Source of the DNA: Streptomyces sp. McG3
GTDB taxonomy: Bacteria; Actinomycetota; Actinomycetes; Streptomycetales; Streptomycetaceae
Length of the DNA stretch: 56,909 nucleotides
NCBI RefSeq assembly: GCF_018619185.1
Contig: NZ_JAAXYC010000014.1
Span: 1 to 56,909 of the forward strand
Direction of reading: 5' to 3'
The translations under genes and the position numbers were made by a program. This document shows positions 1 to 56,909 of the stretch, piece by piece. Position 1 is the first letter of the stretch. Each line of letters starts with the position of its first letter. The notes beneath the pieces were generated by a model. It was not told the origin of the DNA and did no database searches. It saw nothing but the letters and a program-made list of their open reading frames with translations.

Positions 1-343
1 CTGCCCGGGCCCGCATGCTCAGCGGGGCGGGCGGGCGGCCCGAGGGGTGCCCCGGGGTCTCGGCCGGCTCCGGCTCGACCGTGACGGTCGAGCCGGGGGG
101 CAGCCCGGCGAGGGCGGGCGGCAGGGGCTCGCCGGCCCAGACCACCACGGTCGGCGGCAGCAGGCGCGAGCGGGACTCCGCGGCGACGAGGCACTTCCGT
201 ACGTCCGCCGGAGTGCCGGCGTCGACGCCCAGCGCGGCGAGCACGGCGATGACCGTGTCGTCGGGGACGGACACCGTGACATCCGGCGACGGGGAGTAGG
301 AGGTGGCGACACCGTGCAGTGCGGCGAGCCGGGACAAGCCCAT
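1..343 (-). CDS. malQ: 4-alpha-glucanotransferase, N-terminal part (cut by window edge)
   Basis: Amylomaltase transfers 1,4-alpha-glucan segments in cytoplasmic maltodextrin and glycogen metabolism. Only the first 114 codons lie in the window; the gene runs off at base 1, so the GH77 catalytic barrel is not visible. The frame opens MGLSRLAALHGVATSYSP and continues with a segment rich in VPDDTVIAVLAALGVDA, which I recognise as the small N-terminal domain of streptomycete MalQ proteins. The ATG directly abuts the TGA of the upstream small gene, and a GGAG lies about 7 bases upstream inside that gene, so the two are very probably co-transcribed and translationally coupled. Identity rests on the N-terminus and on remembered gene order only. 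Confidence 0.72.
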   Translation of the reverse strand, partial: MGLSRLAALHGVATSYSPSPDVTVSVPDDTVIAVLAALGVDAGTPADVRKCLVAAESRSRLLPPTVVVWAGEPLPPALAGLPPGSTVTVEPEPAETPGHPSGRPPAPLSMRARA

Positions 344-655
344 TCAGACTCCTGGGAACTCCATGCCCCCTGCGGTGCCGGGTGCGGTCGGCTCGCTGGT
401 CAGAGGGGCGACGGCGGCGAGCGGAGGCTCGCTCGTGAGAGGGGTGGCATCGGCGAGCGGCGGCTCGCTGGTCAGCGGCGCGGAATCGGCGAAGGAGGAT
501 TCGCCGAGGAGGAGGGAGACATCGGCGAGCGGCGGCCCGCTGATCAGGTGGGCGACGTCGGCAAGGGGGAGTTCGCTGGTCAGCGGTGCGGATTCGGTCC
601 GCGTGGGTACCTGTTTGGAGAGGGCGGAGAGCAGAAGCTGCGCGGCAGCGGGCAT
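344..655 (-). CDS. Small 12-residue-repeat protein upstream of malQ, function unknown
   Basis: A 103-residue protein not assigned to any family. It starts at an ATG with a near-perfect AGGAGG ribosome-binding site five bases upstream (about 661-666), and its TGA touches the malQ ATG; this makes translation likely despite the low-complexity sequence. Residues 1-23 form a hydrophobic, possibly helical lead (AAAQLLLSALS). Residues 24-91 are a tandem 12-residue repeat with consensus PLTSEPPLADA plus one variable residue, five and a half units, the second and third being divergent. There is no cysteine, no clear membrane helix and no sorting motif. The repeat is rich in T, S, E and D at fixed positions. 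Coupling with malQ might suggest a role tied to glucan metabolism, but that is only inference. Confidence 0.6.
   Translation of the reverse strand: MPAAAQLLLSALSKQVPTRTESAPLTSELPLADVAHLISGPPLADVSLLLGESSFADSAPLTSEPPLADATPLTSEPPLAAVAPLTSEPTAPGTAGGMEFPGV
383..586 (-). repeat. 36-bp tandem repeat encoding the 12-residue units
   Basis: The coding strand repeats with a 36-base period for about 5.5 units. In protein terms the units are PLTSELPLADVA, HLISGPPLADVS, LLLGESSFADSA, PLTSEPPLADAT, PLTSEPPLAAVA and PLTSEPTA. Copies 4 and 5 are nearly identical, implying recent duplication; copies 2 and 3 have diverged in sequence but kept the frame and length. Confidence 0.85.
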
Positions 656-1008
656 GGTGGCCTCCTGGCCATGGAGAACAGGACACAGCAGGCCTACCCA
701 GGCCTCGTCGTGGCAGACGTGAACGTGATGCAGGCGTTATGACAACGAGCCCAACGTGCTCTGGGTCACACTCCGTTCCCCCGGACGGCAGGTATGGGCC
801 GTTTTCAGCCACTCCCGCCCGCCACACCAGCCCCAGAGGGCTCGAAGACGTCGCTATTCCCGGCAAATACGGCAGAACGGCCATGCGCATTGACACCCTC
901 GCGCCCGGGTGGTGGGCTCGGAGCCCGCCGGGGCCCACCGCCTGCGGTCCGAGGGGTCGGCACGGCGGTCCATCGCCGGCGGTTGGTCGTTACGAAGGGG
1001 AGCGCGAC
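656..1008. other. Divergent intergenic region, malQ unit / GH84 gene
   Basis: No gene is supported in these 353 bases. The region must hold the promoters of both divergent units. A TTGACA at 890-895 is a possible -35 element for the GH84 gene, but the hexamer 17 bases further on (TGGGCT) is a poor -10. A long frame continues upstream of the GH84 start through this region, but it has no good start signal. I saw no DasR-like palindrome. Confidence 0.5.
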
Positions 1009-3999
1009 GTGCGGATCGGGCGCAGAAGGCAGGCAACGGCCGTGGCCGCCGCCGTGATCGGCGGACTCCTCGGATCCGTCTCCGTCGCTCCGGCCGCGAC
1101 GGCCGCTCCCGCCGATCCCGGCAGGCCCGCGGTCGGCTCCGCCGACCGCGCCGACAGCGCGCGGACCCCGTCCGTCTGGCCCCGGCCGCAGAGCTTGAGG
1201 ACCACCGGGCCCGCCGTACCGCTGGGCTCCGAGGCCACGCTCGTCGCCGCGCCCGACGCCGATCCGTACGCCGTCGAACAGGCGCGCTCGCTGCTGCGCG
1301 GGGCGGGCGTCCGCACCCTGCACGAGAGCCTGCCGGGCGGCGGGCCGGTGGTCCGTATCGGCGGCAGCGGAGCCGGCGAGGCACTGCGGGCGCTGCGCGC
1401 TCCCGACCGGGCCGATCTGCCCTCGGGCGGCTACCGGATCGCGGTCGGCGAGGTCTCCGGACGCGCCACCGTCGCGCTGGACGGGCTCGGCGCGGACGGC
1501 CTCTTCCACGCCGTCCAGACCCTGCGCCAGCTGATCGCCGACGGCTCGGTGGCCGGCGTGACGGTACGGGACTGGCCGGGAACCGCCGTACGCGGCATGG
1601 CCGAGGGGTTCTACGGAGAGCCGTGGACGCGCGAGGAGCGGCTCGCCCAGATCTCCTTCATGGGCCGCACCAAGCAGAACCGCTATCTCTACGCGGCGGG
1701 CGACGACCCCTACCGGCTGGCGCGCTGGCGCGAGCCCTACCCGGCCGACAAGCGGGCCGACTTCCGGGCGCTCGCCGAGCGGGCGCGCGCCGAGCACGTC
1801 ACGCTCGGCTGGGCGGTCTCTCCCGGTCAGGCGATGTGCATGGCCTCGGACCAGGACGTCCGGGCGCTGACGAAGAAGGTCGACGCCATGTGGGCGCTGG
1901 GCATCCGGGTCTTCCAGCTCCAGTTCCAGGACGTCAGCTACAGCGAGTGGCACTGCGACCTGGACGCGGAGACCTATCGCAGCGGCCCGAAGGCGGCGGC
2001 CCGCGCGCAGGCCCGGGTTGCGGGCGCCCTCGCCCGGCATCTGGCGGAACGGCACCCGGACGCGGCCCCGCTGTCGGTGCTGCCGACGGAGTTCTACCAG
2101 GACGGGGCCACCGACTACCGCACCGCGCTGGCGGCCGAGCTGGACGACCGGGTGCAGGTGGCCTGGACCGGGGTCGGCGTGGTGCCGAAGAAGATCACCG
2201 GCGGTGAACTGGCCGGGGCCCGCGCCGCGTTCCGCCACCCGCTGGTGACGATGGACAACTACCCGGTCAACGACTACGCCCAGGACCGCATCTTCCTCGG
2301 CCCGTACACCGGCCGGGACCCGGCGGTGGCGAGCGGTTCGGCGGCGCTGCTGGCCAACGCGATGGAGCAGGCGTCCGCCTCGCGGATCCCGCTGTTCACC
2401 GCCGCCGACTTCGCCTGGAACCCGAAGGGGTACCGCCCGGACGAGTCGTGGCGGGCGGCCGTCGAGGATCTGGCGGGCGGGGACGCGGGCGCCCGGGAGG
2501 CGCTGCTGGCGCTGGCCGGGAACAGCGCGGGCTCGGTGCTCGGCGCGGAGGAGTCCGCCTACCTCCAGCCCCTGTTCGACGCGTTCTGGAACTCCCGCGC
2601 CGACGCCACCCGCCGCGACCGGGCGGCGGCCGAGCTGCGCGCGGCCTTCTCCGTGATGCGAGGGGCCCCCGAGCGGCTGAAGACCCCCGCCGACGGCCGG
2701 CTGACCGCGGAGGTGCGCCCCTGGACGGAGCAGCTGGCCCGCTACGGCCGGGCCGGTGAGCTCGCGGTGGACCTGCTCCAGGCCCAGGCCGCCGGGGACG
2801 GCGCCGCCGCCTGGCGCGTCCAGCTGGCCCTGGAGCCGCTGCGCGAGGAGATCGGGGCGAGCCGGGCCACGGTCGGCAAGGGTGTGCTGGACCCGTTCCT
2901 GGACAGGGCGGCGAAGGTGTCGGCCGGATGGAACGGCACCGACCGCGCCTCTGGCCGGGTCACGAAGGACGCGCACAGCTATACGGTCCGGCTGGCCGGG
3001 CCCCGCCCGGTGGAGGCCGTCACGGCGCTCGCCGAGCCCGGCGGCGCCCTCACCGACGCGGTCGTGGAGGCCCACGTGCCCGGTGAGGGGTGGCGGGCGC
3101 TCGGGAAGCTCTCGCCGAGCGGCTTCACCCAGACCGCCGCGAAGGGGCTGCGCGCGGACGCCGTGCGGGTCACGGTGCCGGAGGCCGCCCGGACCGTCCC
3201 GCCCTCGTACCTGAGCCCCACCCTGCCCCGCTCCCCCGCCGTCGTGGCGGGGTCCCCGCAGGTGCGCGCCCTGGTGCCGTGGTTCGGCGACGAGCCCGCC
3301 GCCACGCTCGACCTGACGCGCGGCGAGACGGACGCGGAGATCGGCGGCGAGCCCCAGCGGGTCGAGGCCCGGCTGGCCGGGCGGCGTCCGGCCGAGGTGA
3401 AGGGCAAGCTCACCGCGAAGGCCCCCGAGGGCATCGAGGTGCGGATCCCGAAGCAGACGACCGTGCCGCGCGGATCGCGTACGGAGGTGCCCGTGGACAT
3501 CACCGTCCCGGCGGACACCCCGGCGGGCGAGTACGAGGTGCCGCTGGCCTTCGGCGGCCAGGAGTCCACGCTGACCGTGCGGGCCTTCCCGCGTACGGGC
3601 GGCCCGGATCTGGCGCGTACGGCGAAGGCCTCGTCCTCCGGCGACGAGACCCCGGACTTCCCGGCGTCGGCGGCCTCCGACGGCGATCCGGAGACCCGGT
3701 GGTCCTCACCGGTGGAGGACGGGGCCTGGTGGGGAACCGAGCTGCCGAAGCCGGTGCGCCTGGGCCAGGTGGTGCTGAACTGGCAGGACGCGTACGCCTC
3801 CCGCTACCGGATACAGGTCTCCGCCGACGGCCGCGTCTGGCGCACCGCCGCGACGGTGACGGAGGGCCGGGGCGGGCGCGAGTCGGTCCGGATGGACGCG
3901 AAGGACACCCGGTTCATCCGGGTGCAGGGGGACGGCCGGGCGACGGAGTACGGCTACTCGCTCTGGTCGGTGGAGGCGTACGCGGTCGTGGACGACTGA
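1009..3999 (+). CDS. Secreted GH84 beta-N-acetylglucosaminidase-like protein with NEW3 and F5/8 C domains
   Basis: Predicted 996-residue secreted enzyme. The GTG at 1009 is chosen because GGGGAG lies just upstream and a Sec signal follows (RRR, hydrophobic stretch, likely cut near ATAA around residue 34). Domain order: GH20b-like N-terminal domain about 60-185, GH84 barrel about 190-490 starting at VRGMAEGFYGEPWT, a helical region, an NEW3-type beta domain about 775-865, and an F5/8 type C (CBM32-like) carbohydrate-binding domain about 870-995 with ASDGDPETRWSS. GH84 family landmarks are visible (WTG, DNYPVNDY, AADFAWNP). The usual catalytic Asp-Asp pair reads Gln307-Asp308 (FQLQFQDVSY), so the residue that positions the N-acetyl group is changed. 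It may still act on GlcNAc-containing glycans, by altered chemistry or specificity, or only bind them. Confidence 0.85.
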   Translation: MRIGRRRQATAVAAAVIGGLLGSVSVAPAATAAPADPGRPAVGSADRADSARTPSVWPRPQSLRTTGPAVPLGSEATLVAAPDADPYAVEQARSLLRGAGVRTLHESLPGGGPVVRIGGSGAGEALRALRAPDRADLPSGGYRIAVGEVSGRATVALDGLGADGLFHAVQTLRQLIADGSVAGVTVRDWPGTAVRGMAEGFYGEPWTREERLAQISFMGRTKQNRYLYAAGDDPYRLARWREPYPADKRADFRALAERARAEHVTLGWAVSPGQAMCMASDQDVRALTKKVDAMWALGIRVFQLQFQDVSYSEWHCDLDAETYRSGPKAAARAQARVAGALARHLAERHPDAAPLSVLPTEFYQDGATDYRTALAAELDDRVQVAWTGVGVVPKKITGGELAGARAAFRHPLVTMDNYPVNDYAQDRIFLGPYTGRDPAVASGSAALLANAMEQASASRIPLFTAADFAWNPKGYRPDESWRAAVEDLAGGDAGAREALLALAGNSAGSVLGAEESAYLQPLFDAFWNSRADATRRDRAAAELRAAFSVMRGAPERLKTPADGRLTAEVRPWTEQLARYGRAGELAVDLLQAQAAGDGAAAWRVQLALEPLREEIGASRATVGKGVLDPFLDRAAKVSAGWNGTDRASGRVTKDAHSYTVRLAGPRPVEAVTALAEPGGALTDAVVEAHVPGEGWRALGKLSPSGFTQTAAKGLRADAVRVTVPEAARTVPPSYLSPTLPRSPAVVAGSPQVRALVPWFGDEPAATLDLTRGETDAEIGGEPQRVEARLAGRRPAEVKGKLTAKAPEGIEVRIPKQTTVPRGSRTEVPVDITVPADTPAGEYEVPLAFGGQESTLTVRAFPRTGGPDLARTAKASSSGDETPDFPASAASDGDPETRWSSPVEDGAWWGTELPKPVRLGQVVLNWQDAYASRYRIQVSADGRVWRTAATVTEGRGGRESVRMDAKDTRFIRVQGDGRATEYGYSLWSVEAYAVVDD

Positions 4000-4000
4000 C

Positions 4001-4072
4001 CGCGTACGTACAGGGGACCGCGTACGTACAGGGGACCGTGTACGTACACGGGACCGCTTACGTACACGGGAA
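4001..4072. repeat. Four tandem 18-bp repeats with GTACGTAC palindromes
   Basis: Units at 4001-4018, 4019-4036, 4037-4054 and 4055-4072; the first two are identical (CGCGTACGTACAGGGGAC) and the others differ at two to four positions. Each contains a palindromic TACGTA core, and in the third the palindrome extends to the 16-base CCGTGTACGTACACGG at 4036-4051. The array starts one base after the GH84 stop and ends 20 bases before the convergent HNH gene's stop, so it could fold as a shared transcript end or act as a protein-binding array. Confidence 0.85.
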
Positions 4073-4092
4073 GAACGGCGAAGACCCGGATC

Positions 4093-4629
4093 TCAGGCGG
4101 ACACGCCGTCGATCCGGGCCATCACGTCGTCCGCGCCGAACGGTTGCAGATACGGCAGCCAGCGCGGGTCGCGGTGTCCGGTCCCGATGATCCGCCAGGC
4201 CAGGCCGGTCGGCGGGGCGGGCTGGTGGCGCAGCCGCCAGCCGAGCTCGGGCAGATGGCGGTCGGCCTTGACGTGGTTGCAGCGGCGGCAGGCCGCCACC
4301 ACGTTGTCCCAGGCGTGCTGTCCGCCGCGGCTGCGCGGAATGACGTGGTCGACGCTGGTCGCGGCGGCCCCGCAGTACATGCAGCGCCCGCCGTCCCGGG
4401 CGAACAGTGCCCGCCGCGTCAGCGGGACGGGGCCCCGGTAGGGGACGCGGACGAAGCGCTTGAGCCGGACCACACTGGGTGCGGGCACGGCACGGGTGGC
4501 ACTGTGCAGAAAGGAGCCGGACTCCTCAAGGCAGATGGCCTTGTTCTCCAGGACGAGGACGAGCGCGCGGCGGAGCGGTACGACGCCGAGCGGCTCGTAC
4601 GACGCGTTGAGAACCAGGACGTGCGGCAC
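4093..4629 (-). CDS. HNH endonuclease family protein
   Basis: A 178-residue protein. The GTG start is chosen for the strong AAGGAGG nine bases upstream. The first half (VLNASYEPLGVVPLRRALVL) is the typical lead of a widespread actinobacterial HNH family; the second half holds the nuclease fold: CMYCG, then SVDHVIPRSRGG with the catalytic His, then WDNVVAACRRCNHVKADR. The two CxxC pairs should bind structural zinc. It is a small cytoplasmic protein with no mobile-element context. Such chromosomal HNH proteins lack an assigned cellular role; nuclease activity is inferred from the intact motif. It converges on the GH84 gene and diverges from the channel gene. Confidence 0.85.
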   Translation of the reverse strand: MPHVLVLNASYEPLGVVPLRRALVLVLENKAICLEESGSFLHSATRAVPAPSVVRLKRFVRVPYRGPVPLTRRALFARDGGRCMYCGAAATSVDHVIPRSRGGQHAWDNVVAACRRCNHVKADRHLPELGWRLRHQPAPPTGLAWRIIGTGHRDPRWLPYLQPFGADDVMARIDGVSA

Positions 4630-4943
4630 GGTGGATGCCTCCTTGTACGCCGGCGGCGCGTGGCTCGCGCCGGGACGATCCGATCTCAGTCTCTCCTCAT
4701 GCCTGGTCAAAGCGCCACCACGTACGGGTAACGGGCCGGGAGGATTTTTCTCACTCCGGGCTCCGCACACCGCTCGGCGGTACCGAACAGGTGTTTCACC
4801 TGGGAGGCCGTCCGCACTGTGCGATCGGCCACAACGGAGGTGTTCCCGGTGAGACCTGTCTCTCCTCGCGCGACGGCAACGATCCACTCCCCCGGCTTCG
4901 TTAGTGTTGTTGACCAGCCGTCGTCCCCCTGGAGGTCCCTGTC
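4630..4943. promoter_or_regulatory. Divergent promoter region, HNH / MscS genes
   Basis: This 314-base gap has no supportable gene. A perfect inverted repeat CAGGTGTTTCACCTG lies at 4788-4802 and could be an operator serving either gene. A TAGTGT-type -10 candidate occurs near 4902, about 35 bases before the channel start. On the minus strand a TTGACC at 4706-4711 is a possible -35 for the HNH gene. None of these is proven. Confidence 0.4.
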
Positions 4944-6008
4944 GTGTCGCTGTCCGTCCTCTTGGCCGCAGCCCCGTCTCCCGAGCCGGGCGGCTCGCTG
5001 GACGAAGCCGCCGAACAGGCCGGGAACGCCGCGGGCTGGGTCGAGGAGAACTGGTCCACCTGGCTGAGCACCGGGTTGCGCATCCTGCTGATCGTGGCTG
5101 TGGCGATCACGCTGCGTTATCTGATCCGGCGCGCCCTGACCAATCTGATCGAGCGGATGAACCGCAGCGCCCAGGCGGTGGAGGGCACGGCGCTGGGCGG
5201 GCTGCTGGTGAACGCCGAGCGCAGACGCCAGCGCTCGGAGGCGATCGGCTCGGTACTGCGCTCGGTGGCCTCGTTCGTGATCATGGGCACGGCCGCCCTG
5301 ATGGTCCTGGGCGCCTTCAAGATCAACCTGGCGCCGCTGCTCGCCTCCGCCGGTGTCGCGGGTGTGGCACTCGGCTTCGGCGCCCGCAACCTGGTCACGG
5401 ACTTCCTCTCCGGTGTCTTCATGATCCTTGAGGACCAGTACGGGGTCGGGGACACCGTCGACGCGGGCGTGGCCTCCGGCGAGGTCATCGAGGTGGGGCT
5501 GCGCGTCACCAAGCTGCGCGGCGACAACGGCGAGATCTGGTACGTCCGCAACGGCGAGGTGAAGCGGATAGGCAACCTCAGCCAGGGCTGGTCCACGGCC
5601 GGGGTCGATGTCACGGTGCGCCCGACGGAGAAGCTGGAGCACGTCCGCGAGGCGATCGCCACGGCCGCCGACACCATGACGAAGGAAGAACCCTGGTCGG
5701 AGCGGCTGTGGGGCCCGGTGGAGGTGCTCGGCCTGGACGCGGTCCTGCTGGACTCCATGACCGTCCGCGTCACCGCCAAGACGATGCCGGGCAAGGCGCT
5801 CGGAGTGGAGCGCGAGCTGCGCTGGCGCATCAAGCAGGCGCTGGACGACGCGGGCATCCGGATGGTCGGCACCCTGCCGCTCCAGGTGGAGGGCGCGTCC
5901 ACGGCGGACCCGACGGCCGCGATGGCGGCCCCCTCCGCGTACGCCTCGGCGACCTCCCCGCAGTCGCTGGCGGCGACCCCGATACCGCCGCCGAACCTGG
6001 CCAAGTAG
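4944..6008 (+). CDS. MscS-family mechanosensitive channel
   Basis: A 354-residue membrane protein; the GTG start follows CTGGAGG. After a short N-terminal segment there are membrane helices at about 41-60 (LSTGLRILLIVAVAITLRYL) and about 112-130, then the pore-lining helix with the Gly/Ala packing pattern SAGVAGVALGFGARNLVTDF, followed by the beta domain (SGVFMILEDQYGVGDTV) and the alpha-beta C-terminal domain. The length and single pore block match small MscS-type channels that vent solutes on osmotic downshift. The Ala/Pro/Thr-rich last 40 residues are probably unstructured. It is a single-gene unit, closed by a strong terminator. Confidence 0.9.
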   Translation: MSLSVLLAAAPSPEPGGSLDEAAEQAGNAAGWVEENWSTWLSTGLRILLIVAVAITLRYLIRRALTNLIERMNRSAQAVEGTALGGLLVNAERRRQRSEAIGSVLRSVASFVIMGTAALMVLGAFKINLAPLLASAGVAGVALGFGARNLVTDFLSGVFMILEDQYGVGDTVDAGVASGEVIEVGLRVTKLRGDNGEIWYVRNGEVKRIGNLSQGWSTAGVDVTVRPTEKLEHVREAIATAADTMTKEEPWSERLWGPVEVLGLDAVLLDSMTVRVTAKTMPGKALGVERELRWRIKQALDDAGIRMVGTLPLQVEGASTADPTAAMAAPSAYASATSPQSLAATPIPPPNLAK

Positions 6009-6016
6009 CACCTGCC

Positions 6017-6068
6017 GCGACGCCCCCGGCCGCCCCCTGGACCCCAGGGTGGCGGCCGGGGGCGTCGC
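6017..6068 (+). terminator. Strong hairpin terminator after MscS gene
   Basis: A perfect 18-bp stem pairs 6017-6034 with 6051-6068; the 16-base loop itself folds as CCCTGG/CCAGGG. It begins 8 bases after the stop codon. As often in Streptomyces there is no clear T-run. Confidence 0.85.
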
Positions 6069-6109
6069 CGTGCCGGGTAACACTTTGATTGCCGGACGGG
6101 GGTCACCCA

Positions 6110-6139
6110 TTGACGCCCCGGTGACCTGCGCCCTACCGT
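6110..6139 (+). promoter_or_regulatory. Putative csn operon promoter
   Basis: TTGACG at 6110-6115 and TACCGT at 6134-6139, 18 bases apart, resemble a housekeeping-type Streptomyces promoter. The palindromic operator lies about 14 bases downstream of the -10, over or just after the expected transcription start, as expected for repression. Confidence 0.5.
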
Positions 6140-6152
6140 CCTCTCAACCGAA

Positions 6153-6167
6153 TAGGAAACTTTCCTA
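6153..6167. promoter_or_regulatory. csnR box: Palindromic CsnR-type operator
   Basis: TAGGAAACTTTCCTA is a perfect 7-1-7 inverted repeat 56 bases before the repressor start codon. It matches my recollection of the GGAAA-N-TTTCC operators bound by CsnR at chitosanase and csn operon promoters. Its position between the putative promoter and csnR supports autorepression relieved by chitosan oligosaccharides. Confidence 0.75.
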
Positions 6168-6223
6168 ACAGAGTTTCTCCGGATCCGCTCCGGAGGTCCC
6201 GAACAGAGGGCGGTGCATCCACG

Positions 6224-7447
6224 ATGGCGGGAACCACTCCCGGCGCACCCGGCACACCGGGCACACCACGGGTGCTGCGGGCCATGAACGACCGGGCCGC
6301 CCTCGATCTGTTGCTGGAGCACGGGCCGCTCTCCCGGACCCGGATCGGGAAGCTGACCGGTCTCTCCAAGCCCACCGCGTCCCAGCTCCTGGCCCGGCTG
6401 GAGGCGGCCGGGCTGGTCGTCGCCACCGGGACCAGCGAGGGGCGCCCCGGGCCCAACGCGCAGCTCTACACGGTGAACGCGCGGGCCGCCCATGTGGCCG
6501 GGCTCGACGTGAACGGGCGGCGCATCGTCGCCGCCGTCGCGGACGTGACCGGGCAGACCGTCGGGGAGTTCGAGCTGGCGACGCCGGGCCGGCGCGCCGA
6601 CAGCGTGGTGCGCCAGGTCGCCGACGCGCTGGACGGGGCGGTGAAGGACGCCGGGCTCACCCGCGCCGACGTCCACCGACTCGTCATCGGCACTCCGGGC
6701 GCCTTCGACCCGGGCACAGGACGGCTGCGCTACGCCTCGCACCTGCCCGGCTGGCACTCCTCCACCCTGCTGGACGAGCTGGCCGCGTTCCTGCCGATGC
6801 CGGTGGAGTACGAGAACGACGTCAACCTGGTCGCCGTCGCCGAGCAGCGCCTGGGCGCGGCCCGCGGCCACGAGGACTTCGTCCTGCTGTGGAACGAGGA
6901 GGGCCTCGGCGCGGCCCTCGTCATCAACGGCCGGCTGCACCGCGGCTTCACCGGCGGCGCGGGCGAGGTCGGCTTCCTGCCGGTGCCGGGCACCCCGCTC
7001 GTGCGCCAGGTCGTCAAGGCCAACAGCGGCGGCTTCCAGGAGCTGGCGGGCGCCCAGGCGGTGCCCCGGCTCGCGAAGGCGCTGGGCGTCGACACCCCGC
7101 AGCAGCCGTACGCGAAGGTCGCCGCCGAGCTGCTGGCGCGGGCGGCCGACGCGTACGAGCGGGACGAGGCGCTCACCGAGCTGCTGCGCCAGTACGCCCA
7201 GCGGCTCGCCACCGGCCTCGCCTCCGTCACCGCCGTCCTGGACCCCGGGCTGATCGTGCTCTCCGGCCAGGCGGTCGCGGCGGGCGGCGAGATCCTGCGC
7301 TCCCTGATCCAGTCCGAGCTGGCCGAACTCGCCGCCTCCCGGCCGCGGCTCGTGGTCGGCGAGATCGACCGCACCCCCGTACTGCGCGGCGCCCTGGAGA
7401 GGGCGCTCGCCGACACCCGCGACGAAGTGTTCGACACCTCGCGCTGA
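6224..7447 (+). CDS. csnR: ROK-family repressor of the chitosan-oligosaccharide operon
   Basis: A 407-residue cytoplasmic regulator. A winged helix-turn-helix occupies about residues 25-70 (LLLEHGPLSRTRIGKLTGLS...TASQLLARLEAAGLV), followed by the two-lobed sugar-kinase-like ROK fold from about 85 (VAGLDVNGRRIVAAVAD). The consensus zinc motif of ROK sugar kinases is degenerate: I see NSGGFQELAG without cysteines, so it is a transcription factor rather than a kinase. It is the first gene of the operon, with a palindromic operator in its own leader. S. lividans and S. coelicolor CsnR represses chitosanase and csn genes until glucosamine oligosaccharides appear; here this is inferred from motif, context and operator. 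Confidence 0.85.
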   Translation: MAGTTPGAPGTPGTPRVLRAMNDRAALDLLLEHGPLSRTRIGKLTGLSKPTASQLLARLEAAGLVVATGTSEGRPGPNAQLYTVNARAAHVAGLDVNGRRIVAAVADVTGQTVGEFELATPGRRADSVVRQVADALDGAVKDAGLTRADVHRLVIGTPGAFDPGTGRLRYASHLPGWHSSTLLDELAAFLPMPVEYENDVNLVAVAEQRLGAARGHEDFVLLWNEEGLGAALVINGRLHRGFTGGAGEVGFLPVPGTPLVRQVVKANSGGFQELAGAQAVPRLAKALGVDTPQQPYAKVAAELLARAADAYERDEALTELLRQYAQRLATGLASVTAVLDPGLIVLSGQAVAAGGEILRSLIQSELAELAASRPRLVVGEIDRTPVLRGALERALADTRDEVFDTSR

Positions 7448-7505
7448 ACCACGCTTCCCCCCGTTCCCCGCCGTCTGCCTCTTCCCCGTCCCTGGGAGTT
7501 TTGTC

Positions 7506-8837
7506 ATGCGCACAAGCCGTCTCACCACCACCGCTGTCGCCGTCGCCGCGATATCGGTGCTCGCCACCGCGTGTACCGGCCAGTCCGAGGCCGGCGCCTC
7601 CGACGACCCGAACGCGAAGACCACGATCAACTTCTGGCACGGCTGGAGCGCTCCCGCCGAGGTGAAGGCGGTCAAGGACAACATCGACCGGTTCGAGAAG
7701 GCCCACCCGAACATCACGGTGAAGGTCTCCGGCAACATCAACGACGACAAGCTCAACCAGGCGCTCCGCGCGGGCGGTTCGGACGGGCCCGACGTGGTCT
7801 CGTCCTTCACCACCGCCAACGTCGGCAAGTTCTGCTCGTCCGGCGCGTTCGCGGACCTGAAGCCGTTCATCGAGAAGTCGGAGCTCGACCTGGAGAAGAC
7901 CTTCCCGAAGGTCCTCCTGGACTACACCCAGTTCGAGGGCAAGCGCTGTGCCCTGCCGCTGCTCACGGACGCCTACGGCCTCTACTACAACAAGGACGCC
8001 TTCGAGAAGGCCGGGATCAAGGCCCCGCCGAAGACGATGTCCGAACTGGCGAGCGTCGCCAAGAAGCTGACCGTCGAGAAGGGCGACAGCTACGAGCAGC
8101 TCGGCTTCATGCCGACCTTCCACGGCTACGAGACCGTCGCCAGCCACTACATGTCCTCGTGGGACCACACGTACTTCGACGAGAGCGGCAAGTCCAACAT
8201 CGCCAAGGACCCGGCGTTCGCGGAGATGTTCACGTACCAGAAGAAGCTCGTCGAGGACCTCGGCGGCTACGAGAAGCTGGAGAAGTACCGCGGCACCTTC
8301 GGTGACGAGTGGGGCGCCAAGCACCCGTTCCACACCGGCCAGGTGGCCATGCAGCTGGACGGCGAGTGGCGGCTCGGGATGGCCGAGAGCGCCAAGGCCG
8401 GCTTCGAGATCGGCGTCGCGCCGATGCCCGTCGCCGACGACGAGGCCGACAGCTACGGCAAGGGCTTCCTCTCCGGCACCATCGTGGGCATCGCCCCGGC
8501 CAGCAAGAAGCAGAATGCCGCGTGGGAGCTGATCAAGTACATGACCAGCGACACGAAGGCGGTCGTCGAGTTCGCCAACGGCATCCGCAACGTGCCGTCC
8601 ACCCTCGACGCGCTGAAGTCGCCCGACCTGAAGTTCGACCCCAGGTTCAAGACCTTCCTGGACATCGCCCAGCACCCCAAGTCCAGCACCTCGGACGGGG
8701 CCGTCAACGGGTCGACGTACCAGCTGACGCTCCAGGACTTCGGCTACCAGTACGAGAAGGGCGCGGTGAAGGACCTCCAGGCCGGTCTGGAGAAGACCGC
8801 CCAGCAGATCGACACCGACATCGCCAAGGCCAAGTAG
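7506..8837 (+). CDS. csnE: Oligosaccharide-binding lipoprotein of ABC importer
   Basis: A 443-residue extracytoplasmic binding protein. Its N-terminus is a lipoprotein signal ending LATAC with the lipidated Cys at residue 23, so it is anchored on the outer face of the membrane. The mature part has the SBP family 1 pattern for sugars (TINFWHGWSAPAEVKAV, ALPLLTDAYGLYYNKDAFEKAG, ...KGFLSGTIVGI). It lies 58 bases after csnR and 6 bases before the first permease. By operon position it is expected to capture chitosan-derived glucosamine oligosaccharides; the sequence shows sugar-binding type, not exact substrate. Confidence 0.88.
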   Translation: MRTSRLTTTAVAVAAISVLATACTGQSEAGASDDPNAKTTINFWHGWSAPAEVKAVKDNIDRFEKAHPNITVKVSGNINDDKLNQALRAGGSDGPDVVSSFTTANVGKFCSSGAFADLKPFIEKSELDLEKTFPKVLLDYTQFEGKRCALPLLTDAYGLYYNKDAFEKAGIKAPPKTMSELASVAKKLTVEKGDSYEQLGFMPTFHGYETVASHYMSSWDHTYFDESGKSNIAKDPAFAEMFTYQKKLVEDLGGYEKLEKYRGTFGDEWGAKHPFHTGQVAMQLDGEWRLGMAESAKAGFEIGVAPMPVADDEADSYGKGFLSGTIVGIAPASKKQNAAWELIKYMTSDTKAVVEFANGIRNVPSTLDALKSPDLKFDPRFKTFLDIAQHPKSSTSDGAVNGSTYQLTLQDFGYQYEKGAVKDLQAGLEKTAQQIDTDIAKAK

Positions 8838-8843
8838 CCCCCG

Positions 8844-9785
8844 ATGACGACGCACACGCTCCGCTCCAAGCGCCGCAGGTCGGCGCTGCGCACAGCGGCC
8901 TTCATGTCGCCGTGGCTGATCGGGTTCTCGGTCTTCTTCGCGTATCCGATGCTCTCGACCGTCTACTTCTCCTTCACGCGGTACGACGGCTTCGGGGCGC
9001 CGGTCTTCAACGGGCTGACCAACTGGACCTACGTCTTCAGCGACTACCCGATGTTCTGGCCGTCGCTGTGGAACACCCTGTGGCTGGTCCTCGTCATGGT
9101 CACCTGCCGGGTCCTGTTCGGCCTCGGCATCGGGATGCTCATCACCAAGATCAAGACGGGGACCGGGCTGTTCCGGACCCTGTTCTACCTGCCCTACCTG
9201 GCCCCTCCGGTCGCCGCGACGCTCGCCTTCGTCTTCCTGCTCAACCCCGGCACCGGGCCCGTCAACGCGATCCTCGGGGACCTGGGGCTGCCGACGCCGG
9301 GCTGGTTCAACGACGCCTCCTGGTCCAAGCCGGCGCTCACCATGCTCGCGGTGTGGGGCATCGGGGACCTGATGGTCATCTTCATGGCCTCGCTGCTGGA
9401 CGTGCCGACCGAGCAGTACGAGGCGGCCGAGCTGGACGGCGCGTCCGCCTGGCAGAAGTTCCGCTTCGTGACCCTGCCGAACATCTCGCCGATCGTGCTG
9501 TTCGCCGTGGTGACGGGCGTCATCCAGGCGATGCAGTACTACACGCAGCCACTCGTCGCCGGAAAGGTCGCCTCAGGAGTCATCGGCGGCTCCGGCCAGT
9601 CCTTCGAACCCGGCTATCCCGACAAGTCGACACTGACGCTCCCGCAGCTCGTCTACAACCTGGGCTTCCAGCGCTTCGACTACGGTGCCGCCTGCGTCGT
9701 CGCACTCGTCCTGTTCGCCCTGGCCATGGCCTTCACCGCGCTGCTGATGCGGGGCCGCAACAACCTGATCCAGGCCGGTGACTGA
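8844..9785 (+). CDS. csnF: Sugar ABC importer permease 1 (MalF type)
   Basis: A 313-residue integral membrane protein with about six hydrophobic segments. The MalF-type cytoplasmic EAA loop is clear (EAAELDGASAWQKFRFVTLP, about 193-212), the contact point for the transport ATPase. It forms the channel with the following permease; the genes are three bases apart. No ATPase is encoded in this operon. Streptomyces sugar importers of this type commonly share the ATPase MsiK encoded elsewhere. Confidence 0.9.
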   Translation: MTTHTLRSKRRRSALRTAAFMSPWLIGFSVFFAYPMLSTVYFSFTRYDGFGAPVFNGLTNWTYVFSDYPMFWPSLWNTLWLVLVMVTCRVLFGLGIGMLITKIKTGTGLFRTLFYLPYLAPPVAATLAFVFLLNPGTGPVNAILGDLGLPTPGWFNDASWSKPALTMLAVWGIGDLMVIFMASLLDVPTEQYEAAELDGASAWQKFRFVTLPNISPIVLFAVVTGVIQAMQYYTQPLVAGKVASGVIGGSGQSFEPGYPDKSTLTLPQLVYNLGFQRFDYGAACVVALVLFALAMAFTALLMRGRNNLIQAGD

Positions 9786-9788
9786 GCC

Positions 9789-10700
9789 ATGACCCAACTC
9801 CTCGAACCCGTGGGCAAGACCGCCGCCTCCTCTCCGGAGCGCTCCGGCCGGACCCCCGCCGCGCGCACCGCCCGCCGCAAGGCGCTGCTGCACTGGATCG
9901 CCGTGCACTCGCTCGGCATCGCCGCCGCGCTCTTCTTCGTGCTGCCGTTCGTCTTCGTGGTGCTGACCTCGCTGATGAGCGACCAGCAGGCGCTGACCCG
10001 CGACCTCACCCCGAACACCTGGGAGTGGGGCAACTACGAGCGGGTCTTCAACACCCCGGGCTTCCTGACCTGGTGGCGCAACACCCTGCTGTACGCGGGC
10101 GTCGGCACCGTCCTGACCGTCGTCTCCTCCGTCCCGGTGGCGTACGCCCTGGCGAAGTTCCGCTTCCGGGGCCGCAAGCTGTCGCTGATGCTCGTCATCT
10201 CGATGATGATGCTGCCGCCGCAGGTCGTCATCATCCCGATGTACCTTTTCTGGGCGAAGCAGATGGACCTGTCCGGCACGTTGTGGCCGCTGATCATCCC
10301 GATGGCCTTCGGCGACGCGTTCTCCATCTTCCTGCTGAGGCAGTTCCTGCTGACCATCCCGAACGAGTACCTGGACGCCGCCAAGGTCGACGGCTGCGGT
10401 GAGTTCCGTACGCTGATGAAGGTCGTCCTGCCGATGGCCAAGCCGGGTATCGCGGCCATCGCCCTCTTCCAGTTCTTCGCCGCCTGGAACGACTACTTCG
10501 GACCACAGATCTACGCCTCCGAGAACCCGGCCGCCTGGACGCTCAGTTACGGCCTCGAATCCTTCAAGGGCGCACACCACACCGACTGGAACCTGACCAT
10601 GGCCGCGACCGTTCTGGTCATGGCCCCCGTGATCGCCGTCTTCTTCTTTGCCCAGAAGGCATTCGTCGAGGGCGTCACACTGACCGGAGTAAAGGGCTGA
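9789..10700 (+). CDS. csnG: Sugar ABC importer permease 2 (MalG type)
   Basis: A 303-residue membrane protein with a basic cytoplasmic N-terminus (about 35 residues) and six predicted helices. The EAA loop reads LDAAKVDGCGEFRTLMKVVL (about 196-215). It starts three bases after the csnF stop and ends one base before the csnH ATG, so translation is tightly coupled. It is the MalG-type partner of csnF. Confidence 0.9.
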   Translation: MTQLLEPVGKTAASSPERSGRTPAARTARRKALLHWIAVHSLGIAAALFFVLPFVFVVLTSLMSDQQALTRDLTPNTWEWGNYERVFNTPGFLTWWRNTLLYAGVGTVLTVVSSVPVAYALAKFRFRGRKLSLMLVISMMMLPPQVVIIPMYLFWAKQMDLSGTLWPLIIPMAFGDAFSIFLLRQFLLTIPNEYLDAAKVDGCGEFRTLMKVVLPMAKPGIAAIALFQFFAAWNDYFGPQIYASENPAAWTLSYGLESFKGAHHTDWNLTMAATVLVMAPVIAVFFFAQKAFVEGVTLTGVKG

Positions 10701-10701
10701 C

Positions 10702-11967
10702 ATGAAGCTCGCAGTAGTGGGTGGCGGGTCCACCTACACCCCTGAACTGATCGACGGATTCGCCCGGCTGCGGGACACGCTGCCGATCGAGGAGCTGGTG
10801 CTCGTCGATCCGGCGGCCGACCGCCTGGACCTGGTGGGAGGTCTCGCCCGGCGGATCTTCGCCAAGCAGGACCACGCCGGGAGGATCACGACCACCACCG
10901 ACATCGACGCGGGCGTCGCCGACGCCGACGCGGTCCTGCTCCAGCTGCGCGTCGGCGGACAGGCCGCGCGCAACCAGGACGAGACCTGGCCGCTGGAGTG
11001 CGGCTGCGTCGGCCAGGAGACCACCGGCGCCGGCGGCCTCGCCAAGGCCCTGCGTACCGTGCCGGTCGTCCTGGACATCGCCGAGCGGGTCCGCCGCGCC
11101 AACCCGGACGCCTGGATCATCGACTTCACCAACCCGGTCGGCATCGTCACCCGCGCGCTGCTCCAGGCCGGGCACAAGGCCGTCGGCCTGTGCAATGTGG
11201 CGATCGGCTTCCAGCGGAAATTCGCCCGGCTGCTGGACGTCAACCCCTCCGAGGTGCACCTCGACCACGTCGGGCTCAACCACCTGACCTGGGAACTGGG
11301 GGTCCGCCTGGGCGGCCCGGACGGCGAGAACGTCCTGCCCAGGCTGCTCGCCGAGCACGGCGACACCATCGCCGACGACCTGCGCATGCCCCGCCAGGTC
11401 GTCGACCGGCTCGGCGTCGTCCCCTCCTACTACCTGCGCTACTTCTACTCCCACGACGAGGTGGTCAGGGAGCTCGGCACCAAGCCGTCCCGGGCCGCCG
11501 AGGTCGCGGCGATGGAGAAGGAACTGCTCGCGATGTACGGCGACCCGACGCTGGACGAGAAGCCCGAGCTGCTCGCCAAGCGCGGCGGCGCGTTCTACTC
11601 CGAGGCGGCCGTGGACCTGGCGGCCTCCCTGCTGGGCAACGGCGGCTCCCCGGTCCAGGTGGTCAACACGTACAACAACGGGACTCTGCCGTTCCTCCCG
11701 GACGACGCGGTGATCGAGGTCCAGGCCCGGGTCGGGCACGACGGCGCGACACCGCTGGCCGTGCCGGCGCTGGACCCGCTGTACGCCGGTCTGATCGCCA
11801 ACGTGACGGCGTACGAGGACCTCGCCCTGGAAGCCGCGCTGCGCGGCGGCCGGGACCGGGTCTTCAAGGCGCTCCTCGCCCACCCGCTGATCGGCCAGTA
11901 CGACTACGCCGAGGGCCTCACCGACCGGCTGATCGCGCACAACCGGGAGCACCTTTCGTGGGCGTGA
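10702..11967 (+). CDS. csnH: GH4 family glycosidase (6-phospho-beta-glucosidase type)
   Basis: A 421-residue cytoplasmic enzyme of the NAD+- and divalent-metal-dependent GH4 family. The start MKLAVVGGGSTYTPEL is the nucleotide-binding loop; IIDFTNPVGIV, the metal-binding Cys in VGLCNVAIG and the His in DHVGLNHLTWE are the family's catalytic landmarks. The length is normal. In the csn pathway it would cleave imported, possibly phosphorylated, glucosamine oligosaccharides made available by the adjacent kinase. The linkage and phosphorylation requirement cannot be read from sequence. Confidence 0.88.
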   Translation: MKLAVVGGGSTYTPELIDGFARLRDTLPIEELVLVDPAADRLDLVGGLARRIFAKQDHAGRITTTTDIDAGVADADAVLLQLRVGGQAARNQDETWPLECGCVGQETTGAGGLAKALRTVPVVLDIAERVRRANPDAWIIDFTNPVGIVTRALLQAGHKAVGLCNVAIGFQRKFARLLDVNPSEVHLDHVGLNHLTWELGVRLGGPDGENVLPRLLAEHGDTIADDLRMPRQVVDRLGVVPSYYLRYFYSHDEVVRELGTKPSRAAEVAAMEKELLAMYGDPTLDEKPELLAKRGGAFYSEAAVDLAASLLGNGGSPVQVVNTYNNGTLPFLPDDAVIEVQARVGHDGATPLAVPALDPLYAGLIANVTAYEDLALEAALRGGRDRVFKALLAHPLIGQYDYAEGLTDRLIAHNREHLSWA

Positions 11968-12941
11968 ACGTGTCGGTCGTCGCCATCGACGCGGGCAACA
12001 GCAAGACCGACGTGGCACTGATCGGCGAGGACGGCACGGTGCTGGCCTCGGCGCGCGGCGGCGGCTTCCAGCCGCCCGTGGTCGGGGTGGAGGCCGCGAT
12101 CGACGTGCTGGCCGCCGCGCTGGAGCGGGCCGTCGCGGAGCTGCCGGACGCCGGTGGCGCGTTCGGCGCGTCCGCCCATGTCTCCGCGTGCCTGGCCAAC
12201 GCCGATCTGCCGGTCGAGGAGGCCGAGTTGGCCGGGGCCCTGGAGGCCCGCGGCTGGGGTTCCTCGGTGGAGGTGCGCAACGACACCTTCGCGATCCTGC
12301 GCGCCGGGGTGGACGAGCCCCGGGGCGTCGCGGTGGTGTGCGGGGCCGGGATCAACTGCGTGGGCATGACCCCGGACGGGCGGACCGCCCGCTTCCCGGC
12401 GATCGGGCGGATATCCGGTGACTGGGGCGGCGGTTCGGGGCTCGCGGAGGAGGCGCTGTGGTTCGCCGCGCGCGCCGAGGACGGGCGCGGCGAACCCTCC
12501 GAGCTGGCCCGTGCGCTGCCCGGCCACTTCGGGCTCGCCTCGATGTACGCGCTCATCGAGGCGCTGCACCGGGGCGGGATCCCGTCGGCGCGCCGGCACG
12601 AGCTGACGCCGGTGCTGTTCGCGACGGCCGCGGGCGGGGACCCGGTGGCCCTCGCGCTGGTGGAGCGGCTGGCCGAGGAGGTGGTGGCGATGGCCTCGGT
12701 CGCGCTGGGGCGGCTCGGTCTGCTGACGGAGGAGGCTCCGGTGCTGCTGGGCGGCAGTGTGCTGGCCGCGCGCCATCCGCAGCTGGACGACCGGATCACC
12801 GCGCTCCTGGCGGCACGCGCCCCGAAGGCCGAGGTGCGCGTCGTGTCCGAGCCGCCGGTGCTGGGGTCGGCGCTGCTGGGCCTGGACCGTACGGGCGCGG
12901 CGCCCGAGGTCCACCGGAGGCTGCGCGCGCAGTACGTCTGA
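11958..12941 (+). CDS. csnK: BadF/BadG-type sugar kinase
   Basis: A 327-residue ASKHA-fold kinase resembling N-acetylglucosamine kinases. The phosphate-1 motif VVAIDAGNSKTDVALIG is near the N-terminus; GVAVVCGAGINCVG is the second phosphate loop, ISGDWGGGSGLAEEA the sugar-binding region, and APVLLGGSVL the adenosine motif. Starting at GTG 11958 gives GGGAG eight bases upstream and a 10-base overlap with csnH; GTG 11964, overlapping as GTGA, is the alternative. It is the last gene of the operon and is expected to phosphorylate the imported amino sugar. Confidence 0.87.
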   Translation: MGVNVSVVAIDAGNSKTDVALIGEDGTVLASARGGGFQPPVVGVEAAIDVLAAALERAVAELPDAGGAFGASAHVSACLANADLPVEEAELAGALEARGWGSSVEVRNDTFAILRAGVDEPRGVAVVCGAGINCVGMTPDGRTARFPAIGRISGDWGGGSGLAEEALWFAARAEDGRGEPSELARALPGHFGLASMYALIEALHRGGIPSARRHELTPVLFATAAGGDPVALALVERLAEEVVAMASVALGRLGLLTEEAPVLLGGSVLAARHPQLDDRITALLAARAPKAEVRVVSEPPVLGSALLGLDRTGAAPEVHRRLRAQYV

Positions 12942-12963
12942 GGACGGGAGCACGTCGTACGTC

Positions 12964-13008
12964 ACGGGGCGTCCCCTCACGCGGTTCGCGTGGGGGGACG
13001 TTCCCCGT
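12964..13008 (+). terminator. csn operon terminator
   Basis: A 14-bp stem with one G-T pair (12970-12983 with 12987-13000, loop GTT) is extended by ACGGGG/CCCCGT outside it. It lies 22 bases after csnK and before the next unit's leader. Confidence 0.8.
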
Positions 13009-13153
13009 ACGGGTGAACGCCCGGCACGCGCGGGGCGCGAGGGAACCGATCGGGCTCCTGGAACGTGTACCTGATGGGGAGTCCGTTCGCTTATGGGGAT
13101 GTATCAGGGCACGTTGCACCGCTTGTCTTGATCGGCCGCGTCCGCCCTGATCG

Positions 13154-13205
13154 AATGCGGGGACTGATGTCGGGACCGGTTTCGGGACCGATGCGGGGAC
13201 TGATG
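13154..13205. repeat. Imperfect GACTGATG/CGGGACCG repeats in leader of signalling cluster
   Basis: ATGCGGGGACTGATG occurs at 13154-13168 and again at 13191-13205, with two CGGGACCG motifs between them. They lie in the 391-base gap (12942-13332) between csnK and glnX, which otherwise holds only the csn terminator and no supportable gene. This leader must carry the promoter of the GlnX-PknG cluster; I cannot pick -35 and -10 elements with confidence. Confidence 0.5.
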
Positions 13206-13332
13206 CGGGGGCCGCTGGGGGAAACAGCCGTTCCCGGTGTGGATGTCCGTCCCCGCGGCCATACTTCTGGCCGGGCGCGCGTCCATGGGCCGGGGACGGG
13301 GGCCCGCCGTCAGTGACCGAGGGGGAGGTCGA

Positions 13333-14721
13333 GTGACACACCCGCCGAGCGGCGGCAGGCAGACGCTGCGCACGCCGGATCCGGTGTCCGCGCACGCCGG
13401 CGTGGACGCACAGCGCCGCACCACGTGGGCCGCGCAGGCGGAGCGCCTGCGCGCCGTGGCGACGACCGAGCCCGGCCGGCTCCAGATCATCGGGGCCGTC
13501 CTGGCCCTGCTGGTCGTGGCGTTCGGCGCGGTGACCACCCTGGAGATCTCGTCGCGGGCCTCGTCGGCCGACGACGTGGTCAGCCGCAGCCAGCCGCTCA
13601 GCGCCGACGCGGCGGACATCTACCGCTTCCTGGCGGACGCGGACACGACGGCGGCCAGTGGGTTCCTCGCGGGTGCGCAGGAGCCCGAGGCCGTGCACCA
13701 GCAGTACCGGAAGGACATCGAGGAGGCGGCCCGGCTGCTGGTGAAGGCGTCGGGGAGCACCGACTCCGACAGCGCGTCCAGCCGTGAGATAGCCACCCTC
13801 AACAAGCTGCTCCCGGTCTACACGGGCCTGATCGAGCGCGCCCGCGCCAACAACCGCCAGGGCCTGCCGCTGGGCGGCGCCTATCTCCGGTACGCGAACC
13901 AGAAGATGACCGGCGAGATGCTGCCGGCCGCCGAGCGGCTGTACGCGGCGGAGACGGGCCGGCTGGAGACGGACTCGGCCGACGCCCGGCAGTGGCCCCT
14001 CCTGTCGCTCGGCGCCGGGATTCTGGTGCTCGGCGCGCTGGGGTGGATGCAGCGGCGGACCTACCGCCGGACGAACCGGGTGCTGAACCACGGGCTGCTG
14101 GCGGCGACGGCCGCCGCCTCGGTGGTGGTGCTCTGGCTGGCCGTGGGGCACGCGGTGGCCCGTACGGAGCTGCGGTCGGCGATGGTGCACGGTCAGGCGT
14201 CCCTGGACGTGCTCAACGACGCGCGGATCAACTCCCTGAAGGCGCGCGCCAACGAGAACCTCACCCTGGTGGCGCGCGGTGCGGTGCTGACCCCCGACGG
14301 CTCCGCCGACCAGTACGAGGCGGACTACACCACGGGGATGAAGGCGTTGAAGGACCGGTTGGAGAAGGCCGACCGGCTCGCGGACGACGAGACCGGCAAC
14401 GCGCCGGTCCTCGACGCGACCGAGGACGTGGCCCAGTGGCAGGCCCGCCACCGCGAGGCCCGCGCCACGGACGACCGCGGCGACTACGACGGCGCCCTGG
14501 AGCAGATCATCGGGACCGAGGGCTCCACCGGGCAAGCCTTCCAGCGGGTGGACGCCGCGCTGGAGAAGGCGCTCGCCCATGAGCAGGGCGAGTTCACCGC
14601 GGCGGCGAAGAACGGGCGGGGGGCCCTGCGGGGCCTGCCGGTCGGCGCCGCGGCGCTGGCGGTCCTGGGGGCCGCCGCCGTGATCGTCGGGGTCAACCGC
14701 AGGCTCTCGGAGTACCGGTGA
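13333..14721 (+). CDS. glnX: GlnX-like four-helix membrane sensor protein
   Basis: A 462-residue membrane protein; the GTG at 13333 is preceded by GGGGGAGG. Four hydrophobic segments: about 51-72 (IIGAVLALLVVAFGAVTTLE), about 222-240, about 256-276 and about 434-454. They enclose two predominantly helical extracytoplasmic regions (about 75-220 and 280-430) like four-helix-bundle receptor domains. Position just upstream of a GlnH-like binding protein and a PknG kinase matches mycobacterial GlnX, which links GlnH to PknG across the membrane and has similar length. No kinase or HAMP domain is present. Identification rests on topology and context more than on sequence similarity. Confidence 0.7.
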   Translation: MTHPPSGGRQTLRTPDPVSAHAGVDAQRRTTWAAQAERLRAVATTEPGRLQIIGAVLALLVVAFGAVTTLEISSRASSADDVVSRSQPLSADAADIYRFLADADTTAASGFLAGAQEPEAVHQQYRKDIEEAARLLVKASGSTDSDSASSREIATLNKLLPVYTGLIERARANNRQGLPLGGAYLRYANQKMTGEMLPAAERLYAAETGRLETDSADARQWPLLSLGAGILVLGALGWMQRRTYRRTNRVLNHGLLAATAAASVVVLWLAVGHAVARTELRSAMVHGQASLDVLNDARINSLKARANENLTLVARGAVLTPDGSADQYEADYTTGMKALKDRLEKADRLADDETGNAPVLDATEDVAQWQARHREARATDDRGDYDGALEQIIGTEGSTGQAFQRVDAALEKALAHEQGEFTAAAKNGRGALRGLPVGAAALAVLGAAAVIVGVNRRLSEYR

Positions 14722-14732
14722 GAGGGGCAGCG

Positions 14733-15770
14733 ATGAGCAGGTCGAAGGAGCGTCCCGCACGCGGCGGCCTGCGCGGCTGGGGCGGCGTGGCGGGAATGGC
14801 GGCGGCGTGCGCGGTGACCGCGGCGGTCACCCTGCTGCCGCTGGCCCACCACAGCGGCGGGGCGGCCGGAGCGGATGCCCCGGGCGGCGGAGCGGTGGCG
14901 GCCGACCAGGCACGGGCCGAGGAGTGCACCGAGCCGGAGGCGAGCCTGCCCGCGTCGAGCGCCGACGGGCCCAGCATCGAGAAGATCAAGGAGCGCGGCA
15001 AGCTGATCGCGGGCGTCGACCAGAACAGCTTCCGCTGGGGCTACCGCAATCCGGAGGCCCGGGAGCTGGAGGGGTTCGACATCGATCTGGTGCGGGCCAT
15101 CGCCAAGGACGTCCTGGGCGACCCGGACGCGGTGATCTTCCGCGCGATCCCCACCAACCAGCGCATCGCCGCACTGGAGAGGGACCGGGTCGACGTCGTC
15201 GTGCGGACGATGACGATCAACTGCAAGCGGCTGGAACAGGTTTCCTTCTCCACCGCCTACTTCCAGGCCGGGCAGCAGGTGCTCGCCCCGAAGGGGTCGA
15301 CGATCACCGGATACGACAAGTCGCTGAAGGGCAAGCGGGTCTGCTCCGCCGAGGGCTCCACGGCGTACGAGGCGCTGGAGAAGCAGTCGTTCGGGGCGCT
15401 CTACAAGGACGACTTCGACGGCACCGAGCGCGACCCGGACCTGCTGACCGTGCCCAACCAGCTGGACTGCCTGGTGCGGCTCCAGCTCGGCGAGGTCGAC
15501 GCGGTCGTCACGGACAACGCCCTGGCGGCCGGCCAGGCGGCGCAGGACCCGGCGGTGGAGCTCAAGGGGAAGGCCCCGTTCACCACCGAGTACTACGGCG
15601 TCGCGACGAAGAAGGGCGCCGACGACCTGGTGGCCCGGGTGAACAAGGTCCTCGTCGACTACCGGGCGGGCGGCGACGACAGCCCCTGGATGACGTCGTA
15701 CCGCAAGTGGCTGGCGGCCGGGCTGCCCGGCATAGCGGGCCCGCCCGCCCCCAAGTACCGAGGCGACTGA
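14733..15770 (+). CDS. glnH: GlnH-like extracytoplasmic amino-acid-binding protein
   Basis: A 345-residue protein with an N-terminal hydrophobic export/anchor segment (about 15-42), an Ala/Gly-rich spacer, then an SBP family 3 domain: KIKERGKLIAGVDQNSFRWG, ELEGFDIDLVRAIAKDVLGD, then DRVDVVVRTMTINCKRLEQV and GEVDAVVTDNALA. A Cys lies inside the hydrophobic segment but the flanking residues are not a good lipobox, so anchoring by lipid or by helix is open. ATG 14733 is preferred over the GTG overlapping the glnX stop because of the GAGGGG before it. No permease is encoded nearby, which supports a sensor rather than a transport role, as for mycobacterial GlnH (aspartate/glutamate sensing). Confidence 0.78.
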   Translation: MSRSKERPARGGLRGWGGVAGMAAACAVTAAVTLLPLAHHSGGAAGADAPGGGAVAADQARAEECTEPEASLPASSADGPSIEKIKERGKLIAGVDQNSFRWGYRNPEARELEGFDIDLVRAIAKDVLGDPDAVIFRAIPTNQRIAALERDRVDVVVRTMTINCKRLEQVSFSTAYFQAGQQVLAPKGSTITGYDKSLKGKRVCSAEGSTAYEALEKQSFGALYKDDFDGTERDPDLLTVPNQLDCLVRLQLGEVDAVVTDNALAAGQAAQDPAVELKGKAPFTTEYYGVATKKGADDLVARVNKVLVDYRAGGDDSPWMTSYRKWLAAGLPGIAGPPAPKYRGD

Positions 15771-15888
15771 CCCGGAGCGCGCCCACGCGCACGGGCCGGG
15801 GCGAGCGGACCGATACAGGGCGAGCAGACCGAGACAGACCGATCCCGCCGGGCCCACCGGCCCGGCGGGGAGAGCGGAGAGGTGATCG

Positions 15889-17259
15889 ATGGGCGTCGCG
15901 GGATCCTTCCCCAGCTTCGCGGGGAGGCCCCCCGGCCCGGTCATGGACCGGGAGGAGGCGGACCGTGCGCTGGCCCGGCTCGGTGCGGAGCACGAGGCCA
16001 TCGAGACCTCGCTCCTCGCGCTCCAGGACCATGCCGGCCGCCGGCTCCTGGAGGGTGCCGAGCTGACCGGCGTCACCCGGGAGCGCTGGGCCACGACCGA
16101 ACAGTCGATCACCCTGCTGTGGGGCTATTTCGACGCGTACGCCGGCGCCCTGTCCCAGGCCCGGGAGATCCGTGCGCGGCGGCGCCACCCGAACCGGGAG
16201 GACCTGACCGCGCTGACCGAGCTGCTGCGTGGCGAGGCGGTCACCGTCGCCAACCCGGGTGCGGTGCCCCCGCCTTCGGTCGCCGGTCCGGCCAGGCTCT
16301 CCGAGCGGTTCTCCCTCCAGGAGCTGGTCGCCCGGATGAACGAGCTGTACGCCAGGTCCCTGGACATGGTCGTCTCCTCCGACTCCGTGTGGTCGGCGCT
16401 GCCCGCCCGGATCGACCTGCTCGCCGCCGAGCTGCACCGCACGCGTTCGCTGGCGCACTCCGTGGGGGTGCGGCCCGGTGAGCATCCGGCCGGGGACGAT
16501 CTGGCGGAGATCACCGAGGAGCTGGCCACGCTGCGGGTGCAGGTGATCTCCGACCCGCTGGCGTTCTGGCTGCCGGGGCCCGGCAGCGCCGCACCGGGCG
16601 GCGGCCGTCCCGACACCTCGCGCTACGACCGGGCGGCCCGTGCCCTGGAGGACGTGCGGCGGGAGATCGAGGCGGTGCTCACGGTCCGGCAGGACGCCGA
16701 GGCGCGGCTGGTGCGGCTGCGGGACGTGCTCTCGCGGGCCGACCGCACCCTGACGGAGGCACGGGCGGCGCGCGGCGAGGTGCTGGCCAAGATCGCCGCC
16801 TCCGAGGTGCCCGCGGTCAGCGGCCCGCCGACCGCCCTCCAGGAGCGGCTGGCGGCGGCGTCGGACCACCGCAGGTACGCCCAGTGGCACCGGCTGTCGC
16901 CGCTGCTGGAGTCGCTGGAGCAGGAGGCCGAGGACGAACTGCTGCGCGCCCGGGAGTCGCTGACCTCGGTGACGGCCCCGCTGGCGGTCCGCGCGGAGCT
17001 GCGCGGCCGGCTCGACGCGTACAAGGCGAAAGTGGCCCGGCACGGCCTGGCGGAGGATCCGGTGCTGATCGAGCGGTACGACGCGGCGCGCCGCATGCTG
17101 TGGAGTGCGCCGTGCGATCTGCGGGTCGCCGAGCAGGCCGTCCTGCGCTACCAGCACGCGGTCGCGGAGACGCTGACACCGCGCCGGCCCGACGGACCGC
17201 AGGACCGGCGGGACACCGGCACCGGCACCGGCACCGGCGAAGAGGGGGAGACACGATGA
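15889..17259 (+). CDS. Uncharacterised coiled-coil protein of the PknG cluster
   Basis: A 456-residue protein without recognised domains. It is soluble and strongly helical, with heptad-like stretches at about 18-90, 135-185 and 245-420 (LEDVRREIEAVLTVRQDAEARLVRLRD is one, shown in part). A Pro/Gly-rich spacer occurs near 228-243, and the C-terminus ends in a (Gly-Thr)n run encoded by GGCACC repeats. The start follows GAGAGG. Its stop overlaps the pknG start as ATGA, so it is coupled to the kinase. By position it may be an adaptor between GlnX and PknG or a substrate; this is inference. M. tuberculosis pknG operons, as I recall them, lack this gene. Confidence 0.8.
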   Translation: MGVAGSFPSFAGRPPGPVMDREEADRALARLGAEHEAIETSLLALQDHAGRRLLEGAELTGVTRERWATTEQSITLLWGYFDAYAGALSQAREIRARRRHPNREDLTALTELLRGEAVTVANPGAVPPPSVAGPARLSERFSLQELVARMNELYARSLDMVVSSDSVWSALPARIDLLAAELHRTRSLAHSVGVRPGEHPAGDDLAEITEELATLRVQVISDPLAFWLPGPGSAAPGGGRPDTSRYDRAARALEDVRREIEAVLTVRQDAEARLVRLRDVLSRADRTLTEARAARGEVLAKIAASEVPAVSGPPTALQERLAAASDHRRYAQWHRLSPLLESLEQEAEDELLRARESLTSVTAPLAVRAELRGRLDAYKAKVARHGLAEDPVLIERYDAARRMLWSAPCDLRVAEQAVLRYQHAVAETLTPRRPDGPQDRRDTGTGTGTGEEGETR

Positions 17260-20102
17260 GTACGCAGTGCCAGCGCCCCGCGTGCGAGGGGAACTACGAG
17301 GACATGGGCGGCGGTGAGACGTACTGCGACACCTGCGGTCTGGCTCCGGTCGTCTCGCCGACGGGCATGGTCTCCTCGCCGCCGACCGGGATCGCCGGGG
17401 GCGGCCGGGCGAGCAGCCGGGACAGCTCGTCGTCCCGCTCCAGCTCCCGCGCCTCCGGACGCGCCTCGTCCCGTTCGTCGACCTCGCGCCGCTCGGTCTC
17501 CGGCCGGCTGTCGCGCTCGCTGTCCGGGGCGTCCACCTCCCGTTCGGTCTCGGTGCGCTCCTCCGGCTCGACATCGGCGGCCTCGGCCCGGGGGCGGCTC
17601 GGCGTCGGTCTGGTGGAGGTCCCGGACGTGCCCCGGCCCGATCCGCGCACGGCGGTGATGGAGAACCCGGAGGTGCCCGAGCGCAAGCGGTTCTGCTCCC
17701 GTTCGGACTGCGGTGCGCCGGTGGGCCGTTCGCGCGGTGAGCGGCCGGGCCGCACCGAGGGGTTCTGCACCAAGTGCGGCCATCCGTACTCCTTCGTGCC
17801 GAAGCTGACCGGCGGCGACATCGTGCACGGCCAGTACGAGGTCGTGGGCTGTCTGGCGCACGGCGGGCTCGGCTGGGTCTATCTGGCGGTGGACCGGGCC
17901 GTTTCGGACCGCTGGGTGGTCCTCAAGGGCCTGTTGGACACCGGCGACCAGGACGCGATGGCCGCCGCGATCTCCGAGCGCCGCTTCCTCGCCGAGATCG
18001 AGCACTCCAACATCGTCCGGATCTACAACTTCGTCGAACACCTGGACCAGCGGACCGGCTCGCTCGACGGTTACATCGTGATGGAGTACGTCGGCGGCAA
18101 GGCGCTCAAGGAGATCGCCAACGAACGCCGCACCCCGGCCGGGAAGCGCGACCCGCTGCCGGTCGAACAGGCCTGCGCATACGGGATCGAGGCGCTGGAG
18201 GCGCTCGGTCATCTGCACAGCCGCAACCTCCTCTACTGCGACTTCAAGGTCGACAACGCGATCCAGACCGAGGACCAGCTCAAGCTGATCGACATGGGCG
18301 CGGTGCGCCGGATGGACGACGAGGAGTCGGCCATCTACGGCACGGTCGGCTACCAGGCCCCCGAGGTCGCGGAAGTGGGCCCGTCGGTGGCCTCCGACCT
18401 CTACACGGTGGCCCGGACGCTGGCGGTCCTCACCTTCGACTTCCAGGGGTACACGAACGTCTTCGTGGACTCGCTGCCGGACCCGGACAACATCGAGGTG
18501 TTCCGGACCTACGAGTCGTTCTACCGGCTGCTGGTGCGGGCCACGGACCCGGACCCGGCCCGCCGGTTCGCCTCCGCCGCGGAGATGGCCGAGCAGCTGA
18601 CGGGGGTGCTGCGGGAGGTCGTGGCACTCCAGACGGGTCGGCCGCGCCCCGCTCTGTCGACGCTGTTCGGCGCGGAACTACGGCTGATCGACACCGAGTT
18701 GTTCGCGCAGCAGACGGACGACGTCTCGCGGCTGGGCGGCCGGGAAACCGGCTCCGGGCGTGGCGGGCTCCGGGGCCGCCGCAAGGGCCGCGGCCTTCCG
18801 CCGTCCGGCGTTCCGGCGCAGGGCGGCACCTGGCAGCCCCACGGCGGCGCGACTCCGGTCGCGCCGGGGGCCGTGACGTCCGCGGTGGCCGGGGCGCTGC
18901 CGGTGGGCACCCAGCCGCCCGGTCCTGCGGGGGCCCGACCGTCGGGTCCGGCGGGGGCCTCTCCGCTGGCCGCGCCGCCGACCCATGTGCGGGGCCCTGC
19001 GCAGGGCGGTGCCCCGCTCGCCTACGCTCCCCCGGCACAGGCTCCGCTCCCGGCGCCCCGGTCGGCCGAGCCGGCCCCGGTGGCGACGTACGGGCCGTAC
19101 GTCGCGACCGGACCGTACGGCCCCTTCGGGGCGACCTCCGGGGGTGTCCTGCTCGCCCTGTTCGACACGCGGGCCACGTCACTGGCGCTGCCGGTCCCCC
19201 GGGTCGACGCGATGGACCCGAACGCCGGTTTCCTCGCCGGTCTCATGGCCTCCGCCCCGGCCGAGCTGATCACGGCCCTGCACACGGTGCCGGCCCCCTC
19301 GCTGGAGACCCGGCTGCGGGAGCTGCGGGCCCGGCTGGAGATGCGGGAGCTGGAGTCGGCCGCCCGTGCGCTGACCACCCTGGAGGGTGAACACCCGGAC
19401 GACTGGCGGGTCGTCTGGTATCGCGGCGTCACCTCGCTGGTGACCGGTGACCACGAGACGGCGGCGCTCTCCTTCGACGCGGTCTACGACGCGTTCCCCG
19501 GGGAGATGGCGCCCAAGCTGGCCCTCGGGATCTGTGCGGAGGTGCTGGGTCAGCTGGACAACGCCGCCGAGTACTACCGCCTGGTGTGGGCGACCGACCC
19601 GGGGTTCGTCAGCGCCGCGTTCGGCCTGGCCCGGGTGCAGATCGCCGCCGGTGAGCGGGCCGGGGCGGTGAGCACCCTGGAGTCGGTGCCGGAGGCCTCG
19701 ATCCACTACACGGCGGCGCGGGTCGCCGCCGTCCGGGCGCGGCTGCGCGAGCGCTCGCACCGGGAGCCGCTGCTGGCCGACCTGACGGCCGCCGGCGTCC
19801 AGGTGGCGGCGCTGGCCGCCTTCGGCCTGGACCCGGTGCGTCGCGAGCAGTTGTCGACCGAGGTACTGGGCAAGGCGCTCGACTGGGTACTCTCCGGTAG
19901 TCCCGGTGTCCCGGGGCTGGGCGGACCGGCCGCCGGTTCGTCCGGGGCAGGCAAGCTGCTCGGCGCCGAACTGAACGAGCGGGGGCTGCGGTTCGGGCTG
20001 GAACGCTCGTACCGGATGCTCGCCCGGCTCGCGCAGCGGGGCGACGAGAGGATCGAACTGGTGGAGCGGGCCAACCGTTTCCGCCCCCGGACGTGGGTGT
20101 GA
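17256..20102 (+). CDS. pknG: PknG-type Ser/Thr protein kinase with zinc ribbons and TPR domain
   Basis: A 948-residue soluble kinase, clearly PknG-like but longer than the 750-residue mycobacterial protein. Order: an N-terminal cysteine cluster (C5/C10, C24/C27); a Ser/Arg-rich segment about 51-110; the PknG rubredoxin-like site (C147/C152, C171/C174) followed by HPYSFVPKL; the kinase domain about 190-465 with GGLGWVYLAVD, catalytic lysine K224 (VVLKGL), YCDFKVDN as catalytic loop, LIDMGAVRR in the DFG place and GTVGYQAPE; GVLREVVALQTGRPRP; a Pro/Ala/Gly-rich linker about 510-620; then TPR-like repeats (DDWRVVWYRGVTSLVTGD, FPGEMAPKLALGICAEVLGQ). PknG controls glutamate/TCA metabolism via FHA proteins in Mycobacterium and Corynebacterium. 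The ATGA overlap with the upstream gene fixes the start. Confidence 0.93.
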   Translation: MSTQCQRPACEGNYEDMGGGETYCDTCGLAPVVSPTGMVSSPPTGIAGGGRASSRDSSSSRSSSRASGRASSRSSTSRRSVSGRLSRSLSGASTSRSVSVRSSGSTSAASARGRLGVGLVEVPDVPRPDPRTAVMENPEVPERKRFCSRSDCGAPVGRSRGERPGRTEGFCTKCGHPYSFVPKLTGGDIVHGQYEVVGCLAHGGLGWVYLAVDRAVSDRWVVLKGLLDTGDQDAMAAAISERRFLAEIEHSNIVRIYNFVEHLDQRTGSLDGYIVMEYVGGKALKEIANERRTPAGKRDPLPVEQACAYGIEALEALGHLHSRNLLYCDFKVDNAIQTEDQLKLIDMGAVRRMDDEESAIYGTVGYQAPEVAEVGPSVASDLYTVARTLAVLTFDFQGYTNVFVDSLPDPDNIEVFRTYESFYRLLVRATDPDPARRFASAAEMAEQLTGVLREVVALQTGRPRPALSTLFGAELRLIDTELFAQQTDDVSRLGGRETGSGRGGLRGRRKGRGLPPSGVPAQGGTWQPHGGATPVAPGAVTSAVAGALPVGTQPPGPAGARPSGPAGASPLAAPPTHVRGPAQGGAPLAYAPPAQAPLPAPRSAEPAPVATYGPYVATGPYGPFGATSGGVLLALFDTRATSLALPVPRVDAMDPNAGFLAGLMASAPAELITALHTVPAPSLETRLRELRARLEMRELESAARALTTLEGEHPDDWRVVWYRGVTSLVTGDHETAALSFDAVYDAFPGEMAPKLALGICAEVLGQLDNAAEYYRLVWATDPGFVSAAFGLARVQIAAGERAGAVSTLESVPEASIHYTAARVAAVRARLRERSHREPLLADLTAAGVQVAALAAFGLDPVRREQLSTEVLGKALDWVLSGSPGVPGLGGPAAGSSGAGKLLGAELNERGLRFGLERSYRMLARLAQRGDERIELVERANRFRPRTWV

Positions 20103-20104
20103 AG

Positions 20105-21538
20105 ATGTCACAGAGCCACCAGCAGCCCGCCCTGTCGAGGTGCCCGGGCTGCGAGGAACCGCCGGTTGCGGGCGATCTGTTCTGCGGGGTGTGCGGCTAC
20201 GACCTCTCGGCCGTTCCGGCGCGCCCCGATGACCGGCCGACGATGGCCATCACCGTGCCTCCGGCGGCTCCGGCTGCCGGAGCGGTGCGATGGCCCGCCG
20301 CCGAGGAGACCGACAGCTCGGACGTGCCCGCGCCCGTGGTCCGTCCGGCGGACGTGCCCGGGACGGACTCGGGCGGCAGGCCCCTGGCGGAACCGGACAC
20401 GCCGGACGCGGTGTCCGGGCGGGGCGCGGCGTCGCCGCCCGAGCCGGTGCGGGCGGGCGGCCCGGAGGCCGAGGCCGTCCAGGTGCGCCACGACGACCGG
20501 GCGGACCCGGGCGGTGCGGAGGCCTCCGGTGACTTCGCGCTGGCCGCGCCCGATCCCCGGGCGGCGGAGCATGCCGCCGCGCCCGCGGCCGCGCCCGCCC
20601 CCGGGGCGAAGGTCTGTGTGGCCTGCCACTCCGGCCGGGTGGACCCCGACGGCTACTGCGAGAACTGCGGGCACGCGCAGCCCCGTGAGCGCGACCACAT
20701 GGAGCAGGAGCTCGACGCGGTGGCCGCCGTCAGCGACCGGGGGCTGCGCCACCACCGCAACGAGGACTCCTTCGCGGTGTCCTCCACCGCGCTGCCGGAC
20801 GGCTCGGCCGCCGTCGTCGCGATCGTCTGCGACGGCGTCTCCTCGGCGAGCCGTCCCGACGAGGCCTCGGCCGCCGCCGCGAGCGCCGCCAACGAGGCGC
20901 TGCTGGAGTCCCTGCCGCGCGGTACCCATCCGCAGACGGCGATGCACGAGGCTATCGTCGCCGCGTCCGAGGCGGTCAACGCCCTGGCGCAGGAGCCGAC
21001 CGGGGCGAGGGAGCACGACGCGCACCGCCACCAGAACGCCCCGGCCTGCACCCTGGTCGGCGCGATCATGGCGGGCGGCCTGCTGATCGTCGGCTGGGTC
21101 GGCGACAGCCGCGTCTACTGGGTGCCGGAGGACCGGACCCGGCCGACCGCCCGGCTCACCGAGGACGACTCCTGGGCCGCGCAGATGGTGGCGGCCGGCC
21201 TGATGAACGAGGCGGAGGCGTACGCGGACGAGCGCGCCCACGCCATCACGGGCTGGCTCGGCGCCGACGCGTACGAACTGGAGCCGCACACCGCCGCGTT
21301 CAAGCCGGACCGGCCCGGCCTGGTCGTCGTGTGCACGGACGGCCTGTGGAACTACGCGGAATCCGCCGAGGAGATGGCCGCCGCCGTCCCGGCCGACGCC
21401 CAGGAACAGCCGCTGCGCGCGGCCCAGATGCTCGTCGGGCACGCTCTCGACGGCGGGGGCCACGACAACGTAACAGTGGCGCTTCTGCCGTTCGCCGTAC
21501 GGCCGCAAGGGGCAGGATCGGCCTGCGACACCGTTTGA
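20105..21538 (+). CDS. PP2C-type Ser/Thr phosphatase with N-terminal zinc ribbons
   Basis: A 477-residue cytoplasmic protein. Two zinc-ribbon-like pairs precede the catalytic domain: CPGC...CGVC near residues 13-36 and CVAC...CENC near 175-195, separated by an acidic/Pro-Ala-rich linker. The PP2C domain (about 207-465) has the metal-binding motifs SDRGLRHHRNEDSF, VCDGVSS, GWVGDSRVYW, VCTDGLWNY and GGHDNVTVALL. ATG 20105 lies two bases after the pknG stop; GTG 20093 is an alternative. It is probably the phosphatase opposing PknG. Confidence 0.9.
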   Translation: MSQSHQQPALSRCPGCEEPPVAGDLFCGVCGYDLSAVPARPDDRPTMAITVPPAAPAAGAVRWPAAEETDSSDVPAPVVRPADVPGTDSGGRPLAEPDTPDAVSGRGAASPPEPVRAGGPEAEAVQVRHDDRADPGGAEASGDFALAAPDPRAAEHAAAPAAAPAPGAKVCVACHSGRVDPDGYCENCGHAQPRERDHMEQELDAVAAVSDRGLRHHRNEDSFAVSSTALPDGSAAVVAIVCDGVSSASRPDEASAAAASAANEALLESLPRGTHPQTAMHEAIVAASEAVNALAQEPTGAREHDAHRHQNAPACTLVGAIMAGGLLIVGWVGDSRVYWVPEDRTRPTARLTEDDSWAAQMVAAGLMNEAEAYADERAHAITGWLGADAYELEPHTAAFKPDRPGLVVVCTDGLWNYAESAEEMAAAVPADAQEQPLRAAQMLVGHALDGGGHDNVTVALLPFAVRPQGAGSACDTV

Positions 21539-21627
21539 GCCGGTTCTCCGCCCTTGCCCCGACCCGTGTCAGCCGCCCGCTTCCCCTCTTCACCTGATCC
21601 CCTGTGGAGCCTCAAGGAGCCGACCAG

Positions 21628-22989
21628 ATGGCCAACTTCTCCAAGTCGAACGTGCCGCAGTTCTCCGTCGAGGTGTACCAGAACGAGTTCCTGCCCGAGG
21701 GCGGTCGTGAGGTCAACGCGATCGTCACCGTGACCTCGACCGGCGGCGGCACCACCGGTGGCGTACCGCTGGCGGGTTCGGCGCCGGCGCCCGCGCACGG
21801 GCCGGGGCGGGGTCCCGACGCGGCCGTGGTGCTGATGGTCGACTGCTCGGGCTCGATGGACTACCCGCCGACGAAGATGCGCAACGCGCGCGACGCGACG
21901 GCGGCGGCCATCGACGCCCTGCGCGAGGGCACCCGGTTCGCGGTGGTCGCCGGGACGCATGTGGCCAAGGACGTCTACCCGGGCAACGGGCAGCTCGCGG
22001 TCGCCGACCAGCAGACGAAGGCCCGGGCGAAGGACGCCCTGCGGAAGCTGAGCGCGGGCGGGGGCACCGCGATCGGCACCTGGCTGCGGCTGGCCGACCG
22101 GCTGCTGGGCGCGGCCGAGGTGGGCATCCGGCACGGCATCCTGCTGACCGACGGCCGCAACGAGCACGAGGCGCCCGAGGATCTGCGGGCGGCCCTGGAC
22201 TCCTGCGCCGGCCGGTTCACCTGCGACGCCCGCGGGGTGGGCACCGACTGGGAGGTGAAGGAGGTCACCGGCATCGCCGCCGCCCTCCTCGGCACCGCCG
22301 ACATCGTCGCCGACCCGGCGGGCCTGGCCGCGGACTTCACGCGGATGATGGAGAACGCCATGGGCAAGGAGGTCGCGGACGTGGCGCTGCGGCTCTGGAC
22401 GCCGGTGGGGGTGGAGATCCGGTTCGTGAAGCAGGTCGCACCGACCGTCGCCGACCTGACCGGCCGGCGGACGGAGGCGGGACCCCGGGCCGGGGACTAC
22501 CCGACCGGTTCCTGGGGCGACGAGTCCCGCGACTACCACGTGTGCGTCCTGGTGCCGGAGGCCGGGATCGGCCAGGAGATGCTGGCCGCCCGGGTCTCGC
22601 TGATCCTGCCCGACCCCTCGGGCGCGGGCGCCCCGCAGACGCTGTCGCAGGGGCTCGTACGGGCCGTGTGGACGGACGACATGGTGGCCTCGACCTCGAT
22701 CAATCCGCAGGTCGCGCACTACACGGGTCAGGCGGAACTGGCACAAGTCATCCAGCAGGGTCTGGACGCGCGCAAGTCGGGCGACTTCGACGGCGCGACG
22801 GCGAAGCTGGGCCGTGCGGTGCAGCTGGCGTCGGCGTCCGGGAACCAGGACACTGCGAAACTGCTTTCGAAGGTGGTCGACGTCGTCGATGCCGCGACAG
22901 GTACTGTGCGACTGAAGGCGAAGGTTGCGGAAGCGGACGAGATGACCCTCGAAACGCGCTCCACCAAGACCGTTCGCGTCAAGAAGTAG
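21628..22989 (+). CDS. von Willebrand factor A domain protein of the PknG cluster
   Basis: A 453-residue soluble protein. ATG 21628 is chosen for the AAGGAG upstream. An N-terminal beta segment (FSVEVYQNEFLPEGGREVNAIV) leads into a vWA domain with an intact MIDAS: D72-C-S-G-S76, the Thr in GGGTAIGTW and TDGRNEHE. Beyond about residue 265 are a beta-sandwich-like region and a helical C-terminus of about 100 residues with repeats typical of TPR-like helices (SGDFDGATAKLGRAVQL). No signal peptide or membrane segment. Metal-dependent vWA proteins usually mediate assembly or partner binding, so here it may be a scaffold or target of the kinase/phosphatase pair. Confidence 0.88.
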   Translation: MANFSKSNVPQFSVEVYQNEFLPEGGREVNAIVTVTSTGGGTTGGVPLAGSAPAPAHGPGRGPDAAVVLMVDCSGSMDYPPTKMRNARDATAAAIDALREGTRFAVVAGTHVAKDVYPGNGQLAVADQQTKARAKDALRKLSAGGGTAIGTWLRLADRLLGAAEVGIRHGILLTDGRNEHEAPEDLRAALDSCAGRFTCDARGVGTDWEVKEVTGIAAALLGTADIVADPAGLAADFTRMMENAMGKEVADVALRLWTPVGVEIRFVKQVAPTVADLTGRRTEAGPRAGDYPTGSWGDESRDYHVCVLVPEAGIGQEMLAARVSLILPDPSGAGAPQTLSQGLVRAVWTDDMVASTSINPQVAHYTGQAELAQVIQQGLDARKSGDFDGATAKLGRAVQLASASGNQDTAKLLSKVVDVVDAATGTVRLKAKVAEADEMTLETRSTKTVRVKK

Positions 22990-23120
22990 CACGGCACGGT
23001 CATCGGACGACCGCCGGGCCGTGAGCACAGAGCAACCATACGTATGCGTGGGGCAAGGACGCCCGCGATCGACAGCATGACGGCCCCCGGGGCCGGAAGA
23101 GGAGAGGGGGAAGCGCCGAC

Positions 23121-24551
23121 ATGCCGACCTGCCCGAACGGACACCAGTCGGGTTCCGAGGACTGGTGCGAGGTCTGCGGACACCGCATGGCCACCGGCGG
23201 TGCGCCCGCGGGCGCGGTGCCCCCGCCGCCTCCTCCGCCGCCCGCGCCCGGTTACGGCTACCCGCAGCAGGGTTCCGGCGGTGGCCAGCCCACCATGCAG
23301 GCGGAGCTGTGCCCGCAGTGCCGCACGCCCCGTGAGGCGATGGCGCCGTACTGCGAGGAGTGCCGCTGGAACTTCCTCACCAACACGGCGACCTCCTACA
23401 CCCCGCTGGCCCCGCAGCACGGCACGCCCGGCGGACCTCCGCCCGGCCTCAATCTGCCGCCCGGATTCCAGGCACAGGGGCCCGGCCCCGGCGGACCCGG
23501 TGGCGGGCCCGGTCCTGGCGGACCCGGTGCTCCCGGGGGCCAGGGCGGTCCGCCCGGCGCTCCCCAGCCGCGCGACCCGTTCGACTACCAGGGCTCGCGC
23601 CCCTCGCAGATGAACCGCCCCGCCGAGCCGCTCGCTCCCGAGCAGCACGGCCCGCACGGGAACGGCGGTCCGCACGGGAACGACGGCCGGGGCGGGCCTC
23701 CGCCGCAGGCCTTCCGGCAGGGACCCCCGCCGCCGCCCTCGTTCCAGCAGGGCCCGCCGCCGCAGCAGCAGTCCGGCCCCTCGCCGTTCGAGCCGCAGCA
23801 GTCGGCTCCCTCGCCACACTCGCCGTTCGAACCGCAGCAGTCGGCTCCCTCGCCGTTCGAGCCCCAGCAGGCCTCGCCCTTCGCGCCGCCGCAACAGCAG
23901 CAGCAGTCGGCGCCGCCCGGGCCGCCCCAGCCCTCGGGGCACACCGGCGGCGGGGACGACTGGATGCTGCCGCCGCCCTCCCAGGCCCAGCAGTCACAGC
24001 AATCACAGCCACCGCAGGGGTTCCAGCAGCCCGGCCCCCACCAGGGGCAGGGCCACGGACAGGACCAGGGGCACGGCCAGGACCAGGGCTACGACCAGGG
24101 TCAGCAGCACGGCGGGGTGCCCGGTCAGGGCCGGCCCCAGCAGTCCGCCTCCTGGACCGCCGTGATCGCCCCCGACCGCGCGTACTTCCTCGCGATGATG
24201 CAGCGCAGCGGCCCCGAGGCGACCGGGCTGAACCTGCCCGCGTACTCCCCGGAGCAGCGCCTCCCGCTCACCGGGAGCCAGATCACCATCGGGCGTCGCC
24301 GGCACAGCACCGGCGAGTCCCCCGACGTCGATCTGTCGGTGCCCCCGGAGGACCCGGGCGTCTCGCACCAGCACGCGGTGCTGGTGCAGCAGCCCGACGG
24401 CGGCTGGGCGGTCGTGGACCAGAACTCCACCAACGGCACCACGCTGAACGGCGCCGAGGACCCGATCCAGCCCTACGTCCCCGTACCGCTCCAGGACGGC
24501 GACCAGGTGCACGTCGGGGCGTGGACGACGATCACGGTGCGCCGGGACTGA
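23121..24551 (+). CDS. FHA-domain protein with zinc ribbons and long Pro/Gln-rich linker
   Basis: A 476-residue protein. The N-terminus carries two zinc-ribbon-like pairs: CPNGH...CEVCGHR (residues 4-22) and CPQC...CEEC (about 69-87). Residues about 95-345 are a disordered Pro/Gly/Gln-rich linker with short repeats such as SPFEPQQSAPSP and GQGHGQDQGHGQDQG. The last 110 residues form an FHA phosphothreonine-binding domain: ITIGRRRHS, GVSHQHAVL and DQNSTNGTTLNG. FHA proteins are the classic PknG targets (GarA/OdhI); this one is much larger and lacks their short N-terminal TxxTxxL-type lead as far as I can see. It ends the cluster. Confidence 0.9.
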   Translation: MPTCPNGHQSGSEDWCEVCGHRMATGGAPAGAVPPPPPPPPAPGYGYPQQGSGGGQPTMQAELCPQCRTPREAMAPYCEECRWNFLTNTATSYTPLAPQHGTPGGPPPGLNLPPGFQAQGPGPGGPGGGPGPGGPGAPGGQGGPPGAPQPRDPFDYQGSRPSQMNRPAEPLAPEQHGPHGNGGPHGNDGRGGPPPQAFRQGPPPPPSFQQGPPPQQQSGPSPFEPQQSAPSPHSPFEPQQSAPSPFEPQQASPFAPPQQQQQSAPPGPPQPSGHTGGGDDWMLPPPSQAQQSQQSQPPQGFQQPGPHQGQGHGQDQGHGQDQGYDQGQQHGGVPGQGRPQQSASWTAVIAPDRAYFLAMMQRSGPEATGLNLPAYSPEQRLPLTGSQITIGRRRHSTGESPDVDLSVPPEDPGVSHQHAVLVQQPDGGWAVVDQNSTNGTTLNGAEDPIQPYVPVPLQDGDQVHVGAWTTITVRRD

Positions 24552-24560
24552 CGGGACCGG

Positions 24561-24581
24561 GGCGCCGCGCGGCGCGGCGCC
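24561..24581. terminator. Bidirectional hairpin between convergent genes
   Basis: GGCGCCGCGC and GCGCGGCGCC form a perfect palindrome around one central G. It lies between the FHA stop (24551) and the convergent methyltransferase stop (24582), and can serve transcripts from both sides. Confidence 0.7.
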
Positions 24582-25577
24582 TCACCCGGCGGCGAGCGGC
24601 CAGGTGTACGGGCCCTGCGGGTCATCCAGCCAGGCCCACTGCCGGCCCTGGCCGACCGTGATGCCGTACCTCTCCCGCCGCGGGCGCTCCTCGCGCTCCC
24701 AGAGGGAGAGGGCCTCGTGCGGATCGAGGGTGCCCGCGGTCAGGGTCAGGAGGAACCGGAACAGGTCGTCCCCGGCGACCCGGCGCGGCAGTCCGCCCAG
24801 GTGCGGCAGCACGCCGGGCCCCGGGAGCGCCCCGCGCAGCGGCACGAAGTACGCCGGGGTGTGCAGGAAGTGCCCCTCGGCGCGCGGGCCGTGCTCCGTC
24901 GCGCGGACCTGGAGCAGGACCAGGCCGGTGGCGAGCGGCGCGAGGATACGCGCGCCCGGACGGCACTGTTCCGGCCAGGTCCCCGGTACGGACGGCAGGG
25001 TGCACGTCGCGATGATCCGGTCGTACGGGGCGTGCCGCGGGCAGCCCCGGGCCCCGTCGCCGGTGACCACCGTCGGGTGGTACCCGGCCGCGGCGAGGTG
25101 ACCCCGGGCCGACTCGGTGATCTCCGGGTCGAGGTCGACGCTGGTCACCGCGGAGTCGCCGAGCCGGTGGGCGAGCAGCGCCGCGTTGTAGCCGGGGCCG
25201 GTGCCGATCTCCAGGACCGTGTGCCCGTCCCGTAGGCCGAGGGCGTCGAGCATCAGGGCCATCAGGGACGGCTGGCTGGAGGACGAGACGAGTTCGCCGT
25301 CCTTGAGGCGGGTGGCCAGCGCCCCGTCCGCGTACACCCCGCGCAGCCAGCGGGAGCGCCGTTCGGGGTCGGGGTCCTCGCCCCAGAGGCGCTCGAAGCC
25401 CCGGATTCCGTGCACGTAGTAGAACGGCACGAACAGATGGCGGGGCACCTCGGCGAAGGCCGTGCGCCAGGCGGGGTCGGTGAGTTCGCCCCGCGCGGCG
25501 ATCTCCCGCACGAGGGCTGCCCGCGCCGCGTCGGCCTCGGCGTCGGGCGGGGAGGAGCCTTGCCGGTGTGCACCCAT
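24582..25577 (-). CDS. PCMT-like SAM-dependent methyltransferase
   Basis: A 331-residue cytoplasmic protein. The N-terminal part (WRTAFAEVPRHLFVPFYYV) and SSSSQPSLMALMLDAL followed by the SAM-binding motif VLEIGTGPGYNAALLAHRLG are typical of protein-L-isoaspartate O-methyltransferase relatives; post-motifs VTSVDLDPEI and PYDRIIAT follow. A C-terminal extension of about 120 residues, beyond the normal PCMT length of about 210, is shared by many actinobacterial paralogues used in peptide modification or protein repair. Start ATG 25577 is tentative: the GGAGG upstream is almost touching it. It diverges from the globin gene. Confidence 0.8.
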   Translation of the reverse strand: MGAHRQGSSPPDAEADAARAALVREIAARGELTDPAWRTAFAEVPRHLFVPFYYVHGIRGFERLWGEDPDPERRSRWLRGVYADGALATRLKDGELVSSSSQPSLMALMLDALGLRDGHTVLEIGTGPGYNAALLAHRLGDSAVTSVDLDPEITESARGHLAAAGYHPTVVTGDGARGCPRHAPYDRIIATCTLPSVPGTWPEQCRPGARILAPLATGLVLLQVRATEHGPRAEGHFLHTPAYFVPLRGALPGPGVLPHLGGLPRRVAGDDLFRFLLTLTAGTLDPHEALSLWEREERPRRERYGITVGQGRQWAWLDDPQGPYTWPLAAG

Positions 25578-25686
25578 GCCTCCACTGTCCTGCGCCGGGG
25601 CCGCGCGGGCGAGCGGCCGGGCGGGCTTTTCGGCCCTTGGCCCCCGGACCCCCGTCCTCGGTCGGCGCGTCTGCGACCATGGACGG

Positions 25687-26091
25687 GTGACTGAGATTCC
25701 GCGCGACACGCTTCAGGAGCAGACCTTCTACGAGCAGGTCGGCGGCGAGGCGACCTTCCGGCGCCTGGTCCACCGCTTCTACGAGGGCGTGGCGGGCGAC
25801 GAGCTGCTGCGGCCGATGTATCCGGAGGAGGATCTGGGTCCGGCCGAGGAGCGGTTCGCGCTGTTCCTGATGCAGTACTGGGGCGGCCCGCGCACCTACA
25901 GCGACCACCGGGGTCACCCGCGGCTGCGGATGCGGCACGCGCCGTTCCGGGTGGACCGGGCGGCGCACGACGCCTGGCTCGCCCATATGCGGGTCGCGCT
26001 GGACGAGCTGGGGCTGGCGCCCGAGCACGAGCGGCAGCTGTGGGACTACCTGACCTATGCCGCCGCCTCGATGGTCAACACCGCCGACTGA
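25687..26091 (+). CDS. glbO: Truncated haemoglobin, group II (trHbO)
   Basis: A 134-residue haem protein. Visible family features are TFYEQVGGEATFRRLVHRFY (helices A-B), FLMQYWGGPRTYSDHRGHPR (CD region), the proximal His in LRMRHAPF, and DAWLAHMRVAL with the conserved Trp of helix G. It starts at GTG 25687 with no Shine-Dalgarno sequence, so it may be translated from a leaderless message. trHbO proteins bind O2 and NO and are linked to respiration or oxidative/nitrosative defence. No nearby gene suggests a specific partner. Confidence 0.92.
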   Translation: MTEIPRDTLQEQTFYEQVGGEATFRRLVHRFYEGVAGDELLRPMYPEEDLGPAEERFALFLMQYWGGPRTYSDHRGHPRLRMRHAPFRVDRAAHDAWLAHMRVALDELGLAPEHERQLWDYLTYAAASMVNTAD

Positions 26092-26294
26092 TCACCGCCA
26101 ACAGCGCCAAACTGATCACCTGTGCACGATCCGTGACCGGACAACTCCGGAATTCGGCACTCCACCTCCGCATAACGATCACGATCGCATCAAGGTGTAG
26201 CTGTAAGCGGTTACCAGAACCCTGTCGCCTCTGAAAACATCACCGGTACGTCGGGGGGCGTGCGCACGCGGTGTTTCCGGGGCTGGGGGATCAG

Positions 26295-29200
26295 GTGACG
26301 GGTTTCGTCCTTCTACGGGTGAGGGCTCATCGCCTCCTGCTCTCCGCGGCCGTCCTGGCCGTCCTGCTGACCACCTCCGTCCTGGCGGCGCTCACCGCGT
26401 TCTCCGGTTCCGTGGGCGACGCGGCCCTGCGCCACTCGCTCACCCACGGGTCGGCCGCCTCCGCCGCCCTCGTCGTCTCCGCGTCCGTGGACCACGAACA
26501 GCGCGCGGAGGCCGACGAAGCCGTCCGCAAGGCCTCCCGCGACGCCTTCGACGGGCTGCCCGTGACCGTGGGGAAGCTGGAGAGCTCGGGGTCGTACGCG
26601 CTGCCGCGGAGCCTCCAGGACCCGGCCGCCCGGCGGGGCAAGGAGCCCGACCTCACCCACTTCGCCGCCCTCGACCCGAGCCGGGTGCGGATCACGGGGG
26701 GCAAGGCGCCCGCGGCCCCCGACGGCGCGGGCCCCGTCCAGGTCGCGCTGCCCGTCGTGGCCGCCGAGGCGCTGGAGTTGGAGCCGGGCGCGCGGCTCAC
26801 CATCACCGACCGGCTGCGCGACAAGAAGCAGCGGGTCCTGGTCACCGGCGTCTACGAGGCCGCCGACCAGTCCGACCCGTACTGGCAGCTGGACCCGCTC
26901 GGCGGGCGCGGGGTGCGCAAGCTCGCCTTCACGACGTACGGCCCCCTGCTCACCGACCCCTCCGTCCTCGCCTCCGGTGTGCTCGCCGAGGGCGAGACCT
27001 CCTGGCTGGCGTCCGCCGACTTCGCCGAGCTGACCACCGGCTCCATGGAGGGGCTGCGCGAGGCGTCGGCCGGTGCCCCGAAGGCACTGACGGCCGCACC
27101 GGTGTTCGCCTCCGGGGTCACCGCGCGGACGTCGCTGCCCACCGTGCTCGACCAGCTCGACCGGGCGCTGCTGGTCTCCCGCTCCACGCTGATGATCGTC
27201 GCGGTGCAGTTGGTGCTGCTCGCCGCGTACGCCCTGCTGCTCGTGGCCCGGCTGCTGAACAGCGAGCGTGACGGGGAGCGCGAACTGCTGCGGGCCCGGG
27301 GCGGTTCGCGGGGCCGGATCACCTCGTTCGCCGCGATCGAGGCGCTGTTGCTCGCCGTGCCCGCCGCGGTGGTCGCCCCCCTGCTCGCGGGCCCGCTGAC
27401 CGGGCTGCTGGCCGAGCGCAGCGCCCTGGCCCGGATCGGGCTGAAGGTCCAGGAGGCCTCGACGGGCACCGTGTGGCTGGTCTCCGCGGCCGTCGCGCTG
27501 GCCTGCGCCCTGGCCGTGGTGGCTCCGTCCCTGACGGCCGGGGCGGGCGGGCGCAGGACCCGGGCCGCGTCGCTGCCCGGTCCGGTGCGGGCGGGCGCGG
27601 ACCTCGGGCTGCTGCTCGTCGCGGCGGTGGCGTACTGGCAGTTGGACCGGCAGTCCGGCAGCGGGGCGCTCAGCGGCGACCGAGCGGGCAACCTCGGGAT
27701 CGACCCCCTGCTGGTCACCGCCCCCGCGCTGGCGCTGCTCGCCGGGACCGTCCTCACGCTGCGCCTGCTGCCGCCCGCGGCGAAGCTCGCCGAGCGGCGC
27801 GCGGCCAAGGGCCGGGGGCTGCCCGCGGCCCTGGCGGGCTGGCAGTTCAGCCGGCGCCCGTTGCGCGGGGCGGGGCCGGTGCTGCTGCTGGTCCTGTCGG
27901 TCGCGATGGGCATGCTGGCGATCGGGCAGAGCGCCTCCTGGAACCGCTCGCAGTCCGACCAGGCGGACTTCGGCTCCGGCGCCTCGGTCCGGCTCGTGGG
28001 CGGGCAGGGGAGCGGTCCGGCCACGGCCGGCTCCTACAGCGCACTGGAGGGGGTGCGGCAGGCGGCCCCCGCCTACCGGGCGGACGTGGAGGTCTCCGGC
28101 GGGCGCACCGCGGAGGTCATCGCCCTGGACACCGCGCACGCGGACGAGCGGATGCTGATGCGCTCCGACCTCGCCGACAGAAGCCCCGGGGAGCTGTTCG
28201 GGGCCATCGCCCCGGAGCGGGCCCCGCGCCCCGGGCTCGTACTCCCCGAGGACAGCACCCGGCTGAAGCTGGACCTGCGGATCGCCACGGTGTCGAAGCC
28301 CTCCGGGGACAGCCTGTACCCGGACCCGGATCCGCCGGTGGTCACCGTCCTCCTGGAGGACCGCTACGGTCTCCCCTACCGCGCCCTGGCCGGTCCCGTG
28401 CCGGTGGACGGACGGCCGGTCCCGGTGTCCTTCCCGGTGTCGGCGGCGGGCGGTCTGGCCGTGACCGGCATCGAGGTGGACGCCGCGGCGCCGTCCGACT
28501 ACGCCCGCGAGCACCGGGTCTCGGTGAGCGACGTGCGGGTGGTCGCCGGGTCGGGCGCCGAACGCCCGGTGCCGGCCCCGGAGTCGCTGCGCTGGGACGC
28601 GGCCATGACGCTCACCGAGTACGGCGAGGACCGGCCGGGCAAGCCGCCGGTGCGCAACGGCGCGTCGGGCCTGCCGGACTTCACGTACGACACGGGTGTG
28701 GACAACGAGGACAACTGGGAGCCGACCAGCGGCGCCCTGCGGGTCACCGCCGCCCGGCCGAAGGCCGTCGCGGTCAAGGCGGTCGCGACGGACGCCTATC
28801 TGAAGAGCACCAACGCGAAACTGGGCGACGAGATCGACGTCACCCTGGCCGGGAACACCGTCCGGGTGACCCTGGCCCAGACGGTGCGCCGGCTGCCGAC
28901 CACCGGGGCCGACGGGTCGTCCGGCTCACCGGACCCGGTGGCGAGCGGCGGCGCGCTGCTGCTGGACCTCAAGGCCGTCACCGAGGTGCTGGCCCACCGG
29001 CCGACCGCCACGATCGAGGCGACCGAATGGTGGCTGAGCGCCGCCCCGGGCGACGCCGCGAAGGTGGCGGCCGCCCTGCGCGCCCTTCCCGACACCGATC
29101 CGGCCCAGGTGCTGGTCCGGGCGGAGGCCGCCCAGCGGCTGGTGGACGATCCGCTGGGGGCGGGGCCGCAGTCGGCGCTGCCGGCCGTGGCGGTGGTCGC

Positions 29201-29585
29201 CGCCGCGCTGGCGGCGGTCGGCTTCGCGGTCAGTGCCTCGGGGTCGCGGCGCGAACGCTACGCCGAGCTGGGCGTGTTGCGGGCGCTCGGCGCGCCGCGC
29301 CGCCAGCTGGCCCGCATGATCGCCGCCGAGCAGGGCGTACTGATCGCTCTCGCGCTGCTCATCGGGCTCGGCATCGGCACGGTGCTGACCCGGGCCGTCG
29401 TTCCGCTCATCGTGCTGACCGGACAGGCCGACCGGCCCGTTCCACCGGTGCTGGTCGAGTTGCCCGCCGGGCAGGTCGGCGCGCTGCTGGCCGGGGTCGC
29501 CGCGCTGCCGCTCGTGATCGTCGCGACGATGGCGCTCCGCCGCGGGGACCCGGCGGTCACACTGCGCCACCAGGGGGACCACTGA
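26295..29585 (+). CDS. Large FtsX-like ABC transporter permease, subunit 1
   Basis: A 1096-residue membrane protein of the MacB/FtsX permease superfamily. GTG 26295 is preferred over GTG 26271 because of the adjacent GGGGGA and because it gives a compact N-terminus ending in the first helix (LLLSAAVLAVLLTTSVLAAL). It has a large extracytoplasmic domain, a central helix block (about 300-330, 355-400, 440-480, 530-550), a second extracytoplasmic domain and a C-terminal block beginning ALPAVAVVAAALAAVGFAVS with the FtsX signature ERYAELGVLRALGAPRRQ. It is the first gene of a three-gene exporter. The substrate is unknown; relatives export peptides or lipids or act as mechanotransmission devices. 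Confidence 0.88.
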   Translation: MTGFVLLRVRAHRLLLSAAVLAVLLTTSVLAALTAFSGSVGDAALRHSLTHGSAASAALVVSASVDHEQRAEADEAVRKASRDAFDGLPVTVGKLESSGSYALPRSLQDPAARRGKEPDLTHFAALDPSRVRITGGKAPAAPDGAGPVQVALPVVAAEALELEPGARLTITDRLRDKKQRVLVTGVYEAADQSDPYWQLDPLGGRGVRKLAFTTYGPLLTDPSVLASGVLAEGETSWLASADFAELTTGSMEGLREASAGAPKALTAAPVFASGVTARTSLPTVLDQLDRALLVSRSTLMIVAVQLVLLAAYALLLVARLLNSERDGERELLRARGGSRGRITSFAAIEALLLAVPAAVVAPLLAGPLTGLLAERSALARIGLKVQEASTGTVWLVSAAVALACALAVVAPSLTAGAGGRRTRAASLPGPVRAGADLGLLLVAAVAYWQLDRQSGSGALSGDRAGNLGIDPLLVTAPALALLAGTVLTLRLLPPAAKLAERRAAKGRGLPAALAGWQFSRRPLRGAGPVLLLVLSVAMGMLAIGQSASWNRSQSDQADFGSGASVRLVGGQGSGPATAGSYSALEGVRQAAPAYRADVEVSGGRTAEVIALDTAHADERMLMRSDLADRSPGELFGAIAPERAPRPGLVLPEDSTRLKLDLRIATVSKPSGDSLYPDPDPPVVTVLLEDRYGLPYRALAGPVPVDGRPVPVSFPVSAAGGLAVTGIEVDAAAPSDYAREHRVSVSDVRVVAGSGAERPVPAPESLRWDAAMTLTEYGEDRPGKPPVRNGASGLPDFTYDTGVDNEDNWEPTSGALRVTAARPKAVAVKAVATDAYLKSTNAKLGDEIDVTLAGNTVRVTLAQTVRRLPTTGADGSSGSPDPVASGGALLLDLKAVTEVLAHRPTATIEATEWWLSAAPGDAAKVAAALRALPDTDPAQVLVRAEAAQRLVDDPLGAGPQSALPAVAVVAAALAAVGFAVSASGSRRERYAELGVLRALGAPRRQLARMIAAEQGVLIALALLIGLGIGTVLTRAVVPLIVLTGQADRPVPPVLVELPAGQVGALLAGVAALPLVIVATMALRRGDPAVTLRHQGDH

Positions 29586-29586
29586 C

Positions 29587-32454
29587 ATGCGTCACGACAA
29601 CCGGGCGGCCACCGCCCCGTGGATCCGTACCCGGCTGCGTACCGCGCCCGGTGCGGCGGCGGCACTCGCGGTGCTGGTGCTGGTGACGGCGTTCCTCGCC
29701 GCGGCGTTCCCGCGGGCCGTGGACGCGTACGAGACGAAGGGGCTGCGCCACGACATCCGGTCGGCGGACGGGAGCCGCAGCGTTCTGGAGGTCGCCCGCC
29801 CGCAGCCCGGGCTGGAACTGCCGCAGGCGGAGCGGGACGCCGAGGCCCGGAGCCCCGAGCTGACACGGGTCGGGACCGGGCTCGTGAAGGCGCTGCCCGC
29901 ACCGCTGCGCGCCGACACGTCGTCGGTCGCGTACGGGGTGCGCACCACGAAGCCGGCCCTCGCGGACGAGCCCTGGCTGCCGAGGCCCGACGCGATTCCG
30001 CCGCGGCTCTCCTACGTGGCGCAGTCGGGCCTGAAGGACCACGCCACCCTGGCCTCGGGCGCCTGGCCGACGACGCCGCGCGAGGTCACATCGGACTCCC
30101 GTGAGGTGCAGGGCGCGGTCACCGAGGAGACGGCGGCCGAGCTGAAGGTGAAGGTCGGCGCGACCGTCGAGCTGCTCACCGCGGCCCAGGAACCGATCAC
30201 CGTGACGATCACCGGCATCGTGTCCCCGCGCGATCCGCGCGGCGGGTACTGGTCCGCCGATCCGCTGCTGCGCACCCCGTCCCTGGTCCCGGACCCCGAG
30301 GCCCCCTTCCCGGTGTACTACTGGACCGGCACCGTCCTGCTGGCCGAGGACGCCGGTCCCGCGCTCCTGAGCACGGCCACCGAGCCCGTCCTCTTCTGGC
30401 GGATCCCGCCCGACCCGGCCGGGCTGACCGGCCCCGACGGCGCCCGGCTGACGTCCGTCATCGCCTCTCTGGAGAGCGGCCCCGGGCTGCTGAAGGTGCG
30501 GGAGACCGCCGGCGAGACCGCGGTGTTCGCCACCGGACTCGGCCACGTCGTGGAGGCCAACGCACGGATGCGCGACGCGATCGGTCCCGTGATCGCGGTC
30601 GCCGCCCTCGGCATCGGCTCCGTGGCCGCCGTCGTACTGCTGATGACGGGGGCCCTGATCGCCGCCCGCCGCCGGAGCGAACTGGCGCTGATGCGCTCAC
30701 GCGGCGGCTCGCTGCGCGGTATCGGCGGCCGGCTGCTCGCGGAGACCGCGGTGACCGTGCTGCCCGCGACCGCGCTCGGGCTGCTGCTCGCGGTGCTGGC
30801 CGTGGGCGAGGGCCGGTGGTGGCCGGGAGCGCTGGCGGCCGCAGGCGTCGGCCTCCTGGTGTGCGTGGCCCTGCCGCTGCGGACGACGCTCCAGCACATC
30901 CGGCCCCTGCTGCACGGGGCCCGCGAGGACATGGTGAGCGCCCGGCCCTCGCGTCGGCGGACCGTGGCCGAACTGACCCTGCTCGTGCTGGCGGTCGGCG
31001 CGGTGACGGCGCTGCGGCGTCGCGGTACGTCGTCCGAGGGCGGCACCGACCTGCTGGTCAGCGCCGCGCCGGTGCTGGTCGCGCTGATCGCGGCGCTGGT
31101 GCTGGTGCGCCTCTACCCGCTGCCCCTGCGGCTCGCCACGCGCCCGATGGCCCGGCTGCGCGGGGCGATCGGCTTCCTGTCGCTGGCCCGCGCCGGCCGT
31201 TCCTCGGCCGGCGGGGCGCTGCCGCTGCTGGCCCTGCTGCTGGCGCTGGCCACGGCGGCGTTCGGCGGCTCGGTGATCGCCGGCATCGGGGACGCGCGGG
31301 ACGACGCGGCGCTGGCGTCCGTCGGCGCGGACGCCAGGATCAGCGGCGTGAGCGAGCGGACGACGCTGCCCGACGGGCTGGTCCGCACGGTGCGCGACCT
31401 GGACGGCGTACGGGGCGCGGCACCGCTGCGGATCGAACACAGCGTGGCCCTGCCGGAGCCCGTGGCCGGGGACGGCGGAGCGAACGGGGACAGCGCCGGT
31501 ACGGATACGAGTACGAGTACGGGCACGGGAAGCGGCAGCGCCGAGGACGTGGGGGCGGCGGCCATGGTGGGCGTCGATCCCGCCCGGTACGCCGAGCTGG
31601 CCCGGGCGACCGGGCTGCCGGCCTTCCCGGCCGCACGGCTGAAGGCCACCGGCCCCTCGGCCCCCCTGCCCGAGGGCACGGGGTCCGGCCCGGAGCGCGT
31701 CCTGCCGGCCATCGCCTCCCCGGCGGTGGCGGCCCGCCTGGGCAAGGAGCCGCAGGCGCTGGACACGCTGTCCGGGAACTTCAAGGTCCAGGTCGTGGGG
31801 ACCACCCCGCGCGTCGCCTCGGTCTCCACCACGAACTTCCTGATCGTGAACTCCGCCGCCCTGGAGCAGCGGGCGCCCACCACGCTGCTCCTCACCGGCG
31901 CCCCGGACCCCGGGAAGCTGCACGCGGCAGTCGAGGGAAGCGGCAAGGAGTACGCCGTACAGCTGCGTTCCGAGGAGCGCGCGCGGTATGTGAACACCCC
32001 GATGCAGGCGGGGGCCGAGCGGATCTACCTCGCGGCCGTCGCGGCGGGCGCCGGATACGCGCTGCTGGCCGTACTGCTGTCGCTGCTCCAGACCGCGCCG
32101 GAGCGCAAGACGCTGCTGGCACGGCTGCGCACGATGGGGCTCACCACCGGGCAGGGCAGGCGGCTGCTGGCCTTCGAGGCGACGCCGCAGGCCCTGCTGG
32201 CGGCGGGCGGCGGTCTGTTCACCGGCTGGGCGACCATCGCCCTGCTCTCCCCCGGCGTCGATCTGGTCCCGCTGGCGCTCGCGGGCGTCGCCGGATCGGA
32301 CACGAGCCCCGTCCTCCTGCGCACCGACCTCTGGTCGCTGGCGCTCCCGGCCGCCGGGGTCGTGGCGCTCGCCGCCGCGGTGGCGGGCGTTCAGGCGTGG
32401 TGGGCGAGCCGCCGCGGATCGATCACCGAACTCAGGGCAGGAGACTCCCGATGA
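29587..32454 (+). CDS. Large FtsX-like ABC transporter permease, subunit 2
   Basis: A 955-residue membrane protein related to the preceding permease in layout: an N-terminal helix (AAALAVLVLVTAFLAAAFP), an extracytoplasmic domain, central helices with the conserved RRRSELALMRSRGGSLRGIG, a second extracytoplasmic domain with a Ser/Thr/Gly-rich low-complexity loop (about residues 635-660, TDTSTSTGTGSGSAED), and C-terminal helices with ERKTLLARLRTMGLTTGQG. The ATG is one base after the subunit 1 stop; the stop overlaps the ATPase start as ATGA. Confidence 0.88.
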   Translation: MRHDNRAATAPWIRTRLRTAPGAAAALAVLVLVTAFLAAAFPRAVDAYETKGLRHDIRSADGSRSVLEVARPQPGLELPQAERDAEARSPELTRVGTGLVKALPAPLRADTSSVAYGVRTTKPALADEPWLPRPDAIPPRLSYVAQSGLKDHATLASGAWPTTPREVTSDSREVQGAVTEETAAELKVKVGATVELLTAAQEPITVTITGIVSPRDPRGGYWSADPLLRTPSLVPDPEAPFPVYYWTGTVLLAEDAGPALLSTATEPVLFWRIPPDPAGLTGPDGARLTSVIASLESGPGLLKVRETAGETAVFATGLGHVVEANARMRDAIGPVIAVAALGIGSVAAVVLLMTGALIAARRRSELALMRSRGGSLRGIGGRLLAETAVTVLPATALGLLLAVLAVGEGRWWPGALAAAGVGLLVCVALPLRTTLQHIRPLLHGAREDMVSARPSRRRTVAELTLLVLAVGAVTALRRRGTSSEGGTDLLVSAAPVLVALIAALVLVRLYPLPLRLATRPMARLRGAIGFLSLARAGRSSAGGALPLLALLLALATAAFGGSVIAGIGDARDDAALASVGADARISGVSERTTLPDGLVRTVRDLDGVRGAAPLRIEHSVALPEPVAGDGGANGDSAGTDTSTSTGTGSGSAEDVGAAAMVGVDPARYAELARATGLPAFPAARLKATGPSAPLPEGTGSGPERVLPAIASPAVAARLGKEPQALDTLSGNFKVQVVGTTPRVASVSTTNFLIVNSAALEQRAPTTLLLTGAPDPGKLHAAVEGSGKEYAVQLRSEERARYVNTPMQAGAERIYLAAVAAGAGYALLAVLLSLLQTAPERKTLLARLRTMGLTTGQGRRLLAFEATPQALLAAGGGLFTGWATIALLSPGVDLVPLALAGVAGSDTSPVLLRTDLWSLALPAAGVVALAAAVAGVQAWWASRRGSITELRAGDSR

Positions 32455-33455
32455 CCTCGTCCACCGAGACGGAAGGCACGGCCCGCGCGGCCGAAACGAC
32501 GCTGGCGGAGCTGGAGCAGCGGGCCGCGGCCCACCGGGACCGCCCTTCCTACGGGCACGACGCGCTGATCGCCTGCGACCGCGTGGTGCGGATCTTCACC
32601 ACGGACGGGGTGGAGGTGCAAGCCCTCCAGGGCCTCGATCTGCTCGTCACCGAGGGCGAGTTGATGGCTCTGGTGGGGGCGTCGGGCAGCGGCAAGTCGA
32701 CGCTGATGAACATCCTGGCGGGCCTGGACGTGCCGACGGCGGGGTCGGCGAAGGTCGCGGGCTGCGATCTGCTGTCGATGGGCCCGAAGGAACGGCTGCG
32801 CTACCGCCGCGACGTGGTCGGGTTCGTCTGGCAGCAGACCGCCCGCAATCTGCTCCCGTATCTCACCGCGATCCAGAACATCACCCTGCCCATGCAGTTG
32901 CGCGGTGGCGGCGGCAAGCGCGAACGGGCCGCCCGCGCCGAGTCGTTGCTCACCATGCTCGACATTGTGGACTGCCGCGACCGGCGCCCCCAGCAGTTGT
33001 CCGGCGGGCAGCAGCAGCGGGTGGCCATCGCGGTGGCGCTGGCCAACTCCCCGTCCGTGCTGCTCGCGGACGAGCCGACCGGTGAGCTGGACTCGGCCAC
33101 CGCGGAGCAGGTCTTCGCCGCGTTCCGGCGCGCCAACGAGGAGTTGGGCACCTCGATCGTGATCGTCACCCATGACCAGGCGGTCGCGAACGAGGTGCGG
33201 CGCACGGTCGCCATCCGCGACGGCCGTACCTCCTCCGAGGTGCTGCGCCGCACGGAGGTGGACGCGGCGACGGGCCAGGAGTCGCAGGTGGCCCGGGAGT
33301 ACGCGATGCTCGACCGGGCGGGACGGCTCCAACTGCCCGCGGACTACACGCAGGCGCTGGGCATGGAGCACCGGGTGCTGCTGGAGCTGGAGCAGGACCA
33401 CATCGGCGTCTGGCCGGACGCGCACGGAGCGGCCCCGGAGGAGCCGGGCAAGTAG
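32451..33455 (+). CDS. ABC transporter ATPase (MacB/LolD type)
   Basis: A 334-residue ATPase powering the two preceding permeases. Walker A GASGSGKS is at residues 76-83, the Q-loop at FVWQQTARNLLPYLT, the signature LSGGQQQRVAIAVAL near 183, Walker B VLLADEPTGELD, and the switch His in VIVTHD. Compared with LolD/MacB ATPases it has about 40 extra N-terminal and 70 extra C-terminal residues; the latter (REYAMLDRAGRLQLP onward) are common in this streptomycete family. The ATGA overlap sets the start. Confidence 0.93.
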   Translation: MTSSTETEGTARAAETTLAELEQRAAAHRDRPSYGHDALIACDRVVRIFTTDGVEVQALQGLDLLVTEGELMALVGASGSGKSTLMNILAGLDVPTAGSAKVAGCDLLSMGPKERLRYRRDVVGFVWQQTARNLLPYLTAIQNITLPMQLRGGGGKRERAARAESLLTMLDIVDCRDRRPQQLSGGQQQRVAIAVALANSPSVLLADEPTGELDSATAEQVFAAFRRANEELGTSIVIVTHDQAVANEVRRTVAIRDGRTSSEVLRRTEVDAATGQESQVAREYAMLDRAGRLQLPADYTQALGMEHRVLLELEQDHIGVWPDAHGAAPEEPGK

Positions 33456-33554
33456 GGCCGGCACCAGGACAGTTCGGGGGGCTGTCCGGATGGTTGCGGC
33501 ATCGGGTGCGCCCGTAGCGTCGATCAGGTCATTCCCCCTGTTCCGAGGAGCGCC

Positions 33555-35102
33555 ATGCGCGTCGCCCCGCTGTACCTCGCCGGCCTCGGACTGGCCGGTC
33601 TGCTCGCGGGGGCGGTGCCCGCGACCGCCGCCTCCCCGTCGCCCTCCCCCGCGCGCCACCACCTCGACTGGGGCCCCTGCCCGGACCGGTACGAGGAGCT
33701 GAACGCGGCGGGCGCGCAGTGCGCCGACGTCACCGTGCCCCTCGATCACTCCGATCCCGACGGCCGCACGATCCAGGTCGCCATCTCCCGGATCAAGGCC
33801 GCGGACCCCTCCCGGCGTCGCGGCATCCTCCTCTCCAACCCGGGCGGACCGGGCGGGGCCGGACTGGACAACACCCTGCGCCTGCGACCGGCGCTGGGTG
33901 ACGTGGCGGACCGCTACGACCTGATCGGCTTCGATCCCCGCTTCCTCGGCGACTCCACCCCGGTCGGCTGCGCCCCGGCGGCGCCGGCCGTGCCGCCCGG
34001 TCCCGTCACCTCCGCGCGCCAGGACTTCGACAGATCGGTCCGAGCGGCCCGTGACACCGCGCGGCGCTGCGGCCGGTACGGGGACAACACCACGCTGCTC
34101 CCGCACGCCTCCTCGCGCAATGTGGCCCGCGACATGGACGTGATCCGGGCGGCGCTGGGCGAGCGCGGGCTCTCGTACTACGGCGTCTCGTACGGGGCCG
34201 ATCTGGGCGCCGTCTACACCCAGCTGTTCCCGAGGCGGACGGACCGGATGGTGATCGACTCCAGCACCGACCCGACGGCCACCCAGTACGAGCTGTTCCG
34301 GTCGGCCGGGAAGCCGCTCGAAGAGGCCCTGGACGCCTGGGCCGGCTGGACCGCCCGACGCCACGGCGCCTATGCCCTGGGCCGCACGGCCGCCGAGGTG
34401 CGGGCCCGTGTGCAGCGGCTCCTCGACGGGGCGGAGAGACGCCCGGTGCCCGTCGCCGGGGTCCGGCTCGACGCCCCCGTCCTGCGGCTCGTGCTCCGGC
34501 AGCTGATCCAGCACGAGGAGTACGACGCGGCGCTCGCCGGTACGGTACGGGACCTGGTGGACGCGGCCGCCGGGAAGCCGGTCGAGCCCGGCCCCGAACT
34601 GGCCGCGATGCTGGAGATGCTCGCCTCCCCCGAGCTCGCGGACAGCATGCTGGGCGGTGCGGTGTTCATGTGCGGGGACGGCGGCTGGCCGGCCGGCGGA
34701 TGGCCGCCCGACCCGGAGACGTACTGGGAGAACTCCCTGCGCAGCCGGGCCGAGCAGCCCGTCTTTGGCCCGTTCGTGAACGGGATGACGGCCCCTTGCG
34801 CGTTCTGGGAGACGGAACCGGCCGAGCCCGGCACGCCGATCGGCAACGACGTGCCCGTCCTGATGCTCCAGGCCCGCCGCGACAACAACGTGCCGTACGA
34901 GGGGGCGTTGGCCCTGCACCGCAGGCTGACCGGTTCGCGGCTGGTGACGGCGGACATCCGCGCGCACGGCGTCTACGGGCGCGGAACCGACGGGCTGCGG
35001 CCGGTGCCCTGCGCCGACCGGGCCGTCAACGACTATCTGCGCGACGGGACCCTGCCCGCGCACGACCTCACCTGCCGCGCCGCAGGGAGGTCCGAGCGAT
35101 GA
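33555..35102 (+). CDS. Secreted alpha/beta hydrolase, tripeptidyl-aminopeptidase (S33) type
   Basis: A 515-residue exported protein with a Sec signal (APLYLAGLGLAGLLAGAVPATAA, about residues 4-26, shown in brief). The S33/Tap-SlpD pattern is clear: a C-terminal-type lid, the oxyanion strand GILLSNPGGPGGAG, the nucleophile elbow YYGVSYGADLG, the acid in LQARRDNNVPY and the His in RAHGVYG. Several Cys pairs are likely disulfides. The RBS GAGGAG precedes the ATG. The likely role is removal of N-terminal tripeptides outside the cell. It is a single-gene unit 99 bases after the ABC operon. Confidence 0.87.
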   Translation: MRVAPLYLAGLGLAGLLAGAVPATAASPSPSPARHHLDWGPCPDRYEELNAAGAQCADVTVPLDHSDPDGRTIQVAISRIKAADPSRRRGILLSNPGGPGGAGLDNTLRLRPALGDVADRYDLIGFDPRFLGDSTPVGCAPAAPAVPPGPVTSARQDFDRSVRAARDTARRCGRYGDNTTLLPHASSRNVARDMDVIRAALGERGLSYYGVSYGADLGAVYTQLFPRRTDRMVIDSSTDPTATQYELFRSAGKPLEEALDAWAGWTARRHGAYALGRTAAEVRARVQRLLDGAERRPVPVAGVRLDAPVLRLVLRQLIQHEEYDAALAGTVRDLVDAAAGKPVEPGPELAAMLEMLASPELADSMLGGAVFMCGDGGWPAGGWPPDPETYWENSLRSRAEQPVFGPFVNGMTAPCAFWETEPAEPGTPIGNDVPVLMLQARRDNNVPYEGALALHRRLTGSRLVTADIRAHGVYGRGTDGLRPVPCADRAVNDYLRDGTLPAHDLTCRAAGRSER

Positions 35103-35135
35103 TCAGCGGGCGTCCGGGGGCGCGGGGCCTTCGGC

Positions 35136-35852
35136 TCAGCGGGGGCCGACGGTGAACGGCAGGGCGCCGAGCTCGCCGCTCGTCGCGCGGCGCAGGGCGA
35201 TCGAGCCGTACGGGGTCCGCAGCCGGAGCCAGCTGCCCGAGGACAGCAGCGACACCGGGAACCGCGGGTCGGCCCGGAGGAAGCCGAGGGACTGGGCCGC
35301 GTGGACGGCCCGGAGCGGAAGATCCGTGGTCCCGACCGGCCGGGACCAGATCTCCCGGCCGATACGGTCCCGCTCCGCACGGGTGCGCCGTTCCTCGGGC
35401 AGGGCCTCGTCCCGGGTGCGGAATTCGGTGACGGCTCCGTCCAGCGCGGCGCGCAGGGCGTCAGGCCCCGGTAGTCCCGGCTGCTCCCGCCAGGGCCCCC
35501 GGGGCGGCAGGACACCGGTCCAGGGCGGCCCGGTGACCGGGGCGGGCAGCGCACCGGCGCCCGGCTCAGGGGCACCCGCGGGGTCGCCGGGGGCGGGCAC
35601 GTCGAGGGTTTCCAGCAGCTCCCCGGCCGACACCGTGACGTCGAGCGTCTCGGGGCGGGCCAGGCGGGCGGCGCGGACGGCGAGGACCTCGAAGGAGGGC
35701 GGACGGCCGAACACGGCCAGTGCGTCGCCGCCGCCCGCCTGCAACCGGACCGCGGCGGCCCGGTCGTAGTGGAGCAGCCGGCCGAGGAAGGCGGCGAGAT
35801 CCGCCGCCTCCCTCGCGTCGGCGAACCGCAGCGACTGCACGGGCACGGTCAT
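35136..35852 (-). CDS. Conserved hypothetical protein
   Basis: A 238-residue soluble protein of unknown function. It begins MTVPVQSLRFADAREAADLA, has a Pro/Gly-rich middle (about 85-125) and a C-terminal beta-rich part (PYGSIALRRATSGELGALPF). No signal peptide, membrane helix or cysteine motif is evident. Its ATG overlaps the thioesterase stop (ATGA), so it is the last gene of the ettA-thioesterase unit. I believe this arrangement recurs in Streptomyces, but cannot verify that here. Confidence 0.75.
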   Translation of the reverse strand: MTVPVQSLRFADAREAADLAAFLGRLLHYDRAAAVRLQAGGGDALAVFGRPPSFEVLAVRAARLARPETLDVTVSAGELLETLDVPAPGDPAGAPEPGAGALPAPVTGPPWTGVLPPRGPWREQPGLPGPDALRAALDGAVTEFRTRDEALPEERRTRAERDRIGREIWSRPVGTTDLPLRAVHAAQSLGFLRADPRFPVSLLSSGSWLRLRTPYGSIALRRATSGELGALPFTVGPR

Positions 35853-36271
35853 GCCGCGGCGGGCTCCTCTGCCAGGTACTGCTGGAGGAAGAGCTTCTCC
35901 TCGGCGGAGATCCGCCGGGGCCGCTCCGCCGCCAGGTCGTACGGCACGACGACGGTCGAGGCGCGTACGTACACCTGGTCGGCGTCCTTGATCTCATAGG
36001 CGATCGTCAGGGACGCGGCACCGATCTTCGTGACCCACGACTCGACGGTCACCGGCTCGTGCCGGTGGACCAGCGGCCGCACGTAGTCGATCTCGTGACG
36101 GGCCACGACGGACCCGCCCGAGAACGACGGCGAGCCGTCCCCGGGCGCCAGCCGGAACATGAAGTCGATGCGCGCCTCCTCCAGGTAGCGGAGGAAGACC
36201 ACGTTGTTGACGTGGCCGAAGGCATCCATGTCCGACCAGCGCAGGGGGCAGCTGTAGAGGTGACGAGCCAA
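35849..36271 (-). CDS. Acyl-CoA thioesterase (4HBT hot-dog fold)
   Basis: A 140-residue hot-dog protein beginning LARHLYSCPLRWSDMDAFGH; the catalytic-type motif WSDMDAFGHVNNVVFLRYLE and the following EIDYVRPLVHRHEPVTVESW are typical of 4-hydroxybenzoyl-CoA/acyl-CoA thioesterases. The TTG start is chosen because it lies five bases after the ettA stop, has a GAGG about 8 bases upstream, and gives the normal family length; no ATG or GTG is suitably placed. It would hydrolyse acyl-CoA in the cytoplasm; the acyl group is unknown. Confidence 0.85.
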   Translation of the reverse strand: MARHLYSCPLRWSDMDAFGHVNNVVFLRYLEEARIDFMFRLAPGDGSPSFSGGSVVARHEIDYVRPLVHRHEPVTVESWVTKIGAASLTIAYEIKDADQVYVRASTVVVPYDLAAERPRRISAEEKLFLQQYLAEEPAAA

Positions 36272-36276
36272 GACGA

Positions 36277-37941
<1,665 letters not shown>

Positions 37942-38003
37942 GAGAAACCGTCCGGCAGCAATAGAGGTGTGGGCAGATACACCCCATCTTGCCTGACAGC
38001 CCT

Positions 38004-38027
38004 CCCCGGACGGAAACCCGTCCGGGG
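38004..38027 (-). terminator. Hairpin terminator after the thioester surface protein gene
   Basis: A 10-bp perfect stem CCCCGGACGG/CCGTCCGGGG with a four-base loop lies 40 bases downstream of the surface protein stop and upstream of the ettA start. Confidence 0.75.
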
Positions 38028-38066
38028 ACCGACACGGGAGCGACGTCACTTCCCGCGTGCGATTGG

Positions 38067-39554
38067 TCACTCACCGTCGGAGTGCGGTGCCTTCCGGCGG
38101 AGGAGGAAGACGGCGCCGCCGCCCACGACGAGCAGTCCGATGGCGACCGCGGCGAGCATCGGGGTGGCGCTGGAGCCACCGGTCTCGGCGAGGTCGCCCG
38201 CCGGCCCCGAGGTGGCGGAGCCGGTCGTGGCCGGGACGGACTGCTGGGCGCTCCGCGTGCCGATGTCGTTGCCCGCGTCGCCCGCGCCCTCGCGGTCCAG
38301 GACACTGCCGCTGGTGGCGCAGTCCAGCACCCCGGTGAAGGTCCTGGCGAACCCGCCGGGCCCGGTGATGGTGAAGTCGTACGCCTGGTCCTCGGCGACG
38401 GGGACCGTCACCGTGCGGGTGGCCCCGGCGGCGATGGTGTGCTCGGTTCCGGCCAGCTCGAAGGTGAAGGGCAGGTCGCCCCGGTTGGCGGCCGTGATGT
38501 CGACACCGCCCTCGGCGCAGTTCTTCCGCGCGGTCAGTGCGGGGGCGGCACCCTTCTCGGCCCAGGTGGCGCCGGCCCGCGCGGAGACCGTGGACTCGCT
38601 GGAGCCGGCCAGGATCTGGGTCTGGGTGCGGCCGGTCCCGACGAGGGCCCGGCCGACCGGCACGGAGGTGGTTGCCTGGACGGTCAGGGAGGCGGTGCCG
38701 TCGGCGGTGTCCTTCGGCACGGCGAAGTAGAGCCGGTCCCCGTCCGCCGCGGCGGTGACGGGGGCGCCCTTCTCGTCCGTGACCGCGATGCCGCTGACCG
38801 CCGCGTCCACCGGGGGCGACACCGAGACCTGGTCCGCGGCGGTGCGGACGGTCACGGGGCCGAGCCGCTCACCGGCCCGGCCGGAGACGGCGGCCGGCTC
38901 CAGGGTGAGCGAGGCCCGGGGCTCCTTCGTCTCGCGCGCGTTGCGGTGCAGCCAGTCGGCGAGCTTCTCCGCCTGCTTGTCCGAGGCCGTGACATCGGCG
39001 TCGTCCGAGTAGCGCCAGATGGCGACCTGGGTCCCCGCCGCGGCGGTCCGCTCGGTCAGCGGGCCGGTGCCGGCCGCGTCGGCGAGCGCGGCCAGGTCGT
39101 CGACCTGGGGGTAGGAGTGCTGGAGGATCCAGCGGATCTTCCCCGCGTTCCGGTTGGTGCTCAGCGAGGTCTCGGCCCAGGGGGTCTCCAGGTACCTCGC
39201 CTGGTCCTGGGTGGGGTTGTGGAGGTCGATGCAGTAGGTCTTGAGCTTGCCGCCGCCGTCCACGGTCATCTCGAACAGTCCGGCGGGCAGCACCTGGGTC
39301 CGGTCGGGTGCGCCGCCCTCCCCCGCGACGCGGAGCACGGCGCTGTCGAAGGTCTTCAGCCCGTCGAGCACCGCGGCCGCGCCGCCGTGGTGCCGGCCCG
39401 GGTCGTCGGCCGCCGCCGGTCCGGCGCCGACGAGTGCGGCAGCCGCGACGAGACCGGAGAGCAGCAGCGCGGCGACCGGGCGGCGGATGCCGCGGCCGGG
39501 AGGCGCCCCTGTCGTGCCGGACGACGCAGCGGACGCTGAAGACGCAGAAAACAC
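38067..39554 (-). CDS. Thioester-domain surface protein with LAETG sorting signal
   Basis: A 495-residue exported protein. GTG 39554 has GGAGGGG upstream and is followed by a signal peptide with helix PVAALLLSGLVAAAALVGAG and cut near AAAD. Residues about 60-230 are a thioester (TIE) domain: Cys108 in KTYCIDLHNPT and Gln176 in AGTQVAIWRYSDD are the residues expected to form an internal Cys-Gln thioester that can bond covalently to a host or surface amine. Beta-sandwich repeats follow. The C-terminus has LAETG at about 455-459, a membrane helix and RRK, the class E sortase signal of Streptomyces, so it should be attached to the cell wall. It is a single-gene unit with its own terminator. Confidence 0.9.
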   Translation of the reverse strand: MFSASSASAASSGTTGAPPGRGIRRPVAALLLSGLVAAAALVGAGPAAADDPGRHHGGAAAVLDGLKTFDSAVLRVAGEGGAPDRTQVLPAGLFEMTVDGGGKLKTYCIDLHNPTQDQARYLETPWAETSLSTNRNAGKIRWILQHSYPQVDDLAALADAAGTGPLTERTAAAGTQVAIWRYSDDADVTASDKQAEKLADWLHRNARETKEPRASLTLEPAAVSGRAGERLGPVTVRTAADQVSVSPPVDAAVSGIAVTDEKGAPVTAAADGDRLYFAVPKDTADGTASLTVQATTSVPVGRALVGTGRTQTQILAGSSESTVSARAGATWAEKGAAPALTARKNCAEGGVDITAANRGDLPFTFELAGTEHTIAAGATRTVTVPVAEDQAYDFTITGPGGFARTFTGVLDCATSGSVLDREGAGDAGNDIGTRSAQQSVPATTGSATSGPAGDLAETGGSSATPMLAAVAIGLLVVGGGAVFLLRRKAPHSDGE

Positions 39555-39658
39555 AGAATTCCCCTCCGGGCGAGGCCCTCGCGCATGGTGCGCGTGTGGG
39601 GAATGCCTCGCCAGCAGACCCAAGTGACCCGTGAGCACTGGGAATCCTAAAGAACGGG

Positions 39659-39687
39659 GCAAGGGCAGTCCCCCGTACTGCCCTTGC
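39659..39687 (-). terminator. Hairpin downstream of ssbB
   Basis: GCAAGGGCAGT (39659-39669) pairs with ACTGCCCTTGC (39677-39687) over a 7-base loop. It lies 67 bases after the ssbB stop; on the minus strand it is followed by a short pyrimidine-rich stretch ending CTTT. Confidence 0.7.
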
Positions 39688-39693
39688 ACAACC

Positions 39694-39708
39694 ATTCCGA
39701 ATCGGAAT
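39694..39708. promoter_or_regulatory. Perfect 15-bp palindrome in ssbB 3' region
   Basis: ATTCCGAATCGGAAT, 7-1-7 inverted repeat, AT-richer than its surroundings. It lies between the ssbB stop and its hairpin terminator, and about 140 bases upstream of the surface-protein start. It could be an operator for the latter or part of the ssbB 3' end. Confidence 0.5.
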
Positions 39709-39753
39709 CGTTATCGCGCGACGGCCGGCAGCGCTTGTCGGCGATCGGCCTTT

Positions 39754-40215
39754 TCAGGACACCGCGGCCATTGCGTCGACGTGTTCCCGCTGTTTCGGCG
39801 ACTCCCGCGCATCGCCGTCCGTGACACTTTCCGGACGCTCCGTCAGAACAGGTTCCGCTCGGGCCGCTCGACGGAAGGCGGCCGTTCCCCGGCTCAGGTC
39901 GTGGCCGACCGCGACGGCCTCGACATCGACAAACGTCCTTCGCTGACCGGCTTGTTCCTCCTCACGGACCTTCAACCGGCCGTGCACGACAAGGGGTTCG
40001 CCGACCGAAACGGAACCGGCCAGATTCGCGGCGAGCGTCCGCCAGGACCAGACGGTGTAGAAGCTGGTGCGGCCGTCGGCCCAGAGCTGTTTCTCACGGT
40101 CCCAGCGCCGCGGAGTCACGGCGAAACGGAATCGCGCCATTCCACCGGTGGCCGTCTCGCGGAACTCGACCGCCGTCGCGGCGTTACCCACCAGTGTCAC
40201 CAAGGTCTCGTTCAT
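39754..40215 (-). CDS. ssbB: Single-stranded DNA-binding protein SsbB
   Basis: A 153-residue protein with an OB fold: MNETLVTLVGNAATAVEFRE, ARFRFAVTPRRWDREKQLW, TSFYTVWSWRTLAANLAGSV and GEPLVVHGRLKVREEE. It lacks the acidic DDxxPF tip used by housekeeping SsbA to recruit partners, ending instead AMAAVS. That is the hallmark of the streptomycete SsbB paralogue, which in S. coelicolor is needed for chromosome segregation during sporulation. The start ATG has GGGCGGGAA immediately upstream. It follows dynA-dynB with a 134-base gap. Confidence 0.9.
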   Translation of the reverse strand: MNETLVTLVGNAATAVEFRETATGGMARFRFAVTPRRWDREKQLWADGRTSFYTVWSWRTLAANLAGSVSVGEPLVVHGRLKVREEEQAGQRRTFVDVEAVAVGHDLSRGTAAFRRAARAEPVLTERPESVTDGDARESPKQREHVDAMAAVS

Positions 40216-40244
40216 TTCCCGCCCCGCTTTCCTTGTCGTACCGG

Positions 40245-40280
40245 ATCGCACCGCTCGTACCGCATCGCACCGCTCGTACC
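40245..40280. repeat. 19-bp tandem duplication in ssbB leader
   Basis: ATCGCACCGCTCGTACCGC (40245-40263) is followed at once by a second copy of its first 17 bases (40264-40280). It lies 30-65 bases upstream of the ssbB start on the transcribed side, in the dynB-ssbB gap. Confidence 0.8.
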
Positions 40281-40349
40281 TCCGCGGGCGCCGGTGGGGT
40301 GCGGACTCCATGGTGGACGCCGGGCGGGAATCACGTCGGGGCCTGTGGA

Positions 40350-42269
40350 CTACCGGCCGGTTGTGGAGAACTCCGTCACCGCCACGTACCGTTCGCGCAC
40401 TTCCCGGTAGCGCACCAGCTCGGCGGCGACCGGATCCAGCACCCGGGCCCGGCCGCATCCGGCGGCCGCCTCGCGCAGCCGCCGTTCGGCGTCCTGCCCG
40501 TACCGCCTGGCCGGTCCCCGGATGGCCGCGGCGCAGGACCACTCCACGAGCGGGCCGCCGACGACTCCGGCCAGCATGATGAGCGCGGGCGTGACGAGCC
40601 CCGGCTCCAGGACGCCGATGATCTGGCCGACCAGCCACAGGCCGCCGAAGATCTGGAGGAGCGTCATCGACACCTGGGCCAGCACCGCGGCGGGCCACCA
40701 CTTCGGCCGGGGCGGCTTGACCGGACGGCCGCCGAGCGGGGTTCCGGCGATCGCCCCCTGTCCCGCCCCCGTTCCGCCGCCCCGCTTGGACGCGCCGGCG
40801 GTCCCGGCCTTGACCGCGAGTTCGTCCAGCGCCTCGGACAGCCCCTTCGCCCCGTTGAACGCGGCCTCGCGCACCGCCTGCGCCCAGGGTCCCGGCAGCC
40901 CGTCGGCGGCGTCGTCCGCGACGATCCGCACCGCCTGCTCGACCCGCTGCCGGGCCGTCGGTTCCTCCTCGGGCGGGGTCAGCGCCTGGCCCATCCGGTC
41001 CAGGCTGCCGGGCAGGCCCCGGTTCTCGTACCAGCGCCAGAGCCGCAGCCACGGCGTCCCGCAGGCCCGCCCGGCGTTCCTGCGCCACTCCCGCTCGGCG
41101 GCCTCTCCGGCGGCCGCCGCGCCGACGGCCTCGGCCAGCCGGTCGGTGAACTCGTCGCGGGCCAGCTCGCCGAGTCCGGGCCGGCCCTCGGCCACGTAGA
41201 CCGGGCGCAGCCGGGCCGCCGCCGCGTCGACGTCGGCGGAGAGGCGGCGGGTGGCGGCCGTGCGGTCCTGGACGAACCGGCCGACCATCTCGCGGAGTTC
41301 GGGCACTCCGTCGCCGGTGAGCGCGGACAGGGACATGACGGTGGCACCGGGTTCGCCGTGCTCGCCGAGCGCGATGCCGTCCTCGTCGAGGAGGCGGCGC
41401 AGGTCGTCGAGGACGAGGTCGGCCGCCTCGCCCGGCAGCCGGTCGGTCTGGTTGAGGACGACGAAGGTGACCTCGGCGTGCCCGGCGAGCGGGCGCAGAT
41501 AGCGCTCGTGGAGGGCGGCGTCGGCGTACTTCTCCGGGTCGACGACCCAGATCACCGCGTCGACCAGGGCCAGCACCCGGTCCACCTGGTCGCGGTGCTC
41601 GGTGGCCGCCGAGTCGTGGTCGGGCAGGTCGACCAGGACGAGTCCCTGGAGCGCCTCGTCGAAGGCGGCGGGACCGGGGTGGGGCCTGCGCCGCAGCCGG
41701 CCGGGGACGGCGAGGCGGTCCAGCAGTCCGGCGGCCCCGTCGGTCCAGCTGCACGCGATGGGCTGGGAGGTGGTGGGCCGGCGCAGCCCGGTGTCGGAGA
41801 TCGGGGCTCCGGCGAGCGCGTTGAACAGGGTCGACTTCCCGCTGCCGGTGGCTCCCGCGACGGCGATGACCGTGTGCCGCGAGGAGAGCCGCTGCCGGGC
41901 GGCGGCCTCGTCCAGCACGCGTCCCGCCTCGGCGAGGGTGTCCCGGTCGAGCCGGGCGCGGGAGAGCCCGACGAGCTCGCGCAGGGCGTCGAGCCGGGGC
42001 GGCAGCGGCCCGCCGGAGGGGACGTACGCCTCGACCTGCGGCTCCACGTCGTCCTCGGCGGGTGCCCGGGGGGCGGCTTCCCCGGCCTCACGGGCCTCGG
42101 CCGCCGCGGCACGCCGGGCGATGAGCCCGTCGTCCCAGCGCCCGCCCCCGCTCCGGCCCGCCACCTCCCCGTCCGGCTTCGCACCGCCGCCACCGTTGCC
42201 GACACCGCCACCGTCACTGCCGCTGCTGCCGTTGCCGTTGCTGTTGTCCTGGTCCGTGACGGCGGTCAT
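40350..42269 (-). CDS. dynB: Dynamin-like GTPase DynB (membrane-anchored)
   Basis: A 639-residue GTPase. An Asn/Gly/Ser-rich disordered N-terminus (about 1-45) precedes a dynamin-like GTPase domain: P-loop GATGSGKST at 139-147, switch [10 protein letters not shown]3 DLPDHDS, and NQTDRL as the G4 motif. Near the C-terminus two adjacent hydrophobic segments (about 526-551 and 558-577) form a membrane hairpin, which fits DynB, the membrane partner of DynA in Streptomyces sporulation septa. ATG 42269 overlaps the dynA stop as ATGA and has AAGGAG upstream. Confidence 0.85.
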
Positions 42270-43909
42270 CGCTGCCACCTCTCCTTCTGCAGTACGGAAA
42301 GCGCGGCGATCAGTTCGGCCTGGGGTTCGGGGGCGACGTCGAGCGCGTCGAGCGGGGCGAGGCGGCGGTCGCGTTCGCCGCCGAGTACCTGGTCGAGGTA
42401 GGTCGTCAGCAGCTCACCGCCCTTGTCGCGGAGGCGCAGCGCGCCCTGGGCACCGATGCGTTCGGCGAGCTGCTCCCCCGCCGCCCGGGCGCGCCGCCCG
42501 CCGAGGAGGGCGGCCGCGAGCAGTGCGGCGACGGTCTCGGGGGCGGGTGCCACATTGCGTTCGAGCTGGCGCACCTCCTCCTCGGCCAGTTCCTCCAGGA
42601 CCCGCCGCCACCGGCGTACGGCGACGGAGATCCGGCCCTCGATGTCCTCGGCGGGCCCCCAGCCGCCGGCCTCCCGTCCGGCGTCCTCGAACCGGAACAG
42701 ACCCCCGGCGGGCTCGCGGCGCCACTGGGTGCGGATCTGTTCGTCGGCGGCGGAGACCGAGCACTGGAGCAGGGCCACCAGGCTGTCGACGAGGGCTTCG
42801 AGGAGCTCCTCGGGCGAGCTGTAGAGCGGGTAGCCGCGCCACCGGGTCCGCGCGTCCCCGGAGAGCACGGCACCGCTCTGGAGGCGGCGCCGGATCCGGG
42901 CGGCCTCCTTGCCGTACGCGTCCTGGACCACCCCGGTCAGCCGTACGGAGGCGGCGTACTGGGCGGCGACGGCGGAGGCCAGTGAGGGCATCCGCACGTT
43001 GAGCGACTCGATGACGCCGGACGCGGTGCGCCCCACCGCCTGCTGCCGGGCGGCGGGGTCCTGGGCCCGGTGGGCGAGCCAGGCGCGCAGCGGGGCGACG
43101 GCGGTGGTGGGGAGCAGTCCGCTGCCGCCGCCCGCGGACTCGGGCAGCTCCGGGATGGTGAACCGGGGTACGTCCCCGAGTCCGGCCCGGGTCAGCAGCG
43201 CCGCGTACTGCCGGGACACCTCGGCGATCACCTGGTGGGGCACCCGGTCGAGGACGGTGACGAGGGCCGCGTCGTACTCCTTCGCGGTACGCAGCAGGTG
43301 CCAGGGCACGGCGTCGGCGTAGCGCGAGGCGGTGGTGACCATCACCCAGACGTCGGCGGCGCAGATGAGTTCGGCGGCGAGGACCCGGTTGCGTACGACG
43401 AGCGAGTCGATGTCGGGGGCGTCCAGGAGGGCGAGTCCGCGGGGCAGGCTCAGAGCGGTCTCCACCCGCAGTGCGGTCTCCCCGTCCTCGCCCCGGGCCG
43501 CGAGGTCGTCCAGCCCGTCCGGGTCGGGCGTCTGACCCGGCGGCAGCCAGATCCGGGTCAGCTGGGGCAGGACCCGCACCCCGGCGAACCAGTGGTGGTC
43601 GTCCGGGTGACAGACCAGCACCGGGGTCCGCGTGGTGGGCCGCAGTACCCCGGCCTCGCTGAGCCGGCATCCCACCAGCGAGTTGACCAGGGTGGACTTC
43701 CCGGCCCCGGTGGATCCGCCGATCACGACGAGCAGCGGCGCCTCGGGGTCCTTGAGGCGTGGCAGGAGGTAGTCGTCGAGCTGGGCGAGGAGTTCGACCC
43801 TGGTCTGCCGGGCGCGTTCGGCCCCCGGCAGGGGCAGTGGAAGACGCACGGCGGCGACACGGTCGCGCAGGGCGGAAAGTGCGTCGATGAGCTGAGGCCG
43901 TACGTCCAT
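42266..43909 (-). CDS. dynA: Dynamin-like GTPase DynA
   Basis: A 547-residue soluble GTPase. P-loop [10 protein letters not shown] is at 64-73, then [17 protein letters not shown]3 LLDAPDIDS and a helical C-terminal region without membrane segments. Coupled directly to dynB. In S. venezuelae DynA and DynB form a complex that stabilises FtsZ ladders during sporulation septation; assignment follows from pairing, domain layout and the neighbouring ssbB. ATG 43909 lacks a strong ribosome-binding site; GTG codons just upstream are alternatives. An AT-rich patch (about 43934-43960) upstream is the likely promoter. Confidence 0.83.
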
Positions 43910-44215
43910 GGTCACCACATGCGAAGAATGCCCAATTTTAGATACTTTTTGAAGCGTATAGCCCTCTCTGCGCGGCGGTTCCACCCTCTGGACAGAGTCA
44001 GGACAGAGGGGACGAGTGGGGCGGGGGCATAACGAGTGCACAACACCCGGCGCGAGGGGAGCGAAAACCGATGCAGGAATCGCACCTACCTGCGATTATC
44101 GGTTCGCTTCACCGAACCTCCACATCGTGCCACGCAGGTGAAGCAACCGGGTCCAGGGGATCGGAGCCCTATCCTTGTCCCGGCACGGCCACGGAACCAC
44201 CGATCAGGACTCCCG
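43910..44215. promoter_or_regulatory. Divergent region, dynA / tRNA-Arg
   Basis: No gene is supported in these 306 bases. The stretch 43934-43960 is strikingly AT-rich for this genome and, read towards dynA, contains TATCTA-like -10 candidates. An inverted repeat GGTTCG-CTTCAC-CGAACC lies at 44101-44118. TATCCT at 44170-44175 is a plausible -10 for the tRNA, 41 bases before its first base. Confidence 0.45.
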
Positions 44216-44288
44216 GCCCCCGTAGCTCAGTGGATAGAGCAGGCGCCTTCTAAGCGCTTGGCCGCAGGTTCGAGTCCTGCCGGGGGCA
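44216..44288 (+). tRNA. tRNA-Arg (anticodon TCT)
   Basis: A 73-base cloverleaf can be drawn: acceptor GCCCCCG/CGGGGGC plus discriminator A, D-stem GCTC/GAGC, anticodon stem GGCGC/GCGCT with loop CTTCTAA giving anticodon TCT, and T-stem GCAGG/CCTGC with loop TTCGAGT. The 3' CCA is not encoded. It reads AGA (and by wobble AGG), rare codons in this GC-rich genome. It is a single tRNA, not in a cluster. Confidence 0.95.
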
Positions 44289-44307
44289 CACCGACCGCAC
44301 CACCGAG

Positions 44308-44334
44308 AGGCCCTCCGCACCGGAGGGCCTTTCG
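44308..44334 (+). terminator. tRNA-Arg terminator
   Basis: AGGCCCTCCG (44308-44317) pairs with CGGAGGGCCT (44321-44330) over a CAC loop, followed by TTCG, a classic intrinsic terminator 20 bases after the tRNA. Confidence 0.85.
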
Positions 44335-44393
44335 TCGGTCAGGGGGACGCTAGCGAGCGCGGCGTCATGGCGGCGTAAGCGGCGCCCCGCCCC

Positions 44394-45206
44394 TCACGCG
44401 TCCCGGCGGCGGAGCAGCAGCAGGGCCCCGAGCGTGAGCGCCGTCGTGCAGGCGGCGACCAGGAGCAGGGAGGGCCAGGGGCCCAGGCTGCCCACGGTGT
44501 CGGCGGCGGCGTCCGAGGTCTGGGTGAGCTTTTCCAGGGCAGCCGTCGGGGAGAGTCCGGCGACCCAGCGTTCGGCGTCGCCGAAGAGGGGGCCGAACAG
44601 GGACGGCAGGAGCAGCAGGCCGATCACCGTGGTGACCGCACCGGCGGAGTGGCGTACGAGGGTGCCGACGGCGAGGCCGAGGACGGCGGCCACCGCGAAG
44701 GACGCGGCGATGCCGAACAGGGCGGGCAGCGGCTCGCCCCGGGCGTACCGGCCCTCCGGCAGCATGGCGTCCCCGACGAGGTAGGCGGCCGTGCAGGAGA
44801 CCAGGGCGAGGAGGTACATCGCGCCCGCCACCAGCGTCGCCTTGGCGGCGAGGACCCTGCCCCGGCGGGGGCAGGCGGCGAACGTCGTGCGGATGGTGCC
44901 GCTGCTGTACTCCCCCGAGGCGACGAGCGCCCCGACGACCGCGGCCAGCATCTGGGCGACGACGGTGAGCGTGAGGCTGCCGCCGAGGACGGTGTCGTCG
45001 GGTTGCAGGCTGCCGGTGGCGGCGATGAACACCGCGCCGACGACGGGCAGTACGCCGGTGGCCGCGGTCGTCCACACCGTGGAGCGCACGCTGCGGAACT
45101 TGATCCCTTCGTAGGCGAGGGCCTCCCGGAAGCCGGTCCGGTTACGGTTCCGGTTACGGTTACGGCGGGTGTCGGACAGCGCGGGCGTGGTCGTGTTCGT
45201 GGTCAT
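44394..45206 (-). CDS. ABC-2 type exporter permease
   Basis: A 270-residue membrane protein with six predicted helices (for example LPVVGAVFIAATG, VVAQMLAAVVGALVASGEYS, LLLVAACTTALTLGALLLL). SGEYSSGTIRTTFAACPRRG is the characteristic ABC-2 permease segment after helix two. The cytoplasmic N-terminus contains an Arg-Asn dipeptide run (RRNRNRNRNR), encoded by GGTTAC/GGTTCC-type hexamer repeats at 45139-45165 on the plus strand. Its ATG overlaps the ATPase stop (ATGA). The substrate is unknown; small paired exporters beside two-component systems often give antibiotic or lantibiotic self-protection. Confidence 0.88.
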   Translation of the reverse strand: MTTNTTTPALSDTRRNRNRNRNRTGFREALAYEGIKFRSVRSTVWTTAATGVLPVVGAVFIAATGSLQPDDTVLGGSLTLTVVAQMLAAVVGALVASGEYSSGTIRTTFAACPRRGRVLAAKATLVAGAMYLLALVSCTAAYLVGDAMLPEGRYARGEPLPALFGIAASFAVAAVLGLAVGTLVRHSAGAVTTVIGLLLLPSLFGPLFGDAERWVAGLSPTAALEKLTQTSDAAADTVGSLGPWPSLLLVAACTTALTLGALLLLRRRDA

Positions 45207-46147
45207 CGGACTGTCTCCTTCCTGGGTGCCGACGAGCTCCTGTCCTCGGCCCGGTACTCCACCGATGACCGTGAGAGCGTCGTGTAGACCTCCTCCAAGG
45301 AGGAGTGGGCGGGGATGAGTTCGTGGACGGCGACCCCGTGGTCCCGGGCCAGGTCACCGATGGCCGGGGCGTCGGGGCCGTCGACCCGCCAGCCGCCCCG
45401 GGCGTCCAGTCGTACGCGCGCTCCGGCCGCTTCCAGCAGGGTGCGCAGCCGTTCCGGTTCGGGGGACCTGACGAGGGTGTGCGCGCGGGAGTTGGACGCG
45501 ATGAAGTCGCGCATGCCCGTGTCCGCGATGAGCCGGCCCTGTCCGATCACGATGAGGTGGTCGGCCGTCAGTTCCATCTCGCTCATGAGGTGGCTGGAGA
45601 GGAAGACCGTGCGGCCCTCCGCCGCCAGGGACTTCATGAGTCCGCGGATCCAGCGGATGCCCTCGGTGTCGAGGCCGTTGACCGGCTCGTCGAGGATCAG
45701 CACCTCCGGGTCCCCGATCAGTGCCGCCGCGATGCCCAGCCGCTGGCCCATGCCGAGCGAGAAGCCCTTGGTGCGCCTGCGGGCCGTCTCCACGGGGAGG
45801 CCGACCAGGTCCAGCACCTCCTCCACGCGACGGCGCGGGATGCCGTTGCTCGCGGCGAGTCCGGCCAGGTGGTGGTAGGCGGACCGGCCGCCGTGGACGC
45901 CCTTGGCGTCGAGCAGGGAGCCGACCGCCCGCAGCGGTACGGGCAGGTCCGCGTAGGCCTTGCCGCCCACGGTGACGCGCCCCGCGGTCGCGGAGTCGAG
46001 GCCCAGGATCAGGCGCATGGTGGTCGATTTCCCGGCGCCGTTCGGGCCGAGGAAGCCGGTCACCCGGCCCGGCCGGACCGTGAACGACAGCCGGTCGACG
46101 GCGGTTCGCCCGCCGTAGCGTTTGGTGAGTTCCGTTGCCTGGATCAT
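45203..46147 (-). CDS. ABC transporter ATPase (DrrA/BcrA-type)
   Basis: A 314-residue ATPase. Walker A GPNGAGKST is at about 34-42, signature FSLGMGQRLGIAAALIG, Walker B VLILDEPVNGLD and switch His in VFLSSHLMSE. The C-terminal 90 residues are the accessory domain of drug-exporter ATPases, ending SSLEEVYTTLSRSSVEYR. It is the first gene of a two-gene exporter, probably controlled by the two-component system encoded next upstream. Confidence 0.92.
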   Translation of the reverse strand: MIQATELTKRYGGRTAVDRLSFTVRPGRVTGFLGPNGAGKSTTMRLILGLDSATAGRVTVGGKAYADLPVPLRAVGSLLDAKGVHGGRSAYHHLAGLAASNGIPRRRVEEVLDLVGLPVETARRRTKGFSLGMGQRLGIAAALIGDPEVLILDEPVNGLDTEGIRWIRGLMKSLAAEGRTVFLSSHLMSEMELTADHLIVIGQGRLIADTGMRDFIASNSRAHTLVRSPEPERLRTLLEAAGARVRLDARGGWRVDGPDAPAIGDLARDHGVAVHELIPAHSSLEEVYTTLSRSSVEYRAEDRSSSAPRKETVR

Positions 46148-46454
46148 GCGGCCGACGCTACGAGCGGGGGGCCGATGGCGAATCCTCCGCCGGAAGTCGC
46201 TTCCTGCTCCCGTCGGAGTAGGGCATCCCGGTGCCGCCCGCGCGCGTTCTTCGGAGGGGGCAGCCGGTGCCCGGGCCGGGCCGGCTCACCTGGCCGCTCC
46301 TCTGACGCCCACCCCACGACGCGTTGCCGGCGGACGGCCTGGACCACGCCGAACGGGCGTACACGGGCACGGAGGCGCACCCGGCGCGCCGGAAACCGTA
46401 CACGCGCCTGCTGCGCGGTCTTCCGCGCCGGGCACCGGGCGTGCTCGGGTACTC
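46148..46454. other. Gap without a supportable gene
   Basis: 307 bases between the exporter ATPase and the response regulator. A short plus-strand frame (about 46338-46458, ending VLGYS) looks compositionally coding but has no start or ribosome-binding site and no recognised family, so it may be a gene remnant or chance. The exporter promoter should lie in its left part. Confidence 0.4.
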
Positions 46455-47159
46455 CTAGCGTTCTCCCGCCCTGACCAGGCCCGTTTCGTAGGCGAGGACC
46501 ACCAGCTGGGCCCGGTCGCGGGTGCCGAGCTTCGTCATCGTCCGGCTGACATGGGTCTTCGCGGTCAGCGGGCTCATGATCAGCGCCTTGCCGATCTCCT
46601 CGTTGGACAGCCCGGCGGCGACGAGCGCCATCACCTCACGCTCCCGGCCGGTGAGCACGGCGAGCCGTTCGGCGCCCGCCGCCTCGGGGGCCTTCAGCCG
46701 GGCGAACTCCTCGATCACCTGGCGGGTCACGGCGGGGGCGAGCAGGCTCCGGCCCGCCGCGACCGTGCGGATCGCGGCACGCAGGTCGTCCGGTTCGATG
46801 TCCTTCAGCAGAAAGCCCGCCGCGCCGTGCCGGAGGGCCTCGAAGACGTACGCGTCGACCTGGTACGTGGTGAGCATGACGACACGGACCCGGTCGAGCG
46901 AGCGGTCCTCGGCGATCCGGCGGGTGGCCTCCAGGCCGTCGACGCCGGGCATCCGGACGTCCATCAGCACGACGTCCGGGCGGGTCGTCCGGACCGCCTC
47001 GACGGCCCGGGCCCCGTCGGCGGCCTCCGCGACCACGACCAGGTCGTCGGTGAGGTCGAGCAGGGCGCGGAACCCGGCCCGTACGACGGTCTGGTCATCG
47101 GCGAGGACCACGCGGACGATCCCCGGCGGGCCCGCCGCGCGCTCCACCTGCCCGCTCAC
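46455..47159 (-). CDS. NarL/LuxR-type response regulator
   Basis: A 234-residue two-component regulator. Receiver domain about 15-130: acidic pair D21-D22, phosphoacceptor Asp67 in VVLMDVRMPG, Thr in VVMLTTY, Lys in FLLKDIEP. The LuxR helix-turn-helix is at about 165-225 (LTGREREVMALVAAGLSNEE, KTHVSRTMTKLGTRDR). It starts with GTG overlapping the stop of a 13-residue mini-ORF (GTGA). Cognate kinase is the upstream gene; the ABC-2 exporter is a likely target. Confidence 0.93.
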   Translation of the reverse strand: MSGQVERAAGPPGIVRVVLADDQTVVRAGFRALLDLTDDLVVVAEAADGARAVEAVRTTRPDVVLMDVRMPGVDGLEATRRIAEDRSLDRVRVVMLTTYQVDAYVFEALRHGAAGFLLKDIEPDDLRAAIRTVAAGRSLLAPAVTRQVIEEFARLKAPEAAGAERLAVLTGREREVMALVAAGLSNEEIGKALIMSPLTAKTHVSRTMTKLGTRDRAQLVVLAYETGLVRAGER

Positions 47160-47197
47160 GGGGCCGCTCCCCCGGTTCCGTACGGCATCGTGCTCAT
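47156..47197 (-). CDS. 13-residue mini-ORF 2 between kinase and regulator
   Basis: Reads MSTMPYGTGGAAP then TGA. Its ATG overlaps the stop of mini-ORF 1 and its stop overlaps the regulator GTG. A GGGGGAG inside mini-ORF 1 serves as ribosome-binding site. Probably a coupling leader rather than a functional peptide. Confidence 0.5.
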   Translation of the reverse strand: MSTMPYGTGGAAP

Positions 47198-47247
47198 GAG
47201 GCCGCTCCCCCGGTTCCGTACGGCGTCATGTTCATGGGGCCGCTCCC
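47163..47247. repeat. 38-bp tandem duplication at kinase-regulator junction
   Basis: Copies at 47163-47200 and 47201-47238 differ at only a few positions; the first nine bases recur at 47239-47247 inside the kinase 3' end. Each copy carries a GGGGGAGCGGCC ribosome-binding region and an ATGA or GTGA junction on the minus strand. Confidence 0.88.
47194..47235 (-). CDS. 13-residue mini-ORF 1 between kinase and regulator
   Basis: Reads MNMTPYGTGGAAS then TGA. Its ATG overlaps the histidine kinase stop. The last residues of the kinase (TEGAAP) match the mini-ORF ends (GGAAS, GGAAP), showing that these ORFs arose by duplication of the kinase's last codons with its ribosome-binding site. Confidence 0.5.
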   Translation of the reverse strand: MNMTPYGTGGAAS

Positions 47248-48407
47248 TCCGTCGGCAGTTCGGCGCGGACGCGGAATCCGCCGCCCGGCACCGGACCGTA
47301 CGTGACGTCGCCGCCCACCGCGACCGCTCGCTCCCGCATGCCGATCAGGCCGAAGCCCCGGTCGGCGGGCGGGACGGCGGGCGGCGGCGCCGGGGGGCCG
47401 TCGTCCACGACCTCGACGGTCACCCGGGTGGCGTCGCGGGTCACCGACACCGCGGCGTGCCGCGCCGCGGAGTGCTTCACCACGTTGGTCAGCGCCTCCT
47501 GCACGATCCGGTACGCCGTGGCCTCGACGACCGCGGGTAGGCCGGCGCCCCCCGTCTCCCGCCGCAGGCTGACCCGCACGCCGCCCGCCTCGACCCCCGC
47601 GACCAGTTCGTCCAGCTGGCCGAGGCGGGGCGCCGGCGCCGTGGACTCCGTAGCGCGCAGGACGGACAGCGTGGCGCGCAGTTCCCGTACGGCTTCCTTG
47701 CCGGAGGCACGTACCTGGGTCATCGCCTGCCGCGACACCTCCGGCGCGGCGTCCAGCGCGTCCAGGGCCACCCCGGCCTGCACGGTCATCGCGCTCACCG
47801 TGTGCGCGAGGATGTCGTGGATCTCCCGGGCGACCCGTGCCAGCTCCTGGCGCACCCGGCGGGCGGCCTCCCGCTCGCGGTCCTCCTCGGCCCGCGCGGC
47901 GCGCGCCGCGTACTCCGTCAGCAGTTCCCGGCGGGTGCGCACCACCTCACCCAGGAGGAGCGGCACGAGCGGCCAGACCAGCTCCAGGACGGGCAGCCCC
48001 TGCGGGTTGACCACGTCCCGGCCGACCTTCAGCGCCACCGCGCCCGAGACCGTCGCGGCGATCACCCCGGTCCACAGGGTGCGCCGGCGGTCGCCCAGCA
48101 CCGCGACCGTGTACAGCGCGACGATCACCGGGAGGTTCAGCAGTTCGCCGATGTGCCCGTGCAGCGCCCACCCGGCACAGGCCGCCCCGGTCACACAGAC
48201 CACCGGAACGGGCCAACGGCGGCGGCAGACGAGCGCCGCCAGCGAGACCACGAGGAGGACCCAGGTCAGCGCGTCGGCCTGCCGGTAGCCGGGCTCGTTG
48301 ACGGCCGCGTCGGCGGTGGTCAACACCCCCACCACCGTCACCACCAGCAGGTCCGCGACGATCGGCGGCAGAACCCGCGCACGGGCGGCCAGGCGGTCGA
48401 AGGTCAT
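47232..48407 (-). CDS. NarL-family sensor histidine kinase
   Basis: A 391-residue membrane kinase. Four or five hydrophobic segments fill residues 14-155 (ADLLVVTVVGVLTTA, WVLLVVSLAALVC, VVCVTGAACAGWAL, LPVIVALYTVAVL, TGVIAATVSGAVAL) with almost no extracytoplasmic loop. This suggests sensing within the membrane or via the exporter. A coiled linker leads to the HisKA_3 domain with His197 (REIHDILAHTVSAMTVQ) and an HATPase_c domain (NVVKHSAARHAAV, DRGFGLIGMRERA). ATG 48407 follows GAGGGGG; a longer frame upstream has no support. Confidence 0.9.
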   Translation of the reverse strand: MTFDRLAARARVLPPIVADLLVVTVVGVLTTADAAVNEPGYRQADALTWVLLVVSLAALVCRRRWPVPVVCVTGAACAGWALHGHIGELLNLPVIVALYTVAVLGDRRRTLWTGVIAATVSGAVALKVGRDVVNPQGLPVLELVWPLVPLLLGEVVRTRRELLTEYAARAARAEEDREREAARRVRQELARVAREIHDILAHTVSAMTVQAGVALDALDAAPEVSRQAMTQVRASGKEAVRELRATLSVLRATESTAPAPRLGQLDELVAGVEAGGVRVSLRRETGGAGLPAVVEATAYRIVQEALTNVVKHSAARHAAVSVTRDATRVTVEVVDDGPPAPPPAVPPADRGFGLIGMRERAVAVGGDVTYGPVPGGGFRVRAELPTEGAAP

Positions 48408-48761
48408 CACCCCCTCACGGTAGGAGGCAGGGGGCCGGGCCGCATACGACAGCGGGAGTAGCTGCGGGAGGGCGGCGGGCGGCTCGGGCGGCCGTGCACA
48501 TCGGGCAGGAGTTCGGACATACCCGGGCGGGAGTTCGGGCACGGCGCAACCTTCCGTCCGGCAGGACGTTCGGCAGGGCGTGGGAGCGGGCAAATCGATC
48601 AGGTGGGCCCGAAGGCGGAATCCCCGCCGCAGGGCGCTCCCGACCGTCCCGTCACCCGGCGGGCGCACGCGGCTCCCCGCCGCCGTCCGCCCGCCGGTCC
48701 CGCCGACCCCACACCGAAGCGCCCGCGTGAACTACGCACCATCAGGGAAAGGAGCGCCGCG
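48408..48761. other. Divergent region, histidine kinase / amidase
   Basis: 354 bases without a supportable gene. Long open frames cross it on both strands, but they lack ribosome-binding sites and have skewed Arg/Pro/Ala compositions. Promoters of both units should be here; none is clear. Confidence 0.4.
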
Positions 48762-49637
48762 ATGGCGACGCCGCTGTCTGCAGCCAGGCTGCTCAAAGCC
48801 CTCCGCGACGAAGGCCTCCACGTCGTCGAACACCGGAGCTGGCGTACCAACAACCGGAACCACAAGGGACCCTGGGGTCCGACGCACGGCGTGATGATCC
48901 ATCACACCGTCACCTCGGGCACCGCGTCCTCCGTCGAACTCTGCTACAACGGCCACTCCGCCCTGCCCGGCCCGCTCTGCCACGGGGTCATCGCCAAGGA
49001 CGGGTCCGTCCACCTCGTGGGGAACGGCCGGGCCAACCACGCCGGGCTCGGCGACGACGACGTCCTGCGCGCGGTCGTCGCGGAGAAGGCGCTGCCCCCG
49101 GACAACGAGGCCAACACCGACGGCAACCGGCACTTCTACGGCTTCGAATGCGTCAACCTCGGTGACGGCAAGGACCCCTGGCCGGCCGCCCAGCTGCTGG
49201 CGATCGAGCGGGCCGCAGCCGCCGTCTGCCGGGCGCACGGCTGGTCGCAGCGGTCGGTGATCGGGCACCTGGAGTGGCAGCCGGGCAAGATCGATCCGCG
49301 CGGGTTCACCATGAACGCGATGCGCACGCGGATCGCCAAGCGGCTGGGCGGTTCCCCGGACGGGCCCTCCGATCCGCCGCCGAAGCCGACGTACGAGCCG
49401 TTCCCGGGGGCCGCGTTCTTCAAGGTCGGCCGCACCAGTGCGGTCGTCACGGCGATGGGCAGGCGTCTGGTGTCCGAGGGCTGCGGCCGGTACACGGTGG
49501 GTCCCGGCCCGGCCTGGTCCGAGGCCGACCGGAAGTCGTACGCCGCCTGGCAGCGCAAGCTGGGCTACACGGGCGGCGACGCGGACGGCGTTCCCGGCAA
49601 GAGCAGTTGGGACCGGCTGAAGGTGCCCAACGTGTGA
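48762..49637 (+). CDS. N-acetylmuramoyl-L-alanine amidase with C-terminal peptidoglycan-binding region
   Basis: A 291-residue amidase_2/PGRP-fold protein. AAAGGAG precedes the ATG. Likely zinc ligands are in the HH pair at 47-48 (GVMIHHTVTSG), H169 (VIGHLEW) and D178; YGFE (126-129) and K176 are the catalytic neighbourhood. The C-terminal part (about 215-291, KVGRTSAVVTAMGRRLVSEG ... YAAWQRKLGYTG) resembles peptidoglycan-binding regions found in actinophage endolysins and their host copies. There is no signal peptide or membrane helix. It may be an endolysin-like protein needing another exit route, or an acquired phage gene; no other phage gene is nearby. Confidence 0.88.
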   Translation: MATPLSAARLLKALRDEGLHVVEHRSWRTNNRNHKGPWGPTHGVMIHHTVTSGTASSVELCYNGHSALPGPLCHGVIAKDGSVHLVGNGRANHAGLGDDDVLRAVVAEKALPPDNEANTDGNRHFYGFECVNLGDGKDPWPAAQLLAIERAAAAVCRAHGWSQRSVIGHLEWQPGKIDPRGFTMNAMRTRIAKRLGGSPDGPSDPPPKPTYEPFPGAAFFKVGRTSAVVTAMGRRLVSEGCGRYTVGPGPAWSEADRKSYAAWQRKLGYTGGDADGVPGKSSWDRLKVPNV

Positions 49638-49794
49638 CCGCAGCACGTCCGGCTCCTCCCCCTCGCCGCCCCGGGTGAAGGGGAGGAGCCGGGCGGCGTC
49701 GACGGCCACGGCGGTTCCTTGTGGTTTCCTCGTAGCGCCGGTGGCGCCCGGCGGCCCGCCGATGGAGCGCCGACGAGATCCGAGGGACGGTGCG

Positions 49795-50370
49795 ATGAGG
49801 GCCGAGGTGCGAACGGTGGCGGCCGGGGAGCTGAACCGGTACGCCGACGGGATCCGCGACGTGTACGCGCGGGCGTTCGCCGCCCCGCCCTGGAACGAGG
49901 ATCCGGCGCAGGCCGACAGCTATGCGGAGCGGCTCGCACGGGACGCGCTCCGGCCCGGCTTCACGGCCGCGGTGGCGACGGCCGGGGAGACGGTGACGGG
50001 TTTCGCCACGGCCTGGATCACCCCGGAGGCCTTTCCGGCCGACCGCAGCTACGGGCAGGTCGCCGAGGCGCTGGGGCCCGGGCGGACGCGGGCGTGGCTC
50101 TGCGGTGCGCTGGAGGTGAACGAGTTGGCGGTGGCGCCGGAGGCGCACGGCGCGGGGCTCGGCGCGGCGCTGCTGCACGCGGTGACGGGGCCCGCCCCGG
50201 ACGGCCGTTGCTGGCTGCTGACCTCCGTGCGGGCCGGGTCGGCGCTGCGCCTGTACGAGCGGGCCGGCTGGCAGCGGGTCGACGCGCCCGTGCCCGGCGC
50301 GGCCGGTCTCGTGGTGCTGCTCGGCCCCCGCCATCCGCGGCGGGCGGAGGCGGGGGCGGGAGACCGGTGA
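49795..50370 (+). CDS. GNAT-family N-acetyltransferase
   Basis: A 191-residue cytoplasmic acetyltransferase. Motif A is VNELAVAPEAHGAGLGAALLHAV (core shown; acetyl-CoA pyrophosphate loop AHGAGLG at about 119-125), preceded by strand TVTGFATAWI and followed by LLTSVRAGSALRLYERAGWQ. ATG 49795 is chosen as it gives a normal-length protein; no strong ribosome-binding site is visible (AGGGACGGTGCG precedes it). Substrate unknown. Confidence 0.87.
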   Translation: MRAEVRTVAAGELNRYADGIRDVYARAFAAPPWNEDPAQADSYAERLARDALRPGFTAAVATAGETVTGFATAWITPEAFPADRSYGQVAEALGPGRTRAWLCGALEVNELAVAPEAHGAGLGAALLHAVTGPAPDGRCWLLTSVRAGSALRLYERAGWQRVDAPVPGAAGLVVLLGPRHPRRAEAGAGDR

Positions 50371-50398
50371 CCCCCCGCGTACGGAGGGGCGCCCAGCC

Positions 50399-50866
50399 CT
50401 ACAGCGCGACGGCCAGCAGGACGCACGCCACCAGCGCGAACGCGGTGCGCACCCGGTGGAGGGTGTTCCAGCGGGATTCGAAGGCCGCGCGGGCCGCACT
50501 GTCGTCGCCGCCCTCGGAGGCGGCGAGGGCGTTGTTGAGCGGGATGTTCCCGACCACGGTCACCAGGTGACCGGCGACCACGCAGATCAGCGCCCCCAGG
50601 ACGGCGGGCCCCGCCGCCTCGCCGGGCTCGCCGAGGCCGGTGAAGAACGCGGCGGCGGGCAGCGCGACGACGCCGAGGAACAGGACCAGGAAGACGGGGC
50701 CGGGGACCTTCTCGTTGAAGCGGCGCATGGCCGCCGTGAACTGCTCGTCCGTCAGGTCGCCGAGGCCGGGCATGATCGCGATCAGGAAGGTCAGCATGAA
50801 GCCCGCGTAGAGGCCGTTGACGATCGTGGCGAGCACGAGGAAGAGGGAGGTCATGGCGGACATCAT
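50399..50866 (-). CDS. DUF1772 (anthrone oxygenase-like) membrane protein
   Basis: A 155-residue protein with four hydrophobic helices: SLFLVLATIVNGLYAGFMLTF, VPGPVFLVLFLGVVALPAAA, AVLGALICVVAGHLVTVVGN and VRTAFALVACVLLAVAL at the end. The motif GNIPLNNAL and the following Trp in ESRWNTLHRVRT are typical of DUF1772. Start is either ATG 50866 or ATG 50854; neither has a good ribosome-binding site. Family members include fungal anthrone oxygenases, but most bacterial ones have no known role. Confidence 0.83.
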   Translation of the reverse strand: MMSAMTSLFLVLATIVNGLYAGFMLTFLIAIMPGLGDLTDEQFTAAMRRFNEKVPGPVFLVLFLGVVALPAAAFFTGLGEPGEAAGPAVLGALICVVAGHLVTVVGNIPLNNALAASEGGDDSAARAAFESRWNTLHRVRTAFALVACVLLAVAL

Positions 50867-50946
50867 GACCCGGAACGGCGTTTCACCGGACCCACTTTCG
50901 AATGACCGTGCGAAGAGTTTCGGCCCCGGTGGCCCCGGCGGCCCCG

Positions 50947-51034
50947 GGCCGAGCGGGCCGAGTCGGCCGAGCGGGCGGGCCGAGCGGGCCCCCAAGGACA
51001 CACGTCCCGCTCGGCCTCCTCCGCCCGCTCGGCC
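50947..51034. repeat. Multi-copy inverted repeat GGCCGAGCGGG/CCCGCTCGGCC
   Basis: Three left copies (50947-50957, 50965-50975, 50978-50988) face two right copies (51006-51016, 51024-51034). They can form alternative hairpins. The array begins 26 bases downstream of the vWA lipoprotein stop (51060), so it is probably its terminator; it also lies upstream of the DUF1772 gene. Confidence 0.75.
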
Positions 51035-51059
51035 TCCTCGGACCTCCGGCCGCTCCGCC

Positions 51060-52739
51060 TCAGCCCATCTCGCCCTCGCCCGGTTCCGGCTCGTCGTCCG
51101 TTCCGGATCCCCGCTCGATCCGGTCCGCCTGCCCGATGGCCTTGGCCAGCTTCGTGACGGAGCTGTCCTCGGTCGCCTCCGCCAGCCCGGCGGACCGTGA
51201 GGCGAGTTCGCCGAGGCCGGGTGCGCCGGGCAGGTCGCCGCCGCGCAGGTGGTCGGCGAAGTAGGCCGCCACCGCCGCTACTTGGAGCCGGTCGCCCCCG
51301 CCGCTCCACAGGGAGCCGTCGACCGCCCCGGTCGTCGCGGTTCCGGTCTCTTCCTGGGCCTCGCGGGTCTTGGGGTCGAGCCAGCGCACAGTGGCCTTGG
51401 CCACGGTGCCGGACGCGCCCTCACGCAGCCGTACGGCGTACAGGGCGGTCACCGTGTGGCCGGGGCCCACCTCGCCGCCGTCGACGCTGTCGTCGCGGAA
51501 GTCCTCGTCGGCGACCTTGCGGTTCTCGTAGCCGATCAGCCGGAACTGCTTCACGGTCTTCCGGTCGAACGCCACCTGGGCCTTGGCGTCGCGGGCCCGG
51601 ATCTCCAGGTGGGCGGGCAGCTGGTCGACGAAGACCTTGCGGGCCTGCGTCTCGTCACCGACGTACGTGGTGTTCCCGTCGCCCTTGTTGGTGAGCCGCT
51701 CCATGAACGCGTCGCCGTAGTCGCTGCCGACGCCGACGCCGAAGAGGGTGATGCCGTACTCCCGGCGGGTGGAGTCGATCTTCTCCAGGATCCCCTCGGC
51801 TTCGGTGTCGCCGGTGTTGGCCAGTGCGTCGGAGAGGAGCACGACCCGGTTGGTGGCGCCCTTGCGGTGGCCCTCGACCGACTCCTCGTAGCCGAGGGTG
51901 ATGCCCGCCTCCACGTTGGTGGACTGGTCCGGCCGCATCTCCTCCACCACGTCCTTGATCCGGTTCCGGTTGCCCTGGAGGCGGGTCATCGGCAGCCGGG
52001 TCTCGGCCGCGTCGCTGAAGGTGACCAGGGAGATGGAGTCGTCGTCGCGCAGTTCGTCGGTGAGGATGGTCAGCGACTTCCTGACCAGGTCCAGGCGACC
52101 GGTCTCGGCCATGGACCCCGAGATGTCGACGACGAACGTGAGGGCCGCGGGCGGCCGTTCGGCGGTCGACGGGGCGGCCTCGGTGGCCAGGCCGACGCGG
52201 AGCAGCGACCAGTCGGAGGCTCCGGTTCCACCGCCCCCGCCCTTCCCGGAGCCGATGCGCGCCCCGTCGACGTTCACCGAGAAGCCGGGGCCCTTGGGCC
52301 GTTCGTACCCCTGGCGGAAGCTGTTGACGAACTCCTCGGGGCGCACCTCCTCGGGAGAGGGCAGCCTGCCGTCGCCGAGGGTGCGGCGCGCGTAGCCGTA
52401 GCTGGCGGTGTCCACGTCCAGGGCGAAGGTGGAGAGGTAGTCGGGTGCCGCGAAGCCCGGCCCGCTCTCGTCACCGGACTCCCCCGTCGGCGCGGCAGAC
52501 CGGCCCTTCTCGGGCGCCGCCGCGTCCGGCGCGGGCTGTCCGCCGCCGGTCGATCCCTGCCCGTTCCGCGTATCCGAGGTCAGGTCGCGCTTGCCTTCCG
52601 AGGCGCTGTCGCCGCTGCCGCACGCGGTGAGGACCATGGCGCCCGCCAGAAGGAGCGCCATGGCGCCCGCCCGGCCCCCCGCCCGGACACCTGCCCTGCC
52701 TTCCGTCCACTTCTCGTGTCGTCGGCCTGCCTGGTGCAT
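51060..52739 (-). CDS. YfbK-type vWA domain lipoprotein
   Basis: A 559-residue exported lipoprotein: hydrophobic segment MALLLAGAMVLTAC with lipidated Cys40. A Ser/Gly-rich spacer (about 41-98) is followed by the YfbK N-terminal motif LSTFALDVDTASYGYARRTL, a vWA domain with MIDAS D205-I-S-G-S, SLVTFSDAAE and LLSDALANTG, and a C-terminal domain ending in an acidic tail. Members sit on the outer membrane face and are thought to act in envelope assembly or adhesion; the exact function is unknown. Single gene, with a GGGGGG ribosome-binding stretch before ATG 52739. Confidence 0.88.
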   Translation of the reverse strand: MHQAGRRHEKWTEGRAGVRAGGRAGAMALLLAGAMVLTACGSGDSASEGKRDLTSDTRNGQGSTGGGQPAPDAAAPEKGRSAAPTGESGDESGPGFAAPDYLSTFALDVDTASYGYARRTLGDGRLPSPEEVRPEEFVNSFRQGYERPKGPGFSVNVDGARIGSGKGGGGGTGASDWSLLRVGLATEAAPSTAERPPAALTFVVDISGSMAETGRLDLVRKSLTILTDELRDDDSISLVTFSDAAETRLPMTRLQGNRNRIKDVVEEMRPDQSTNVEAGITLGYEESVEGHRKGATNRVVLLSDALANTGDTEAEGILEKIDSTRREYGITLFGVGVGSDYGDAFMERLTNKGDGNTTYVGDETQARKVFVDQLPAHLEIRARDAKAQVAFDRKTVKQFRLIGYENRKVADEDFRDDSVDGGEVGPGHTVTALYAVRLREGASGTVAKATVRWLDPKTREAQEETGTATTGAVDGSLWSGGGDRLQVAAVAAYFADHLRGGDLPGAPGLGELASRSAGLAEATEDSSVTKLAKAIGQADRIERGSGTDDEPEPGEGEMG

Positions 52740-52877
52740 GTGTAACCCCCCACGTCGTCACGATGTCCTCGACATCTGTGAATGTGACGTACGGGGTCGC
52801 CGACCGGAGTCGGCGAAAGCGTTGCGGAACCATCTCGATGCGGCAACAGCGGGCGGGAAACCGGCGGAACATCAGGT

Positions 52878-53792
52878 TCAGGACACGATGTCCTTACGAC
52901 TGAACCCGCGGAAGGCCAGCGCGAACAGGATCAGGGCATAGGTCACTGATACGGCCGTGCCCTTGATCATGCCGCCCCACTCCAACTGCGGCTGGAGGGC
53001 GTCGGCCCAGGCGAACTGCCAGTGCGCGGGCAGGAAGTCGCGCCAGGAGCCGAGCGCGGTGACCGCGTCGAGCACATTGCCGACGATGGTGAGGCCCACC
53101 GCGCCGCCGACCGCGCCCAGCGGGGCGTCCGTCTTCGTGGACAGCCAGAACGCCAGCCCCGCGGTGACCAGTTGGGAGACGAAGATGAATGCCACGACGA
53201 TCGCGAGACGGGGCACCGTGTCCCCGGCGGACAGCGCTCCCCCGGTGGGCAGTTTCAGCGGCCCCCATCCGTAGGCCGCCGTGCCCGCCACCAGCGCGAC
53301 GAGCGGCAGCAGCACCATCGCGGCCAGGCTGAAGCCGAGGGCGACGACGAGCTTGGACCAGAGCAGCCGGACGCGCGGCACGGGCGCGGCGAGCAGATAG
53401 CGCAGCGAGGACCAGCTCGCCTCGGAGGCGACGGTGTCCCCGCAGAACAGGGCCACCGGCACCACCAGCAGGAATCCGGCCGAGACGAACAGCGAGGTGG
53501 CGGCGAAGTTCGCGGCGGACTCGGTCGCCACGTCCATCAGGTTGATCCGGCCACCGCCCCCGCCGCCGCCTCCTCCGCCGTCCTCGCCGTCCGGCGTGCC
53601 GCCGATCGCGAAGGCGATGATCAGGATGAAGGGGAGGGCGGCGAGGATTCCGCCCATCAGCAGGGTGCGCCGTCTGCGCAACTGCCGCATGGCCTCGACG
53701 CGGAGGGGAAGAGTGCGCCCGGCACGGTAGCCGGGGGCCTCCGGGTGTTCGGTCTCCACCCGGGCCTCGGGGGGCTGTACGGGGGCGCTCAT
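52878..53792 (-). CDS. ABC-2 type permease paired with the hydrolase-ATPase fusion
   Basis: A 304-residue membrane protein with six predicted helices (LLMGGILAALPFILIIAFAI; FLLVVPVALFCGDTVASEAS; ...). The ABC-2 hallmark is GDTVASEASWSSLRYLLAAPVP, shown in part. Between helices one and two, on the outer face, lies a run of ten glycines (GEDG then polyG, about residues 70-82). It starts by ATGA overlap with the fusion gene and is therefore its transport partner. Confidence 0.87.
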   Translation of the reverse strand: MSAPVQPPEARVETEHPEAPGYRAGRTLPLRVEAMRQLRRRRTLLMGGILAALPFILIIAFAIGGTPDGEDGGGGGGGGGGRINLMDVATESAANFAATSLFVSAGFLLVVPVALFCGDTVASEASWSSLRYLLAAPVPRVRLLWSKLVVALGFSLAAMVLLPLVALVAGTAAYGWGPLKLPTGGALSAGDTVPRLAIVVAFIFVSQLVTAGLAFWLSTKTDAPLGAVGGAVGLTIVGNVLDAVTALGSWRDFLPAHWQFAWADALQPQLEWGGMIKGTAVSVTYALILFALAFRGFSRKDIVS

Positions 53793-56443
53793 GCTGCTCC
53801 TCCGGAGATGAGGGTGAGGAAGGCGTCCTCCAGGCGGCGGTGCGGTCCGACGCCGGTGACCGGGACGTCGAGCCGGACGAGATCGGAGACCAGCCGGGAG
53901 GTGGTGGCCCCGTCGAGGCGGACGAGGAGTCCGCGCCCGTCGTCGGTGCGGACGGCGGAGCCGATACCGGGCAGGGCGGCGACCTTCTCCGCCAGCGGCT
54001 CGGACACCTCGTCCGCCGTGGTCACCAGGATCATGTCGCCGGATCCGGTGATCTCGGCGACCGGTCCGGCCTGGACGAGCCGGCCCCGGTCCATGACGAC
54101 CAGGTGCGTGCAGGACTGCTCGACCTCGGAGAGGAGGTGGCTGGAGACGATGACGGTCCGGCCGCCGGCCGCGTACCGGATCATCACGTCCCGCATCTCG
54201 CGGATCTGCGGCGGGTCGAGCCCGTTGGTCGGCTCGTCGAGGATCAGCAGGTCCGGCATGCCGAGCATGGCCTGGGCGATGGCCAGCCGCTGCCGCATGC
54301 CCTGGGAGTACGTCCGTACGGCACGGGCGAGCGCGTCGCCGAGCCCGGCGATCTCCAGGGCCTCCTCGATGTACGCGTCCTCGGCGGGGCGGCCGGTGGC
54401 CTGCCAGTAGAGGTCGAGGTTGGCGCGCCCGGAGAGGTGGGGCAGGAACCCGGCCCCCTCCACGAACGCCCCGACCCGGGACAGCACCGGCGCGCCCGGC
54501 CTGATGGCCTGCCCGAAGACGCGGATCTCGCCCTCGTCGGGGGTGATGAGCCCCATGAGCATGCGCAGGGTGGTCGTCTTGCCCGCGCCGTTGGGCCCCA
54601 GGAGTCCGAGGACCTGGCCCTTCTCGACGCGGAAGGACAGCTCGCGCACGGCGTACCGGTCGACCGCCTTCGCGTACTTCTTCGAGAGACCGGTGATCTG
54701 GAGCGGTACGTCGGTGAGCGCGGGGTCCGGCGCGGGCGTCGCGGTCCGGCGGCGGGCGGTGAGCAGCAGCCCGGCCGCGATGACGAGGGCGGCGGCCGGG
54801 AGGCCCCAGGTCCACCACGGGAGGGTGGCCGCCGCGGTCTTCACGGCGGGCGCGGTGGGGACGGTCAGCGGTCCGTCGGCGGTGACGGTGTACGTGGCCG
54901 GCTCGGCCGGGGACGCGTAGCCGAGGTCGGTCGCGGAGAACACCAGCCGCATCCGGTGTCCGGCGTCGAACTCGTGGTCCACGGCGGGCAGCGCCAGCTC
55001 GACCGGCTTGCCCTGCTGGTCGGGGGTGATCCGGTAGGGGGCGACGAGCTGGTGGGGCAGCACCTGCTGCCTGCCGTCCGGCGACACGTCGTACACCTTG
55101 CCGAAGAGCACCGCGTCCCGGCCGCCGCTCGCCGTCACGTTCACCTTCACGGTGGGCGTGCCGGTGACGCGTACGGAGGTGTCCAGCGGGGCGGACTCGA
55201 AGCGGGCGAACTGTCCGGGGAAGTCGAGCGAGAGCCCGACGCCGAGGGAGGAGAGCTGGGCGAGTCCGCCGCCGACGCCGGGCACGGCGGAGATGGCGGG
55301 CGGTGCGGCGCCGGCCGGGTTGCGGAAGGTCTTCGTCCCGCCGCCGAGCGCGATGTCCCGGCCGCCGCCGCGCAGCCCCGGGTAGGTGTCGCCGCTCGCG
55401 CCGCGCAGGAGGGCGGCGCCGTCGGTGGAGTCGACGCCTCCGGTACGGGTGACGCGGAAGGCGGGCCCGGTGCCGGCGCCGGTGTCCTCCTTGAGATAGC
55501 GGTCGAACCAGGAGCCGACCCGGCCCTGGACCCGCCCGGTCTCACTGTCGCCGCCGTCGTGACCGCCCGAGATCCAGTCGACGGATACGGGAGCGCCGTT
55601 GGCGCTGATGGCCTTCTGCATGGCGTCGGCCTGGCCGAGCGGGAAGAGGGAGTCGGACTGCCCCTGCAGGAGCAGCGAGGGGACCTTGATGCGGTCGGCG
55701 ACGGCGGACGGCGAACGCTCGGTGAGGAGGTCGATCGCCTCGGCGTCGGGCTTGCCGCTGACCGCGACGCGCTCGTACATCTCGCAGAGCCGCTTCTCGA
55801 ACTTCTCGCAGCCGCCGCCGGTGGTGATGAAGATCCCGGCCCAGAGCTTCTTGAAGACCCCGTCGGGGAAGAGGGCGTCGGCGAGGTCCCAGTAGGTGAT
55901 CACGGGCGCGATGGCGTCGACCCGCTCGTCGTGCCCGGCAGCGAGCAGCGAGACGGCCCCGCCGTAGGAGGCGCCGGTGAGCCCGACCCGGGGGTCGCCC
56001 TTCTCGTCGAGCTCCACCTCGGGCCGCTCCGCGAGCCAGTCGATGAGCCGCGAGACGTCCTTGACCTCGTGGTCCGGGTCGTTGAGGGAGATCTCCCCGC
56101 CGGACTTGCCGAAGCCGCGCGCCGACCAGGTCAGCACGGCGTACCCGTCGGCGGCCAGCTTCTCGGCCTGGGCCCGTACGTCGTTCTTGCTGCCGCCGAA
56201 GCCGTGTCCGATGAGCACGGCGGGCCGCTTGCCGGAGCCTTCGGCGTGGAAGTACGAGGTGTCGATCGGCACCCCGTCCATGCGCAGTGTCCGGTCCTCG
56301 CGCTGCACGGCGGGCGTGCCGTCGTCGGCGACGGCGGTCCAGGTGCCGCCGCCCACGAGCACGGCGAGCGCGGCGCCGACCGCGGCCCACCGGCCAGGGG
56401 TGCGGGGCAGCAGGCGCCGCCATCGAGCAGTAGAGGTCTCCAT
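53789..56443 (-). CDS. Fusion of extracellular X-Pro/CocE-type hydrolase and ABC ATPase
   Basis: An 884-residue protein with two unlike halves. Residues 18-40: export/anchor helix. About 50-320: alpha/beta hydrolase with GHGFGGSKND, nucleophile S159 in TGASYGGA, acid D264 in GQSDSLFP and H295 in GGHDGG. About 325-530: jelly-roll-like domain of X-Pro dipeptidyl-peptidase/CocE enzymes. About 543-563: membrane helix WWTWGLPAAALVIAAGLLLT, then RRR. About 580-884: ABC ATPase with Walker A at 615-623, signature YSQGMRQRLAIAQAM, Walker B LLILDEPTNGLD and SSHLLSEVEQ. Topology puts the hydrolase outside and the ATPase inside. The single uninterrupted frame and the coupled permease argue against a frameshift artefact. 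Confidence 0.9.
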   Translation of the reverse strand: METSTARWRRLLPRTPGRWAAVGAALAVLVGGGTWTAVADDGTPAVQREDRTLRMDGVPIDTSYFHAEGSGKRPAVLIGHGFGGSKNDVRAQAEKLAADGYAVLTWSARGFGKSGGEISLNDPDHEVKDVSRLIDWLAERPEVELDEKGDPRVGLTGASYGGAVSLLAAGHDERVDAIAPVITYWDLADALFPDGVFKKLWAGIFITTGGGCEKFEKRLCEMYERVAVSGKPDAEAIDLLTERSPSAVADRIKVPSLLLQGQSDSLFPLGQADAMQKAISANGAPVSVDWISGGHDGGDSETGRVQGRVGSWFDRYLKEDTGAGTGPAFRVTRTGGVDSTDGAALLRGASGDTYPGLRGGGRDIALGGGTKTFRNPAGAAPPAISAVPGVGGGLAQLSSLGVGLSLDFPGQFARFESAPLDTSVRVTGTPTVKVNVTASGGRDAVLFGKVYDVSPDGRQQVLPHQLVAPYRITPDQQGKPVELALPAVDHEFDAGHRMRLVFSATDLGYASPAEPATYTVTADGPLTVPTAPAVKTAAATLPWWTWGLPAAALVIAAGLLLTARRRTATPAPDPALTDVPLQITGLSKKYAKAVDRYAVRELSFRVEKGQVLGLLGPNGAGKTTTLRMLMGLITPDEGEIRVFGQAIRPGAPVLSRVGAFVEGAGFLPHLSGRANLDLYWQATGRPAEDAYIEEALEIAGLGDALARAVRTYSQGMRQRLAIAQAMLGMPDLLILDEPTNGLDPPQIREMRDVMIRYAAGGRTVIVSSHLLSEVEQSCTHLVVMDRGRLVQAGPVAEITGSGDMILVTTADEVSEPLAEKVAALPGIGSAVRTDDGRGLLVRLDGATTSRLVSDLVRLDVPVTGVGPHRRLEDAFLTLISGGAA

Positions 56444-56586
56444 CCCTCGACCCTAAGCGGAGGACGCAAGTCGGTTGCGTGCCGCCAGGGGGAGGCGGGC
56501 GGCCTCCCTGAGAGGTACGGCGCGCCCCCGCCGTACTCCGGACGCGGTACAGAATGCCCTCAGACCCCTTGCCCCGGGAGGCCATT

Positions 56587-56909
56587 GTGGACATTCGCCG
56601 CGCTACGACCGTCAGGGAACTCCTGGCCGCCGGCCACCTCTACGACGCACCGCCCCGTGAGGAATGGGCCGCCCGCTTCCTCGCGGCGGACGGTCATGTG
56701 CTGCTGATCGCGTACGTGGACGGCGTCCCGGCCGGCTTCGTCACGGGCATCGAGATGCTGCACCCGGACAAGGGCACGGAGATGTGCCTGTACGAACTCG
56801 CCGTCGACGACCCGTTCCGCCGCCGGGGCATCGGCAGGGCCCTGACGCTGGCGCTCGTGGCCGTCGCCCGGGAGCGGGGGTGCTACGACCTGTGGGTCGG
56901 GGTGGAGGG
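56587..56909 (+). CDS. GNAT acetyltransferase, AAC(3)-I-like, N-terminal part
   Basis: The first 107 codons of a GNAT-family enzyme; the window ends inside the gene. The GTG start follows GGGAGG. Visible are strand HVLLIAYVDGVPAGFVTGIE, then MCLYELAVDDPFRRRGIGRA, the acetyl-CoA loop (RRRGIGRA), and the start of the next helix. The layout GMELLHPDK-like plus LYELAV resembles aminoglycoside 3-N-acetyltransferases of the AAC(3)-I group, but many chromosomal relatives do not act on drugs, so no resistance role should be assumed. Confidence 0.82.
   Translation, partial: MDIRRATTVRELLAAGHLYDAPPREEWAARFLAADGHVLLIAYVDGVPAGFVTGIEMLHPDKGTEMCLYELAVDDPFRRRGIGRALTLALVAVARERGCYDLWVGVE

Follow-up and report, generated by a model that had tools for sequence, protein, structure and literature searches.

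Homologues of the GlnH-GlnX-PknG relay adjoin a recurrent kinase, phosphatase, vWA and FHA gene block in Streptomyces and other actinobacteria

The function of the GlnH-GlnX-PknG-GarA/OdhI pathway is known from mycobacteria and Corynebacterium glutamicum (excerpts of PMC6069109, PMC9769921, PMC8546545). In Streptomyces sp. McG3, homologues of glnX, glnH and pknG share a locus with genes for a coiled-coil protein (CC), a PP2C phosphatase, a vWA protein and an FHA protein. Do these additional genes belong to the relay? We analyzed the locus within a window of 56,909 nucleotides (contig NZ_JAAXYC010000014.1, positions 1 to 56,909) and compared it with related actinobacterial loci. We describe it as a set of GlnH-GlnX-PknG homologues together with a five-gene block (CC, PknG, PP2C, MIDAS-vWA, FHA). 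Sequence comparison makes it reasonably probable, in our view, that the products assemble into a single kinase-phosphatase complex linked to the membrane, which is predicted to control the phosphorylation state of GarA as well as its own.

The seven genes lie on the forward strand in the order GlnX, GlnH, CC, PknG, PP2C, MIDAS-vWA, FHA (Table 1; starts judged from the sequence). The first-pass annotation had listed seven same-strand genes in this order, among them relay homologues and a family 3 solute-binding protein without permeases. The coordinates and family matches bear this out, and no permease gene was found between 13333 and 24551. The start of pknG overlaps the stop of the CC gene, and only 2 nt separate pknG from the PP2C gene. 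Three gaps are wider (glnH-CC, 118 nt; PP2C-vWA, 89 nt; vWA-FHA, 131 nt).

Table 1. Features of the locus, numbered by position in the window
Feature	Position	Strand	Details
GlnX-family signal transduction membrane protein	13333..14721	+	462 aa, GTG start; NF058618 479.1 bits
GlnH-like solute-binding protein	14733..15770	+	345 aa, ATG start; SBP_bac_3 82.6 bits
Hairpin in glnH-CC gap	15844..15869	+	11 bp; relatives compared with shuffles
CC, helical coiled-coil protein	15889..17259	+	456 aa, ATG start
PknG	17256..20102	+	948 aa, ATG start; PknG_rubred, Pkinase, PknG_TPR
PknG N-terminal zinc ribbon	17268..17336	+	Cys 5/10/24/27
PP2C phosphatase	20105..21538	+	477 aa, ATG start; PP2C_2 51.2 bits
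PP2C zinc ribbon 1	20141..20194	+	Cys 13/16/27/30
PP2C zinc ribbon 2	20615..20668	+	Cys 171/174/185/188
vWA protein	21628..22989	+	453 aa, ATG start; VWA_2/VWA_3 and VWA_3_C 81.3 bits
FHA protein	23121..24551	+	476 aa, ATG start; FHA 57.1 bits
Hairpin 3' of FHA, at convergent gene end	24559..24583	+	11 bp; possible terminator

The homology to the mycobacterial and C. glutamicum relay extends to the sensor, the membrane protein, a PknG with rubredoxin, kinase and TPR domains, and a GarA encoded in the genome. GlnX has four hydrophobic segments as judged by eye; it reaches the cut-off of 250 bits for NF058618 and stays below that of the narrower equivalog NF041460 (194 bits, cut-off 780). A Pfam search gave no match for either GlnX or CC. 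The top PDB match of GlnH is 6h1u, “Probable glutamine-binding lipoprotein GlnH” (E 3.4e-47). In Mycobacterium tuberculosis GlnH, the ligand contacts include R147, T162 and W232, of which the Trp touches the ligand side chain (excerpt of PMC6069109). Here the equivalents of R147 and T162 are kept, but in contrast to the mycobacterial protein the equivalent of W232 is Gln, as it is in every named locus whose GlnH could be read (68 of 68) and in 20 of 21 loci of family f1. Because this contact residue is replaced, it would be unsafe to predict Asp/Glu sensing for the cluster GlnH, and such sensing, implied by the first-pass annotation, is unsupported as it was put. A further apparent difference is that no lipobox was seen in this GlnH; a lipobox pattern search by script matched none of the 67 Streptomyces GlnH sequences that it could read. 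By eye, the GlnH of locus L080 has a lipobox-like stretch, and lipobox-like motifs also occur in GlnH of other families.

Alignments of relatives indicate that PknG, PP2C, vWA and FHA retain their catalytic and ligand residues. PknG consists of a zinc ribbon, a Ser/Arg-rich linker, and the rubredoxin, kinase and TPR domains (match to 2pzi, E 2.4e-166). The metal-binding Asp residues of PP2C are conserved across the aligned homologues. The vWA protein has a complete MIDAS and a VWA_3_C tail (match to 4fx5, E 2.2e-144). The AlphaFold2 model of CC (mean pLDDT 91.2) shows long helices with few short strands, and homologues occur in Streptomyces, Nocardiopsis, Actinomadura and others. Both CC and the vWA protein are likely scaffold proteins. 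The FHA protein has two N-terminal Cys-rich ribbons, a Pro/Gln-rich linker and a C-terminal FHA domain with conserved phosphothreonine-binding residues. It is predicted to act as a phosphate reader; identity with GarA/OdhI was ruled out (24.3 bits against the OdhI equivalog NF041660, cut-off 200). GarA itself, with an N-terminal zinc ribbon and the ETTS motif, is encoded outside the cluster (G000:C116:6262-6594; 190 bits, slightly below the same cut-off). Since the two proteins are distinct and lie at different loci, the genome has both a predicted reader and a predicted substrate.

How widely is this arrangement shared? Of the named loci selected through their vWA gene (80), 67 contain the full set of seven and another 12 are truncated by the end of a contig; PP2C, vWA and FHA occur together in every selected locus (80/80). 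The layout is not peculiar to strain McG3. The series CC-PknG-PP2C-vWA-FHA reappears in varied form in several further families of actinobacteria. It is found in none of the 23 loci of f3 (mycobacteria and kin), and f7, f74 and f95 yielded no CC apart from a 33-bit match in L179. A full-length vWA is encoded in 55 of 246 genomes of the class; all 55 also encode PknG, and none was found among the 159 class genomes without PknG, counts in which related genomes are not independent. Outside f3, 11 genomes have PknG and no full-length vWA, some of them with partial matches or cut contigs. The co-occurrence survey across Actinobacteria that the first-pass annotation had proposed agrees with its reading insofar as phosphatase, FHA and vWA genes adjoin pknG in several families with key residues kept, and the full-length vWA was found only in genomes with PknG. 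Its view that the module is little described in Streptomyces stands insofar as we found no published description (literature search judged mostly from titles and abstract openings); as a Streptomyces novelty it does not stand, the arrangement being general in many actinobacteria. The arrangement is a widespread and apparently undescribed extension of the known relay.

A new observation here is the presence of N-terminal zinc ribbons on PknG, PP2C, FHA and the GarA encoded in this genome. Unlike the mycobacterial and C. glutamicum relay, ribbons are thus found on both PknG and GarA. The Cys residues of the PknG ribbon are kept in 125-133 of 201 aligned rows, those of PP2C ribbons 1 and 2 in 121 and 128-129 of 139 rows, and those of FHA in 77-82 of 136 rows, the remainder being mostly gaps. 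We tabulated the PknG ribbon against any nearby block gene (116 PknG loci, without L208 with its broken PknG, 8 lacking the kinase anchor, 1 cut and 5 lacking downstream data), using a looser Cys pattern after a first one proved too strict: 65 loci have both, 2 the ribbon only, 2 the block only and 32 neither. The ribbon persists in loci L147 and L192, which have no block. Because related genomes are not independent, Fisher p-values for this table and for the vWA counts are not taken as evidence. By eye, two ribbons fall outside the count pattern (L202, other spacing; L160, half a ribbon). Trees reduce the table to a few independent events, since the block label changes only four times (tree without the f79 rows L189, L191 and L195, loci lacking downstream data scored as “no block”) or five times (tree with these rows and with no-data rows set apart, leaving out L182 as well as L170 and L194, which have unread bases). 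In the second PknG clade of f79, the deep rows L191, L195 and L189 have both block and ribbon, so we rejected the idea that the whole clade is block-free. Within it, a fully supported nested clade of nine rows has the ribbon in 0/9 and the block in 0/7 judgeable rows, i.e., one joint loss within the family. A similar joint loss of ribbon and vWA in one genus of f78 was rejected, as the sequences of L117, L122 and L142 do have ribbons. The GarA ribbon was likewise rejected as a mark of PknG signaling and is not specific to the complex, because 10 of 11 GarA examined from PknG-less genomes also carry it (L242, with no pattern match, is outside the 11).

Could the locus instead be two neighboring systems, a plain GlnH-GlnX-PknG-GarA relay and a separate, merely co-regulated PP2C-vWA-FHA(-CC) module that acts on other targets, e.g., in the envelope or morphogenesis? 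The sensor genes of f78 and f41 are separated from the five-gene block, which behaves there as its own unit, and in f79 the trio PP2C-vWA-FHA occurs without a nearby PknG match (L246, L249, L250), which suggests that it can stand apart. The intergenic gaps and hairpins point the same way. However, no full-length vWA was found in the 159 PknG-less genomes of the class, the CC gene overlaps pknG, and the PknG ribbon tracks the block. We regard two systems as rather improbable.

The same domain trio raises a further question. The TerY-P triad comprises a vWA protein, a PP2C phosphatase and a Ser/Thr kinase, and we know of no sensor relay for it. In the type VI secretion threonine phosphorylation pathway, PpkA, PppA and Fha (kinase, PP2C and FHA) form a write-erase-read set; the cluster FHA protein stays below the TagH cut-off (TIGR03354; 37.3 bits, cut-off 120.25), and no secretion genes were seen among the neighbors scanned. 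A triad of zinc-ribbon kinase, PP2C and vWA also accompanies the actinobacterial GAP1-N2 GTPase systems (excerpt of Kaur et al. 2020, PMC7159879). With kinase, PP2C and vWA genes adjacent here too, PknG might have been recruited as the kinase of such a conflict or stress triad acting against phage or damage. Yet unlike in the GAP1-N2 triad the kinase is PknG, which has GlnX/GlnH sensors, CC and a predicted FHA reader beside it, and no GTPase was seen among the neighbors scanned (part of the flanking ORFs). PP2C, vWA and FHA have no PADLOC match, in a model set that may or may not include TerY-P, and hits of the kinase to PD-T4-6, mad6, PglW and similar models are confined to its kinase domain. 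The locus is also syntenic across the Streptomyces loci and genomes examined, unlike patchy defense islands. A conflict role therefore appears unlikely. That the genes are adjacent merely by descent is very improbable: actinobacterial gene order can persist, but the block order is kept across families despite rearranged sensor genes, block and ribbon were lost jointly inside f79, and GlnX, GlnH, PknG and vWA are all broken together in genome G295 (L208).

The interactions and phosphorylations that we infer for a single membrane-linked complex would run as follows. GlnH would bind a ligand outside the cell, which may be an acidic amino acid or an altered one, and GlnX would pass the signal to the PknG TPR domain. 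PknG would phosphorylate its own Ser/Thr-rich linker and the ETTS site of GarA, the FHA protein would bind the phosphorylated partner, and PP2C would reset the state. The vWA protein and CC may hold the parts together, with the N-terminal zinc ribbons of PknG, PP2C, FHA and GarA perhaps serving as docking modules. This ribbon pattern makes docking a specific hypothesis, open to point mutants. Ppp is the phosphatase that acts on OdhI in C. glutamicum, and the excerpted text of PMC9769921 does not place Ppp in the glnX-glnH-pknG operon; in contrast, CC, PP2C, vWA and FHA genes lie beside pknG here. PknG, a much-studied bacterial Ser/Thr kinase, was worked out in lineages without the block, and some components may be missing from the textbook pathway. 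We tentatively suggest, as a speculative possibility, that the mycobacterial relay is the reduced version of a larger complex, in which kinase, phosphatase, FHA reader and GarA are docked via their ribbons on a vWA/CC scaffold, and that the block disappeared from the mycobacterial lineage together with the ribbons of PknG and GarA. Should the block prove to be part of the pathway, the phosphatase, reader and scaffold so far missing from PknG signaling would be directly testable in Streptomyces laboratory strains, and in antibiotic producers amino-acid sensing would be connected with central carbon metabolism. In Saccharopolyspora erythraea, erythromycin was twofold higher with a phosphoablative GarA (excerpt of PMC12321487).

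A scan of the locus for promoters and terminators found none, including no T-run terminator. The closing hairpin of the first-pass annotation is present 3' of the FHA gene, but its folding energy is no better than that of shuffles (z -0.86). A repeat of at least 8 bp lies at this position in 22 of 74 relative loci versus 2 of 74 shuffled controls. With a hairpin in the glnH-CC gap, three wide gaps between genes, and sensor genes that lie elsewhere in f78 and f41, a single transcript is unsupported. The hairpin in the glnH-CC gap, like the zinc ribbons on PknG, PP2C and FHA, is an addition to the first-pass annotation; a hairpin of at least 9 bp is present there in 12 of 67 relatives versus 2 of 67 shuffles and is possibly an attenuator or a processing site.

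The seven same-strand genes proposed in the first-pass annotation, encoding GlnX, GlnH, a helical coiled-coil protein (CC), PknG, PP2C, vWA and FHA proteins, are borne out on reading the sequence, as is the hairpin said to close the cluster (see table). The window, contig C59, belongs to a genome of 8.7 Mb; its closest named relatives by vWA search, among the matches listed, are Streptomyces anulatus and its neighbours. GlnX matches model NF058618 at 479 bits (cut-off 250) and does not reach the narrower NF041460. GlnH is an SBP_bac_3 protein whose top solved relative, 6h1u, is the M. tuberculosis GlnH structure in the available text of PMC6069109. PknG contains rubredoxin, kinase and TPR domains (Pfam) and can be aligned to solved PknG structures. 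The PP2C, vWA and FHA proteins are each matched by their own Pfam family, and vWA has a solved relative over its full length (4fx5, E 2.2e-144). For CC, a Pfam search found no family and there was no convincing match among solved structures; its AlphaFold2 model is nearly all-helical (mean pLDDT 91.2), and the genome contains no other copy of its conserved C-terminal part. We infer that CC is a scaffold. A scan for a T-run terminator and a sigma-70-type promoter found neither. The convergent gene downstream encodes a PCMT-type protein methyltransferase, and its end overlaps the post-FHA hairpin. The genes upstream (GH84 beta-N-acetylglucosaminidase, ROK regulator, solute-binding protein with two permeases, GH4 glycosidase) resemble a cluster for the uptake of sugars or amino sugars.

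Features of the gene cluster and its surroundings in the window
Feature	Position or spacing	Strand	Location or basis
Upstream genes	586-11967		
Seven-gene cluster	13333-24551	+	sequence
glnH-CC gap	118 nt	+	sequence
Hairpin, 11 bp	15844-15869		glnH-CC gap
CC/pknG junction	overlap via ATGA	+	sequence
pknG/PP2C junction	2-nt gap before PP2C start	+	sequence
PP2C-vWA gap	89 nt	+	sequence
vWA-FHA gap	131 nt	+	sequence
Hairpin	24559-24583		3' of FHA
Methyltransferase gene	24582-25709	-	

The residues expected of working domains are largely conserved among aligned relatives. In 201 PknG rows, the ATP lysine is found in 188, the catalytic Asp in 191, the Asn in 189 and the DFG-type Asp in 190, the rows without them being mostly gaps. 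The metal-binding Asp positions of PP2C are kept in 132-137 of 139 rows, the MIDAS D-S-S-T-D of vWA in 137-139 of 141, and the G-R, S-H and N-G of FHA in 104-108 of 136, where the remainder are nearly all gaps. The FHA motif is also stated in the available part of PMC1262709.

How widespread is the cluster? We searched genome contigs with vWA and used the best 80 of at least 572 relatives, so that vWA is present in all 80 by design; the record titles name Streptomyces for 79 and [Kitasatospora] papulosa for one. Among these best 80, 67 carry the complete set of seven genes with order and strand as in the window, contig ends truncate 12, and L059 lacks a GlnX match; PP2C-vWA-FHA is found in 80/80. 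In a phylum sample, PknG_rubred matched 30 of 296 genomes (23 above cut-off), and PknG_TPR matched 90 of 246 genomes of the class (88 above). Leaving out the fragments of one genome (G295) and two weak matches, we counted 87 PknG genomes in the class. Across the 246 genomes, full-length vWA is found in 55, every one of which carries PknG. Of the 32 PknG genomes without full-length vWA, 21 make up the whole of family f3 and 11 come from elsewhere, and 159 genomes have neither; in these counts the best few candidates per genome were scored, and distant copies may have been missed.

We compared 116 PknG loci, scored with profiles made from the window's seven proteins. All seven genes are present in 21 of the 23 further f1 (Streptomyces) genomes, including one with a split pknG (L150) and one with a low CC score (L140); the remainder are a contig-cut genome (G439) and G295, with broken GlnX, GlnH, PknG and vWA. 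The split pknG (G275) consists of two open frames, possibly through a frameshift or sequencing error. In G295 (L208) the four genes are fragmented while CC, PP2C and FHA are still open, which could be decay or assembly error. We take f3 to be mycobacteria and their kin, because PknG of L094 matches 2pzi at 1405 bits over 683 residues (window's best, 559). Here GlnX-GlnH-PknG occurs in 21/23 loci and PknG alone in two; CC, PP2C, vWA and FHA were found in 0/23, three of which are cut about 1.2 kb or less downstream. In f78 (Nocardiopsis, Thermomonospora and others), PP2C and FHA occur in 13/17 loci and GlnX/GlnH lie downstream of pknG, as they do in f41, from a different class, on the opposite strand. 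The block is present in f7 (Nocardioides), f74 and f95, in whose loci CC was not found except for a 33-bit match in L179. Taken together, these layouts make CC-PknG-PP2C-vWA-FHA a unit that is separable from GlnX/GlnH.

The sensor itself differs among families. We aligned the window's GlnH to 6h1u, taking ligand contacts from the available text of PMC6069109. R147, T162, R169 and D250 are retained; S164 is replaced by Thr, also found in 16/21 f3 loci, and W232 by Gln. Gln stands at this position in 68/68 named loci with readable GlnH and 20/21 f1 loci, and Trp in 21/21 f3 loci. Judging by these residues, Asp/Glu specificity should not be assumed for the window's GlnH. A lipobox pattern was found in 0/67 script-readable Streptomyces GlnH proteins; L080 has a lipobox-like stretch by eye.

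Aligned representatives have N-terminal Cys-rich zinc ribbons: one in PknG, two in PP2C and one or two in FHA. With a loose Cys pattern applied to the 101 usable PknG loci (15 left out), 65 combine the PknG ribbon with one or more block genes nearby, 32 lack both, two have only the ribbon (L147, L192) and two only a block gene (L202, L160). Because the block label needs four changes on a PknG tree of 62 sequences and five on one of 55, the pattern reflects a handful of changes in evolution and should not be read as 101 independent events. Family f79 is the most telling case. Its first PknG clade is block-linked with ribbons present (half a ribbon in L160). In the other clade, the deep rows L191, L195 and L189 have block and ribbon, and L192 has the ribbon but lacks the block. 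Nine further rows form a nested clade (support 100/100) with the ribbon in 0/9, no block in seven rows and two rows without data. Some Streptomyces loci (L202-L206) carry a second, distant PknG adjoining an additional vWA gene, and neither PP2C nor FHA was matched there; of three inspected by eye, L203 and L205 have an N-terminal ribbon of four Cys, and L202 has a more widely spaced one. GarA of the window's genome (L217, G000:C116) has an N-terminal zinc ribbon immediately before its ETTS motif. Among GarA sequences read from PknG-bearing genomes of f1, f7, f74, f78 and f79, 13/13 have the ribbon (PknG is broken in G295); it is present in 0/5 from f3 and f99 and in 10/11 from PknG-less genomes, and is therefore likely old and not PknG-specific.

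In mycobacteria and C. glutamicum, PknG is under GlnH/GlnX control and phosphorylates GarA/OdhI, according to the available portions of PMC6069109, PMC9769921 and PMC8546545. The available text of PMC6069109 describes the operon as conserved, naming Streptomyces, and does not mention phosphatase, vWA, FHA or CC genes. By titles and abstract openings, with figures and subscription papers outside the scope, we found no treatment of PknG arranged with PP2C, vWA and FHA. The nearest precedent, from the accessible text, is the actinobacterial kinase (zinc ribbon)-PP2C-vWA triad of GAP1-N2 GTPase systems (Kaur et al. 2020; PMC7159879). The block probably encodes a complex built around PknG, with a dedicated eraser, a reader and scaffolds, which would tune GarA and the complex itself; binding and phosphorylation within it are predicted. 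This reading is weakened by f79, where three loci (L246, L249, L250) have the PP2C-vWA-FHA trio with no PknG match nearby; their PP2C retains its ribbon. Two other f79 loci (L247, L248) are second, divergent CC-PknG-PP2C-vWA-FHA blocks.
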